64,000 nt of DNA from positions 34,621,464 through 34,685,463 of the forward strand of contig OZ020490.1 of NCBI GenBank assembly GCA_963971405.1. The letters are read 5' to 3'. A model generated the notes under the pieces. It was given only the letters and a program-made list of their open reading frames with translations. It was not told the origin of the DNA and did not search any database. A program made the translations under genes and the position numbers. Shown here piece after piece: positions 1-64,000 of this stretch. Origin of the DNA: Psococerastis gibbosa. Its lineage: Eukaryota; Arthropoda; Insecta; Psocodea; Psocidae. Position 1 is the stretch's first letter. Each line of letters starts with the position of its first letter.

Positions 1-655
1 ACAATTAAATTGATTTTAATTTCCAGATACTGCGCTGCCAATCACAAATGAAAATGAGAAGAGTTACATCACCTCAAAACCGGTATTTATCGATACGACT
101 TCTTCAGAGTCTTTTACTTCCATCTGTATTTTGAATTATGTTATTAATGTTAGCCAACTTTAATTGCAAAAGTAACATATGCAGAATTTTAACGCTCTGA
201 ATAAAAATACAAAATTTCACGAATTCATTATCTACTCTACATTGTAGTACAATCCGGTAATTTATACAGGCTACTAACTAGACTATCTATCCTACAAATT
301 TGAATGTAGTCAAATATACAGGATGCTAACAACTAACAATTGAGGAGATTAAATTATTATTCTCGACTTCGAACTAATTGATGTTGCAAAACAAATAATA
401 ATACATAAGTATGCTTTTAATTTTAAGGCAAAATGTACTTTATAACGCATTGTGTTGTTCAGGAAGATTTCCAAATATTTCGGGAAAAAGGAAAGACCAT
501 GTATTTTTGACGAAAATAAGAGACAATCGGACTCTGCGTTTCTTGAATAAAATCAATTCACAGGAACTTTTGAGTGGAGAGAAATCAAAGAAAGGAGAGA
601 AAAAATGCATAAAAGAAATGCAAGTCTTCTGAAGAAACAGGATATTTACAGGCTG
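1..655. other. AT-rich non-coding stretch
   Basis: I see no gene, RNA gene or clear repeat boundary here. The open frames are short and have no recognisable protein character. Confidence 0.5.
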
Positions 656-1189
656 ATTAAGGGCTGGTACACATGGACAATTCTCGCGGTTGCGATTTAC
701 CGACGTCTTTTCAATTGTAGCCATAGCAGATTATTGCTTGACGATTTCGGAAGCTGTCGTGAAGCCAACTCCACGAAAGTGCACGGCCAACGGCCAACGG
801 CCAACGGCCTTACCATGTTGATTCCATTAGAGCAGAGCATGTTTCAAACTACGGCAACTTGGTAGTGTGCACAGCGTTGGCAGGGGAACATGGTGGGACA
901 TGATAACACGCTTAGGCACTATAAATCGAGTCCTGGTCACCTCCGATTTAATCGTGTGACTTTACCATGTTCCCCAAGTGGTTCGGAATCCACTATAATC
1001 AGGAGGTCCACCCTGTTAGTCAACTCCCCTTTCCCCGAGGTGAAAGAGTCTGCCCTTAGGGTGCCTCAAGTTAACAAACAGACTCACTCCCCCCGCCAGG
1101 CTAACAGGGTTGCTTAAAGCAGAAATGCTGAATGCAGGCGTTAGAAACTAACTAACTAACTAACGAAAGTGCACGGTTTTTCCCTAAAC
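656..1189 (+). mobile_element. Decayed Harbinger-type MITE, interrupted by a SINE
   Basis: The segment 656-786 followed by about 1177-1189 resembles the complete element at 52031-52374: both start TAA then GGGCTGGTACACA or GGCCCAGTACACA, and share the interior block ending in 'acgaaagtgcacgg' or 'acgaaactttacgg'. The right end is not visible and is probably lost where the next inverted-repeat element begins at 1190. It is non-autonomous, with no coding capacity. Confidence 0.5.
787..1162 (+). mobile_element. SINE-A copy 1
   Basis: Full-length member of a family with at least seven copies in this window. It is flanked by a 14-bp direct repeat, ACGAAAGTGCACGG, at 773-786 and 1163-1176. The 5' end carries tandem 'ccaacgg' units and the 3' end a (taac)n tail, as expected for target-primed retrotransposition. 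Inside are a tRNA T-arm-like hairpin, AGTGG-TTCGGAAT-CCACT, and long inverted arms GGGGAACATGGT and ACCATGTTCCCC. A 75-codon frame is open but is probably incidental. The mobilising LINE is unknown. Confidence 0.8.
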
Positions 1190-1546
1190 CAGCCCGATCA
1201 TGGTGATTTGGGATTATTATAATACCAGGGGTTTATTTTTTAATACCGCAGTAGAAAGGTGTTACGTGACGATGTTAAAATATGCGCGGGAAATTCAAAT
1301 TAATAAATTATTGGAATACCAGAGAATAGTTGCATTGTTTGATAATTGAAGGAAATACAAATAAACACTAAAATGTACAGGTAGAATTTTAATTAATGTG
1401 TCTTTATCTAAGGGAGAAACAATTGAAAACTCACCAAAAATATTAATTTATCAAATTGAATTTCCCGCGCTTTTTGCACCCATTTGTTTAAAACAATTGA
1501 ATAACTCCCGGTATTATAATAATACCAAATCGCCGTGATCGGGCTG
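1190..1546. mobile_element. Terminal-inverted-repeat element
   Basis: The left end CAGCCCGATCATGGTGATTT and the right end (reverse complement CAGCCCGATCACGGCGATTT) pair with two mismatches, and the pairing continues into 'ggtattataat' on both sides. The interior of about 280 bp is AT-rich and non-coding. No clear target duplication was found, so the superfamily is not assigned. Confidence 0.65.
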
Positions 1547-1588
1547 CTGAAGCCGACTCTGTGGGTTTCTACTAACCATTCACCTATT

Positions 1589-1775
1589 CAAGGACGGATA
1601 CAGGGGGGGGGGGGTAAGGTTGAGCAGCTGCCCCCCCCCCCCCAAAAAAAAAATGGTAAATTTGTAAATTAATTTATTACGCTCTAATTTAATCGATCCT
1701 ACATATGTTTTTTTTCTATTTTGACCCACAACTAACCGCCCCCCCCCCCCCAAAAAAAGGCTGGATCCGTCCCTG
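1589..1775. mobile_element. hAT-type MITE with G/C runs, copy 1
   Basis: A 187-bp element with ends CAAGGACGGATACAG and CTGGATCCGTCCCTG. It is flanked by a perfect 8-bp direct repeat CACCTATT at 1581-1588 and 1776-1783. The 8-bp duplication and the CAGGGACGGATCC terminus fit the hAT superfamily. Runs of ten or more G or C sit just inside the termini. It is closely related to the copy at 23835-23996. Confidence 0.85.
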
Positions 1776-2127
1776 CACCTATTCCTACAACGATAAAAGA
1801 CGCCGGCCAACCGAGACAGTGGCAGCTTGTGTACCGGGCCTTACTACAGTTTTGTTCCATGCGCTTATCGCAATGCGTCCCTGTCAGGGCTTGAGGCGAT
1901 TTTCAAGAATCGCCCGAGAGTGAAAAACCTTACGGGAGTAAAAGTAAAGGAACTCTCGAGCGAAGCTGTAAATGAAATGTCATTTAGTAGAAGAAATGTA
2001 CCTGAACATATTGGCGAACATGGTGTCACCAACTCCGATCGGCCCGTTTGTACTTGGTTTTGAAATAATTATGGACACGGACGATGTCAGGCCCTATGTC
2101 TTCCAAGACATTGACCAATTAGTGTTA

Positions 2128-2194
2128 GGCGCTTATTCCACCTACGTCAATACCACATTTACTATGCACTATTGACGTAGGTGGAATATGCGCC
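2128..2194. mobile_element. Harbinger-type palindromic MITE (67 bp)
   Basis: A near-perfect foldback starting GGCGCTTATTCCACC and ending with its complement, flanked by TTA on both sides (2125-2127 and 2195-2197). The 3-bp TWA duplication and GGC termini fit PIF/Harbinger MITEs. It is closely related to 15585-15659. Confidence 0.75.
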
Positions 2195-2209
2195 TTAGTA
2201 ACTGTCACA

Positions 2210-3373
2210 TGTGGGTATACGGACGGATGTTGCGCATATTCAGGAGCAAGGCCGTAGCCAGGGGTTATATAAATGTTATATAAATATTATAAAAACTACA
2301 AAATTATTATCATTATCTCGATCCAGTCTCAAACCTATTGGAATGTTATTTCGAAGTCTTCATAGGAAACATAAGTTTTACAGTAAATATTAATTTTCTC
2401 ACCTGAAATGTTATTACTTTAAAAAACAGGACCAAGTGCATTATCCAGATTTTATAAATTAGTGGGTTAAATAGCGAAAGTTTGTCTTTTTTACGAAGTC
2501 TTCAAAAGATCTATTCTTTAATCTTTGTAGCCGTGGATCGAGAAATTAATTATTTGCTCCAATAAAAAACCGACCACCTTATATGTTTACCAAAAATTTG
2601 AAACATCAATCTTAATTCACCACTACTTTATGATTGAGTAAACTCCAGTGTGAAAAAAAGTAAGAAATTGTATTAAAAACAACACTGTTAGCAAATACAA
2701 CACGACATGACATCCCACGAGTATTTTTTATATTTACCACTTAACTTTCCCGTAATATAGCCAGATAACATACAATCAATCAATACAAAGGACATGAATC
2801 AAGATTCCGGCTATATATTAGAAAAACAGTCGTGAAAGTTGGCTGAAAGTTAAAGCACATTTTTAAGGCACATAAAAAAAGTAAGAAATTGCATTAAAAC
2901 AATACTACTAGAAAGTACAACACGATCGAATGTCATATCCGCAGTATTAACATATCATGACATGACAATGAATTTTTGGCGGTTGGCCAACGGGTTCACG
3001 TCAACCAACGCCGACTACATGTGACAATGGACAAGCTGAGACATGCTTAACCAAGTAAGGGATCAGTGTATAGTACAATATATGCCATGTACCGAATGTC
3101 TGAGCATTTCGTCTGCTTCTTCTACTACTCATTTATGACTCTATATTTAATGATAAATGTGGCATCGTACAAAAAACGTCTACAGGAGAGTCCAAATGTC
3201 CCTTAGCGATAAGTCGACTTCATTAAACACAAATTAACGTTATCATACAACAAAGAGACAAGTAATCACTGAATATTTATTGAATTAAGTAACCTTTGGA
3301 ATATCAAATACTGTAAACTGTCACTGTTCCTTAACATTACTTACAGTAGACCCTAAACTTTGTAATATGACTG
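2210..3373. other. Non-coding gap
   Basis: AT-rich intergenic sequence downstream of the broken helicase-PARP gene. A short motif, 'aaaaaaagtaagaaattg(t/c)attaaaa', occurs twice, near 2654 and 2876, suggesting an old duplication. No gene is supported. Confidence 0.5.
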
Positions 3374-6300
3374 TTATGCATGTAGGTATTCGATAAGGAA
3401 TTCAGGGAGGCATTGGTATCGATCATAAAGTACGAATTCCTGATGTCTCATGTTTGCAGCTCTTCCGCCAGTTTTCCTTCCAGAAACTGCAATCACAGAA
3501 TCGAATAATTTTGTCGGATTCTTGTCACTGACTGGCGGTGGGCGTCGTAACTCGTTAAGTGGTTCAGGTGTTTTAAATGGATTCCCTAAAATGACGCGCG
3601 CCAGGAACATCATACGCACTGTACCTTCAGTGTATTGATCTGATTTATCCGCGTTTTCTGCGAAATAAATCCCAGCTCTGTACATCCCTCCCATACTGGC
3701 AACTCGCTCATCAAAACCGGTTCTTGCTATTATTTTTGACACACCTAGTTTCGTTCCATGGAACAACATAAACTCGTTCACATTCGAGTCCAACTTCATT
3801 TCGTCCATCCAGTCGGCGTTACAATCGATTTCGAATCCAAGGCGCGGTGGTTTACTATCCCCAACTATTTTCAAGTGGTGAAGGTACGTGCAGTACATAT
3901 CTTTGTCGTATATTCGACGAACCTTAATTACTTTGAAATGAAATGAAATGAAAATACGACTTTATTGTAAACAAAACAAAAGGCGAACAATAAGACTATA
4001 AAGTCTTGTTTTCATGCTAACCTTAAAAACCAGAAAAAAAACATTGTGAACTATTATAACTTCATTAAAATTAAATAGAGAAGAAGGAAACAGAGGAGTA
4101 GTAAAAAAGAAGGATAAAAGATATAGGGGGGGGGGGGGGGGAAATCCATTGTCATCACCATTACATGGAATCTCCTAAATTTTTTTCCGTCAGCGTCCCT
4201 ACCTCGCCCTAAATCGTTTATGTCTACAACTGATTTATTCATTAAATCTTCCATCTTTCGTCGGTATTGAGCAGTGACATCGTGAATACCAGGCTTCGCA
4301 CGTTCAGGAAGCTTTTTTGCAAACTCTTTTTGCAATTTTGCCTTAACAGCCTTTTCCTCGAATTCTATTTTCTTAAATAACTTGGCAAAATCAGCGGGAT
4401 GGTCAAATCGCAGCAATTTTCCACAACTTATAAACAGGAGCTTGCGTCCCAGTTTGCCTTTTTCCCGAAAATACTCAACCGCTGTTCTCCAGGAAGTATG
4501 GGACTCGAACAAGCTACTGCACCCAAATATGTAGAGTCCAAGCTTGGCACGTGACAATGCGACACACGCCCGATTGGTTGAGCCTAGGAAACCAAGTGAC
4601 GTTTTATTCTTTTCCAAATTCTCGCTGGCGCTTCTGACTTAAAAATATGAAGTCATTTTCATCACCCTGAAATCCATCAATGGTGCACACATTGACACCT
4701 TCAACCTCGTACATAGCCAGCAGCTCTTTGATCTTTTTGGCTTGACCAAGATATCCAGTAATGATACTTATTTTACTAGCTAGAATATTTTGCACCTGGA
4801 CTAACAAGCGAACTGATCCAACAACCATTAATGCCTCAAATTCGTTCTCGAACGAAGTTCCGTTCCGACTGGCTGGAGTATCGTGTGTCCACCAATACAT
4901 GTGTCCTAACTTTGCAAAGGTTTTCGGAAGCAGAGGGTCCAATTTTGTAGGTATAATTTCCTGGTCGTAAAACCTTGAGAACAGGGGAACAAGAGACTGT
5001 GGACCACGCCTATGATATTGCAGCTGTGAGATCGGGTAGCCATTCTTGGCAAGTCTTTCAAAAATACTGACACCCAAGTTGAATTTTTTGGCCAGGCGGT
5101 AGTGGTGAACTTGTGGTGGCAACTGACGATGATCTCCGATTAGAACCAAGTGTTCTACGCTCGGTGGCAGTGCGGCTATCAACTGGGCTTCTAGAATTTC
5201 GGCTGCCTCTTCCACAATGGCAATCTTAGGGGCCAGGCGTGAAATGACCCCCATTTTAAGACAACAACCAGTGATGGTGCATGCCACTACGTCCCTGCTC
5301 TTCAAAAACTCAACATTTCTTTTTTCGTTTAGCTGCTGTACCTGCAAATGAAATCCCTTATAATGGTCCAATGTTTTTGCGAGATGTTCGCTTTTTGCCT
5401 TTCTCCATTCCCTAAGCCAGTATGACAGCAAAATGTACCGCCCCTCGGGCACCAAAGACCAGACGTTACCCACAAAACGAACATCCTGTTCTCTGCAATG
5501 AGGTTCTAGGTAAGCCATGCTACCTTGCAGTTTTGGGTAGAGTTGAAACTTTTTTGGAGGAATTTTCAGGAATTGTAGCTTTGACTCTTGGCCAACAATG
5601 CGTTCGTGCAGTTCATTTTCCCAATATTCCTCTTCAGGTGCATCGTCTTCTTCCGGGACATCATTTTTGCTTACTTTAGATGTGCTGTCTTCTTTGGGCT
5701 TGTTGCCTTTTCTTCTCCTGCTTTGACATCTTGCTTCGCTTCCTTACTTGCACCTTCATCAGGCTCCCGGGTACCTTCCTCTAGCCCGTTACTTACTGTT
5801 TGGTTCGGCGCCCCAGTTTCTTTTATATCAATGCCATTCCCTTCCTCCTGCTTACTTTCTTCTCCCGTACCCTTACTTTGTATTGTCTTCTGCTCATCAT
5901 TAGTATCACCTTCTTTTTTAGGCTCATCGGCAATCAACAAAGATAGCTTAGGTTTCGGAAGGAACTTTGCAGATTCAGACTCCGAAAGCCATTGTCCCAT
6001 AGACATGCTCAGCAGCTTCTGAGCTGTTTTTTCATGCTCGGTTTCCAAAATATCGGTTACTGCCTGCCAGGTTTCCTCCAAAGTTTGGTAGGCAACTTTT
6101 GTCTTAATTATTTTGCTGTAATTTTTTTCAAAGTTTTTAAAAATCAAAGAGTGTAGTTGCTGCTGTTCAACAGCTCCTCCTTGACGTAGAAAGTGGAACA
6201 AAGCCTTTGCAGTAAAATCACAAGATAACTCAATAGTGGCATCTTCTAGATCTTTTTGAATTTCTTGGACTTGGCTTTTTGCTTCCAATAGTTTCTTTAA

Positions 6301-6504
6301 CTTCTCATCAGGAAAATACTTCTTCGCTTCGCCATGAAGATTATGCAAATTGAATTCAGCAATTGTATCTGACTTGCTTTTTCCGCCAATTCTGACAACA
6401 TTCTTGGTAAACCGAAGACAACCCTCTAGAATGTTATCGAGGGCGTGGTTTTTATATGTCATGACTAGAATGGGTCCCTCAAAATTCTTTGATTTAAGCA
6501 TTGC
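3374..6504 (-). pseudogene. Helicase-PARP copy 2, 3' part (broken)
   Basis: Carries the C-terminal two thirds of the protein encoded at 26323-31048: motif Ia (VMTYKNHALD), Walker B-like VEEAAE, motif III LIGDHRQLPP, motif VI ALSRAKLGLY, then a PARP domain (FHGTK, GIYFAENADKSDQYT, HQEFVLYD). It is not one open frame. A one-base shift occurs near 5700. Compared with copy 1, five bases are missing near 4640, inside motif V. A repeat interrupts the coding sequence at about 3932-4140. The frame starts abruptly at 6496-6504 because a LINE separates it from its 5' part at 13105-15358. The damage means no full protein can be made. Confidence 0.9.
3932..4140 (-). mobile_element. 5'-truncated retroelement 3' end
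   Basis: This insertion splits the pseudogene just before its PARP region. Read on the minus strand, it ends with AATAAAGTCGTATTTTCATT and a (TTTCA)n tail. The same tail occurs inverted at about 54113-54180, so it is a dispersed retroelement end. A G run (at least 15 G on the plus strand, near 4122-4140) lies at the other edge. No enzyme domain is left. Confidence 0.55.
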
Positions 6505-6686
6505 AAAACAGTTCGTTGGCGTCTTCCGTGCGAGCAACAGCTGTTACCTGTTGTTACGAGTTGTAGTGCGGTTGGATCTGGGAGTGCGGTTGGATAGTGT
6601 TTAGCTTACCTACCTATTCCTTTCGCAGTTTTCTATACTGCTTCTTCAACTATTTTATAGTTTATTGGCAGTGATAAGTGAACGAG

Positions 6687-8493
6687 ATGGGGGCCGAAAG
6701 TGGGGGGGAATCCCCCTCGGAAGAGATGATCCTGGATAAGCAGCCTGATAGTCGCAATGTGGAGTTGGACGGCCTACAGCCTGGTCCTCAGTCTAAGCTT
6801 GATCCTGTGCTCCCTTCTACGTACAGGGTGTCTGACTGTGCCCCTTACATCGTGCTCGTGGAGAGATTTGCAACGGAAGGGGCGGGGATTTCCCGTCTTC
6901 ATCCCATGGTTATCGGTAAGATGATGAGAGATATCGTTCCACCGGTGAGTCATGCCATAACAAATATTAAAAAAATAGGATGGAATAGGGTGCAAGTTAC
7001 TTTTTCGTCAGCATCGGCAGCAAGCACTTTAATTAACAATGCAGCACTCAAGGAGAAGCATTTCAGGGCCTACATGCCGATTCATTTGGCTCGTAGGAAG
7101 GGCGTTATAAGAGGGGTTGAACCCTCTTTGTCCAAAGAGGAAATTATGATGTACCTTAAGGCGGAAAATGGCCAGTTAGAAATTTTAGATGTGACAAGAA
7201 TGACTCGCAGGGTTTTTTCTGAGGACGGCACAGTGTCCCGTGTGCCAACCTACTCTGTGATGGCCACTTTCAGAGGGCATGTACTACCCGACAAAGTTCG
7301 GATCTTATACGTGTCCTGTCAAGTTCAGGCCTTACCATGTTGATTCCAGTACAGCAGAACATGTTTCAAACTGCGGCAACTTGGTAGTGTGCACAGCGTT
7401 GGCAGGGGAACCTGGTGGGACATGATAACGCGCTTAGGCAGTATAAGTCGAGTCCTGGTCACCTCCGATTTAATCGTGTGACTTTACCATGTTCCCCAAG
7501 TGGTTCGGAATCCACTATAATCAGGAGGTCCACCCTGTTAGTCAACTCCCCTTTCCCCGAGGTGAAAGAGTCTGCCCTTAGGGTGCCTCAAGTTAACAAA
7601 CAGACTCACTCCACCTGCCAGGCTGACAGGGTTGCTTAAAGCAGAAATGCTGAAAGCAGGCGTTAGAAACAACAGTTCAGGCCTTTGTTCAGAACGTTAT
7701 ACAGTGTCGAAATTGTTGGAGGTTCGGGCATTTCCAAGATAACTGTAAAAATAAAGGTAGGACATGTGAAGCTTGTGGGGAAATTGTCGATGACAATCAT
7801 ACGGAAGAGAGCTGTAGGTCGAAAGGGCCCCATTGCATAAATTGCAAAGGGACACACAAGGCATCTGATAAAAATAAGTGTGAGAAATTTGGAGTAGAGC
7901 GCAAAATTAAACAAGTTATGGCCGACTTTAATCTAAGTTACTGGGAAGCTAAACGCCAGGTAACTGGTGAATCATACGCCACCATTGCTGCAAATGGGCC
8001 TGAGCCCGCGCCCCACAATAATAATGGTATTGATTTTCCTATGCTGCCAAAAAATAAGCCATCAGGCTCCACTAGGGGTAAACCCCGACCTGCAATTAAG
8101 ATACCGGTTAGGGTACCAGTTAAATTAACGGGTAGAGGGAGAGTAATGGGTGAGTCGGTTAAAAGGAAAAAGGTAGGCTCTCCTTTATCGCCCCCCACAC
8201 CCATTCCCCCTGAATTGTACTACAGACATGAAGATAGATATGTACCTGGAGGGTATATTAAGAACGTAGAGCCAGGTAGGCAAGGTTCTTCTTTTGGAAA
8301 CCTACAGGGGAAAGAAGGACAAAGGAGACAGGACAGTGGAAATGATGGCGACAGATTTTGCCTATTTGTAATTAATTTAGTTAATACTTTAAGCGAGATC
8401 GGCACGTTACATGACAGTGAGTTAACCGAAGAAACTGTTCGAGGTATTATAAAATCTAAATGTCAATCAGGATTATTCCCATTCAAATTTTAA
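6687..8493 (+). pseudogene. LINE ORF1 (gag-like), split by a SINE
   Basis: Encodes the RNA-binding ORF1 protein of the LINE. The first ATG in frame is at 6687; in-frame codons upstream are not ATG. The N-terminal part (6687-7330) is a basic, RRM-like gag region. After the SINE, the frame resumes at about 7674 with three zinc knuckles: CRNCWRFGHFQDNC, CEACGEIVDDNHTEESC and CINCKGTHKASDKNKC. The C-terminal part is proline- and lysine-rich and ends at 8493. The SINE duplicated 12 bp (AGTTCAGGCCTT) of codons for VQAF, so the uninterrupted protein would have been about 480 residues. Confidence 0.85.
7328..7673 (+). mobile_element. SINE-A copy 2, inside the LINE
   Basis: Same family and direction as 787-1162. 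It is flanked by AGTTCAGGCCTT at 7322-7333 and 7674-7685; the left duplication overlaps the element's own 'ggcctt' start, so the edge is uncertain by about 6 bp. Its presence inside the LINE shows that SINE-A was active after the LINE family spread. Confidence 0.85.
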
Positions 8494-9005
8494 AATGGTA
8501 TAAAGAATTAGATATTTGTATCGTTGACTTAGGCCGATTGCGTATGTGGTCATGTGTATACGCCTACATTTCGGTTTGTGTGTATGTGCATAGTCATATA
8601 CCTATATATCCATTGTTTATGTTATATATATACATGTATATTGTGTTTTGTATATATGCAATATATATTATGTATGAGGTATATTGTATATACATGAATA
8701 TATATAAGGTATATATATACACATATTATGTGTACTCATTTTTATTATATGTATTTATAGGCATATGCCTATATATAGTCATGTATAGCCTGTTTCGTCG
8801 AGTTTACAACTGCTTACAGGAGTTTCATATAATGTTTAATTTACTTGTCGATGCATATATAGCCTATGTATATATGTATTATGTATTTTTCTAGGTACTT
8901 ACGACTAATCGATAAAGTGGGTAGAGCGAGAAGGTTTGGCATATTTTTATTACTATTATTACTTTGTTTATTTTTAATTTTGTTAAATTACACCTAGGCC
9001 TATGA
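8494..9005 (+). other. LINE ORF1-ORF2 spacer, TA-rich
   Basis: About 500 bp separates the stop of ORF1 from the first endonuclease homology. Much of 8600-8890 is degenerate TATAT/TACAT sequence. It stays open in one frame and would encode a tyrosine- and isoleucine-rich chain, which follows from composition and is unlikely to be a gene. Confidence 0.6.
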
Positions 9006-9009
9006 TAAA

Positions 9010-12000
9010 TTTTTACAATGGAATAGCAGATCGCTTATTCCTAAGCTAACTGATCTCGAGCATCTATTAACAGCAAAACAGATTCACGTGGTTTGCGTTA
9101 CTGAAACTTGGTTAACACCACAACAAGTATTCGTAATCGTATTGTCAGGATTTGACATAATACGTGAGGTGATAGTAATGATGGATGGGGGGGCGCGGCG
9201 CTCCTGCTAAAAAATTCATTCAGTTATATAAACATATCACCCACGATACAGGGTATACGTGATGTACAGCACGTCGTTGTGAAAATAATTAATTTAATAG
9301 TACTATATAACAGGGCGCGTCGTACAATTTCCTGCAATGAGTGGGAATCATTTTTTAAAGCTATACCTGAGCCAAAAATAGTGTGTGGTGACTTCAATGT
9401 CCATGCTATGTGTTTTGGGTCTTCGTATACAACAAGTAAAGGAGTTCACTTGCTAGATGCCATGGAAAACTCAGATTTGGCCTATTTAAATGATGGTTCA
9501 CCTACCATGGTCCCCCGGTCACGCTTTCCTAACTTCTCATCGGCAGTCGATTTGACTTTGATTACGCCTCGTTTGGTTCAGCACTTTGAATGGGAGGTTG
9601 GAACAGACCCGTTGGGCTCTGACCATTACCCCATTTTTTTCTGTTCTTTGGACTATAATGGACAACAACAAATTAATCAGCCGTCTAGAAAGTGGAATAT
9701 TTCCAAAGCGGATTGGGTCCTTTTTCAAACTCAGCTGGCGGCAGAACCACTTTCGTCTGCATGCTCATATAAGGACTTTATACAGGGTGTGGGAAGGGCC
9801 TGCGAACAGGCCATACCTAAACTTAAACCTTTTAAAAATAACCGCACAGGTGCAGTCTGGTGGACGACTGAATGTGAGGAGGCGCTAGTGGGACGTAAGC
9901 GTGCTGCAGCAGCCTATAAACATTTACCTAATGAACAAAATTACGAACGGTATTTGGCGAATCACAGCAACTTCAGGGAAATTATTGCCAAAGCCAAAAA
10001 GTCGCATTGGGTCCAGTTTTGTGGGAAGTTGAATCGTTCTACCCCTATCCGGGATATATGGACAAAAATAAGAAAATTAAAAAATGCTAATGTCAATTGT
10101 GCGTCTTGTAACGCAGAGACCGGAGAATGGGTTGAGGATGCTCTTAATAACTACGCCCCACCTTTTGTACCCACCAGAATTATAATGATTCCACAAAAAA
10201 GTGACTTACTGCCCGGCTCGGACCATCTTTTAATGCAACCTTTCACTTTAAATGAATTAGATATTGCTATGTGTCAAAACAACAATACAGCGCCGGGGAT
10301 AGATAATGTCACCTATCCCATTTTATCAAATCTAAATTCAGCATATAAAAATAATTTATTGCAACTGTTCAATTCATTTTGGCAGAGTGGCAATTTCCCT
10401 GGAGAATGGTCTAAAATAACCCTCGTGCCGATTTTAAAGCCCGGTAAAATGAAAGGTATCTGGGAATCCTATCGTCTTATCTCCTTGTCTTCTTGTTTAT
10501 TAAAAACCATGGAGCGCATGGTCAAACCGAGAATAGAATGGTGGGTAGAGAGTAATAAGCTACTATCTCCAACTCAATGTGGCTTCAGAACCGATAGATC
10601 AGTGACAGATTGCCAAGCACAGCTAGTGTGCAGCATTCATCGAGCCCTTGCAAACAAAGGGATTGTTTTGGCGCTATTCCTCGGCTTTACTAGAGCCTAT
10701 GACTGGGTGCAGTTAGACCTACTGGCCGAAAGGTGGTTGGCTTCTATGAAATTTCCGAACAGGTTCATTAACAATATCACTACCCTATATTCTCAACGAG
10801 AGGTCTCACTCCGATTGAATAAATTAAGTGAGCCGAGAACTGTCAACCAAGGGTTGCCCCAAGGCGGAATTTTGAGTCCAGTCCTATATTCTTTGTTTGT
10901 GTCTGACATTGACACTATTGTACCCGCTGGCGTGCGAATATTGCAATATGCTGATGACGTGGTGGCGTTCTGTGAATGCTCGACCATGGCGGAGGGAGTT
11001 GCTAAACTTGATGGTTTTGTTAAACAATTGTTATTGTGGTGTCGCAGTAAGGGTTTGGAATTGTCATTCACAAAATCACACATAGTGCCCTTCACCCGGA
11101 AACGCAACTTACAAAATATATCATTTCTAACTCTAGGTGGTGTGGACTTCACTCTTAAATTTGAATTCAAATTTCTCGGTTTGTGGCTTGACAAAACCCT
11201 TACTTGGAAAACTCACATAGATCTCATTCTAAACAAGTCGGCAATTTATATAAATATACTGCGGGCTATAGCAGCAAGCAAGTGGGGGGCCGACCCCAGT
11301 ACCTGTTTGCTTTTTTATCGAGCAACGGTTAGGGCTATCATTGATTTTGGTTCTATTTTTTATGGACAGGGTTCCAACGTGCACTTAATCAAAATCACCA
11401 GACTGCAGAATAAGTGCTTACGCCTGTGTCTGGGAATGTTGAAATCTACTCCCATTGATGTTCTATGTGCTGAGGCTGGTGAATTGCCTATTACCTATCG
11501 AAGACAGTTATTGTCAGACCGATTCATTTTGCGACTCAAATCGCAAGATAGCAGCGCTCTTCCGGGTATAGCTAAACTATCAGCAGAGGTTTTAACATCG
11601 CAGCGGTGGGATCATCAACGATCACCTCCTATTGTAGATAGTTTCATTGCCGACTATTGCAACTTATCTTCTTTACAGGTGTCTAACACCCCTTACCAGT
11701 TCATAATACCATATAATGTTACTATCGCCCCTTTCACCTTTACAAAATTTGAAGGACATAACAATACTCAGTCAGATATGGAAGTTAATAAAGTATTTTT
11801 GGATTACGTAAGCAATAAATGGTTGTCCAGGGTTAAAATCTTCACTGACGGCTCCAAACAGCACGGGGGTGTGGGATGTGCCTATCTGGATGCAACACAC
11901 AAAGTGTCACAATGTTTTAATTTGCCTCACCTCTGTAGCAGTTTCTTCGCGGAATTATCAGGAATTCTTTCGGCTCTACAATACATTAGTGAAAATCTTG

Positions 12001-12992
12001 ATGCCATGGTTACGGGGGTTGTAATTTTTACCGACTCCTTAAGCTCCCTTCAATTACTAGCTAAACAACACCCTTCCAAAGCGGGTAATATCACGGTTGC
12101 CAGCATTCTAAAATTAGTTAATTTCATACAAGAGCAAATAAATATTCATTTCGTATGGGTCAAGGGGCATGCGGGGATTAAATTTAATGATGAAGTGGAT
12201 GCCCTTGCGAAACAAGGGGCTATCAGTGGACAGCGAATACAAGTACAAGTACCAAGGCAGGAGTACTTGCCCCATTTACAGATTTTTTACGTCCAGCAGT
12301 GGCATCTGGATTTTAAAACATCAGGGAAAGGGCAGTTTTACAAGACCTTTCAAATATACCCCCCTCGGAAGCCATGTTTTTTTTTTTTTTTTTTTTTTTT
12401 TTGAAACTAATAGACACCCCCAGGTCCATGTCAACCACTATTTGCCGGCTCAGGTCCAACCACGGACTAAGCCCGAGTTATCTTTACCAACCATTACGGC
12501 TAAGTTCAAACCCCTCATGCACTCACTGCGGAGGGGATTTCGGCGACTTCCAACACTTAATTTTGGAGTGCCCCAATTTTGCCACCCATCGAGAAATTTT
12601 TTTTGACAGTTTAATACCACTTATTACATCACCTTTGTAGTCAGAATGGCGTAGAGGTAACGACTCGGACTATCATCCAGAAGGTGACTGGTTCGAGTCC
12701 CACCCGAATGCCAAAATTTTCTAGTGGTACAATTATTTATCTTCTGACTACCATGCTTCGGAGGGCATGTAAAGCCGGCGGTCCCGGCAGTCTTCCCTGA
12801 CTGTCGATAGGTTAAACAGGAGGCTGTTGATGCAACCTGAAAACTCCTGTACCACGGGTAGTACCACCCCGACACGAATTTACTTTACTTTACTTTTTTA
12901 CATCACCTTTCAATTATCAACAGATTTTAAGCAGTTATGAGTTATTCCATTTACTCCACAATTTCATACAAACTTGTTCCATATCCGTCTAG
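9010..12992 (+). pseudogene. LINE ORF2: endonuclease, reverse transcriptase, RNase H (broken)
   Basis: The replication protein of the LINE. An AP-endonuclease start (LQWNSRSLIPKLTDLEHLL, then TETWL) is visible from about 9012. A G run near 9186 shifts the frame, and the main frame then continues with GDFNVH, GSDHYP, the reverse transcriptase (GLPQGGILSP, QYADD) and RNase H (FTDGSKQHGG, AELSGI, VKGHAG). In RT motif A the expected Asp is Gly (LFLGFTRAYDWV). A run of about 25 T at 12378-12402 shifts the frame again before a C-terminal CTHCGGDFGDFQHLILEC zinc motif. A SINE (12637-12897) replaces the last residues; reading across its target duplication, the original stop is at 12990-12992. Confidence 0.88.
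12637..12897 (+). mobile_element. tRNA-derived SINE-B
   Basis: The head resembles a tRNA gene with an A box (TGGCGTAGAGGTAACG) and a B box (GGTTCGAGTCCC), the pol III promoter elements. A core follows (CCATGCTTCGGAGGGCATGT, then AAGCCGGCGGTCC), then a (tttac)n tail. A perfect 13-bp duplication, TTACATCACCTTT, flanks it at 12624-12636 and 12898-12910. The core recurs at about 32480-32600, 40490-40570, 42578-42650 and 56690-56790, sometimes without a recognisable tRNA head. Confidence 0.85.
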
Positions 12993-13104
12993 CATACACC
13001 AAACTAATATAAATAAAACAAATAAATTAACTCCATAGCCATATACATCAAAACCTGAGCATGGCCGAATGATGTAATCAAGGCAAAAAAAAAAAAAAAA
13101 AAAA

Positions 13105-15358
13105 AAGCATTGCTTTAATGATCTCCTTGCCGACAAACGTTTTCCCACAGCCCGGAGGCCCCTGAATAAGGGAAAATCTATTTTTTAAAGACGTTGTGGC
13201 TGCCATCTTTTGGCTAACGTCTATTTTTGAACTGCTTTGAAGGTCTGATTCGGAAAATTGCAAGGGGGAAGCTTGCGGTTCAAGGGATTTCAGCAATATT
13301 TCAGAATCAAATGAAAAATTGGTCATGCTTTGGAGTCTAGTAAGGACTGGGCAAAACGCGTTATAATATGTAGGGCTCTCCACCATCACGCCTGATTGGC
13401 ATGACATCAATTGCTGGAATGCTAAAACAAGCAAATCGGCCGTGGGCATGCCATCCTTATCCTTTCCGCTTGTGTCAGCATAATTACTACCAACCCCGAC
13501 CAACATAACCGAAATCTGAGAGCTGTTTTCCTCGACAGAATGAACTGTTGCCCAAATTGGGTTTAAAAAGCTCGTATTTGAGTCAATGCACAGCAGGTTT
13601 CCGTACATAAGATTGGTCTGTGACTTATGTGGCTTGTAATGAACTTTCACTACAATAGTGCCTTCGGAAATGGCGTAACCGACAACTTTAACGTTGTGAT
13701 GAACGTATTGAGGATTCGAAAATTGTATTCGAACCCTTGCGATTCTGTCTCGAATAGAAGCGAAGGTTTCTTCCCTTAATAGTCTGAAATGAACGCTTAG
13801 AAATTCTTCGCACGAGTCCCAAGGGCCATCGATACGATTTTGCACCAGATGTGACTCTAGTTGAAGCAAATTCTGCACAGCCGTGTCATTTGATGCTAAA
13901 GATGCAGTGACAAGTGTATTTATTACACCGACTAGTTCTTCTTTCATTGGGATGAGCGGAAGTTCGCGGAAGCTCTGAACAGCAAGTGACTGTGCCTGGA
14001 AGTTACACACTTTTGAGCAATTATCTAACAAGTCTAGGAGACCTTCTGAGTCTTCAAAATAGCAACCTCTTAGTAAATGGCGTACGGGCTCAAGGTTCCT
14101 AGTAGTAAGAACTAATAACTTAATGAGGCGTTTAATGGTAGGGCGTTCTTCATCCGTGTAATCTTGGGCCAAACGCATAAGAAATGTGCTTTCTTTCGAG
14201 GCAATAAGTTCAAGAATTTCCTGAAAGCGAAGCTGATGATTCCTTTCTCCAAAAGAAATTGATTCCTTTTCGGGAGGTAGAATTTTGGTCATAACCAAGC
14301 CCACCGTTTTGTGATCCAAATTTTGGGCTTGGCTCAGCATAGACGATGAGAAGAACGGTCTCCATGAAAAATAAAGTTTTTCAATGACTTGTTGGTGATT
14401 CAAGTCATGTGACAATGTTTCAAACGCTTTCAAAACTTCATTTGACGAAAGTTTCATGTACACGTGTGGCCTTGCCCATAGAACTGTTATACCATCGGAA
14501 TAATTATTCACTTTGATTCCCAGGAGAAATCTGGTAAAATTGGCAATGATGGGCACAGACTGGTCGGAAAGATGACGGAGACAACAACTCACATATTCAT
14601 TTATGTAAGGGCCTTCTTCAATCTTAATTCTGAACGTACCATCGGTACTTTTTACAACAAGGCCAAGAACATTGGAACGAAATTTATCTTTTTGGAGCCC
14701 TTTTGTACTAAAGGGGGTGTTACGAGCCTGGCTAGTATTTGAAGGCCGGGGTTTTGGTGCTGTTTGGGGCTGCGGCAGAGTTTGATTGCCACTTGCATCT
14801 GGCTCCTTTAACGTGGTTGCAGAATCATGAGAGGTTTGATTATTACTTTTTTGTGAACTATGATTTTTTTGACAGAGAGACTCGAGCGATTTTTTCGATT
14901 TAGCCTGTTGATAGTTGCTTTTTGGGGGTGGCGTACTTGAGGCAATCGCGGGACTCCCCTGCGTTTGAATTATTTTCAAGGGCCGCGTTTGTTTTGGACG
15001 TAAGGGCTTACCAAACCTTTTGAGTTTAGTCTGTGGACTGTTCGCATGTGTTTTCGGCTGAACTGAGGAAGAGTTTTGTGTTGAATGATGTTTGGTAATC
15101 CTTTGGTATTTGACGTGAGGTGACTTCACCTTCAACGAGATTTTGGGTTTGGTCCGTGGCCGCTGCTGCGACGCGGACATTCGTGCATACGTGTATGCGC
15201 TAATTACAGTTTTCTCGGTCGTAATTGAACTCTTGTCAGATGGGCTATCTATTACTGGATTGGAATTTGCAGCAGACGTACTTTGCGTTGTAGCAGACGA
15301 GCCTCCACTATGTGTTCGGTGTGCGTTTGCATCCAAATGTGCGCTCGCACCTTCTGAA
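13105..15358 (-). pseudogene. Helicase-PARP copy 2, 5' part (broken)
   Basis: The N-terminal half of copy 2, reading leftward until the LINE poly(A) tail interrupts it after Walker A (GPPGCGKTFVGKEIIKAML). It matches copy 1 from about 14710 onward: a conserved region with SVPIIANFTRFLLG and WARP, an alpha-helical region with HFRLLREE, then the helicase. The first 200 or so residues are Ser/Thr/Pro/Lys-rich and diverge strongly from copy 1. The minus-strand sequence TTTCCTTTCAG at 15359-15369 looks like a splice acceptor, with the same phase and a similar first residue pair (S-S-E) as copy 1, so the parent gene also had an upstream exon. I could not find that exon. Confidence 0.9.
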
Positions 15359-15584
15359 CTGAAAGGAAACAATTCATGGATATGTATGTATTAAATAATA
15401 TTTAAACGTCTAAACAACAGACCTATCCCATTTCCTATACATTTTTATTTTATTTTATTGGGGTACAGGTGTTACAACAGAGTATCTACATCACTTCCTC
15501 TCGAGGCCTATCTCCATCAGGAGAGCCAGGACCTTGAGGGGATTTACAAGCGGTAGGTTTCAAGCATGCTGCTCTTCTTCCTAA

Positions 15585-15659
15585 GGCGCTTATTCCACCT
15601 TACGTCAATAGTCAATACCACATTTACTATTGACTATTGACGTAGGTGGAATATGCGCC
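15585..15659. mobile_element. Harbinger-type palindromic MITE (75 bp)
   Basis: A foldback of GGCGCTTATTCCACC and its complement, with TAA on the left and TAT on the right. Its interior 'gtcaataccacatttactat' is shared with 2128-2194. It lies just upstream of the broken helicase-PARP gene. Confidence 0.7.
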
Positions 15660-16767
15660 TATACATTAGTTATGGTGGCAATTGAAACCATCTAGACAAA
15701 ATTCGCCAGCTGTCCCCCTACTTTCAAGCGTCAAAATAAACGCCATTTTGAAAGAAAGATATAGGAAATTGTCTTCATTATCCACTCTTACAATTACCAT
15801 ATTAACACAGTGGTTCCCAAACTGTGCACCGCTTGACAACTCGCTTGGGGCACCGCGGCGCCATGGGACAAATTTAATTTCATTTTAGAATTTAGACTAG
15901 GCAAAACATAAATAAACGACAATTTAAAAATATAAAAGTATTTTTTTTTTTCTCTTAAAATTGAAACAATTTCATTTTCCCGCCAGAGGTTATTTTTTAT
16001 TGTTAATTTTGCACCCTTGTCGAGTAAAAAACTAAGCTGACGAATGATGAAACCAAATATCGATAACCTGAAAACTAGAGGCGGACTCAGCGACCGGCAC
16101 TGCGGGCCTCTAAAATCCAAGTGTTACTGCACTCAAGATACGTAAAACCCCACTATTTCAGCCTAATTCCCAAAAAATTTCACCCGGGGCCCCCCTTGTT
16201 CACAATTATATTAATTCCCTGTCAAATATAAGCCTTATTGCTCTATGCATAAAATTTCATCCCAATTTTTCAAATTTTTTCACCCGGAGGAGACCCCAGG
16301 ACCCCCTTCCCTCGCAATTATATTATTTGCCTGTAAAATCTCAAAGCTACTGCTATCACAATGCGTAAAATAAAACTATTTCAGGTCTGGTTTCTCTTAA
16401 CTACTCCCCCGTGGGAGAGCTGTCGAAGATGCGACATTTTAGTCCATCGAACCGGATAATTTTGATCCCACCGAACCGTATGATTTGGACTTGATTTTCG
16501 TGTTTGCGGAATCATAAGCCTCCGTTGCAGTTTGAAGGAAACCGCGAGCCCCGTATAGTCTATGAGGTTTGGGGGCTACTTACTGTATTTTACTTATTGT
16601 TATGCCTCATATTTATTTCACATTTCGGTGATTTAATTTACGGTTTTGTTTGTTGTTTTTTTTTGCTCTCAATTAGAGGCGAATAAATCCTCATATATTT
16701 TATTGAAAATTTGAGGAAGTTTCGTTTCATTCACTGTTAAGTCACAATTCGTGGCTTACACTGTATA
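15660..16767. other. Decayed DNA-transposon sequence
   Basis: No gene is supported. A hAT-like terminus, CAGTGGTTCCCAAACTGTG, begins at 15811. From about 16083 the text (GAGGCGGACTCAGCGACC, 'cgtaaaaccccactattt', 'cacccggggcccccc') matches, inverted, the sequence at 20950-21240 and related blocks at 19500-19900 and 56900-57290. These are old copies of one non-autonomous family; the right end was not found. Confidence 0.5.
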
Positions 16768-16775
16768 CAGTACTG

Positions 16776-17067
16776 TAGAGGCGAAAAGTTTTAGAATGAT
16801 GGCGAGGGCAAAACTAAGTAGACCTTATGACGTCATCGGGCAGGATAAGGAAAAATTGAAAATATAAGAGCAAAATAGTAGGGGTTTACGCATTTTAATA
16901 GTAGTAAAGTATACCTGTAGATTTTACAAAGCCAAAAAATGAATGCCTATGCTCATATTGCTGCAAAGAGGACCATGAAGTATGAACCACGTCTTACTAT
17001 GCTCGAGGCTGGGGGGGGGGGCAAGGTCCAACTTGCCACCCCCCCCCCCCCTAACTTTACGCCCCTG
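16776..17067. mobile_element. hAT-type MITE with G/C runs, copy 2
   Basis: A 292-bp element with termini TAGAGGCG and CGCCCCTG and an internal G run facing a C run near its right end. The flanking 8-mers CAGTACTG (16768-16775) and CAGTACAG (17068-17075) differ by one base. It is homologous, in inverse orientation, to 47447-47733. Confidence 0.75.
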
Positions 17068-17959
17068 CAGTACAGTATTTCACACTTGGTGATTTATTTT
17101 ACTGTTTGGTTTGGTTTTTTGCTCTCAATTGGAGGCAAATAAATCCTCATATTTATTGATAACTTGAGGAAGTTTCGTTTCATTCACTTTTGCTGACTTA
17201 TACTGTATACAGTACTGTATATCACATTTGGTGATTTATTGCCTTCCAATTTATACGTAGTATAAGGAAAGCTATTTGTGATAGTCGGATAGTCGAAATT
17301 TTCGATTCCGAGATTTCAACGGATTTACACGTTTTGAGGGCCCAGGAACCCAAAAAAGTGTTTTTTTTTTACGAAATGTCTGTCTGTCTGTTCATTGATT
17401 TCCGGGCAAACTACTCGGTCAATTTTGATGAAATTTGTCATGTAGGTTTACAAAAATCATACCTCGGGAGCATTTATTTAATTCGGGCTAACTCAATTTG
17501 GGGGGGGGGGGGTTATTCTCAAAAAAATCCAAAAAAACGTCAAAAAAATCATTATTATTTCTCAAAAAGGGCTCCAACGATTTCTATTATATGCACATAT
17601 ATTGTAGCCCTTATTAATGTTAATAAAATGCGGTGGGTCGCTTGCCCCTTGATAGTTAGCTTCTAGGGGTAAAAAAATAAAAATAACTAAATTTTAATGA
17701 AAAATGACTAAAAAATAATTTTGCTGGGAAACGTTTTTATCGATGATTTCTACCTTCAGGCATGTTTTAGATGTTAAATTGAGTAACGAAACCGGACAGG
17801 TTGCTTTCCCAAAAAATATTTGGTTTTGTGCAAAAATTTTTTTAGAAAAAATGATAGAAAATTCACCCTCAAATGCATTGCGGGCCCTGCCATTAATACT
17901 GTGTGGTCTGACCTATCTAGAATTTATCTCACCTCCAGTGACGTCAGGCGGATAATCCC

Positions 17960-18084
17960 CCCCCCCCCCGAAATTTACCAAATTTAACCATAGGCAAATT
18001 ATTTACCATGAAATTACTCACTTTTTATATCTACTAATTGATAAATTGGGGAGCATGTTCGAGTAAACTCGGACCGGTTCTTTT
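17960..18084 (+). repeat. Dispersed repeat with GTTCGAGTAAACTCGGACC core, copy a
   Basis: Ends with GCATGTTCGAGTAAACTCGG plus ACCGGTTCTTTT at 18053-18084. The same core occurs at 22318-22349 (identical) and 38745-38776 (two or three changes). The upstream region ('accataggcaaattatttacc', 'tactaattgataaa') is shared with 38641-38744. The core contains a small hairpin, CGAGT/ACTCG. Element type unknown. Confidence 0.6.
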
Positions 18085-18570
18085 ACTGTTTGGTTTGGGT
18101 TTTTTGCTTTCAATTGGAGGCAAATGTACTTCATATTTGGTGATTTATTTTATTGTTTTGTTCAAGTATTGCTCTCAATTGGAGGCAGAACAAATTTCTA
18201 ATTTATTTGATTATTTGAGGAAGTTTCGTTTTCATTTGCCTGGTCACAATTGGTGACTGTGGAGTTTTCACAATTTGGTGAAACATTCAAATTGGAGACA
18301 AACTACTGTACGTATATCATCCCTGAGAATTTGAAGCTCTTGGTTTGATTAACCTGACTATTCCTTTCTAGTTAGGTAACATGAGGTTACTCATTTAGAG
18401 AATACCATTGTGTAGGCTAATCAAATTCAACATATTGTATGTTGCGGTAGAGAATTCGTTCTATACAGTAGATGGGCTATACATTAGTATACTGTATACA
18501 GTATACATTGTTTGACTCTATTATTTGAATATAGAGATACTGTACGTGACGAATAGCGCTTGGCTAGCCC

Positions 18571-18954
18571 GTTAACGACATTTGTTATAGCCTGATTTCG
18601 TTGGAAATAAGGAGCCAGCCAGTTGAGGGCGGCTATAAGGCATTTTTTGTGGTGACTCATAAGTTAAATCCTGAAAACCCAGAAATGAGCAATTCTTGCA
18701 GTTATTTGTTGACGCAGAGCGACACCCTTGTAGCTAGCATCGAGAAGTTAACGGATATTTTGATCTTAAGAGCCAATGACGCATGCCTAATTAAAGCAAA
18801 GTCAACGAGGCGTGAACGTCTAGAGCTCGAATTTGGGGAGGCTCAGAAAGACATTTTGGTCTATAATGACTCTGCTTCTCATAAAAAGCAGATTTCATTC
18901 AATGCAGAGCAAAACAAAGTTGATGATCTCTTGGATCAGTCTCGCTTTTTTTAA
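18571..18954 (+). CDS. Orphan open frame, possible exon, unknown function
   Basis: An open frame of about 127 codons with a protein-like mix of residues, unlike the simple-sequence frames around it. It includes GGYKAFFVVTHKLNPENPEM, a charged region KSTRRERLELEFGEAQKD and an end KVDDLLDQSRFF followed by TAA. No ATG opens the full frame. A possible splice acceptor (TTGTTATAG) lies near 18590, so it could be a last exon or a decayed transposon ORF. I recognise no domain. Neighbouring sequence is repetitive and no partner exon was identified. Confidence 0.3.
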   Translation, partial: VNDICYSLISLEIRSQPVEGGYKAFFVVTHKLNPENPEMSNSCSYLLTQSDTLVASIEKLTDILILRANDACLIKAKSTRRERLELEFGEAQKDILVYNDSASHKKQISFNAEQNKVDDLLDQSRFF

Positions 18955-19365
18955 ATAAGGAAAATTTAACAGGTTGTGTCTGTTTTCAATGTTATCCAGC
19001 AACTGACGTATTATTGTAGTTAAAAAAAGAAAAAAAACTGTGATTTAGGTAGGCTATAGTCCTCTTATTCGACTTAAATACTCTAGAACACCAAAACATG
19101 TACCTACCTCTCTGTTGAATTCATTATTTATATATATTCAGCCACTCAGAGAATGTATTGGCATATCAGCAAATCGACATACGAATTTTTCTGTATCCAA
19201 GGTCGAGGGTATAATGAGCTTTGTTCTCACTCCTTGGGCAATCAAATGGAATGCCACAATTTCTTATTTCTCCTTTTCTCTCGATACTTTTGTACAAATT
19301 GGTAGCCGTAAAACTCTCAACTAAAATAAACAATATAACTAAGTGAGAGTGGCACCTAACATAGG

Positions 19366-19913
19366 CCAATGGCTGGTCCAAAGGGGGGGGGGGCATGCCC
19401 CGAGAAAATTTAGCGTACACTACGTAAAATAGGACATTCTAAACAAAAACCTTAGTTTGGTAACATGAATATGTTTTCCATGTTTAAATTATAAATTTTC
19501 CTGCTGTACAAAATCGTAAGACCCCGGTATTTTGAACTTAAATTTTCAAATTTTTCCCCCGTGAGAGACCCTATTTCCAGCAATTTGAATATGCATTTAA
19601 GCATTCCTTATTTCTAAGCTTTAAAAAATGAATACTTTACTGCTGTTAAAATCCGTAAAACCCCAAACTATTTTGCCCGTATTTTTTCAAATTTTTCTCC
19701 CGGTGGAACCTCCGGACCTCTCATTGGTACCTATCTGCATCGGGCGTATGGGTTTTTCAAGTAATGCAAATGTAAATTAATGTGCCTTGTTTCGCTAACA
19801 AACACACCAATTGTACAATCGCTATAAAGATTAATTTGTCTTCTTACTTCGTAGGCTACACCCACTTTTCCCCCGTGGCCCCCTACGAAAATCTGTCTTG
19901 GACCAGCCCTTGG
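19366..19913. mobile_element. Inverted-repeat element with G run
   Basis: Ends CCAATGGCTGGTCCAAAG and (reverse complement of the right end) CCAAGGGCTGGTCCAAGA, about 550 bp apart, with a run of 12 G just inside the left end. The interior contains the 'cgtaaaacccc' and 'cccggtggaacct' blocks shared with the other decayed elements. No convincing target duplication was found. Confidence 0.6.
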
Positions 19914-19919
19914 CTATAC

Positions 19920-22554
19920 TCACTATAGAGGACAACCAACAAATCCTGTTGCAAAGACGCAGACGGCTCAGCATAGATTACGCAGAGTCCACTAAAATAT
20001 GGCCTAATGTTGCATTCGTTGTGAGTTCCAACGCAGGGTAATAATGTAAGGAAGAGAGTACATTTTTCTAGACAGGGTCGCGCTAAAGAACACGATGCAT
20101 CCCTTCTGTGTGACGCATCTGCACTACAATATGTATTATGTGTATCATATAAAAACACTCTTATCATGTCTCACACATTTTCTCATGAAGTAGTAATATA
20201 CAACAAAACTCACCGTTATACTCCCCTTAAAGCCTTTTAAAATAGCGCAGTTAATCCAAAAACCAAGAAATTTAGTTGTAAACTGGAAACTTTTAGTACA
20301 CAGACAAATGAACACAAATTTCTGAATACTGAGTCAGAATGACGTAAATAAAAATGGCGTCTTGAGTTTGCCCAATAGACAGTTTGCCACCCACCATTAT
20401 TCAAAAATAATTTAAAATCTTTGTAGGCTTAGCCTATTTGCCCTAGTTTAAAAAGAGAGATATATTTAATTGAATAGGCTATACTAATAAATGTATAGGT
20501 TATTAAAATACAAAATTACATTAAAGTTACCGACAAAATAGCATTATAAGTACAGTAAATAAACGAAAATCTACAGTCTACTAGTCACCAACACCATTAT
20601 AAAGTTATTGGCTTGAAGCATTTAATAAACATTTGTTTGTTCTTCTGTGATAACTTAGTGCGATTTGTAAGTTACAAATTGTAACACACATAACAGAAGA
20701 TAAAAGTTTTTATAAGAAAATCATTTATAGGCTTCTGGACTGGATATATTCTTGAATAGGCTATATTTTAATATAATATTACTTAATAGTTAATGGTATG
20801 ATGTGGCAATACCTTACGGAAGACAAAATTATAATCCCTCAATTCATTAAATTTATTATAAGTTTTTATTTTTCTACTTTTAAATTACTACATAAGTAGA
20901 CTTGTGCCTATTACACAAAAGGGCGGCATGTAAACTGCAACCTGCAGACTTGAAATAGTTTGATTTTACGCATTTTGATAGCAGTAACTTTGAGAGTTTA
21001 CAGGCAATTAATATAATTGCGAACTGAAATATTGGGGCATTTTGAGAGGAATAAGGTATATAAATTACAAGGAATTAATATAATTGTGAACAGGGGGGCC
21101 GGAGGTCTCCTCCGGGAGAAAATGTTTGAAAAATAGGGCTGAAATAGTGGAGTTTTACGCACTTTGAGTGCAGTAACACTTAGATTTTAGAGGCAAAGAA
21201 TATAACTGTCTTCCAAAGGGGTCGCTTCGTCCGCCTCTGGTACAAACTCCTCTAAAATTCATAAATCTACCAGCAAAACAAAAGAAAAACACATAATTTC
21301 CCACTAATTTTTCAAAACTTTTAATTTTTTTATATTTCTATCCGAAAAAAACTCGTTTGGGGGGGGGGGCGGAATTTTAAACATTTTATGGGGGGGGGGG
21401 GGCGGGGGCCTGTGCCCCAAGTGCCCATGGGTTAATCCGGCACTGAATGACAATGAATGACAGAACTACCTGATTTTGACGATACTCTGACGATTTTATT
21501 TTATACTTTACATGTATTGTATATAATTTAAAGGAAATATATATTGTATTGTATTGTAGAAAATGAGCACCCCAAAATTTGTTGTTTTTTATTTTTTTAT
21601 TTAATTAACAAAGCAAGTCATTAAAGATTTGGCTCATAGAATAAGTTGTTGAAGACTACTTCATGCATCATATACCTAATAGGAAACATTAAATATTTGG
21701 TAGCCTACTTTAGTTCTTCCATAAATACCAGAACAAACAGGACAGGACTAAAATTTCGCGTATTCTGGGATTTTTGGAAGAACTACAAAACCGAAAAGTA
21801 AAAACACCTGTCTTCGTCTATCACACGAGACATATTCTCTGATCTCTTTGTCATACGGTCACCTTCGCATTAAAATTTCATTTTTTTAAATTCGGCAACC
21901 CTCATTCCGGACAGGATTTTTGCATTTTGCAGGCAACCCTACATCATCGTATTCGCAATAAAACTGCGCTTATTTCTATGTTTAATTCATCCAATAAACA
22001 AGTAAGTGTAGATACCCATATTTTTAGTACGCGTTTAAACCTTGGCAACCCTATGTATGGCCAAGAAAAATATAGGCAACCCTACGTTTTCATACTCTAT
22101 AGACTTAGTACTTATGGCTAGTGTAATTTTTTTTCGATAAACACATCGGTGAAAATTCGACAAAAAAGTGATTTTTGAATTTTTAATTAATGGTAGCCAG
22201 GATTTTTCCAGGCAACCCATTATTTTTATGATTTTTAGCCTACTAAATTGCTTAAAAAACCATTTTCATCCAATATGTTTATGTTATGTTTATATCTACT
22301 AATTTATAAATTGGAAAGCATGTTCGAGTAAACTCGGACCGGTTCTTTTCAACAATTGATCATTGTAAGTTTGCCCGGCGTCTTTTAATTTTATAATCAA
22401 CAAGAAGTTTTGTGATTGAAACTACGAAAATTGAAACGGAGAATGAGTAAAACAAAAATCTCAAATCAACTTTGAAATAAAATTGACCCGCCATACCTAC
22501 CTTTGAGCCTTCGCCGAAATATTCAGTTTGTCTTTAATCATTTATTATAAATGC
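19920..22554. other. Gene-free repeat-rich stretch
   Basis: Contains a decayed member of the G/C-run family (about 20950-21240, ending CCGCCTCTG) and a second terminus AATCCGGCACTG at about 21430 preceded by two G runs. The repeat core GCATGTTCGAGTAAACTCGG lies at 22318-22337. 'Gggcaaccct' or 'ggcaaccc' recurs near 21895, 21930, 22040, 22075 and 22213. No coding region is supported. Confidence 0.5.
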
Positions 22555-22564
22555 AGGAGACCTG

Positions 22565-22920
22565 TTGTTGTTTCTAACGCCTGCTTTCAGCATTTCTGCT
22601 TTAAGCAACCCTGTCAGCCTGGCGGGGGGAGTGAGTCTGTTTATTAACTTGAGGCACCCTAAGGGCAGACTCTTTCACCTCGAGGAAAGGGGAGTTGACT
22701 AACAGGGTGGACCTCCTGATTATAGTGGATTCCGAACCACTTGGGGAACATGGTAAAGTCACACGATTAAATCGGAGGTGACCAGGACTTGACTTATACT
22801 GCCTAAGCGCGTTATCATGTCCCACCATGTTCCCCTGCCAACGCTGTGCACACTACCAAGTTGCCGCAATTTGAAACATGCTCTGCTCTAATGGAATCAA
22901 CATGGTAAGGCCGTTGGCGA
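22565..22920 (-). mobile_element. SINE-A copy 3
   Basis: A full-length copy on the minus strand, flanked by a perfect 10-bp repeat AGGAGACCTG at 22555-22564 and 22921-22930. It is very similar to copies 1 and 2, with both long stem arms (GGGGAACATGGT and complement) intact. Confidence 0.88.
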
Positions 22921-23834
22921 AGGAGACCTGCAAATGACAATAGGCCGGGATAGCATAATATTATTTATTATCACAATAAACAGTCTTAAGAGTAACTCTT
23001 GTAGGCACTAAGCAATTTTATTTGCAATTCCCTTCTTAAATATTGCCAAAGAATAAGCTATTAAGTAGGCTTACTTAGCTGCTTATCGCTATGAAAATCG
23101 AACTTTAGTAGAAATTTTGGGGTTATAAGGCTAGAGTACTATTAAAGAACAATGGGAGAATTTTGTAGGTCGAATAGGTAAACAAATTGACAATCGACCC
23201 ACATAAGTAATAAAATAACCACTAAGGCAACATGACCACTTCTACACATTAAAATTAAGTACCTAAGAAAGTAAGACAGAAAATCGACTTTTTAGTTTTT
23301 AACGACATTTTTTGTAAGCGAAATTCTAGTTGCCAGCAAACAATTACAGTGGACGGCAACTAGCCCAAGTGGGCCAATAAATGAGCTTGCAATCAAACTT
23401 AAACCAAACGAGACTTAGAACTATTCAGAGACAATCGGAAGGCTAAGCCATACAGATGTTTAAAATAAATACCTTTCTAATATCCATTAGAAGAAATGTT
23501 CCTAAGCATTTTGATGGCCTGGCTTGTAAAAAAAAACTGACAGTGATAAAGTGTAAAGAAGAATGAATTCAAAAACTGTGGCCAATGTTTCCGCACAGTT
23601 ATATCAAAACGCAGAGAAGTATTTCTTCTAATTTATTATAGATCTACACTGGATATTTCATGTGAAATTTGGGTTTGTAAAAAACACGGATATAGTGTCT
23701 TATTTGCTTATGCAGTAGTATTCATGAAAATAAGTAAAGCTTCAAAAATTCAAAAATTTGGAACAAATGCTTCAGTAGCAGGTTTCGCATCGATGAGTGA
23801 TAGGTGAATCTGTACAGCTATAGGCGACTAATAC

Positions 23835-23996
23835 CAGGGACGGATCCAGCCCATTTTTTGGGGGGGGGGGGTAGCTGAGGGTCAAAATAGGAAAAACTTA
23901 TGTAGGATCGACTAAATTAGAGAGTAATAACTTAATTTACAATAGATTTACCAAATTTTGGGGGGGGCGACCGCCCCCCCCCTGTATCCGTCCTTG
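23835..23996. mobile_element. hAT-type MITE with G/C runs, copy 3
   Basis: A 162-bp element with ends CAGGGACGGATCCAG and GTATCCGTCCTTG. It is flanked by a perfect 8-bp duplication ACTAATAC at 23827-23834 and 23997-24004. Opposed G and C runs lie near the ends. It is the inverted homologue of 1589-1775. Confidence 0.88.
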
Positions 23997-24769
23997 ACTA
24001 ATACGAGTATTATTAGTATTTGGCGTATTTATGGACATAGTTATGGACCTATTTGTATAGTGGCCCATTGAACCATGCCCTGCCAACGAGCCCATTGGTT
24101 TTTTTGGACATTACTGGTATTGTTTTTGTACAACCCACACCCGCTGCAAGTGGACCAACTGTGACATGCTTACCATTGACATTGGAACAGGCGTTACCTT
24201 GACTTAACCAAGTGCGGGAACGAGTATATTATACAAGTAGGTTATGAAGCAATTACATCTTTTTATGAATTCAAGAGTACTGTAGGCAATTTTATACAGA
24301 TTAGTGAATACGATCTTTTGTGCAGAAGATAAACATGACTACTAGGTAAGCTGATCGGGCAAACACGCTGAAGACCGACACATAACGCCATAAATCTGTT
24401 TCGCATGGAGAAATGACGGAAAAATCCAATGTCTTGATGTCTCAATTTCTCATTGGTTCAGCTCCATATTAATGGAATTATTCTATCAAGAACGGCGTGC
24501 GAACGGCTAGGAGGATAAGTGACCGCCTCAGTACTCGTCTTATATATGATCTCGACGTAGCCAAAAAAACAGGAAAAGTAATAACTGAATAGGTAAGCAA
24601 TGCGCAAAACATGAAAACCTACTTGCTGGTCAACAATGACACAAGATATACTTACTGATTGAGCCATATTTTCAAATAGAGAATAACTTTTCTGGATGGC
24701 TGGATTATTCCACGTTGATGCAACAGTTTTCTAGTGCAAAAGTTCAAAAAGCCAATATATCCTCACCCT

Positions 24770-24925
24770 AAAATAAGAATGGCGTAACCCACATTTTTGG
24801 CGAAATTGAGTTATGATCAGATTTAGTGGCCTTTTCATGAGCTCTACCTTTGGATACGGTATGCAGAAATAAAAATCAATCGTGAAATATAAGGCTTAAA
24901 ATTTTGATTTGGAGGGCGTATCTGA
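24770..24925 (+). repeat. Dispersed repeat D, copy 1
   Basis: Shares a string of words ('cagatttagtggcc', 'tcatgagctctacctttg', 'aataaggct') with 42645-42790 in the same order and strand, at roughly 75 percent identity by eye. Ends and type are unknown. Confidence 0.5.
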
Positions 24926-25318
24926 CTGTTTATAGGAGCAAAAGCATCTTTAAATTTAAAGATAGCATTTATGCTATTATTTCGAAATGTCGCTTTATTA
25001 TAAAAACTCCGCAACAACCAACCAAACAGGAGGCTATTAAAATTCGGCGCCAATCTCTACTCTGCCTCAACCCCAAAAACTACTTGCACGCCGCTGAGTA
25101 TAAGATACAAGATGTTCGCGTGCACGATGAGTTCAACCAATCAAAATTGAGTACCGAGTCCGGGTAGCACGGTTCAATGGCAGTCTCTATTAAATTTTGG
25201 AGTTATTTATAACTCTTCCAAAACCATAGACCTGCCTTATCAACAGCACAAAACAGAACAAGTAACAATAGCTCACAATTTTATAGGAATTCTTATTTTG
25301 TGACACGAAAACTAGGGT
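24926..25318. other. Non-coding gap
   Basis: An open frame runs on the plus strand to a stop near 25167, but no domain or splice structure supports it. No other feature is visible. Confidence 0.4.
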
Positions 25319-25326
25319 GACTAGAC

Positions 25327-25600
25327 CAGGCGCTGATCAAGAATGAGACCAAAGAGGGGGCTAAGATTAAATTTCGAAATATTTTTGAAAAGTAGAGCTG
25401 AAATATTGGGGGTTTACACATTTTCAGAGCAATAAGGGTTTTATATTATAGGTAATTAATACAATCGAGCACAAGGGGGGCCCGGGGGAAATTTGTGAAA
25501 AATAGGACTGAAGTAGTGGGGTTTTACGCATTTTGAGGACCCTAATGGGGGGGGGGGCTAGAGCCCTCATAGCCCCCCCCCCCCCGTAGAACCGCGCCTG
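25327..25600. mobile_element. hAT-type MITE with G/C runs, copy 4
   Basis: A 274-bp element with ends CAGGCGCTGATC and CCGCGCCTG and a perfect 8-bp duplication GACTAGAC at 25319-25326 and 25601-25608. Near its right end an 11-G run faces a 14-C run, able to form a G:C hairpin. The interior shares the 'aaatattgggggtttacacatt' type of block with other decayed elements here. Confidence 0.88.
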
Positions 25601-25608
25601 GACTAGAC

Positions 25609-26322
25609 GCTGGCTACTCTTCTTCGGGTCCCCCAAGCCCCAAGGTGTACTCTCCTTTTCTTATATATTAAGGAAAAGTATCATTTTTCTTCCAAACAGT
25701 TTTAAAATTGACAGTATTACACTTAAATTTTAAAAATTTTACGAAATTATTCATAAATTTGCCGCGGGCGAGCATCTTATACGACGAGTTACCGTGTTGC
25801 GCCCACTACCCATAACTAATCTTACTTCCAAAGAATGAGTGGGCACAGGACTACTGTGCCCCCACCACTGGAACCCGGGAACTCTTTTTTTTTCGCCAAT
25901 CACTCCAACTAAACCTATAAAAGTGTGAGTACGCGGAAAATATATTTTCTCTTTATACTTACTGAACACAGTTAGCTACAATCCGTAGCTAATTTACAGA
26001 ATAAAAAATCCAACTGTACTTAATGAATAACACATCGTCCAATAAAACATTGACATAATCACAAAATTATTAAAACTAAGTTGACACTTAATTCATTTCA
26101 CAAGCAAATTAGCTGAACAAGTCACAAAAGGTTACCCCTGACATCATTCTATTGTTTTTCTTCTAAACACACGCCGATTTCTTATTTTAAACGTATTATT
26201 TGGCTTGCATTGCAACTCAAGAATGCTGCGTAGAATGGGGGAACCCCTTCGCCAAAAAACAACAACAATAAACAGCCTAAAAACAAAAACAAAATTGGTT
26301 CAAATTAGTCATGGTAACACAC
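25609..26322. other. Intergenic gap downstream of the helicase-PARP gene
   Basis: No gene seen. It holds the 3' flank of the minus-strand helicase-PARP gene, beyond its stop at 26323-26325. AT-rich tracts could hold a poly(A) signal but I cannot assign one. Confidence 0.4.
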
Positions 26323-29300
26323 TTAAGCATGTTTATACTCGATAATGAATTCAGGAAGACACCGATATCGATCATACAGAACAAATTCTTGATGTCTATA
26401 ATTCGCAGCATTTCCGCCAGTTTTTCTTCCGGAAACAGCAATAACAGAATCAAATAGTTTTGTAGGATTCGCGGCATTGACCGGCGGTGGGCGTCGTAAC
26501 TGGTTAAGAGAAGAGTTAGTTTTATATGGATTCCCTAAAATGACTCGCGCCAGGAACATCATATGAATCTCACCGGTAGTATATTGATCAGACTTATCGG
26601 CATTCTCAGCGAAATAAATCCCAGCTCCGTACATCCCTTCCATACTGGCCACTCTCTCGTCAAAGCCTGTTTTTGCAATGATATCCGCGACCTCTGAGCC
26701 CTTCGTTCCATGGAAAAGCATACATTCATTAACGTCTCTGTTCAGCTTCATGTCTCGCATCCAGTCTACGTTAGTATCGACCTCGAAACCCAGTGGCTGT
26801 GTTTTACTTTTCATGACAGTTGTTATGTGGTGCAAATACATGGTATACATTTCTTTATCAAATATCCGGCGAACTCTGGTTACTTTGAATTTACGAAATC
26901 GTTTCCCGTCTGCGTCCCTACCCCGTCCCAAATCCTCACGATCCAAAACAGAGTCGTTCATTAAATCTTCGATTTTTCCACCAAATTCTTTAGTTACATC
27001 GTGTATTCCAGGTTTTCTTTCGGGAGGAAGGAATTTGGCAAATTTGTTCATTATTTTCATCTTTGTCTCCTTCCGTTCCATTTCGATCTTTTTGAATAAT
27101 TTAGTAAAATCGTTCGGATGATCGAACTGGAGTTGCTTACCGGAAATAGTAATGGTTAATTCTTTCCCAACCTTACCTCTGATCCGGAAGTACTCAATCG
27201 CTTTTTTCCATGAAGTGTTTGCTTCGAACAAACTGCTGCAACCAAATACGTAGAGCCCACGCTTGGCGCGGGAGAGGGCGACGCAGGCACGATTGGGTGA
27301 GCCCAAAAAGCCGAGTGAAGACTTGAATTTGTCCAAATCCTCACTGGCGCTTCTGGTGAGGCTCAAAAATATAAAGTCATTTTCGTCACCCTGAAAACGG
27401 TCAATAGTGCATACATTGACCCCTTCGATTTGATCCTTGGCAAGTAACTCTTTAATCTTCCTAGCCTGCCCAAGGTATCCAGTAATAATGCTTATCTTGC
27501 GTGCCTGAATATCTGCCAGGTCTACCAATACGTGAACTGCTCCAACAAGCATGGCCCCTTCATATTCGTTTTCAAACGAAGTTCCGTTCGGGGGGTTACG
27601 CGCCGGAGCGTCGTGCGTCCACCAATACAAGTGACCGAGTTTGGCAAACGCCTCCGGCAACCGAGGATCCTCTTTAGTTGGTATGATTTCGTGATCGTAA
27701 AACCGGGAAAACAGGGGCACCAGAGACTGAGGACCACGCCTATGATATCGCAACTGAGAGATCGGGTAGTCATTTTTTGCAAGTCGTTCAAAAATGCTGA
27801 CGCCTAAGTTGAATTTCTTAGCCAAACGGTAATGGTGTACTTGAGGTGGCAGTTGTCTGTGATCTCCTATAAGAACCAGGTGCTTGACGCTCGATGGAAG
27901 TGCGGCAATCAACTGTGCTTCTAGAATTTCAGCCGCTTCCTCAACAATGACAACTTCAGGACCCAGGCGCGAGATAACTCCCATTTTTAAACAGCATCCG
28001 GTGATGGTGCACCCGACGATATCCCTACTCTTCAAGAAATCAATGTTTCTCCCCTCCTCCAAAACCTTCACTTGCTCGTAGAATCCTTTATAATAGTTCA
28101 AACCTTCTGCCAGATTCTCGCTCTTTTCCTTCTGCCATTCCCGAAGCCAGCTTGATAACAGAACATAGCGTCCTTCAGGTGACAGAGACCACACATCACA
28201 CACTCTGCGAACATCCTGTTCCCGACGATGAGGCTCGAGGTAGGCTATACTTTCTTGTAACTTCGAGTACAATGCCTTGCGCCCCTGGGAAATTTTTACA
28301 AAACTGATTTTTGATTCGGAACCCACGAAGCGTTCTGCCAGGATATCATTCCATTCGTCCTCATCCGGTTCTTCCTCTTCTTCTTTTGGTACTTTAGCGG
28401 TGCGCATGAACAACGACCGTAGTGGGGCCGGCAGAAACTTTGTTGAATCCTCTTCGGATAGCCACTGCCTCAAAGACATATTAAGCAGTTTTTCTGCTGT
28501 TTTCGGGATTTTGACAACATCAGATACTGCATTGGTAACTTCCTCACGAGACAAATATTCCACTGGACTCTTAATTAATTCTTCGTAATTTTTGACAAAA
28601 TTTTTGAGCAGCAAAGAGTGCAATTGTTGCTGCTCAACCGTTCCTTTTTGAAGCAAGAACTCGAGAAGAATTTTCGTCGTAAAATTACCTGACAATTCCG
28701 TAGCGACGTCTTCGAGCTTTTCTTTTATGCTCTGAACTTGAGCGTTTGCCTCTCTGAGACTTTTTATTTTTTCCCGCGAAAAAAATGGCTTTGCCTTCTC
28801 ATGAAGGTTGTGCAAATTGTACTCTGCTATTTTCTCCGACATACTTTTTCCACCAATGCGTACCAGAGACTTAGTGAATTCTAGGCAGCCCTCAAGAATG
28901 CTATCAAGAGCGTGGTTTTTATAAGTCATAATAAGAATAGGACCCTCAAAGTGCTTTGATTGGAGCATAGCTTTTACGAGATTCTTGCCGACAAACGTTT
29001 TCCCGCATCCCGGAGGACCCTGAATCAAGGAAAACCTGTTCTTCAGCGAGGACTCTGCTGCAGCCCTCTGACTTTCATCCACATGCAAGTTGCGTGAAGT
29101 ATCAATTTTGGAGAAATCTAACGAGGATGGTTGCGGTACAGTGGACTTAAGCAGGATTTCGGATTCAAACGGAAATTGATATTCCGGCAAATTTTGAAGC
29201 CGCGTGAGCACAGGCCGGAACGCGTTATAGTAAGTTGGACTCTCCACCATTACTCCGGAACGACAAGAAGTCAGCTGTTGGAAACCGGACACTAGTAATT

Positions 29301-31048
29301 CTGCACTCGGCAAACCATCCGCATCTTTTCCGCAAGTGTCAGCATAATTGTTACCTACGCCAACGAGCACAATGGAAATTTCTGAGCTGTTCTTTTCCAC
29401 CGATTGCACCGTCGCCCAGATCGGATTCGAAAAACTAGTGTCTATGTCAATACAGACCAAGTTACCGAACATCATATTGGCCCGTGACTTGTGGGGTTTA
29501 TATTGAACTTGTACGAGGATAGTCCCATCGGCAATGGCGTAGCCTATCACTTTCACTTCTGTGTGAACGTATGGGGAATTTAACGACTCCAGCCGAACTC
29601 TGGCAATGCGATCGCGAATAGAAGCAAAACACTCCTCCCGCAACAGTCTAAAATGCACACTCAAAAATTCTTCGGCCGATTCCCAAGGACCTTCAATTCT
29701 ATTTGGCACTAGATGCGACTCGAGTTGATGCAAATTTTGCACCTGTTTGTCCACTGAAGATTCCCCAATTAGCGTACTTATCACTCCAGCTAATTCGTCC
29801 ATAATAGGTATTAGGGGAATTTTTCGGAAATATTGAGCCACAAGCGATTGTCCTTGAGAATTCGACCGCGCGAAGCAACTTTCTAACAACACAAGCAGCC
29901 CAGCACAATCGTCCACGTAAAAATCCCGGAGCAAGTGACACACTGGCTCAAGCCGCTTAGTGGCAGAAACCAACAATTTAATAAGTCGCTTAATACTCGG
30001 TACATCTCCGTTTGTGTAGTCATGAGCTAGACGCCCAAGAAATCTGCTTTCCTTGGAAGCAATAAGGTCTAGAATCTCTTGGAAACGAAGCTGATGGTTC
30101 CGATCTCCATAAGAAAGAGCCTCATGTTCAGGAGGAAGAATTTTGCCCAGAAGCAAAGTCATCGATTTGTGATCCAGGTTTTGGGCCTGGGACAGAACAG
30201 TTGCGAAAAATGGCCTCCAAGAAAAATAGAGTTTTTCAACAACAGCTTCATGAGTTAGATATTCGGGTAACATCTGGAAAGCCGAGCAAACATCCTGGGA
30301 TGTGACTACTAGATACTCTTTCGGCCTCGCCCAGAGGACTACTAGCCTATTCTGGGATTTATCCTCCTTAACACCCAGGAGTAAACTTGTAAAGCTGGCG
30401 ATGATAGGCACAGAAGGATCGGACATATGCCGGGGGTAACAACAGACAAGTTGGTTCAAGAAAGGCTTTTCCTCAATCCTTACCGTATATCTGTCGGCAG
30501 ACACTCTTAAAACTACCCCCTTAACACTCGCCATTGACCTAAATTCATTTTTTAAACGCCCTTGATTTTCCGATGATTTACCTGATTTTTTTGACTGAGT
30601 TTTAAACCCGTCCCCATCACCAGGAGGCTTTACTGATTCAGCAGCAGCATCCACCTGATGCTTAGTTATTTTTATCAGCCCTTGGGTATCTTTTGATTTT
30701 TTTTTCCGTAACCTGGGTGGTCGGATCTCTGGACCTATATTATTTGGATCGTTTATCTCCATCAACTTAGGTATTTGCGCTCTTTTTGGTTGCGTAACTG
30801 AGTTGTCGCCTGCTGCAGTCATATTAGGCGCACAATCCTCCGGTTCTTGAGACCTAGACATTCCCGGCCGGATCTCAGCGTCGTTTATGATTCCGACTTG
30901 GTTGCTTGGCTTGGATGTTTGTAAGCTGTCTTGCTGGTGGTTTACCCCCGGAATGGCAGGGATTGAAGCAGGAACAACGTCTTGAGAACTACATCTCCAT
31001 GACATGTCTATTTTTCTTGACTTGGACGGAGAGCCCACTTCATCAGAG
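26323..31048 (-). CDS. ZNFX1-like RNA helicase fused to a PARP domain, main exon
   Basis: One open exon of about 1,575 codons ending in TAA at 26323. The segment to about residue 170 is polar and probably disordered. Residues 170-660 resemble the region before the helicase in ZNFX1-type proteins (HFRLLREE near 460). The SF1 helicase has Walker A GPPGCGKT (28996-29019, about residue 675), motif Ia MTYKNHALD, Walker B-like VEEAAE (about 1030), LIGDHRQLPP, FQGDENDFIFLS and ALSRAKRGLY (about 1255). The C terminus (about 1400-1571) is a tankyrase-like PARP with His in FHGTK, Tyr in GAGIYFAENADKSDQYT and Glu in HQEFVLYD, the H-Y-E set of polymer-forming enzymes. No NF-X1 zinc fingers are seen. The minus strand reads CTTACTTTCAG at 31049, a splice acceptor; the frame has no early ATG, so translation starts in an upstream exon. 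Antiviral or small-RNA roles are known for ZNFX1 and only inferred here. Confidence 0.92.
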
Positions 31049-31289
31049 CTGAAAGTAAGAAAAATTATATTAACGGAAGAGTAATTTAAATTTAAATTAG
31101 GTCAAAACAGCGCTTCAAGACTTTGTGTCTATCATAAAACCGCTGGATGGAATTGTCCGTCCAGCGCGGGAATCAGTAACGCTGCCCCTGTAATGCCCAG
31201 CTCCGACTGGAATTTAACACAGAATAGCATCCCTAATGAGTGCAGGTAAAGCAAAATTTTATGGTTTTTGTCCCAGCAAACAGCCTCAC

Positions 31290-31610
31290 AATGTTGAATC
31301 CACGAAAGCAGAGCGTGTTTCAAACTGCGGCAAACTTGGTAGTATGCACAGCGTTGGCAGGGGATGAGCATGGTGGGACATGATAACGCGCTGAGACTAT
31401 ACCAGTCCTAGTCACCTCCGATTTAATCGTGTGACTTTACTATGTTGACCAAGTGGTTCAGAATCCACTATAATCAGGAGATCCACCCTGTCAGTCGACT
31501 CCCCTTCACCCCGAGGTGAAGGAGTCTACCCTTAGTGTGCCTCAAGTTAATAAATAGATTCGCTTCCCCCGCATAAGCTTAAAGCCGAATGCTGCAAGTA
31601 GCCGTTAGAA
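31290..31610 (+). mobile_element. SINE-A copy 4, diverged
   Basis: An older copy in the helicase-PARP intron, antisense to the gene. It retains 'gtttcaaactgcgg', 'gcacagcgttggcagggg', 'cacctccgatttaatcgtgtgac' and 'ctcaagttaa' in order. The long stem arms are decayed (GGGGATGAGCATGG and CTATGTTGACC). Confidence 0.75.
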
Positions 31611-31892
31611 AAGAATTGTTTAAGAATTCACCCCTAGTTATATACCTGTATATAACAGGGGTGAATTCTATATATATATAGTTAGTTAAATGTCAGTGTT
31701 ATAAAATCCATATAATATTGCAATATATTGAATATAAAAATGAGTTTGTTAGGTAGTGAGTGCTATACCCTCGCACGCGCCTCTGGCATCAGCGGGCACT
31801 TCAGCTTTTATAACTGCAAAGGCTTTCACGGCCGGAGTCGAATGAGGAACCAGTAGAATCCGGGCTGATGGGCCGTGGTCGAAGTGAAAGTG

Positions 31893-31940
31893 AACTTCCA
31901 AACGTTTCGTCAACATCTGCGGTCGACATCTTCAGTGGAA
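31893..31940 (-). ncRNA. Hammerhead-ribozyme-like motif
   Basis: On the minus strand the order is TTCCA, CTGAAGA (matching CUGANGA), a stem GTCGAC/GTTGAC with a 7-nt loop, GAAA, CGTT, TGGAA. The flanking TTCCA and TGGAA can pair as stem I, so this matches the type I hammerhead layout with a minimal stem III known from Penelope-like elements and retrozymes. The homologous sequence at 53135-53175 has GTCAAC/GTTGAC, a change that keeps the stem paired, but its CTGAAGA is damaged. Cleavage activity is not shown. Confidence 0.5.
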
Positions 31941-32029
31941 CTGCGTAGACTTCTAAGATTGTATCTCGGAGGCTCAGCAGCGACTGTGAGGGCAGGAGGT
32001 TGTGCTCTGAAATTTATACTAAGATGCGG

Positions 32030-32235
32030 GGTGGTGGGGGGTGGAGGCGGAGTCATCCTCGCTCCTGATTGGCTCCCTTGGTTGAGGTAGTAGCCACTAC
32101 ACCACGCCACCTAGGCCATTCTTCCGCCGCTAGCTTCCAGTCTCGGGTGCCGGTGGCGTTCTCATCTTGGAGCACTTGGTCTCTCCACCTTAGTCTTGGC
32201 CTACCGGGACGCCTAGGGTGGTTGAAGGTGTCTTA
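32030..32235 (-). pseudogene. LINE ORF2 C-terminal fragment
   Basis: The minus strand encodes [19 protein letters not shown] and, further on, [15 protein letters not shown], the common carboxy-terminal tail of LINE-encoded reverse transcriptases. A related fragment lies at 44610-44760. The hammerhead-like motif lies just downstream on the same strand, so both may belong to one retroelement remnant. No RT core is present. Confidence 0.65.
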
Positions 32236-32439
32236 AAAAACCAGCTTCGGGGTCCTTTCCCCTTGCATACTGTACACTGTATACTCACCGCAAGTAAATT
32301 AACAAGATACTCTTATATCTACAGACCAATTATTTCGTAACCAACAATTATTACACTAGTATTAGCCTAAAACGGAAAAATCCGGGTAAATGAGCCCCGC
32401 TCGATCTTAAAGAGGACTTTGTTTCGTCCCTTACAGCGG

Positions 32440-32600
32440 CCGACATCTTCGATGGCCCTACGCAGACTACATAGCCTCCGATCTCCGTCAATAAATCCGT
32501 CAGGACATGAAGAGCAGATTAGTCGATTCGAATCCCATAAGTCATGATACATTTCCTGACCATGCTTCGGAGGGTATATAAAGCAGGCGGTCACGGACCT
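32440..32600 (+). mobile_element. SINE-B copy, diverged
   Basis: Contains a B-box-like GATTCGAATCCC followed by 'gaccatgcttcggagggtat' and 'aaagcaggcggtcacgg', matching the SINE at 12637-12897. A (ctta)n tract follows at about 32620. Further homology ('ttcataaccctaactccactag') at 32757-32780 suggests the SINE end was separated by another insertion. Confidence 0.65.
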
Positions 32601-33042
32601 TCCTATAGTTGAGTGTATACTTGCTTACTTACTTACTTTGTCCGGGCATAGGACACGTTGATTCAAAACGTAGCGGCCTGGATGACCTTGTCATTGGCGT
32701 CTGAAAGATCTGTCTGGGACACAGCTTGATTGTGCTGTTGAGTGTATGAAGGGGGCTTCATAACCCTAACTCCACTAGGTTGGCTTAGTAATAGAAAAGT
32801 CATCATTTATTTATTTATCAACCTTGTTATTGGCCCACCGTCAATTATTCATTATTTTTATTTTGTTGTGTTAATTTCGTTGATAACTGAAAAAATTTCA
32901 AGGCGAAGGAGAGTGCAGGCTGGCGCGATATGGCAGAGCTGGCCGTAGCGCCAGGGAGTAAGTAAGTGAGATGGACTTGTTAACTTTATAATCTGGATGA
33001 CTATGTTTGTATACTTAAATGAAGCCAAGACTTTGTGCCTAC

Positions 33043-33200
33043 CTTTCATTCATAGACAAAAAATTATCCATGTCTTCAATAATGTTCGAGACGGCATCAT
33101 TGGTGTTTCTGTCATAGTCTAACATTGATGTTTCCTCCATGGCGGCGACAGCAAGAGTCCCATCATCCATAATATCAGCAAGATTGAGATCGTCAAACGC
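33043..33200 (-). CDS. Upstream exon of the helicase-PARP gene
   Basis: On the minus strand a pyrimidine-rich TTTTTTTCAG precedes the segment and GTAGGC follows it. The 158-nt exon is open and acidic (AFDDLNLADIMDDGT, then ETSMLDYDRNTNDAVSNIIE). It ends with GAA AG, which joins C-TCT-GAT at 31048 to give AGC and keeps frame into the main exon. Exact phase match on one strand is good evidence that the two are spliced; the intron would be 33042-31049. The exon starts in phase 0 at an acceptor, so another 5' exon is expected, although internal ATGs exist. Confidence 0.65.
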
Positions 33201-34990
33201 CTGAAAAAAATTATTTAGTAGATTAATTAGTACCACATGTGTCAATAAACTATATATTGAGAGGATGTGGAATGCAGAAAATTGGCACACAACAATCACA
33301 TGTTTTTTTATCGAATTTAACGTAGAAGACTTTTGTGCATGATAATGTATTTTAAGGTACCTACCTATTTTTTAATTTTAGGCGCAGCCGTTCTTGAAAG
33401 CAACTTTCCCCCATTAGGCCTAAATAATTTTATGGAAAATGCGACACCCGGGAAGAGATGGACGGAAAACACGCTAAGACGTGCCCGCCTCTCGTTAGTA
33501 TCAGAGGTTCCCCAGATTATGTGTTGTACTGGGCTGCAAGAAAGCTGATGGCGGAAGCCTAATGCTATGGTGTAATTAAAAAATAATAATAATTAAATAT
33601 ACCCTAATGTGGTGTATGAAAAAGTTTTCTACTGAGTAGACCAAATTTTTAAGAACTTCGAAAATTATCGTATTTAAGATAATTAAATATTAAGTAGGCC
33701 TAAATTAAAATTAAATATAAATAGTATTTAAGAATTTTAGAACCCCACACGATTGTATGGGCCATAAGTTATAAAGTACGGCCAAAAAAAATGGCACCGT
33801 CTTTATTTTAGTCCCAAGGTTTCACCCCCTATGGCGAAGATGTTCCATTTCTATGCAAACTTCAATTTCTCATGAAATATGGAACGCAGAACAATGACAA
33901 AATGCTGAATCGCAAGAAGAATTTTTTCTCCTAATTTTGATACATAGACTATAATAAATATAACTTAGTATGTTGCAATCATCAATACCGATCGGCTGCA
34001 GTTAGTGAACTTGATACGCAAGAAATAACGGTCGCTCAGGAGTTCAAGTTGAAGCAGTTCATCAACTGTGGCGAATTGGGGTTAGTTAAGGCCCCATACT
34101 ATACATCAAAATTAGGAGAAAAAATTCTTCTTGCGAGTCAGCATTTTTTCATTGTTCTGCAAGCCATATTTCATGAGAAATTGAAGTTTGAACGGAAAAT
34201 GTAATATGGGCGACTCCGGTTGGCCCTTAATTACTGTATGCCAAAGTTATAGGCTGGCGTTGCAATAAAAAATTGGAAGCTGCACGCCAATGATGTGGCC
34301 TGCGTGGAAAGCCTGACCGCCTGAATTGCGGAGCTGCTGATAAGCATAATACTATTTTAATGGACTTGTTCACGGTCACGTCATGAAACTCTTAACATAG
34401 GCCAACTAACTTGTCTAACTTCTAACTTAATCACTCACAGATAATGAATACTATGAATCATGGGTCACTGAAGTTTCTTGTAGGCTATATAACGCTATGT
34501 TAAAGATATACTAGAAAGTAACCAACAAAAATTGTAATTATTAATTGCTGAAACACATGTTAGCTGCACATAATTGCAGATTGTATAAGGATTTTGTTTA
34601 TTGTTTGCCAGATTGTCATTATATTTGACATTACATGTAGTCGCTACCTACTTGTCAACGTATGTTAGGCCTACTTACTGTTATCAGTTCAGGAAAAGGC
34701 GATTCCGCCATTATCACCGCTTCGTCAAAATCAGAACTTCTTTTCAGTGTTTAATAAATAATAACCTTAATGTTTTAAATGCACAGCCTATATAAAACAA
34801 TAACGCCTGGACTTTAAGACTATAATGAATCATTACTTGACTATTTGACAAGTTTTAATAACAATAAAACAAACATGGCGGAAGAAGGCGTCGTTTCCTC
34901 GTTTGCTGCGGAACAGTAACAACAATTTTGCTGCGGTGTTCATATTTAGTTTATGAAGTTTACAGTTTTTTTAATTAATGATACAGAATA
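33201..34990. other. Gap with a foldback element
   Basis: Arms at about 33841-33955 and 34098-34205 are inverted copies ('cttcaatttctcatgaaatatgg', 'aagaagaattttttctcctaattttgata'), forming a foldback element with a spacer of about 145 bp. No gene is supported. The first exon or promoter of the helicase-PARP gene may lie here on the minus strand, but I could not identify it. Confidence 0.45.
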
Positions 34991-35017
34991 GAGGAAAAAA
35001 TGATTTATTACCCCTAA

Positions 35018-35364
35018 GCGTCTATTCCATCTGTCAATAACCCGTCATTTGTGTATCAATAATAAGTCTCTACCATATTATAACTTAATTTAATTTAATA
35101 GACAAGTGAAGTATCTGCATAATAGTTTTCTATAAAGGTGCCCATTCCACATACGTACAACGTCAACGAAAAATTGAAAAATGACGTCAAAATGACGTAA
35201 ATTGACGTGGTAGCAGAATTTTTAGTATGTCTTTAATGTCTGCTAAAACGTCATTTTTCAATTTTTCGTTGACGATTGAAGTATATGGAATACCCCCCTA
35301 AAACAAGCATCTCATCAATTTTCGATGCACAACTGACGGATTATTGAGAGGTGGAATAGCCCCC
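35018..35364. mobile_element. Harbinger-type MITE with a nested relative
   Basis: The outer element starts GCGTCTATTCCATCTGTCAA and ends TGGAATAGCCCCC, flanked by TAA (35015-35017 and 35365-35367). It is related to 52630-52806. A second MITE (about 35137-35298, starting GGTGCCCATTCCACATACGT and ending TATATGGAATACCCCCC) sits inside, with long arms around 'gacgtggtagcagaa'. Confidence 0.7.
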
Positions 35365-35435
35365 TAATAATATCAGAACTCATTTAAATGTATATTAGAA
35401 ACAGAAATTGAGGTATATAGAGGTTTGGAACATTA

Positions 35436-35576
35436 GGCGGGTTTCCATATACGTCAATAGTAAATGAGAAATATGAAATTGACGTTTTATCAGACATTAA
35501 AGACATACTAAAAATGTCTGATACCACGTCAAAACCATATTTCTCATTGACCATTGACGTATATGGAAACCCCGCC
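35436..35576. mobile_element. Harbinger-type palindromic MITE (141 bp)
   Basis: Starts GGCGGGTTTCCATATACGTC and ends with its complement, flanked by TTA on both sides (35433-35435, 35577-35579). The palindrome includes 'agacattaaagacatacta', shared with 53830-53957 and 39911-40050. Confidence 0.82.
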
Positions 35577-36199
35577 TTACAACATTTAAAATACACAAAC
35601 ACCGTAGAAATTAAATAGGCGCAAAACAGCAGAAGACGGGAAGGCTTTAGCCTTCAAGGCTAAAAAAGCTTCTTGTTTACATATGATTTTTTAAATGTTT
35701 TACTCACATTTTGTTGTTTTGGCTGACATAAATGTGTCAAATTCAGGCATGAAATGTTGTGTGGCTAGTGCAGGTTGTTTTTGGAAAGTCGTCATATAAA
35801 CCAGTTACGCCATGAATGCAGAAAATAGTAATTCAAGGTATTTTACTGGATTTGCTTTTTGTTCTTTTGTTGCATTCCATCAAACCGGTACATTGAGTGA
35901 CAGCGACGTGGCATTCCAGATCCAGGAATGCTAGCTGCAGTATCCAGTAGCCAGGGAGCATAAGCAGATACCAGACAATAACTTTTTCTCCATTTCAGTA
36001 TTAAGGTATGTCTAATTCCATTTGTTTTCTCTTGTATTAAAAGTCTCCCTCCTAAGCCTCCTAGTATGGAGATTGGCTGCTTTGTTTGTTCATAGCAAAG
36101 AAGTCACCAGCACCAAATAAACTTTGATGTTTTTCGCTACTTTACCTCATTAGCTGATTTGCCAATCCTTCCAGTGTTCATTCTTCATTTTAGAACATA
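35577..36199. other. Non-coding gap
   Basis: Nothing recognisable apart from a small hairpin near 35641 ('ggctttagccttcaaggctaaa'). Confidence 0.4.
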
Positions 36200-36336
36200 G
36201 AAATTCCATGTTTGGTAAAAATTCTGTGTTTGACTTTGGAATTAGTCGTTTTAATAAACTCCCGGCTGAAATCAAGAGGATCGACAAGTTGGACGCCTTC
36301 AGGCGTGCTTTGGTTAAATATATGCGGAATAGTTAA
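36200..36336 (+). pseudogene. LINE ORF2 C-terminal remnant
   Basis: Encodes FDFGISRFNKLPAEIKRIDK and then LDAFRRALVKYMRNS before a stop. This is the F-N-x-LP-x-xIK...FRxxLxxYM signature ending many Jockey/CR1-type reverse-transcriptase ORFs. Nothing upstream is preserved. Confidence 0.6.
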
Positions 36337-36749
36337 TTTCACGATTTTTGTGTTACCACTAAATCAACGTTTCTGTGATCGATGGATTATTGGCAATTAT
36401 TAGCATTACATGCTACTATCAACAACAACTACTGATTGATGTAGTCGGTTAAAAAAACACTACCGTACATCCAGCACCCATTGCTCAGATTGTTTTTTTT
36501 TATGGGGTCAGTGACCTGTCTCTCATAGAATTTCGCCCAATAAAAACACATTCAGTACATTTCCCACATTAACTAAGCCTATTCGGAACTGTTAGGTTAT
36601 TTATCTATGTTTGGTATTTTTTATTTTTCAATCTAATTTATAAATCTTAGCCGAAATTTATTATTGTACTGCATAATTCGAATGACGGGGAAACGTTTGT
36701 ATTTCCAATGTTCTAGTCTAATATTGTCTGCAATGCCAGGGGGCTTGTA

Positions 36750-37200
36750 ATAACATTTCAATTATATGCATACGTATAGAATAATTACACTTACTTTTAC
36801 TTTTTTGTGTCCAAGCGAACGTCCCTAAATCGGGTGAAATTATAGCCAACGCTGTTGACCTCATACAGGTCGTCTTTCGTGCATTGTTCTGGATATAGGC
36901 TGCACTGGAACAAGTGGTCCACGTGCTGCCGCTGACCACACGAACACAGGGTGTCTGATATTAATATGTAGTTGTTGGCACATTCAGTATCCGTCTCATA
37001 TGCAGTATTTATATTCTTACACCCTGTAGCTGTCACTAAATGTTTTACGGTCTGTGCTAGAATAGTACTGAATTAGAAGCAGGAGTGCGGAATTAGCACA
37101 GACCGAAAAAGGCCATTCATTGGCAGCTACAGGGTGTTACAATATGTATGAGACAGGTACAGAATGTGCCACTAACTATACATATTAATATTCCGTGCCC
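36750..37200 (-). pseudogene. LINE fragment with an inverted partial copy
   Basis: Minus strand (37036 down to 36797): ATGCKNINTAYETDTECANN, then CSCGQRQHVDHLFQC, a LINE C-terminal zinc-type motif. The plus strand at about 37118-37195 repeats the first part in inverse orientation ('cagctacagggtgttacaat', 'gacaggtacagaatgtgcca'). Together they form a head-to-head inverted repeat around 37075. Confidence 0.55.
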
Positions 37201-37229
37201 GCAGTTCCGTGCCCGCAGGCAGGTGCCTG

Positions 37230-37905
37230 GAGCACCTGACATTCTTCTTCTGGCTCTACAGCCCCTGATAAGCTTTGGCCTGCTCGACAACACACCTCCA
37301 GTCATCTCGGTTTTGTAAAATGCCCTACCATCTACAGACTCCCAACTAACAAAGGTCAGTTTCCAACTCATCCTTCCAGCGCTTTTGAGGACGTCCGGCC
37401 AGTCGTCTTCCTGGCATGCTTGCTTTGGACATCTATTTCGGCATGTGGTCATCTGACATTCTTACGACGTGCCCCAGCTATCTTATGCGTTCCGCTATTA
37501 TCATCCACACTATGTCTTCTGCGTTGTTTCTTATATGCCACTCTCCTTCTTCCCATAGGGGTCCATAAATCCTCTATCATCCCTCTTTTCTATACTCGCA
37601 GTTTGTTTGTATCATTGCCAGTAAGATTCCAGGTTTCCGAGCTGTACGTTGCAATAGGTCTGATAAGGGTTATATCTATCCTTATCTTAGTTTCTCTGGG
37701 TATATAAGTCTTGACTTGAGTGATCTCAGTTTCGCGAAATACAGGTATGCTCTGTTCGTTGCTATAATGTTTCTATTAATGTCGCTAATTTTATTGGTGT
37801 TGCTTACTTCTGCTCCTAGGTATACGAAGCTCTTGACATTTTCTAAGGTCATTAATTCCACTGTCAGGTAGTTCTCTCTTCGCCTACTCTCCAAAGCTGA
37901 CATTA
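37230..37905 (-). pseudogene. RTE-type LINE reverse transcriptase C-terminal remnant
   Basis: The minus strand encodes VKSFVYLGAEVSNTNKISDI, NRAYLYFAKLRSLKSR, then in a shifted frame ITLIRPIATYSSETWNLTGN. This is the thumb and post-RT region of RTE-like elements. At least two frame changes and a stop show decay. The catalytic core is absent. Confidence 0.7.
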
Positions 37906-38199
37906 GTTATTACTTACTACTACTACAGTTACTGCAACCTGACATTGGGTTGTTAAAACGATGGATCTTAGAATGACGGAACTGCAAGGGATTATATGAC
38001 TGAAGCCTCCATCGTTATCGTACTTCCTATTCCTTCAACGGTTTACAATTGTTTAGTCAATATACCTAATCAAGGCTATTCACTTAACTTCTTTTATAAA
38101 TGGATACCTGACCTTGCGTTGGCCTTTAATGCGTGCGGGAATGATTCATATGCAAGTGAGAAGGCAACGCTTTACCAATTATCTCCAATAGCTAATTAG

Positions 38200-38640
38200 C
38201 ATTTAGCTATTAGGCAGTATCATCTTAAACTTATTACTACTGATAATTTATCATCTGAGCTTAGTTCAAACTAATCGCATTGTCGCGGCTTCAAGTCCGC
38301 TAATTCTTGTCTGAAGTAAAAATAAATACCTATAATGTTTGTGCCAATGTTTATGGAATTTTCAGATTCGTTTAATCTTCTACTTTCTTTTCCCTGGACA
38401 AGGAGCATATATTTACAAAATACATTAGACTTAATGACACCATCCCGCATCCCCAAGCTAGCGCTTGATCGGGACAAAGGACTTATACAGTGCTGCTGAA
38501 ACAAGGTATAATCATATTATTTTTTGTTACATTTTTTTTGAGTTTATTTTATTTTATTTTTAATTGTTATATATAAATAATAATATGCGGTTTTATTATT
38601 ATAATTACAATAATTATAATAATGATTTTCTTCTTCTTCG
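38200..38640. other. Non-coding gap
   Basis: AT-rich sequence with simple (TTTTA)n and ATAATTATA stretches and no gene signal. Confidence 0.4.
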
Positions 38641-38776
38641 GATAGGGGATATGGAGGGATCCAAAATTCGACCATAGGAAAATTATTTACTATAGAATTA
38701 CCTAGGTACTCATATTATCTATTTACTAATTGATAAACAGGAAAGCATGTTCGAGTAAACTGGGACCAGTTCTTCT
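38641..38776 (+). repeat. Dispersed repeat with GTTCGAGTAAACTCGGACC core, copy c
   Basis: Homologue of 17960-18084: shares 'cgaccataggaaaattattta', 'tactaattgataaa' and the terminal core at 38745-38776, with changes that weaken the small core hairpin. Confidence 0.55.
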
Positions 38777-38881
38777 TTGTAACTGATGTAACCTGTACCT
38801 GGTATACCTGTACCTGTAGAAATATAAATATATTATTATTATTATTGTCTCCCCTATACAGAGGCGGTCATGCTCAACTAA

Positions 38882-39273
38882 GGCGGGGATTCCACCGACC
38901 GGCAAGTGCAAAATACAAATACGGTGACGTGGTAGCAGACATTCAAGACTTAGGTGGGGTTTCCACCGACCTCTCATTTCAGAATGCAAATGACATTGAC
39001 GGAAATTTGAATTTTTCTTTTACAGAAATCTATTAAAATGTTTGTACTTAACATATCCCATGACGCCATTTTTTAATTTTAGTTTGTTTGTTTGTGATTT
39101 TACTCTATGATCATTAATCAATTTTCACTATGGCATAGAGTAAAAAAAAATTCCGTCAATGTCATTTGCATTCTGCAATGCGAGGTCGGTGGAAACCCCG
39201 CCTAAGTCTTGAATGTCTGCTACCACGTCACCGTATTTGTATTTTGCACTTGCAGGTCTGTGGAATCCCCGCC
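38882..39273. mobile_element. Two nested Harbinger-type palindromic MITEs
   Basis: The outer element starts GGCGGGGATTCCACCGACC, with matching right arm 39203-39273. An inner relative at 38953-39202, with ends GGTGGGGTTTCCACCGACC and GGTCGGTGGAAACCCCGCC, lies between the outer arms exactly at their symmetry centre ('attcaagactta' and 'taagtcttgaat'). The inner centre also holds a shorter inverted pair ('ttactctatg'/'catagagtaa'). Confidence 0.8.
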
Positions 39274-39371
39274 TATGAGTAAAGCAGTCAGTCCCCCTGG
39301 TTTCCGGCAAAACATTTTTCAGCAACCCACTGGTATGAAGCATGGGCTCGCTTAACACCAACAGTCTAGTG

Positions 39372-39805
39372 CAGTGGTACTCAAACTTTTACTGCCGTGG
39401 CCCACATATAATGAAGCCAATTGTCCGTGGCCCCTACCCAGTTTACAAGGAAAAAGAAATCAATGTCAAAATACGAGTACATTGCTCCTTTTTTAATGCG
39501 ACAAATGTGGCTGCATTTCACGGACAAAGTTTTAATTTTTAGACGAATATTTTGCGAGAGAGCCACTCTCAGCTCCTCGTTGAGGTTTTTGTTTGTTTTG
39601 GCTTTTGGCCCTTCAATTTTGACCCAGGGAGCGTCAAGAAGGACCGTTCTCATAGGTATTGATGTCGGAAATCATTATTTTCAAAGCCTTAGCTACCAAT
39701 GTTTGAATTTCATCGGCCAGACTTTCCTGAAATTCATAAATTTTTCCTGCCGAAGTCCCATGGACCCCCTGACAGGGCGCTGTGGCACACAGTTTGAGAA
39801 CAACG
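39372..39805. mobile_element. hAT-like non-autonomous element
   Basis: Left end CAGTGGTACTCAAACTTTT is a typical hAT terminus, and the right end contains AGTTTGAGAAC, the inverted counterpart. Right-end decay prevents calling a target duplication. No transposase is present. Confidence 0.5.
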
Positions 39806-39910
39806 GGTCCAGTGGTAGTGTCATCATCTGCCACACGAGTGAATTGATTTGGAGTCCCAGTCGGGTCATAAGTCATAGTCACGGAAAACTGTGAGTGGCG
39901 AGCTGTCTTA

Positions 39911-40050
39911 GGCGGGGTTTCCATTGACCTCGCATTGCAGAATGCACATGACGTTGACGTGGTAGCAGACATTAAAGACTTATTAATAATGTCTGCTACC
40001 ACGTCAACGTCATATGCATTTTGCAATGCGAGGTCAATGGAAACGCCGCC
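39911..40050. mobile_element. Harbinger-type palindromic MITE (140 bp)
   Basis: A nearly perfect palindrome, GGCGGGGTTTCCATTGACC to GGTCAATGGAAACGCCGCC. The centre is 'gtagcagacattaaagactt' followed by 'attaataatgtctgctac'. It is flanked by TTA on the left and TAA on the right. Confidence 0.82.
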
Positions 40051-40059
40051 TAATAGAAT

Positions 40060-41323
40060 GCAAGGAGCCAAGCGTACGAAGCAGGGTCAAGGTGAGGCCG
40101 TATTAAGCAAGTCATAGCCCCTCACAGGCTTGTGAATAATAAATTCCCAACTCTTTGATTTCATAACTTGGAAGAGAAGCCCTTGAAATTGAAATTTTTC
40201 CTTGTTGGTAGATTATCAATAATTATCTTACCTTTTATTACTAGCAACTATCCAATTCGGTGGTTGTGATAAAAGATGCTGTTAAATCCTTTATTAATAG
40301 TAATGTCCCTATGACGTCACGACTGGTATTTCCTGAGCTGTAACTAATAAATCTATTAGTTGTGTGTCAGAGCCGAATGAAGGTATTTGTATTGTCAGTC
40401 TTGTTTTGAATTTTGTTCTGGCAAGTCATCTGCAAAAAATGTATCTTGACTTTTGTTCTATTACAATACCGAACCTGGCTGCTTGAGTTAGGGCCTTACA
40501 ATCCTCTCTCACACTATACTAGGAAGGCCCGGGGCCGCCTGCTATACATGCCTTCAAGAGCATAGCTAGATAGGTACCAACAGTACCTTTCGAGTGAAAG
40601 CCAGAGTCCGTACCTCTAGTTTATATGTCCAGACTATTTTGAATTCCGCCAAATAATAATAATAATATGTGTATTGAAAACAATTTCACATTACACAGAT
40701 TAGCAGTAGCCACAACAGCTACATAGCTGAAAGAGAATCAACGTACATTATCACTCAAAAATTAAAATAGAAATAAATAAAACACAGCATCACATAATAA
40801 ATTAATTGAATTACATATTTTTCATTAAATAAATAAATAAATAAAGGATTTATGAGGACAGGAGGAACTCCACGTTTTCTACTGCATACAGCCAGACCCC
40901 AAGTTGACTGGCTGGGCTTCATGTCAGGGTAAAAAAAGAAGGGCACAGCGTTTAGCAACCTCGGAACCAAATAGTTCGGAGATTTCCGAAAGTTTTCCAC
41001 CACAGGAAAGGGCACCAGGAAACGCTCTGCTCTTCTTAATGAATGTGCTATAGGGATTCGGATAGGGAGATTTTCACATGATTTAAAATATAATTTAAGC
41101 AAATTATAGATTTACAAGTGCCGAAGAGGAAGTAATTTGAATTCGGAGAATAAGAGCCATGAAGAGAAGAACCTGGGTTTTTTGGCTATGGTACGGTCGC
41201 AGCCATTTTTTGAATGATTACCTTTAGTTACTTGGACCATTAGGTTAACGGACGCTTTGTGGTATTGACTTCAAGCGCACTCTGCTGCAAGAGGAATACT
41301 CCCCACTAATAACAATTATACTA
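40060..41323. other. Non-coding gap with SINE-B core
   Basis: At about 40490-40570, minus strand, the SINE-B core reads 'ggcatgtatagcaggcggcc'. A (TTTA)n-rich stretch lies near 40830. No gene is supported. Confidence 0.45.
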
Positions 41324-41325
41324 TA

Positions 41326-42235
41326 CAGGGTCTGTATAATAAGTAACCGGACTGACCTCAGGAAATTTTTTATTGGCAAAATATGTACAATTTTTCTTTA
41401 GAAATCTTCAAAGTAGTCCCCATTGGAGTCGATAACACGCTGATACCGGATTTTCCAATCCTCGAACGATCCCTGGAAGTCGGCAACCTCGATGCTGTCT
41501 ACAGCCCTCGTCGTAGCACGTTGAACGTTTTCCAGAGTCCCGAACTGCGTCCCCTTAAGGTGTCTCTTGATCTTGGGGAACAGAAAAAAGTCCGCTGGTG
41601 TCATATCCGGCCTGTAAGGAGGCTGTGGCAACGGTGCCCTTGACTGACTGGCCAACTGCTCGGTGGCGAGCAGGCAGGTGTGCGACGGAGCATTGTCGTG
41701 ATGGTGGATCCACGAAACGGCAATGTTGTGAACGGTCATCTTATCAATTCCGACCTCATCTGCGATAGCCCGAATGTTCAGACGACGATCACTGTTCAAC
41801 ACATCACGCACTTTTTGCACATTTGTGTCCGTGTGACTCGTTGATGGAGGACCGACGCGCTGTTTGTCATGGACGTCATCGCGGCCCTCCCGGAAATTTC
41901 TGTGCCACTGAAACACTTGAGTTCTGGACAGAGCATCCTCACCGTAAGCCTCTTGGATAATTTGAAGAGTTTCCGTGGCCGTTTTCTTGAGTTTGGCACA
42001 AAATTTGATGCTAACACGTTGCTCGATCGTACACTTCATTTTCACTCCGACGACGTAACTGAACACGCACTCCGCTCTCGCTCGATGCTATCTCTCCAAT
42101 CGCTGGGAGGCAATTTCTGCAGCCCGGTTCCCTTTCCCTAGACCCCCCACCACCACTACAGCACCAGATACCGGTTAGCAGACGCTATGACGGCGCGGGG
42201 CAGGCTCAGTCCGGTTACTTATTATACAGACCCTG
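41326..42235 (-). mobile_element. Internally deleted mariner element
   Basis: Perfect 30-bp inverted termini begin CAGGGTCTGTATAATAAGTA, bounded by TA at 41324-41325 and 42236-42237. The length is 910 bp against about 1.3 kb for intact mariners. The identical termini suggest fairly recent movement, possibly by a transposase supplied elsewhere. Confidence 0.92.
41398..42039 (-). pseudogene. mariner transposase with internal deletion
   Basis: The first ATG in frame is at 42037-42039 (MKCTIEQRVSIKFC). The N-terminal helix-turn-helix DNA-binding half is present (CAKLKKTATETLQIIQEAYG to GIDKMTVHNI). The frame then joins directly to HHDNAPSHT and YRPDMTPADFFLFP. The last two aspartates of the DD34D triad keep 34-residue spacing. 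The segment carrying the first catalytic Asp, over 100 residues, is deleted in frame. The product of about 213 residues could bind ends but not cut, which could make it an inhibitor; that is inference. Confidence 0.9.
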
Positions 42236-42237
42236 TA

Positions 42238-42857
42238 TTTTACCATAATCATTCTTGTCCATTATTGTGGTGTCTGTATTTTATCACCAATAGCCTCCAT
42301 CTACTTCCGGTTCTTCTCATTTTTATCTTAGTTCCTAGTGATGTCAGACTAGCTTATTAGGTTGATCAACATTTGCTTGTTTGTCTCTGTTGAATATGCA
42401 TACAATCCACTATCATGTCTAATTGTATCTTGTCAAATATTGCCACTATTGCCTGAATGTGACAGTTATCACTTTAATCCCAATTATTGACAGGTAAGGA
42501 CGTATTAGGACTGTAGTGTGTTTAAAAGCCGCAATTAAGAGTTCGGCTTAACAATAGAACTTTTTGACGTGTTACGAACTTGGGACAGCATGTAAAGCCG
42601 GCTGCTCGGGGTCACTATATAGTCACCCTTATGTCAGAAGGGTCTAGCCAATATTTTTTGGAGAAATTGTGTTAAGCTCAGATTTAGTGACCTTGTCATG
42701 AGATCTACCTTTGCATATACCGAAAATATTCAATCTTGGAAAATAAGGCTGAAGTTTTCGAATATCAGGGGGTATCTTACTGTAGAAAACTAAACGCACG
42801 CAGAAACGCAATTATCTCATAATGTTGTTTTTGATGGTACGCCCTTCTGACCTTAGG
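42238..42857. other. Repeats: SINE-B core and repeat D copy 2
   Basis: At 42578-42650 lies the SINE-B core ('cagcatgtaaagccggctgc'). At about 42645-42790 is the second copy of the repeat at 24770-24925. No gene was seen in this stretch. Confidence 0.5.
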
Positions 42858-42864
42858 GTTGTTG

Positions 42865-43225
42865 TTGTTTCTCACCCCAGCTTTCAGCATTTCTGCTTTA
42901 AGCAACGCTGTCAGCCTGACGGGGGGAGTGTGTCTGTTTGTTAACTGGAGGCACCCTAAGGGCAGACTATTTCACCTCGGGGAAAGCGGAGTTGCCTGAC
43001 TGGGTGGACGTCCTGATTATAGTGGATTCCGAACCACTTGGGGAACATGGTAAAGTCACACGATTAAATCGGAGGTGACCAGGACTCGACACGCACGTAG
43101 ACTGACTGGTATAGTCTCAGCGCGTTATCATGTCCCACCATGTTCCCCTGCCAACGCTGTGCACACCACCAAATTTGCCGCAGTTTGAAACATGCTTTGC
43201 TCTAATGGATTTAACATGGTAAGGC
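42865..43225 (-). mobile_element. SINE-A copy 5
   Basis: A nearly full-length minus-strand copy, with stem arms GGGGAACATGGT and ACCATGTTCCCC intact and T-arm-like AGTGGATTCCGAACCACT on the plus strand. Clear target duplications were not found. Confidence 0.82.
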
Positions 43226-43943
43226 CGATGACATCTGACTTTAAGGTAACGAAATCCCTTTCGATGCGGAAGTTTTTTCAGCTTTTCCTCTGCTACAGGG
43301 CCAAGTCGAAACAATTTCGTTTATTTTATATTTTCACCTCATTTTATGTTACCCCTATGTATTGGACACCGGTCACCCATTAGGTAATATCAATGGGAGA
43401 AGTTGGGACTCATACGACATATCAGGGTCCAGAGTGGAGAGAACGCGAGGTTGTGTAACATATTCTATTCTAATGGGCTACTAAAAATACTGTGTTCCAT
43501 GTGACACCAGTGACCCGTTACTTCCCCTATTCACCACCGGGGGAGGCGGCTGGCTGGGAGGAGACCGGAAATTTGCCCATCGAAACATGGACTTACTTTT
43601 TTTTTTTACCGTGCCTTATCTTTGAGGGTCGGTGGCACGACAGCAGCGTTTTCACACAGTCCTGTGCGTCCTCGGTTAGGCGCTTATTCCACTGATGACG
43701 GTGGAATAAGCGCCTTAAGAGTAGCAAACTTCTGATATCTCCGGCGATCTTTCTTCTCCGTGTAACTTTCGGCCTCCCTGGTGGTCTGCTTCCTTGTATC
43801 TCCCGGTCATTACTCTTTTGATTAGGTGATTTTCGTCTATACGTAGTACATGTTCAGCCTCATCGAAGCATGGACACCCTCTGGTAATCGATTCTGCAAA
43901 GGTATTAATATTAGACTAATAACAATTTGGTTTTATTACTGTT
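43226..43943. other. Region upstream of the UGDH gene
   Basis: Apart from the 36-bp MITE, nothing recognisable. The UGDH promoter and first untranslated exon should lie here or further upstream: a pyrimidine tract ending in ACAG at 43945-43948 just before the coding exon looks like an acceptor. Confidence 0.4.
43679..43714. mobile_element. Minimal 36-bp Harbinger-type MITE
   Basis: GGCGCTTATTCCACT, six bases, GGTGGAATAAGCGCC: essentially two inverted termini with TTA on both sides (43676-43678, 43715-43717). It matches the ends of 2128-2194 and 15585-15659. Confidence 0.75.
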
Positions 43944-43967
43944 ACAGATAAGTCTGGGTGAGACAGT

Positions 43968-46900
43968 ATGGTGGTGAAGAGTATCTGCTGTATTGGTGCG
44001 GGGTACGTCGGCGGGCCGACATGTGCCGTTATTGCACTCAAGTGTCCTGACATAAGAGTCACCGTTGTCGACAAGTGTGTGGACAAAATAGCTCGTTGGA
44101 ACTCTTCGGAACTGCCTATTTATGAACCTAGATTAGACGAGGTACTGTATGTGCATAAAGCTCTATATGCAGTATGAGAGATAAAACCAAGCCATCTATT
44201 CGGAATCAGACCGGAATTAAATTACTAATGCCCGGCGTAAAAAGTCACCGTTGTTAACATGTATGTTGACAAAATAGTCACTGGGAACAGCATATTTATG
44301 GGACTAGGTTATACTAGGTGTAGTATGTAAATATTTAGTTGTTACGTAAAGTACTGCTGTGTATGCAGTATAAGAGATAAGACATGTTTTATCATACATT
44401 TGCAAGTAGACAGAGCTAATTAACTAATGATATAGGGGCTCTTTCCGTGATTCCAAAGGAAAGTCCAGATTCCAGAGGTTTCACTACGAAGTCCCCTTGG
44501 TTATAAAGTGGAGCATTGTCGTACGTAAAACATTGTTCAGATTGGCCCTGGTACAAATTACCATCGAGCCACAAAACGAATTTCCGTCACCGGCGCCTAT
44601 GCTAAGGACTCATTTATTTATTGGCTGCCACTACACTACGCCATCTTCCGCCGCTAGCTTCCAGTCTCGGGTGCTAGTAGCGTGCACATCTTCTAGCACC
44701 TGGGCTCTCCATCTTAGTCTTGGCCTACCGGGACGCCAAGGGTGGTTGAATGTGTCTTCGAATTAAGAGTTTTATTTTGTAATTTATGATTTTTTTAAGA
44801 TGTTTAATTGAATAAATATTTTTCTTTCTTTCTTTCACTATCAATATCAATATCCTCTCCCCTTGCATACGGTGGACATGACCCAGCCATTGGATTCGAA
44901 GCCCTTTTAGTTCTAATATTATGTTTGGGGAGGCAAACCTCAGCCTTAATGAATTCAATTTTTCAGGTTGTCCGAGAATGCAGAGGGAAAAATTTATTTT
45001 TTTCAAACGACATCTCAGCAGCGATTCGAGAGGCAGATTTGATATTTATCTCAGTAAATACGCCCACAAAGACTGTTGGCAATGGCAAAGGAAAGGCTGC
45101 CGATCTCAAGTATGTCGAAGCCGCTGCGAGAATGATTGCTGACGTAGCAGAAGGTATGTATATAATTACAAATGCTCCTTAATACCATAATAGATGGCAA
45201 TATTGAGGGCACCAATGCCAGGTGGCCGACCAACGAAGGCGAGCTCGAAAGACCTCAAGCACGATATGAGATGCGGAAATCGGAGTAGGAACGCAACTCT
45301 TGGAATTTGGGGCACAGAAGAATGTTGCAGAAGATGGAAACCAATCGATAGATGGCGACTAGTGAAGAAGACAATTCCGTCAAAAATACGCGGTCATACC
45401 TTGTTTACAAACTATTTTGAAAACTCTTCTAAAGGAATTAGAAGGACCTTTGAGAGTAAATCACCGTTTGACAGATTTACCTATAAATTCCCTTTTCATT
45501 TCAGGTAGTAAAATAGTTGTAGAAAAGAGTACGGTGCCGGTAAGATCTGCGGAAAGTATTATGACAGTACTGAAAGCCAACCAGCGTCCTGGAGTCTCCT
45601 ATCAAATTCTGTCCAATCCTGAGTTCCTAGCTGAGGGTAATGTTCAATACCAGTCATTGATTTTAGTGGAACTGCCCCAAGAGTAATTAGGGCCATATTA
45701 CTCGAAGGCTTTTGGCACACATGCCTTCCTACTTTTCTATGTTGGAGAGAACTGGCATTTAACGCCAATAGTTTTATTATCTTTTAAATCACGTCGGAAG
45801 TCATTTGTCAACCAAACTTCTTGGGACCAGACTGTGCTAAGAGGAAATTTGGGCGTTTTGTTAGTTATTTGATAGTAAAAATAAAATTGTATTATTAAAT
45901 TATGAATGATCTGTTATCTGTTATGAGCAAATTGGGGTACCCTCCCCTTCCCCGTTAATTTTTTCAGGAAATATCGATAGTATAGCCTGCAAAAATATCA
46001 ATTAAATCAGCAGAAATGCTCCTCTACGTTTCGATGTATGACATATGGGAATAGGTAATAATATAGGCTTCGATTGGTTACAGGCACTGCAATTAATGAT
46101 CTCCTTAACACGGATCGTGTTCTCATTGGCGGGGAAAATACTCAGGCCGGTCTACAGGCTATTGAAGATCTGTCAGCCGTCTACGCGCGATGGATTCCGA
46201 GGAAGAATATCATAACCATGAACACGTGGTCTTCGGAGCTTTCCAAACTGGCGGCCAATGCTTTTCTCGCTCAACGGATATCAAGTATTAATAGTTTGTC
46301 TGCTGTGTGCGAAGCTACGGGAGCTGATGTGTCTGAGGTAAATTGGGAGATTAGCTGAGAAATTGAGCAGAAACTAAGGCCCATAAAGAACGAGCTGCAA
46401 ACAATCACACCAGAAGATGCCAACTGTGTGTTAGTTAAACCTTGTTTCATTTGCAACACCTGCTTTCGGCATTTCTGCTTAAGCAACCCTGTCAGCCTGG
46501 CGGGGAAGTGAGTATATTTCTTAACTTGAGGCACCCTAAGAGCAGACTCATTCACCTCAGGACCCCAGGGAGAAGGGGAGTTGACTAACAGCGTGGGCCT
46601 CCTAATTATAGTGGATTCCGAACCACTTGGGAACATAGTATAGTCGCACGATTAATTCAGAGTTGACCAGGTTTCGACATGCACTTAGACTGACTGAGCT
46701 ACGTTTCTTCTAACAGCTTGTGTTCAAAAGCAAAAGCCCCTAGGGCAGTTCAGAAATCTAGCGATAATCAGTAGATGTAGAGGGTGATCACAATAAAATT
46801 GGCATTGTTTATTTTAGGTTGCAAGAGCTGTCGGCCTCGACTCAAGAATAGGTCCCAAATTCCTCCAATCATCTGTGGGCTTCGGCGGAAGTTGTTTTCA

Positions 46901-48608
46901 AAAGGATATTTTGAATCTTGTTTACATCTGTGAATGTTTACGTCTGCCCGACGTAGCCGCCTATTGGCAGACTGTTGTGAATATGAACGAGTACCAGAAG
47001 GCGCGGTTTTCACAGCGGATAATCACGGCTTTATTTAACACGGTCACCGACAAGCAGATTGCTGTGCTGGGGTTTGCTTATAAGAAGGACACGGGGGATA
47101 CGAGGGAAAGTCCTGCTATTGCTGTTTGCAGGTTTGTACAAATGGGGATTGGGGAAGGATCCTCAGACAACTATAGGGCTCTGTAGTGACAGTTTTGGTC
47201 ACTTGGAGCGCTGACGACAATGAGGGATCCAAGTTATCCAAAATGGCCGCCGTTTGTATGTGAACACTAAGGCGGCTATTCCACTTGTCATTTTTTCTTC
47301 ATTTGTGCATTAAAAAAATGTTGAGATTTTTGTTTTAAGGAGACTATTATGTAGATACTGAACTTTTCTATTATAAATTAAGTTACAATATGGTAGAGGC
47401 TTATTATTGATGTCTCTACCATATTATAACTTACTTTATTATTGATCAGGGGCGGGGGCACGGTCCATCTTGCCCCCCCCCCCCCAGCTCCACCACGGCC
47501 TCGAGCATTGTAAGACGTGGTTCATGGAGACCCCGGGCCCCTTTGCAGCTATATCAATATAAGCATTCCTTTTTTAACTTTGTAAAATCTGCAGCTATAC
47601 TTTACTACTATTAAAATGAGCAAAATCCTACTATTTTGCACTTATATTTTCAATTTTTTCTTATCCTGCCTGATGACGTCATAAGGTCTACTTAGTTTTG
47701 CCCCCGCCATCATTATAGAAATTTGCGCCTCTGTAATAGATACAGTAAGTGTCTACATAATAGTCTCCTCAAAACAAAAATCTCATCATTTTTTAATGCA
47801 CAAATGAAGAAAAAATGACAAGTGACAAGACTCACCACCTAAGTTCTTAGCATCTATTTAATCATTTTAATGTTTTTTATAATATTTTTACTGTAGTTTT
47901 TTTTTCCAACGCAGCCTGAGGCAACCTAAGGGTAGACTTCTTCACCTCGGGGAGAAATGGAATAGACCTCCAAATTATAGTGGATTCCGAACCACTTGGA
48001 GAACATAGTAAAGTCACACGATTAATTCGGAGGTGACCAGGACTCGACACGCACTTAGACTGACTGGTATAGTCTCAGCACGTTATCATGTCCCACCATG
48101 TTCCCCTGCCAACGCTGTAAACACAGCCTAGTTTGCCGCAGTTTGGAGGCTCTGTTTTCGTTGACTCAACTTGGTATGGCCTTTGGCATCTAGAATGTAG
48201 TGGGCACTCATTATACGATATTATAGAATATACATGCGTAACCCAAAATAAGAAAAAAAGACTTGTTTTTCTTGCAGAGCGTTACTAAACGAAGGCGCCC
48301 ATCTGCATATCTACGACCCAAAAGTACTTCGTGAAGACATTATCCGAGAGTTCCCGGACGACGCGACCATTACGGTATTCAAGGACCCTTACACTGCGAC
48401 TGCGGACACGCACGCTATCGTCGTCTGCACCGAGTGGGAGGAGTTTAAAACGTACGACTATAAAAAGATTCACTCCGCCATGATGAAACCTGCCTTTGTT
48501 TTTGATGGTAGGAAAATTCTTAATCATTATGCGCTGGCCAAGCTTGGCTTTCATGTGGAGACAATAGGGATGCGAATGGAGGGTAGTATGATGAATGGTC
48601 ATGCGTAG
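43968..48608 (+). CDS. UGDH: UDP-glucose 6-dehydrogenase, six coding exons
   Basis: Oxidises UDP-glucose to UDP-glucuronate with NAD in the cytosol, supplying glycosaminoglycan synthesis (sugarless in Drosophila). Exons: 43968-44141, 44967-45153, 45505-45636, 46084-46337, 46818-47131, 48278-48608. All introns are GT-AG and phases match (0,1,1,0,2), giving 463 residues. Seen: NAD-binding GAGYVGGPT near the start, [45 protein letters not shown], catalytic Cys in [10 protein letters not shown] (exon 5), [10 protein letters not shown], and substrate-domain FDGRK near the end. The C terminus ends soon after GFHVETIG, about 30 residues short of the human enzyme, lacking its basic tail. Introns hold repeats: a LINE scrap, two SINE-A copies and nested MITEs. 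Confidence 0.96.
44234..44392 (+). pseudogene. Partial echo of UGDH exon 1 in intron 1
   Basis: The text 'agtcaccgttgttaacatgt', 'gttgacaaaatag', 'atatttatgggactaggtta' and 'tatgcagtataagagataa' parallels the 3' half of exon 1 and its donor flank ('agtcaccgttgtcgacaagt', 'gtggacaaaatag', 'ctatttatgaacctagatta', 'tatgcagtatgagagataa'), about 210 bp upstream. It has indels and no usable frame, so it is a decayed tandem duplication. Confidence 0.8.
44610..44760 (-). pseudogene. LINE C-terminal fragment in UGDH intron 1
   Basis: Homologous to 32030-32235: the minus strand again encodes GRPRLRWR and WKLAAEDG, with 'agcttccagtctcgggtgct' and 'cttggcctaccgggacgcc' on the plus strand. It is antisense to UGDH. 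Confidence 0.65.
46440..46695 (-). mobile_element. SINE-A copy 6, 5' truncated, in UGDH intron 4
   Basis: Contains the 3' two thirds of the SINE ('aacacctgctttcggcatttctgc' through 'ccgaaccacttgggaacatag', then 'cgattaattcagagttgacc'), with several indels. It lacks the 5' part and is antisense to UGDH. Confidence 0.75.
47271..47839. mobile_element. Long Harbinger-type MITE in UGDH intron 5
   Basis: Starts GGCGGCTATTCCACTTGTC and ends TGACAAGACTCACCACC, flanked by TAA (47268-47270 and 47840-47842). Its arms share 'aaggagactattatgtagatac' with 52630-52806. It is interrupted by a hAT-type MITE at 47447-47733, so it is the older of the two. Confidence 0.72.
47447..47733. mobile_element. hAT-type MITE with G/C runs, copy 5
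   Basis: A 287-bp element with ends CAGGGGCGGGGG and GCGCCTCTG. The flanking 8-mers TTATTGAT (47439-47446) and TAATAGAT (47734-47741) match at six of eight. It is the inverse homologue of 16776-17067. Confidence 0.75.
47905..48192 (-). mobile_element. SINE-A copy 7 in UGDH intron 5
   Basis: A diverged minus-strand copy. On the SINE strand, the 3' arm of the long stem is ACTATGTTCTCC while the 5' arm stays GGGGAACATGGT: both changes turn G-C into G-U pairs and keep the helix. Confidence 0.78.
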
Positions 48609-50925
48609 GTTTGTTCTTTCTGTGGGTCTTCTTACGATCAACAAGGTGAAAGATCCAAAAAACATTAATTCCATATAGGCTACTAAGTAACCTTACTTGA
48701 TTGTCCTGGCTTATGAGGTTCATTTGTGACGTCATTTTGTAGATGGCAGCACCAGTTGCAATGATATCAAAGCGTTGATTTTTCCATAAGCCTCAATACT
48801 GTTTTAAAATGATTTTTAATTACGTATTATTTTAAGGTGATATTTTTCTGTAAATCATGGAGAATATATATATTAAATTATATACAGCGAAATAAGGTCC
48901 AGACATAGTAAAAATATTATAAAAAATATTAAAAGAATTAATAAGATTCTAAGAGCTTAGTTTTCACATGCAAACGGCGGCCATTTTGAAAAATATGGAT
49001 ATCGGTTTGTCGTCAGCGAACCTAGTGACCAAAACTGTCCCTACAGAACCTCATTGTTTATACTCCTAAAATTGAAACATGGCTCACGGGCTCATTTACG
49101 GATGGTGTGCTCCAGCGATATGCAGCTGTGGCTGGAGTCTGTGGATGACTTCGTTTATACTTTTCATACAGTGTGACCAGGAGTTGAAGATAACGAAACC
49201 TCAAGTTTCTTCGATTTCATAAATGGATGTTTATTCAAGTATTGGAATAAACAGTTTTTCATGATTTTCATTATCTTCATTATGTTCCGAGATTTTTTTT
49301 TAAACAACATGGTGTGAGAGCTAATTACTTAAATTCTCGGCCCCTTATATATAAAAAATTTTTTAGGGCCAAACCGGAGGGGGTCACGTGACTGGCCTGG
49401 AAATGACTTTGCAGGGGGTTCCTAATACACGTTTTAAACCACAGGGGCATAGTAATAATCTATAGGAGGGACTAGTATACGCGTAGGCATGCTTAAGCTA
49501 TCCAGCCAAACTAAAATTACTATTACTATAGGTCTCAAATTCGTGCATGAAGCATTTAAAAACATACCTCTTAGAACATTTTTACGTGCCCCACAGGGAA
49601 GAAAAACCTCCAACTTTTGTAATTAAATGCATATGCCTGGAAATATGAACACTTAATTTGACTGTAAAGCGCTAGCAATAGGTAAAACTGCAATTATTTG
49701 AAATAATACAGGTGAAATAAGGAACAAGTACGGGACGCGGGGCTTTGTTTATAAAATGGATATTCAACCATCCCGTGGCTGTAGACCGTTATCAATATGG
49801 CTGCTAGTGTAGCCTGCACAAGCTAAGTACAGAGTTTTTGACCGGGTCCAGGTATCCGCTTTGCTATGCTGCAATGTGTAAGACTTCGATTTTTTTTGCG
49901 TTGGTACTTATCTCTGATAGTTAGCTTATGGTTAACGGGTGCCTCGTAAGGCATATTATGGCTCCCGCCACTCCAGTTCTATTATATTTCTATGTATTCA
50001 AAACTCAACGCTCAAGGTCACAACTCTCCGGCTTGGCCTTAAATACCTCCTAAAATATGTAAACTGTGATAATTCACTATAGATGTCTAGTGAACTATCG
50101 TTAATCCATGAAACTCGATTAAGTATGTCCTATTTCTGGAATACGTCGTCTGCTTCTACCTTTTAGGTTATTTTATTTCATGGGTTAACAATCGTTCATA
50201 GGCTAAACAAATGTATGGTGTATTATCAAAGCTGTATAAAATGTGTTATTATAAGTAGTAATGTGTTATTATAGTAACGTGCCCGGCACCGAAACCCCAT
50301 TTAAATTTTTTTTTTCCACTCATACCTTGCGAACCGCTCAGCTCAGACTGTCATTCCTGGTACCCGGAGCCCAGGTGCATGGCCTGGGTTGCTGACACGG
50401 TTTTTGTCCGGTCATCATGAGAACCCAGCGTTAGCGGTTCTAGTAACGTAACTATATATTTCAGGTGTTTCTACAACGATTTTGACATGTAGCCAATGTT
50501 TAATTTTTTTTTTTTTAATTAAATTATTTAACTCTCACGCCATTTTGTTTTCCAAATATTTGGAAAGATGCCCGTAACAGTTTATTATTTTACCTTAGGC
50601 CCTGTCCAATAGTATTGTTATTCATGCATGATTGAAGTTTCTATTCCTACCCATATATTTTTTTTTGTTGCATATTTTATGTTTTTGCACTTATTGTGTG
50701 GCTGTTAGGTTCCAGTCTATCACCCGAAAGGTTGTTAGTTTGAGCCCCACATATGTTACATTGTTTGGCTATGCTTGGGCGGGTAGTTCGAAGTGGCAGC
50801 CTGGGTGAGGAACAAGAACTTAGCGAAAATACGAATAAATCTTATAATATTGTTTAGTGGATTTTTTTAAAGGAAATTTTAGCGTATGCCGGCATAAACG
50901 TGGAACAGCCTTAGAAATAGTACTA
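48609..50925. other. Intergenic region downstream of UGDH
   Basis: No gene seen. It includes the UGDH 3' UTR, whose end I could not place, and T-rich tracts near 50303 and 50505. Confidence 0.4.
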
Positions 50926-50929
50926 GAGT

Positions 50930-51085
50930 TCTATATATAGGAGAGATGGGATACTACCTTCGCACCAAAAATATATTTTCTCATTTCAGTTTCTCCTATG
51001 ACCAGCCATTGAAAATATATTGCAGGTTGTCCCTGACATTTTTGGTGGACTGAATTTCCCATCTATCGCATATATAGAACTTTAG
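50930..51085. mobile_element. Short inverted-repeat element
   Basis: Ends AGTTCTATATATAGGAGAGATGGGA and the complement of AGTTCTATATATGCGATAGATGGGA face each other about 155 bp apart. The class is unknown. Confidence 0.55.
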
Positions 51086-51089
51086 TGTT

Positions 51090-52027
51090 CACAGTTATTA
51101 ATTAAATGTAGTAGATTAATTTTTTATTATGTACAGTAAATATTGTAGCCTATTATTAATGGTAAATATTTCGTTAACAATTTTATTTTGGCAATTTATA
51201 TGTAGTAATGCCTAATGTGTCTTGAACCTACGTATTGCTACTTCGGAAGAAAAAGGACACAACTCTAAATCTATCAATTGATAGAAATTGAAGTTTTTTT
51301 TAAAATGAATTAGGCTACCTAATGGTTTCCGCCAAATAGAAAACGACACAACTGCCCTTGCGCCGAAAATATATACACTACATTAACGCAAATTAGATTT
51401 TTTTAAAAAATATTTTAGCGTTATTAAGTCGAAATTAACCATTTTTGAGTTGTGTTTTTTTTTCTTTTGAAGTAGTGGTATGTCGTCAAGAGGAAGCTGA
51501 CAGTATATATGCCCCTGGACCACAAAAAAATATGTCAGTTTTTATTTATTTATTTATATTTTGTAGTGTAATTTCTTATGGCGGCCTATTGAAAGCTGGA
51601 TTGTTGACTTTTTCATGTGTTCTAAAAGAAGAGAAATACAATATTAGAAAGTTAAGAGGTATGAAGTCAATATTGAGTTAACCTGCTAAAACAGAAGTGT
51701 TCTGTAGGATTCAACCAAGTATGGCCGTTGGAATCGTAACTAAATAACTGGCAGATTTAATATACTAACATCTACTGTCCGCTTCCGCTCAAAAAGAGAC
51801 TAGACCAAATTAGGTTTTTTAATGCGTTTGGCGCCTTTTTGCGTCATTAAGGCTTAGTAGTTTTTTTACGTGGTACTACTGTGACTATTTGTATCTGCTT
51901 CTCAATAACAAGCCCGTGTATCGGACCAGCATGTTTTTGCGTATTCTATCAGGTTTCAGTAGCAAAAAAAAATACGGCAAAATACTGCAGTGTCCGATAG
52001 TTGCACTTGTCGTAGGAAAACCTACAG
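51090..52027. other. Non-coding gap
   Basis: AT-rich sequence with no supported gene. One open frame near 51445-51681 is composed largely of simple A/T sequence. Confidence 0.4.
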
Positions 52028-52030
52028 TAA

Positions 52031-52374
52031 GGCCCAGTACACACGGATGATTTTCAAAGTCGCGATTTGCCGACGTTTTTCTCCATTGTGGCCATAGGGC
52101 TAGCAGAAATTTTTTTGTCGATTTCTCGACGATTTCGCCAGCTGGTGTGAAACCGACCGCACGAAACTTTACGGTTTTCCCCGAACACGCGTCAACGTAA
52201 AAAAAACCGTCGGAAGGCCCAAAATTCGCCCATATGGAAAATAAAGACAATTTTCTTTCTTTCTTTCTTCAGAAATTACCTTTTCATTGCACCAACCTAT
52301 CACTAGCCCATTTGTTCCCTTGATAAATTTCTCAGCGTCTCACGCCGGTGTAGAACTTCCGTTTGTACCGGGCC
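52031..52374. mobile_element. Harbinger-type MITE (344 bp), second family
   Basis: Ends GGCCCAGTACACACGGA and TCCGTTTGTACCGGGCC, flanked by TAA (52028-52030, 52375-52377). It is the complete relative of the decayed copy at 656-1189. Confidence 0.78.
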
Positions 52375-52629
52375 TAAGTAGAAACCATTCTTAAAATCAT
52401 ATTAAAATGATGATCATTGGCTTGTTTAACTTGTGTGGGATTTTCTCAATTGTTCCCATTTTTTATGTCCATTTATCCTAGGGTTCCCAAATTTGGTTTT
52501 GGACTGTTTGATAGCCTTTATTTTGATTTAAAAATAATAATAATAATCATTCCTTTGATAGTCTATTGTACTCATTGTTTGTGAAAGCCGACAACTATTT
52601 ACACTTCTGTATTAGCCCACTTGCAATAT

Positions 52630-52806
52630 GACGGCTATTCCATCTGTCAATAATCCGTCATTTGTGCATCAATTAAAGTTTTGTTTTAAGGAGACTATTA
52701 TGTAGATACTTAACTTATCTGTTATAAATTATGTTATATAGGTAATATGGTAGAGACTTATTATTGATGCACAAATGACGGATTATTAGCAGATGGAATA
52801 GCCGCA
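52630..52806. mobile_element. Harbinger-type MITE
   Basis: Starts GACGGCTATTCCATCTGTCA and ends CAGATGGAATAGCCGC. Long inner arms ('aatccgtcatttgtgcatca') pair across the element. TAT-like flanks lie on both sides. Confidence 0.7.
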
Positions 52807-53828
52807 TATGGTTCGACTGCTCTGTAAGCGATCCAATGCTTAACAATCATTGTTCCTTTTGATGGACGGCCGTTGGCATGTAATGCATGTAATTACAAAG
52901 ACTTCCACGACAGGAGTCGGATCAGAAATTAGTAGCGACTTCGGTGGCAAGGTGGTAGCGTGCTTGTACTTGGGCGAGTATCAACACACCTTGCGGTCGG
53001 AGACGTGTCGCAACTCGACAAAAGTACCTATCTATTAGGTGACTTAGTGAGGCGATTGAAGAGGTTAATCGGGTACATTCATTAAATTGTTTGTATGCGA
53101 TTTAACCTTTTAAAAAAAAAAAAACCTGGCTGATGGGTCGGGTTCGACTTCCAAACGTTTCGTCAACATATGTAGTTGACATCTTCCCTTGTACTATTTT
53201 ATAGCTGGTAAGGCACTATATACCCGGGTATTGTCATCCGCCATTTTTTTTCATATATTTCCTATATGGTAAGTATTGTAATTATTTTGAAGAAAAGTAA
53301 AAGATTGAAAAAAACGAAAACACGTTTAGTATTTTTTATTAAACACTTCCCTAATTGGGAGAACGTTTTTTAAATACCAACAATAAATAAACAACGATAA
53401 ATTTCTAATAATAAATAGGTTAAACACCCAATGCTTGGCTTGTACACCAGACTTATAATGGATAGAAAATGGCGGATGACAATACCTGTCTAATATAGAG
53501 CCCTAATAGCTGGCAGGTGCAGGACCTGGTTACTTTGCCCCATGTAAACACGGAATGACAAGCTTGCCAACCTCACACGCTCCGGCTTGAGGGGGCACAT
53601 TTTTTGACATAATGCTCTTGCAAAACGATGGGAAAATACCCGAAATATTCATCTATCTGTCTCATCCTGTGTTTATTTTGTGTTTGACCCGCTCCGGCAC
53701 CCGTCTTCTAATGCCTCTTCTATCGACTTACTTACTTAACGTGTCCGAGCCGATTTGGTTTTGTAGCGTTGTTATTGTTGCCCGGTGGTGGAAGGATTCG
53801 CCGACGAAGTAATTCCCGCAGTTCCCTC
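52807..53828. other. Gap with retroelement remnants
   Basis: At about 53125-53175 is a second, damaged copy of the hammerhead-like retroelement segment. A (ctta)n motif lies near 53728. No gene is supported. Confidence 0.45.
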
Positions 53829-53829
53829 A

Positions 53830-53957
53830 TACGTCAATGGTCAATGATAAATGTGATATTGACGTTTTAGCAGACATTAAAGACATACTAAAAATGTCTG
53901 CTGCCACGTCAAAACCATATTTACGATTGACCATTGACGTATGGGGAAACCCCGCCG
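53830..53957. mobile_element. Harbinger-type palindromic MITE, end-truncated
   Basis: A palindrome around 'gcagacattaaagacatact', nearly the same as 35436-35576. The right end reads GGGGAAACCCCGCC; the left terminal GGCGG is lost. Confidence 0.68.
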
Positions 53958-54109
53958 TTACCAGGGACGCCCGATCGCTCATTCTCGTGTTGTTGTCTCA
54001 AGTAAGCGCAATCTTCGGAGAGGCTCCTTCCATGTCTATCGACGATTGGCTATCATCATGACAATTGTAGTCATGATGACTATACTAGGGAATTAATAAC
54101 CCTTTCCAA

Positions 54110-54185
54110 AGTATGAAATGAAATGAAAATGAAATGAAAACGACTTTATTGCAAATGAAGAAAAGACGAACAATAAGACTACGTA
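54110..54185 (-). repeat. Retroelement 3' tail
   Basis: Shares 'cgactttattgcaaatgaag' and 'gacgaacaataagacta' with the insertion at 3932-4140, after a (gaaat)n tract. It is a short 3' remnant. Confidence 0.55.
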
Positions 54186-56689
54186 CTAAGTATCTATAGT
54201 TTATAATCCGCGCATCCCAACGGTCGTTCCTTAATTTTTCTAACGCTGATCGTTTTGTGGACTAAGATAATTATTACCTCATATCGTCGCTGTTCGTTCA
54301 AAAATGTCGTATGCCAAAATTATAACTATTGAGGGGATGGAAGTTAAAAACATGCTTCATTTCGTATTTCCAACAATAAATCCAGCAAGGATGCTATACA
54401 TGGAGTCAATGGTGATGTCGTTCGGACAACCATTGGGTGCTTATGTTTTGCTTATGTAACTTTCGGAGAAACAACATTGTTTGTAAGCATGTAACATCAC
54501 TACGAAAAACCTTCATTCCGGCAAATACAGTATGAGAAATTTGCCGGATGTTCGAGATTAATAAGGGCAAACTTTTAGCGCTAAAACATTAAATTTTCAA
54601 CATACGACATTTTGCACGAATGATATTGCAATTTTGATGCTATCACATTTTGTTTCCTAAGTATTATAGTATAGGCTTATATGATATGAATTTTATTGCA
54701 TCTCGTACATTATATAAACATTTTTAATGAACCAATAATGTTAGACGCATTTTAATAAGTAGGCAAAACCCATTCATTCCGCTGCACCACTTTTAAGTAT
54801 AATGGAAGGTTTTTGAAGTCTGGATTTTATTTTATTGGTGTGACGCATGTTGAGGGCAAATTGCTCGATGGATTTAGATGAAATTCGGCAAGTTTCGTTC
54901 TTTTCTGTATTGGGCTAACTGAATTTTGGGGGCTTGCGTTCCCAAAATGAGGATAAAAAATAGTTAGTAGGCATGACTTCTATCTAGGGCGTTTCTCAAC
55001 CGGTGTGCCGCAAAAAAAAGACGAACATTTTGTGACATCAGTTTCGACCGTTAGTTGTCCCCCAGTAAAATGCGTTTTTATTTGTTTTACCACTAACAAG
55101 GAGTTTTTCATTTGTTTAATCTAGTAAACATACCACCATGTATTACTATTTTCTAGTTTTGCCTAACTGAATGTAATGAATGGATAATAACATAGTGTGC
55201 CGTAAGTAAATTTGATTGTCAGTTAGTGTGCCGTGAGGTAAAAAAGGTTGAGAAACGGGGATCATTTGGAGTAGGTATACCGTAATGACAGTAAGCAACT
55301 TGTTACCAGTTGCGTTGGACGTTTTTGAATAAAATTACAATAATTGTTCAATTTAACAATATGTAAGATATCTCAAAAGTGGGGGCACCGCCGTAGCGCC
55401 GCCACTGCTATATCGATCAATTCAGAATTTTGGGATAGGGAAACTCGAAATTTAACCCTACGTCAATTTAAAAGTTTAAAGCTTTAATTCTCGCTCTTAC
55501 ATTTTGTGACTAATGATAGAGAGCAATATTTTTGGCCACCCCTGGCTTCTAACTATACTTTTTTTTTTTAAAAAAAGATTATTCGCATACGAACAATTCA
55601 ATGAATGTATCCGAAGAACCTCTTCAGTCGCCTCTGTAGGTAATACCTGTGTTGAGTTACGACAGGTCACCAAAGCATGATGTGTATAAAGACTCACTCA
55701 AGTACGAACGAGCTACCACTATGCCATCGAAGTCCCTGGTATCAAGCAAGAGTATGCCTTTAGAAAAGGAGTCAAAGCAACAAAGTCAACCACGAATAAT
55801 CGAAATGTATTTAGCAGTGAGAGCGCATTACGAATGTACTTAAAAACGTTACGGCCACACTTTTAATTATTTTTTCCTTAATTAAAAATCTGCTTCGCCA
55901 TTATGTGGTGCTGGTTTTTAATTACGAAATATTTTACCCCCTATTCAAAGATTACAGCGTTGTAGGCCTCTTACTTCTACAGCGCTAAATTAAGCAGGAA
56001 AGCCGGTTTTTGGCAATTTTATATTCCCATATCCCTATGCATAGAACCAGTAGGTATGAGGGTAAACCAGCCTATGCAGGTGCGCTAGATACTTAGATAG
56101 ATAAGATAGAAAACTGATTTATTTTCTCGGTGGGCTCGACTATCCCTCTGTAGGGCAACTAAATATAATTAAATTTGGGAAGAAAAGCGGGGAGATGCTA
56201 CTACTATAACAGGGCCTCCACTTGGTCACTTTTTCAACTATTGGTTACTTTTTTCAAGGCAGGTAACTTTTTGGTTACTTTTTTAATATTTGGTTACTAT
56301 TAGTTACTTTTTTGAGGGGTTTTCGATATAATTTTAATTTTTTTAACTAATGAAAATTGCTTTTCTTGCAATCACGTGCAATTTAAAATTTGGCGCCGGT
56401 GGTAATATTTAAAATGGTATTGTGGGGTCTGCACTCAGCAGTCTGTACACAATACAAAGCCAAACAAGGTCAGGCAACCCCCATTCATAAGAGTACCTGG
56501 CCAGGCCTCGCTCCGCCCCTCTGGAACTATCCCCTGGGCTTAACTTATGGACATGGACTGTGGATTATCCGCTACAGTAGTTAGTAAGTCAATAACTGCA
56601 CTGTACCTAAGTCGTTCTCGTTAGTCACCTCGTGGCTTGGTTTAAAAAAATAGAAAATTGCTATTATCAGCTAATCTAGCGGAGTTAGG
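54186..56689. other. Gene-free stretch with a hAT-like remnant
   Basis: At about 55008-55266 GTTTCTCAACCGGTGTGCCG faces GTGTGCCGTGAGG...GGTTGAGAAAC, a hAT-like foldback. Elsewhere the sequence is AT-rich and has no supported gene. Confidence 0.45.
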
Positions 56690-57300
56690 GCTATAAAGCC
56701 CTATCTCAACACTCAACTAGGAAAGTCCGGGCGGACCGCCTACTTTAAATGCCCTCCAAAGCATGGCCAGAAAATGCAGTCAGTGTAGCTCCTGACATAT
56801 CAGAAGAGCAAGGCTGCCAGATCCGGTTTTTCGAAGGCCGTAGCCAGGGGGGGGGGGGGCTGCAACCCCGAAATGAAAAGTTCAGAATTAAATAAATCTA
56901 GTTCGGTAACATAAATGTGTCTTCCTCAGTAAATTATAAACTTTACTGCTGTTTAAATCGTAAAATCTCACTATTTTGGACTTATTTTTTCAAAACATCT
57001 CCCCCGGGGAGGACCCCCGGTACCCTAGTTTGGAGCAATATCAATATGCATTCCTTTGCAAGCTTTTCTGCTGTAAAACCACACTGCTTAGCACTTACAT
57101 TTTCAAATTTTCCCCCAGGGAGATACCCCCGTGCCCCCCTTTTTGAGGTAAATGCAATATTATTTTTATGAAGAAGAATTCTTTTGCAAGCTTTGTAAAA
57201 TCCATACTTTACTGCTGTTAAAATGCGTAAAACCCCGCTATTTTGCACTTACATTTTCAAATTTTTCCCCCGGGCCCCCTTCTTTGGGTTAAAAGCAATT
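56690..57300. repeat. SINE-B core and decayed G/C-run element
   Basis: At 56690-56790 (minus) the SINE-B core and its distal part 'agggctttatagccctaactc' occur. At 56840 a 12-G run follows CCGTAGCCAGG, and to 57290 three similar blocks ('cgtaaaaccccgctattttg', 'tttcaaatttttcccccggg') repeat in tandem, as in 16083-16380 and 19500-19700. Confidence 0.55.
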
Positions 57301-58095
57301 TATTCCGCATGTCCGCAAAATATTATAAGCCTGTGTTCGCACCGATGCTAAAACCTCTAATAAATTTTCTAGGCTTTCATACATATACGAGTAACATACA
57401 ATAACCTCTAAAGAATTTAATACACTAGATACAATTGAATTCACAAGATATAAATTTACACGGGCTTGGGTTTTTCAATGATTTGTCCGGCTGATAATTT
57501 GTTGATGAACCGGACAATGAATTGTCCTACCCAAAAAAGAATAAAATTTATTAATAAATAATAAATACCTCAAAATTTAAAATGTTTTTCCATTCTGCGT
57601 TAACGTTGCAATTTTGATTTTAGTCACTTCTTTTGAAAAAATGCAGAAAATTCAAATTAGACTTCGTAAAATTGAGAGTAATTATTATTGGAGCTTCAGA
57701 AAAAAAATGTATACTAGGTAAAATTACAATACTTTTGGGGTCTTGTCCGGTTTTGAACTTCGCTGAATCTGACAAGCCTGAAGATGAGAGTTTAATTTTT
57801 TGGGGCGTTGGTGTGCATGGAGTTGCAAAGTTTCCCAAAATCGAAACACTGCCCTTAAATATAAAATTTTATTGCCCTACAAATTTGAGTTCATTGATTT
57901 TGTATATTGCTTATTAGCGTATGAAACCCCTGACCATGTTTTTCAATGATGTAACCTGGTTACTAAAAGGTCACTTTTTTCAAAGTTTAGGTTACTATTT
58001 CAATTATTTAGGATCAATTTTACGATGGAGGCCCTGCTATAATCATAATCCAAAATTTTCCCCTGAGCAGTACGCACTATAAGAAAGAACCAAAG
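57301..58095. other. Non-coding gap before the satellite
   Basis: No recognisable gene. A 94-codon frame at 57633-57917 has no known domain or splice signals. Confidence 0.35.
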
Positions 58096-58099
58096 AAAG

Positions 58100-61000
58100 A
58101 AGAACCCACATCATTGCAAGACCTTTAAAAAAATAAAATAAGTAAATAGCTATTTTTCGTATTCTTGTCGAATGAATTTTTTTAAGCTACATTTACACCC
58201 ATGAACACGCAGGAGCAATTGCTCAATGTCAAGTAAAATACAATGAGCCAAAATAAGAAAAATTTAGACACCCATATCATTTCAAGACCCTTAAAAAAAT
58301 AAAATAAGTAAATAGCTATTTTTCGTATTCTTGTCGAATGAATTTTTTGCAACTACACTTACACCGATGAACACGCAGGAGCAATAGCTCAATGTTAAGT
58401 ACAATACAATGAGCCAAAATAAGCAAAACTAAGACACCCATATCATTTCAAGACCTTTAAAAAAAATAAAATAAGTAAATAGCAATTTTTCGTATTCTTG
58501 TCGAATGAATTTTTTTAAGCTACATTTACACCGATGAACACGTAGGAGCAATAGCTTAATGTTAAGTACAATACAGTGAGCCAAAATATGCAAAATTACG
58601 ACACCCATATCATTTCAAGACCTTTAAAAAAAATAAAATAAGTAAATAGCTATTTTTCGTATTCTTGTCAAATGAATTTTTTTTAGCTAAATTTAAACCG
58701 ATTTACGCGCAGGAGCAATTGCTTTATGTTAAGTACAATACAGTGAGCCAAAATATGCAAAATTGAGACACCCATATCATTTCAAGACCCTAAAAAAATT
58801 AAATAAGTAAATAGCTATTTTTCGTATTCTTGTCGAATGAATTATTTTCAGCTACATTTACACCGATCAACACGCAGGAGCTATTGCTAAATGTTAAGTA
58901 AAATACAATGAGCCAAAATAAGAAAAATTTAGACACCCATATCATTTCAAGACCCTTAAAAGAAATAAAATAAGTAAATAGCTATTTTTCGTATTCTTGT
59001 CAAATGAATTATTTTCAGCTACATTTACACCGATGAACACGCAGGAGCTATTGCTAAATACAATACAATGAGCCAAAATAAGCTAAATTTAGACACCCAT
59101 ATCTTTTCATGACCTTTAAAAAAAATAAAATAAGAAAATAGCTATTTTTCGTATTCTTGTCAAATGAATTTTTTTAAGCTACATTTACACCGATGAACAC
59201 GCAGGAGCGATTACTCAATGTTAAGTGCAATACAATGAGCCAAAATAAGCAAAACTAAGACACCCATATCATTTCAAGACCATTAAAAAAAATAAAATAA
59301 GTAAATAGCTATTTTTCGAATTCTTGTCGAATGAATTTTTTGCAACTACACTTACACCGATGAACACGCAGGAGCAATAGCTCAATGTTAAGTACAATAC
59401 AATGAGCCAAAATAAGCAAAACTAAGACACCCATATCATTTCAAGACCTTTAAAAAAAATAAAATAAGTAAATAGCAATTTTTCGTATTCTTGTCGAATG
59501 AATTTTTTTAAGCTACATGTACACCCATGAACACGCAGGAGCAATTGCTCAATGTTAAGTACAATACAATGAGCCAAAATAAGCAAAATTTAGACACCCA
59601 TATCATTTCAAGACCCTTAAAAAAAATAAAATAAGTCAATAGCTATTTTTCGTACTCTTGTCGAATGAATTATTTTCAGCTACATTTACACCGATGAACA
59701 CGCAGGAGCTATTGCTAAATACAATACAATGAGCCAAAATAAGCAAAATTTAGACACCCATATCTTTTCAAGACCTTTAAAAAAAATAAAATAAGTAAAT
59801 AGCTATTTTTCGTATTCTTGTCGAATGAATTTTTTTAAGCTACATTTACACCGATGAACACGCAGGAGCAATTGCTCAATGTTAAGTACAATACAATGAG
59901 CCAAAATAAGCAAAACTAAGACACCCATCACATTTCATGACCTTTAAGAAAAATAAAATAAGAAAATAGCTATTTTTCGTATTCTTGTCAAATGAATATT
60001 TTTAAGCTACATTTACACCGATGAACACGCAGGAGCGATTGCTCAATGTTAAGTGCAATACAATGAGCCAAAATAAGCAAAACTAAGACACCCATACCAT
60101 TTCAAGACCATTAAAAAAAAAAAAAAAAATTAAATAGCCATTTTTCGTATTCATGCCGAATGAATTTTTTTAAGCTACATTTACACCGATGAACACGCAG
60201 GAGCAATTGCTCAATGTTAAGTACAATACAATGAGCCAAAATAAGCAAAATTTAGACACCCATATCATTCCAGACCTTTAAAAAAAATAAAATAAGTAAA
60301 TAGCCATTTTTCGTATTCTTGTCAAATGAATTTTTTTTAACTACATTTAAACCGATTTACGCGCAGGAGCAATTGCTTAATGTTAAGTACAATACAGTGA
60401 GCCAAAATAAGCAAAATTTAGACACCCATATCATTCCAGACGTTTAAAAAAAATAAAATAAGTAAATAGCCATTTTTCGTATTCTTGTCAAATGAATTTT
60501 TTTTAGCTACATTTAAACCGATTTACGCGCAGGAGCAATTGCTCAATGTTAAGTACAATACAATTAGCCAAAATAAGCAAAATTAAGACACCCATATCAT
60601 TTCAAGACCTTTAAAAAAAAAAAAATAATTATATAGCTATTTTTCTTATTCTTGTCTAATGAATTTTTTTTAGCTACATTTACACCGATGAACACGTAGG
60701 AGCAATCGCATAATGTTTAGTACAATACAATGAGCCAAAATAAGCAAAATTTAGACACCCATATCATTTCGAGACCTTCAAAAAAATAAAATAAGTATAT
60801 AGCTATTTTTCGTATTCATGTCAAATGAATTTTTTTTAGCTAAATTTAAACCGATTTACCTGCAGGAGCAATTTCTTAATGTTAAGTACAATACAGTGAG
60901 CCAAAATAAGCAAAATTTAGACACCCATTTTTTTTCAAGACCTTTAAAAAAAAAAAAAATAATTATATAGCTATTTTTCGTATTCTTGTCTAATGAATTT

Positions 61001-64000
61001 TTTTAGCTACATTTACACCGATGAACACGCAGGAGCAATTGCTCAATGTTAAGTACAATACAATGAGCCAAAATATGCAAAATTTAGACACCCATATCAT
61101 TTCAAGACCTTTAAAAAAAAAAAAAAATAAGTAAAGAGCTATTTTTCGTATTCTTGTCAAATGAATTTTTTTCAGCTACATTTACACCGATCAACACGCA
61201 GGAGCTATTGCTAAATATCAAGTAAAATACAATGAGCCAAAATAAGCAAAATTTAGACACCCATATCATTTCAAGACCCTTAAAAAAAAAAAAAAATAAG
61301 TAAATAGCTATTTTTCGTATTCTTGCCGAATGAATTATTTTCAGCTACATTTACACCGATGAACACGCAGGAGCTATTGCTAAATACAATACAATGAGCC
61401 AAAATAAGCAAAATTTAGACACCCATATCTTTTCAAGACCTTTAAAAAAAATAAAATAAGTAAATAGCTATTTTTCGTATTCTTGTCGAATGAATTTTTT
61501 TAAGCTACATTTACACCGATGAACACGCAGGAGCAATTGCTCAATGTTATGTACAATACAATGAGCCAAAATAAGCAAAACTAAGACACCCATAACATTT
61601 CATGACCTTTAAAAAAAATAAAATAAGAAAATAGCTATTTTCCGTATTCTTGTCAAATGAATTTTTTTAAGCTACATTTACACCGATGAACACGCAGGAG
61701 CAATTGCTCAATGTTACGTACAATACAATGAGCCAAAATAAGCAACATTTAGACACCCATATCATTCCAGACCTTTAAAAAAAATAAAATAAGTAAATAG
61801 CCATTTTTCGTATTCTTGTCAAATGAATTTTTTTTAGCTACATTTAAACCGATTTACGCGCAGGAGCAATTGCTTAATGTTAAGTACAATACAATTAGCC
61901 AAAATAAGCAAAATTAAGACACCCATATCATTTCAAGACCTTTAAAAAAAAAAAATAATTAAATAGCTATTTTTCTTATTCTTGTCTAATGAATTTTTTT
62001 TAGCTACATTTACACCGATGAACACGTAGGAGCAATCGCATGATGTTTAGTACAATACAATGAGCCAAAATAAGCAAAATTAAGACACCCATTTTTTTTC
62101 AAGACCTTTAAAAAAAATAAAATAAGTCAATAGCTATTTTTCGTATTCATATCGAATGAATTTTTTTTAGCTACATTTAAACCGATTAACACGCAGGAGC
62201 AATTGCTTAATGTTAAGTACAATACAATGAGCGAAAATAATCAAAATTATGACACCCATATCATTTCGAGACCTTCAGAAAAATAAAATAAGTATATAGC
62301 TATTTTTCGTATTCATCTCAAATGAATTTTTTTTAGCTAAATTTAAACCGATTTACCTGCAGGAGCAATTTCTTAATGTTAAGTACAATACAATGAGCCA
62401 AAATAAGCAAAAGTAAGACACCCATATAACTTGATGACCTTTAAAAAAAATAAAATAAGTAGCCTAAATAGCTATTTTTCGTATTCTTGCCGTATGAATT
62501 TTTTTAAGCTACATTTACACCGATGAACACGCAGCAGCAATTGCTTAATGTTAGGTACATTACAATGAGCCAAAATAAGCAAAATTAAGACACCCATATT
62601 TTTTCAAGACCTTTAAAAAAAATAAAATAAGTCAATAGCTATTTTTCGTATTCATATCGAATGAATTTTTTTTAGCTAAATTTAAACCGATTTACCTGCA
62701 GGAGCAATTTCTTATTGTTAAGTACAATACAGTGAGCCTAAATAAGCAAAATTTAGACACCCATTTTTTTTCAAGACCTTTAAAAAAATAAAATAAGTAA
62801 ATAGCTATTTTTCGAATTCTTGCCGTAAGAATTTTTTTTAGCAACATTTACACCGATGAACATGCAGGAGCAATTGCTCAATTTTAAGTACAATACAATG
62901 AGCCAAAATAAGCTAAATTAAGACACCCATATCATTTCAAGACCTTTAAAAAAATAAAATAATTATATAGCTATTTTTCGTATTCTTGTCTAATGAATTT
63001 TTTTTAGCTACATTTACACCGATGAACACGTAGGAGCAATAGCTTAATGTTAAGTGCAATACAATGAGCCAAAATAAGCAAAATTTAGACACCCATATCA
63101 TTCCAGACCTTTAAAAAAAATAAAATAAGTAAATAGCCATTTTTCGTATTCTTGTCAAATGAATTTTTTGTAGCTACATTTACACCGATGAACACGCAGG
63201 AGCAATTGCTTAATGTTAGGTACAACACAATGAGCCAAAATATGCAAAATTAAGACACCCATATTTTTTCAAGACCTTTAAAAAAAATAAAATAAGTATA
63301 TAGCTATTTTTCGTATTCATATCGAATGAATTTTTTTTAGCTACATTTAAACCGATTAACACGCAGGAGCAATTGCTTAATGTTAAGTACAATACAATGA
63401 GCGAAAATAATCAAAACTAAGACACCCATATCATTTCGAGACCTTCAGAAAAATAAATAAGTATATAGCAATTTTTCGTATTCATGTCAAATGAATTTTT
63501 TTTAGCTAAATTTAAACCGATTTACCTGCAGGAGCAATTTCTTAATGTTAAGTACAATACAGTGAGCCAAAATAAGCAAAATTTTGACACCCATTTTTTT
63601 TCAAGACCTTTAAAAAAAATAAAATAAGTAAATAGGTATTTTTCGTATTCTTGTCTAATGAATTTTTTTTTGCTACATTTACACCGATGAACACGTAGGA
63701 GCAATAGCTTAATGTTAAGTACAATACAGTGAGCCAAAATATGCAAAATTACGACACCCATATCTTTTCAAGACCTTTAAAAAAATTAAATAAGTATATA
63801 GCTATTTTTCGTATTCTTGTCAAATGAATTTTTTTTAGCTAAATTTAAACCGATTTACGCGCAGGAGCAATTGCTTAATGTTAAGTACAATACAGTGAGC
63901 CAAAATAATCAAAATTAAGACACCCATATCATTTCGAGACCTTCAAAAAAATAAAATAAGTATATAGCTATTTTTCGTATTCATGTCAAATGAATTTTTT
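58100..64000 (+). repeat. Tandem satellite, unit about 166 bp
   Basis: About 35 units fill the window to its edge, so the true array is longer. Landmarks recur once per unit: 'gacacccat' (58267, 58433, 58600, 58767: steps of 166-167), 'ctatttttcgtattcttgtc', 'gaatgaatttttt', 'cgatgaacacgcaggagcaa' and 'gagccaaaat'. Variant classes exist: 'cgatttacgcgcaggag', 'cctgcaggagcaatttctta', and a shortened unit lacking 'gttaagt' (about 59040, 59700, 61370). The first unit is partial. There is no coding capacity. Confidence 0.97.

Follow-up and report, generated by a model that had tools for sequence, protein, structure and literature searches.

A helicase-PARP protein is encoded by the window, that is, the whole 64,000-nucleotide stretch of the Psococerastis gibbosa genome analysed here. 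This protein joins, in one uninterrupted frame of 1574 codons, a superfamily 1 (SF1) helicase resembling ZNFX1 and a C-terminal PARP domain, as the first-pass annotation of the window had proposed. Its Pfam matches to AAA_11 (3.6e-30), AAA_12 (7e-27) and PARP (1.5e-14) all exceed the cut-off, so that the domain search suggested at that time has found the PARP where it was expected, at the C terminus.

Gene structure

The main exon (26323..31048, minus strand; 1574 full codons plus stop) was delimited by its reading frame, its Pfam matches and the reading of its motifs. It is the part of a stop-free frame of 1592 amino acids (26323..31101) that remains downstream of an acceptor AG located just before 31048. 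A candidate second exon (33043..33200, minus strand; 52 codons and 2 nt) was recognized by sequence reading, and its splice phases agree with an in-frame join to the main exon; this exon was implied by the end coordinate of the first-pass annotation, which did not state the strand of the gene. A tentative candidate for the first coding exon (34679..34711, minus strand; 11 codons with a phase 0 donor), read in the same way, lies outside the span considered at that time (26323..33200).

When the window was resampled 60 times under a first-order Markov model, the longest stop-free frame averaged 157 amino acids, with a maximum of 227. This difference in length, together with the existence of independent copies in the genome and of a relative with the same architecture (P0001, see below), rules out that the fusion is due to chance or to an annotation artefact. 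The window also encodes UGDH, read as five joined exons with one stretch missing, which points to an insect. Among the 120 rows listed out of 7847 matches, this UGDH shows 77.2% identity to that of Gryllus bimaculatus and 75-77% to those of a katydid, a water scorpion, a damselfly and a mayfly; Ladona fulva ranks first by bits but lies outside the top 25 by identity.

Domain architecture

From the N to the C terminus, the protein consists of a beta/solenoid part, the ZNFX1-like helicase, a cysteine-free linker, and a PARP of the tankyrase/PARP12 type, all encoded on the minus strand. An AlphaFold2 model of the first part (mean pLDDT 68) predicts a beta barrel in residues 172-244 (30316..30534), an alpha solenoid in residues 250-490 (29578..30300), at the position of the ARM domain of ZNFX1, and a beta domain adjoining the helicase core in residues 495-564 (29356..29565). 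The sole PDB match of the N-terminal model under 0.001 is ZNFX1 9q9z (E 8e-9, TM 0.30 of the query), and the ZNFX1 family PF25396 scores 15.5 bits in the protein against a cut-off of 27 bits.

The helicase core was defined by Pfam and motif reading. RecA1 (AAA_11, residues 656-1071; 27835..29082) holds the Walker A motif GPPGCGKT from residue 677, VEEAAE from 1035 and LIGDHRQLPP from 1059, while RecA2 (AAA_12, residues 1082-1271; 27235..27804) holds FQGDEND from 1218 and ALSRAKRGLY from 1257. All the motifs on which the assignment to the ZNFX1 type had been based are therefore present, and the assignment agrees with ZNFX1 9q9z being the best of the 66 PDB sequences matched (7.6e-82), followed by UPF1, Aquarius and SEN1.

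The protein shares this core with ZNFX1, and perhaps also the predicted N-terminal solenoid and beta part, but it differs in the absence of NF-X1 and RZ fingers and in the presence of a PARP at the C terminus. The lack of NF-X1 fingers, already noticed in the first-pass annotation, is evident from the absence of any CxHxC motif in the protein. The linker (residues 1300-1386; 26890..27150), which occupies the place where the Cys-rich finger block of its relatives starts, contains no cysteine at all, and only two are found past residue 1300. The RZ finger is likewise absent from the Pfam scan of the protein (to E 1).

The PARP domain (residues 1386-1574; 26326..26892) was identified by Pfam, fold and motif reading. 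It shows the predicted fold, the PF00644 match and the H-Y-E triad that characterize the PARP (ARTD) superfamily, with the predicted catalytic residues being H1446 (codon 26710-26712), Y1478 (26614-26616) and E1554 (26386-26388). Sequence matches of this half in the PDB are to PARP12 and tankyrase (~2e-10), and tankyrases rank first in fold searches; PARP12, PARP15 and PARP10, named as mono-ADP-ribosyltransferases in the PDB, are close to it by sequence or fold. The domain thus shares its fold with the catalytic domains of tankyrase and PARP12, and the triad with tankyrase. Unlike tankyrase, the protein carries no ankyrin repeats or SAM domain, neither of which is among the 21 families of its Pfam scan (to E 1). 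The triad is retained in all three intact copies of the genome, in a broken tandem copy and in the five rows of the PARP comparison, although its presence is no proof of activity or of chain formation.

Copies in the genome

Two further intact single-exon copies, with ~61% identity, are present in the 409-Mb genome, as well as at least two that are broken. The N-terminal part evolves fast among these copies. In a recent pair, w reaches 0.53 in the PARP and 0.26 in the helicase, indicating that the PARP is the less constrained half.

One of the broken copies is a tandem paralogue located in the window itself and split by a LINE. Its pieces, all on the minus strand and located by tblastn, are an N-terminal portion extending to motif I (13108..15000, matching residues 86-694), a portion matching residues 693-913 (5851..6504), another in a different frame (4628..5623, residues 899-1232), a fourth in yet another frame, in which reading revealed one in-frame stop (4162..4674, residues 1224-1389), and the PARP, which on reading retains the catalytic motifs (3377..3937, residues 1387-1574) and is preceded by ~225 bp of additional sequence (an insertion or an intron). 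The LINE (6505..13104, plus strand) ends in a poly-A at its 3' end, encodes an endonuclease-RT-RNase H open frame (9168..12404) and is flanked by a 9-bp target-site duplication (6496-6504 and 13105-13113); its insertion is recent.

A canonical ZNFX1 query against the genome yielded 15 rows, 12 of which belong to the helicase-PARP family and the remainder to UPF1, Aquarius and DNA2, with no match to the finger region. A search with zf-NF-X1, in which the controls were silent, found two places at C3:11.79 Mb, separated by 6 kb. One of them, as read, contains a RING-like stretch and no helicase, and therefore looks like NFX1/shuttle craft. Searches for the RZ finger and PF25396 gave zero matches, but they are uninformative, since their controls were equally silent. 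Since no finger-bearing ZNFX1 was found in the genome, the family may represent an RNA sensor whose response is another kind of chemical mark. By reading of the matches, the genome also has a separate tankyrase-like gene.

Relatives in other organisms

The fusion is not unique to this genome, given that helicase and PARP occur in one protein in 19 of the 46 matches of one search, as well as in P0047 from another. Besides the intact copies mentioned above, the same domain order, which the first-pass annotation had recommended looking for, was found in P0001, encoded in a 7980-bp JGI contig and 53% identical across the searched part. Like the window protein, P0001 has no CxHxC motif and a single PARP, but its N-terminal part is shorter.

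A second type is represented by P0010 from Clytia hemisphaerica, P0003 and P0009 from Adiantum, and several others. These proteins share with that of the window the kinship of the helicase and its position ahead of the PARP in one polypeptide; they possess, however, a Cys-rich block resembling fingers and, in most cases, two PARPs that seem to be of a different type, whereas in the window protein this block is missing and the single PARP is of the tankyrase/PARP12 type. For 11 of the 14 remaining rows in the PARP-linked group, visual inspection and a crude count of CxHxC motifs gave at least one motif, and P0007, P0013 and P0026 have none despite being Cys-rich. Two PARPs of at least 100 residues are found in nine of those 14 rows; in P0002 and P0009 the second is partial, and a dead first PARP sought in P0017/P0018 gave weak matches (i-E ~0.03). 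The zf-NF-X1 family is absent from the Pfam results of the scanned relatives and from the precomputed lists, even for the canonical P0011 and P0012.

P0047 (EukProt) also holds a helicase followed by a tankyrase-type PARP in one polypeptide. Nevertheless, its helicase belongs to another branch, and the protein has a short stretch rich in Cys as well as a long charged region, probably a coiled coil, features which make it look like a separate fusion.

Phylogeny of the two halves

The helicase tree (31 rows) was derived from one of 43 by removing 14 rows on account of their length, a long branch or a span only partly covered (P0016, P0024, P0025, P0029, P0032-P0039 except P0040s, P0042, P0044 where present) and adding L009 and L010. 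In this tree, the window clade joins PARP-linked helicases of ferns, a hydrozoan and other eukaryotes, outside the canonical ZNFX1 group; a branch (100/99) separates 18 PARP-fused rows from the rest. Once P0047 is counted in, the helicases reject a single origin of all 19 fused rows (AU p 0.0028). The choice of rows affects the result: in the 43-row tree, the PARP label needed three changes because P0047 and P0029 interrupt the group. P0029, a PARP-less coral helicase inside the PARP-linked group (98/97), looks truncated, as it ends about five residues past the matched span and lacks AAA_12.

It had been proposed that an ADP-ribosyltransferase replaced the fingers of ZNFX1. The fingers are indeed missing and the PARP is C-terminal, but a grouping of the window helicase with canonical ZNFX1 is rejected (AU p 0.0019), which disfavours replacement. 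Considering the helicase grouping and the CxHxC motifs of the relatives, the loss of the fingers probably took place in a lineage whose helicase was already joined to a PARP.

Separate phylogenies of the halves had also been recommended in the first-pass annotation. In the PARP tree, the finger-bearing family places 24 PARPs on one side of a branch (100/98). The AU test does not reject the union of this family with the window clade (p 0.064), one origin of all fusion PARPs (p 0.085), or the union of the window clade with P0047 and P0017/18/25 (p 0.056); the union of the window clade with P0017/18/25 is rejected (p 0.019; P0024 omitted from that tree). The tree sets the window PARP apart from tankyrase, with an AU p of 0.379 for their union and a host tankyrase row that fills 45% of the columns. 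"Tankyrase-like" is right for fold and catalytic motif, while descent from tankyrase is neither shown nor excluded.

Proposed function

ZNFX1 has recently been reported to couple RNA recognition to ubiquitin transfer, according to a review (PMC13270118). A host gene for an RNA-activated helicase with ADP-ribosylation as its output instead of ubiquitin transfer is the reading that we favour, tentatively and at slightly less than an even chance. The Upf1/ZNFX1-type core would bind RNA and use ATP to move along it, in the way that ZNFX1 acts on long single-stranded RNA, and RNA binding or clustering would bring the C-terminal PARP domains together. These may then use NAD+ to ADP-ribosylate their own protein, the bound RNP and perhaps RNA, so that RNA of foreign or transposon origin would be marked or clustered. 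A similar chassis in ZNFX1 drives ubiquitin transfer through C-terminal zinc modules, whose place is taken here by the PARP. We infer the ATPase activity, RNA binding, ADP-ribosyl transfer, their coupling and the antiviral or anti-transposon role, and the sensing function would be borrowed by analogy from ZNFX1, although the helicase tree separates the window clade from it. The lack of linked immune genes and the weaker constraint on the PARP in the recent pair count against this reading.

The ZNFX1 family includes a small-RNA inheritance factor of C. elegans (PMC11959080), and a germline or small-RNA factor of that kind is an alternative that we consider rather unlikely. The helicase would take part in the amplification or inheritance of small RNAs, and the PARP would build a granule by ADP-ribosylating its neighbours, with immune sensing being secondary or absent. 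The three intact genes, the broken ones (at least two, one of them LINE-interrupted) and a fast N-terminal part also fit a conflict with transposons. Nevertheless, the helicase lies outside canonical ZNFX1, and we know of no need for ZNFX1 in the well-studied insect small-RNA pathways. Somewhat less likely still is a general helicase of mRNA turnover or stress granules whose PARP regulates the helicase itself by mono-ADP-ribosylation. UPF1, Aquarius and SEN1 as the next-best PDB relatives, the proximity of PARP12, PARP15 and PARP10, and the enrichment of ZNFX1 in stress granules on arsenite (PMC11959080) are consistent with it, but several copies, some of them broken, would be unusual for a housekeeping factor, and UPF1 and Aquarius are also present in the genome.

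Some PARP relatives have lost activity. A non-catalytic or ADP-ribose-binding PARP half in a protein that is only a helicase or scaffold would agree with the w of 0.53, but we regard it as improbable in view of the conservation of H, Y and E in every copy and row compared and of the first rank of tankyrases in fold searches.

Returning to the RNA-activated helicase, it is possible, albeit doubtful, that ZNFX1-like proteins constitute an RNA-sensing chassis with swappable outputs. Canonical ZNFX1 would use ubiquitin transfer, and an old, widespread and undescribed class of eukaryotic helicase-PARP proteins would use ADP-ribosylation; the sole ZNFX1-like helicase of this insect would be the PARP version, which lost its fingers and multiplied as a single-polypeptide defence triggered by RNA. 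The main text of two PARP family surveys (PMC2964712, PMC4245714) contains none of the terms "helicase", "NFX1", "NF-X1" or "AAA", and no description of the fusion was found among the titles and abstracts of the matches listed in a search outside which preprints and most subscription journals lay.

If the helicase couples to ADP-ribosylation without fingers, the sensing core would be a reusable switch, and the compactness of the protein allows a direct test of this coupling, with RNA in and ADP-ribose label out. In vertebrates, antiviral RNA helicases and PARPs sit in separate proteins; if the proposed reading is true, these two antiviral arms would be joined here in one. In Aplysia, ZNFX1 and PARP14 are named as separate genes (PMC8195618).

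Architecture of the fusion gene

The helicase-PARP gene occupies a stop-free frame of 1592 codons on the minus strand (26323..31101), and a splice acceptor immediately ahead of 31048 leaves 1574 codons in the main exon. In 60 Markov resamplings of the window, the longest frame averaged 157 aa and reached at most 227. A short upstream exon (33200..33043, minus) joins the main exon in frame, as does a further, less certain one (34711..34679, minus). The first-pass annotation had proposed a ZNFX1-type helicase and a PARP in a single exon, which is confirmed by the open frame and by a Pfam scan, where AAA_11, AAA_12 and, C-terminal to them, PARP all score above cut-offs. Among solved structures, ZNFX1 is the best match by sequence (9q9z, 7.6e-82), and the PARP half is similar to PARP12 and tankyrase.

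A gene family under constraint

Used as query against its own genome, the window protein matched 15 of 18 candidates. Besides the window gene itself they include, on contig C3, two intact copies of one exon each (frames of 1526 and 1988 aa, ~61-62% identity), a broken copy at C3:5.166 Mb, five pieces of a tandem copy inside the window and, at C3:29.193 Mb, a PARP tail of 31 residues; the remainder show weak helicase or PARP similarity. The fusion is a gene family in this genome, not a lone fusion. The longer intact frame (L010 1480-7443, minus) exceeds that of its paralogue L009 by ~460 residues, mainly N-terminal, where a block of >100 residues appears twice, as judged by eye.

A LINE (6505-13104, plus) interrupts the tandem copy at motif I, within its helicase exon; the element holds an open endonuclease-RT-RNase H frame preceded by zinc-knuckle-like frames (recognized by eye; no Pfam match for these). 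This insertion looks recent, because it is flanked by a 9-bp target duplication and its reverse transcriptase frame is open. The tandem copy also shifts frame at other places.

Comparison of the two C3 copies with each other gives a dN/dS of 0.26 in the helicase, 0.28 in the ordered N-terminal part and 0.32 in the linker, and 0.53 in both the PARP and the first 170 residues. Silent sites are mostly saturated in older pairs, for which the PARP is estimated at 0.12 (window/L010) and 0.16 (window/tandem copy). These ratios indicate that both enzyme halves are maintained, the PARP being held less tightly in the recent pair.

Relatives and origin of the two halves

Residues 650-1574 were searched against 5.8 billion proteins, scoring the 7988 candidates that shared most words (lengths ~866-2754 aa). 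AAA_11, AAA_12 and PARP occur together in 19 of the 46 matches. A second search, with linker and PARP, found five proteins, two of them helicase fusions (P0001, a JGI contig protein, and P0047). Fusions with organism names come from two Adiantum ferns, Clytia hemisphaerica and Macrostomum lignano. The EukProt entries P0016, P0025 and P0047 have names that, by their style, presumably denote assembled transcripts; helicase and PARP therefore seem to share one mRNA in eukaryotes other than P. gibbosa. In most database fusions a Cys-rich block precedes two PARPs; P0001 shows the finger-free order of the window protein. Another enzyme is joined to such a helicase in P0035, P0040 and P0041, SF1 helicase matches that also bear PF05183, an RNA-dependent RNA polymerase domain. 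C2-domain, WD40-kinase and macrodomain proteins (P0048, P0049 and P0050) end in a PARP of the window type; a short conserved segment ahead of this PARP, seen by eye, is common to them.

The two halves were placed in separate trees. In the helicase tree (31 rows, 701 columns), a branch supported at 100/99 sets apart 18 PARP-fused rows, among them the clade of the window protein (the window clade), and the AU test rejects uniting this clade with six canonical ZNFX1 rows (p 0.0019). Descent of the window helicase from an already PARP-linked lineage is thus well supported by these sequence comparisons. An earlier 43-row tree with long branches contained this group (100/97) with 20 PARP-fused rows; it also took in one coral protein that lacks PARP and looks truncated. 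A single clade of all 19 fused helicases is rejected (AU p 0.0028), P0047 being placed elsewhere. In the PARP tree (38 rows, 186 columns), 24 PARPs of the finger-bearing family, the fusions with a Cys-rich block, fall on one side (100/98), and the window clade (98/98) sits among tankyrase, PARP12 and non-helicase PARPs. Neither its union with the finger-bearing family (AU p 0.064) nor that with tankyrase (p 0.379) is rejected. The PARP may have been exchanged as well.

Canonical ZNFX1 and a proposed mechanism

Crayfish ZNFX1 (P0011, 2013 aa) was compared with the whole genome, scoring the best candidates only. Of 15 matches out of 17 candidates, 12 belong to the fusion family and three are Aquarius, UPF1 and DNA2 (the last by reading); none of the 15 extends past query residue 1201, into the finger region. 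Canonical ZNFX1 is likely missing from this genome, since a search that picked up individual exons of much more remote helicases would be expected to show its helicase exon; this absence is likely rather than proven, as only the best candidates were scored and the assembly may be incomplete. NF-X1 fingers occur at a single place, as two matches 6 kb apart, and the one that was read adjoins a RING-like stretch, with no helicase.

According to a 2026 review, recognition of long ssRNA with ATP leads to self-ubiquitination of ZNFX1, while ubiquitination of RNA by it is disputed (PMC13270118); its RZ finger holds a catalytic Cys/His pair, according to another paper (PMC12075652). Compared with ZNFX1, the window protein keeps the helicase, lacks those zinc modules and bears a PARP at the same end. 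The earlier proposal that a PARP replaced the fingers of ZNFX1 holds for this layout, but is not favored for descent, as the helicase does not group with canonical ZNFX1. From the architecture, a ZNFX1-like logic with another output can be proposed, in which clustering on RNA would switch on NAD+-dependent ADP-ribosylation in cis. The number of copies, the recent disruption of one of them and the fast-evolving N-terminal part are compatible with genetic conflict, without proving it.

The helicase and PARP families are known, and proteins of helicase-PARP architecture can already be seen in databases, where automatic annotation calls them, for example, 'PARP' (P0009, P0010); none of the papers listed by full-text searches describes the fusion. 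What is new is the finger-free combination and its apparent role as a stand-in for ZNFX1 in an insect.

Genomic surroundings

A tandem satellite array (58100-64000; 167-bp unit, 333 also fitting; ~35 copies, 89% matches) continues past the window end. A SINE-sized dispersed repeat of up to ~370 bp, with copies 75-97% alike, appears in both orientations at 802-1148, 7328-7674, 22563-22918, 31276-31611, 42860-43230, 46455-46699 and 47917-48191, with one copy within the LINE stretch and another in the intron ahead of the main exon. ARAGORN found no tRNA genes in the window. MITE-like inverted-repeat elements lie upstream of the gene at 35202-35532, 36958-37191 and ~38900-40060; the translation of the third, recognized by eye, resembles L040 1004-1240, near the NFX1-like locus. 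The window also holds a UDP-glucose 6-dehydrogenase (UGDH) gene of several exons (43969-48608, plus), which places the host among the insects, and a mariner-like transposase remnant at 41398-42087 on the minus strand, matched by HTH_48 (Mos1) at 1.1e-7.
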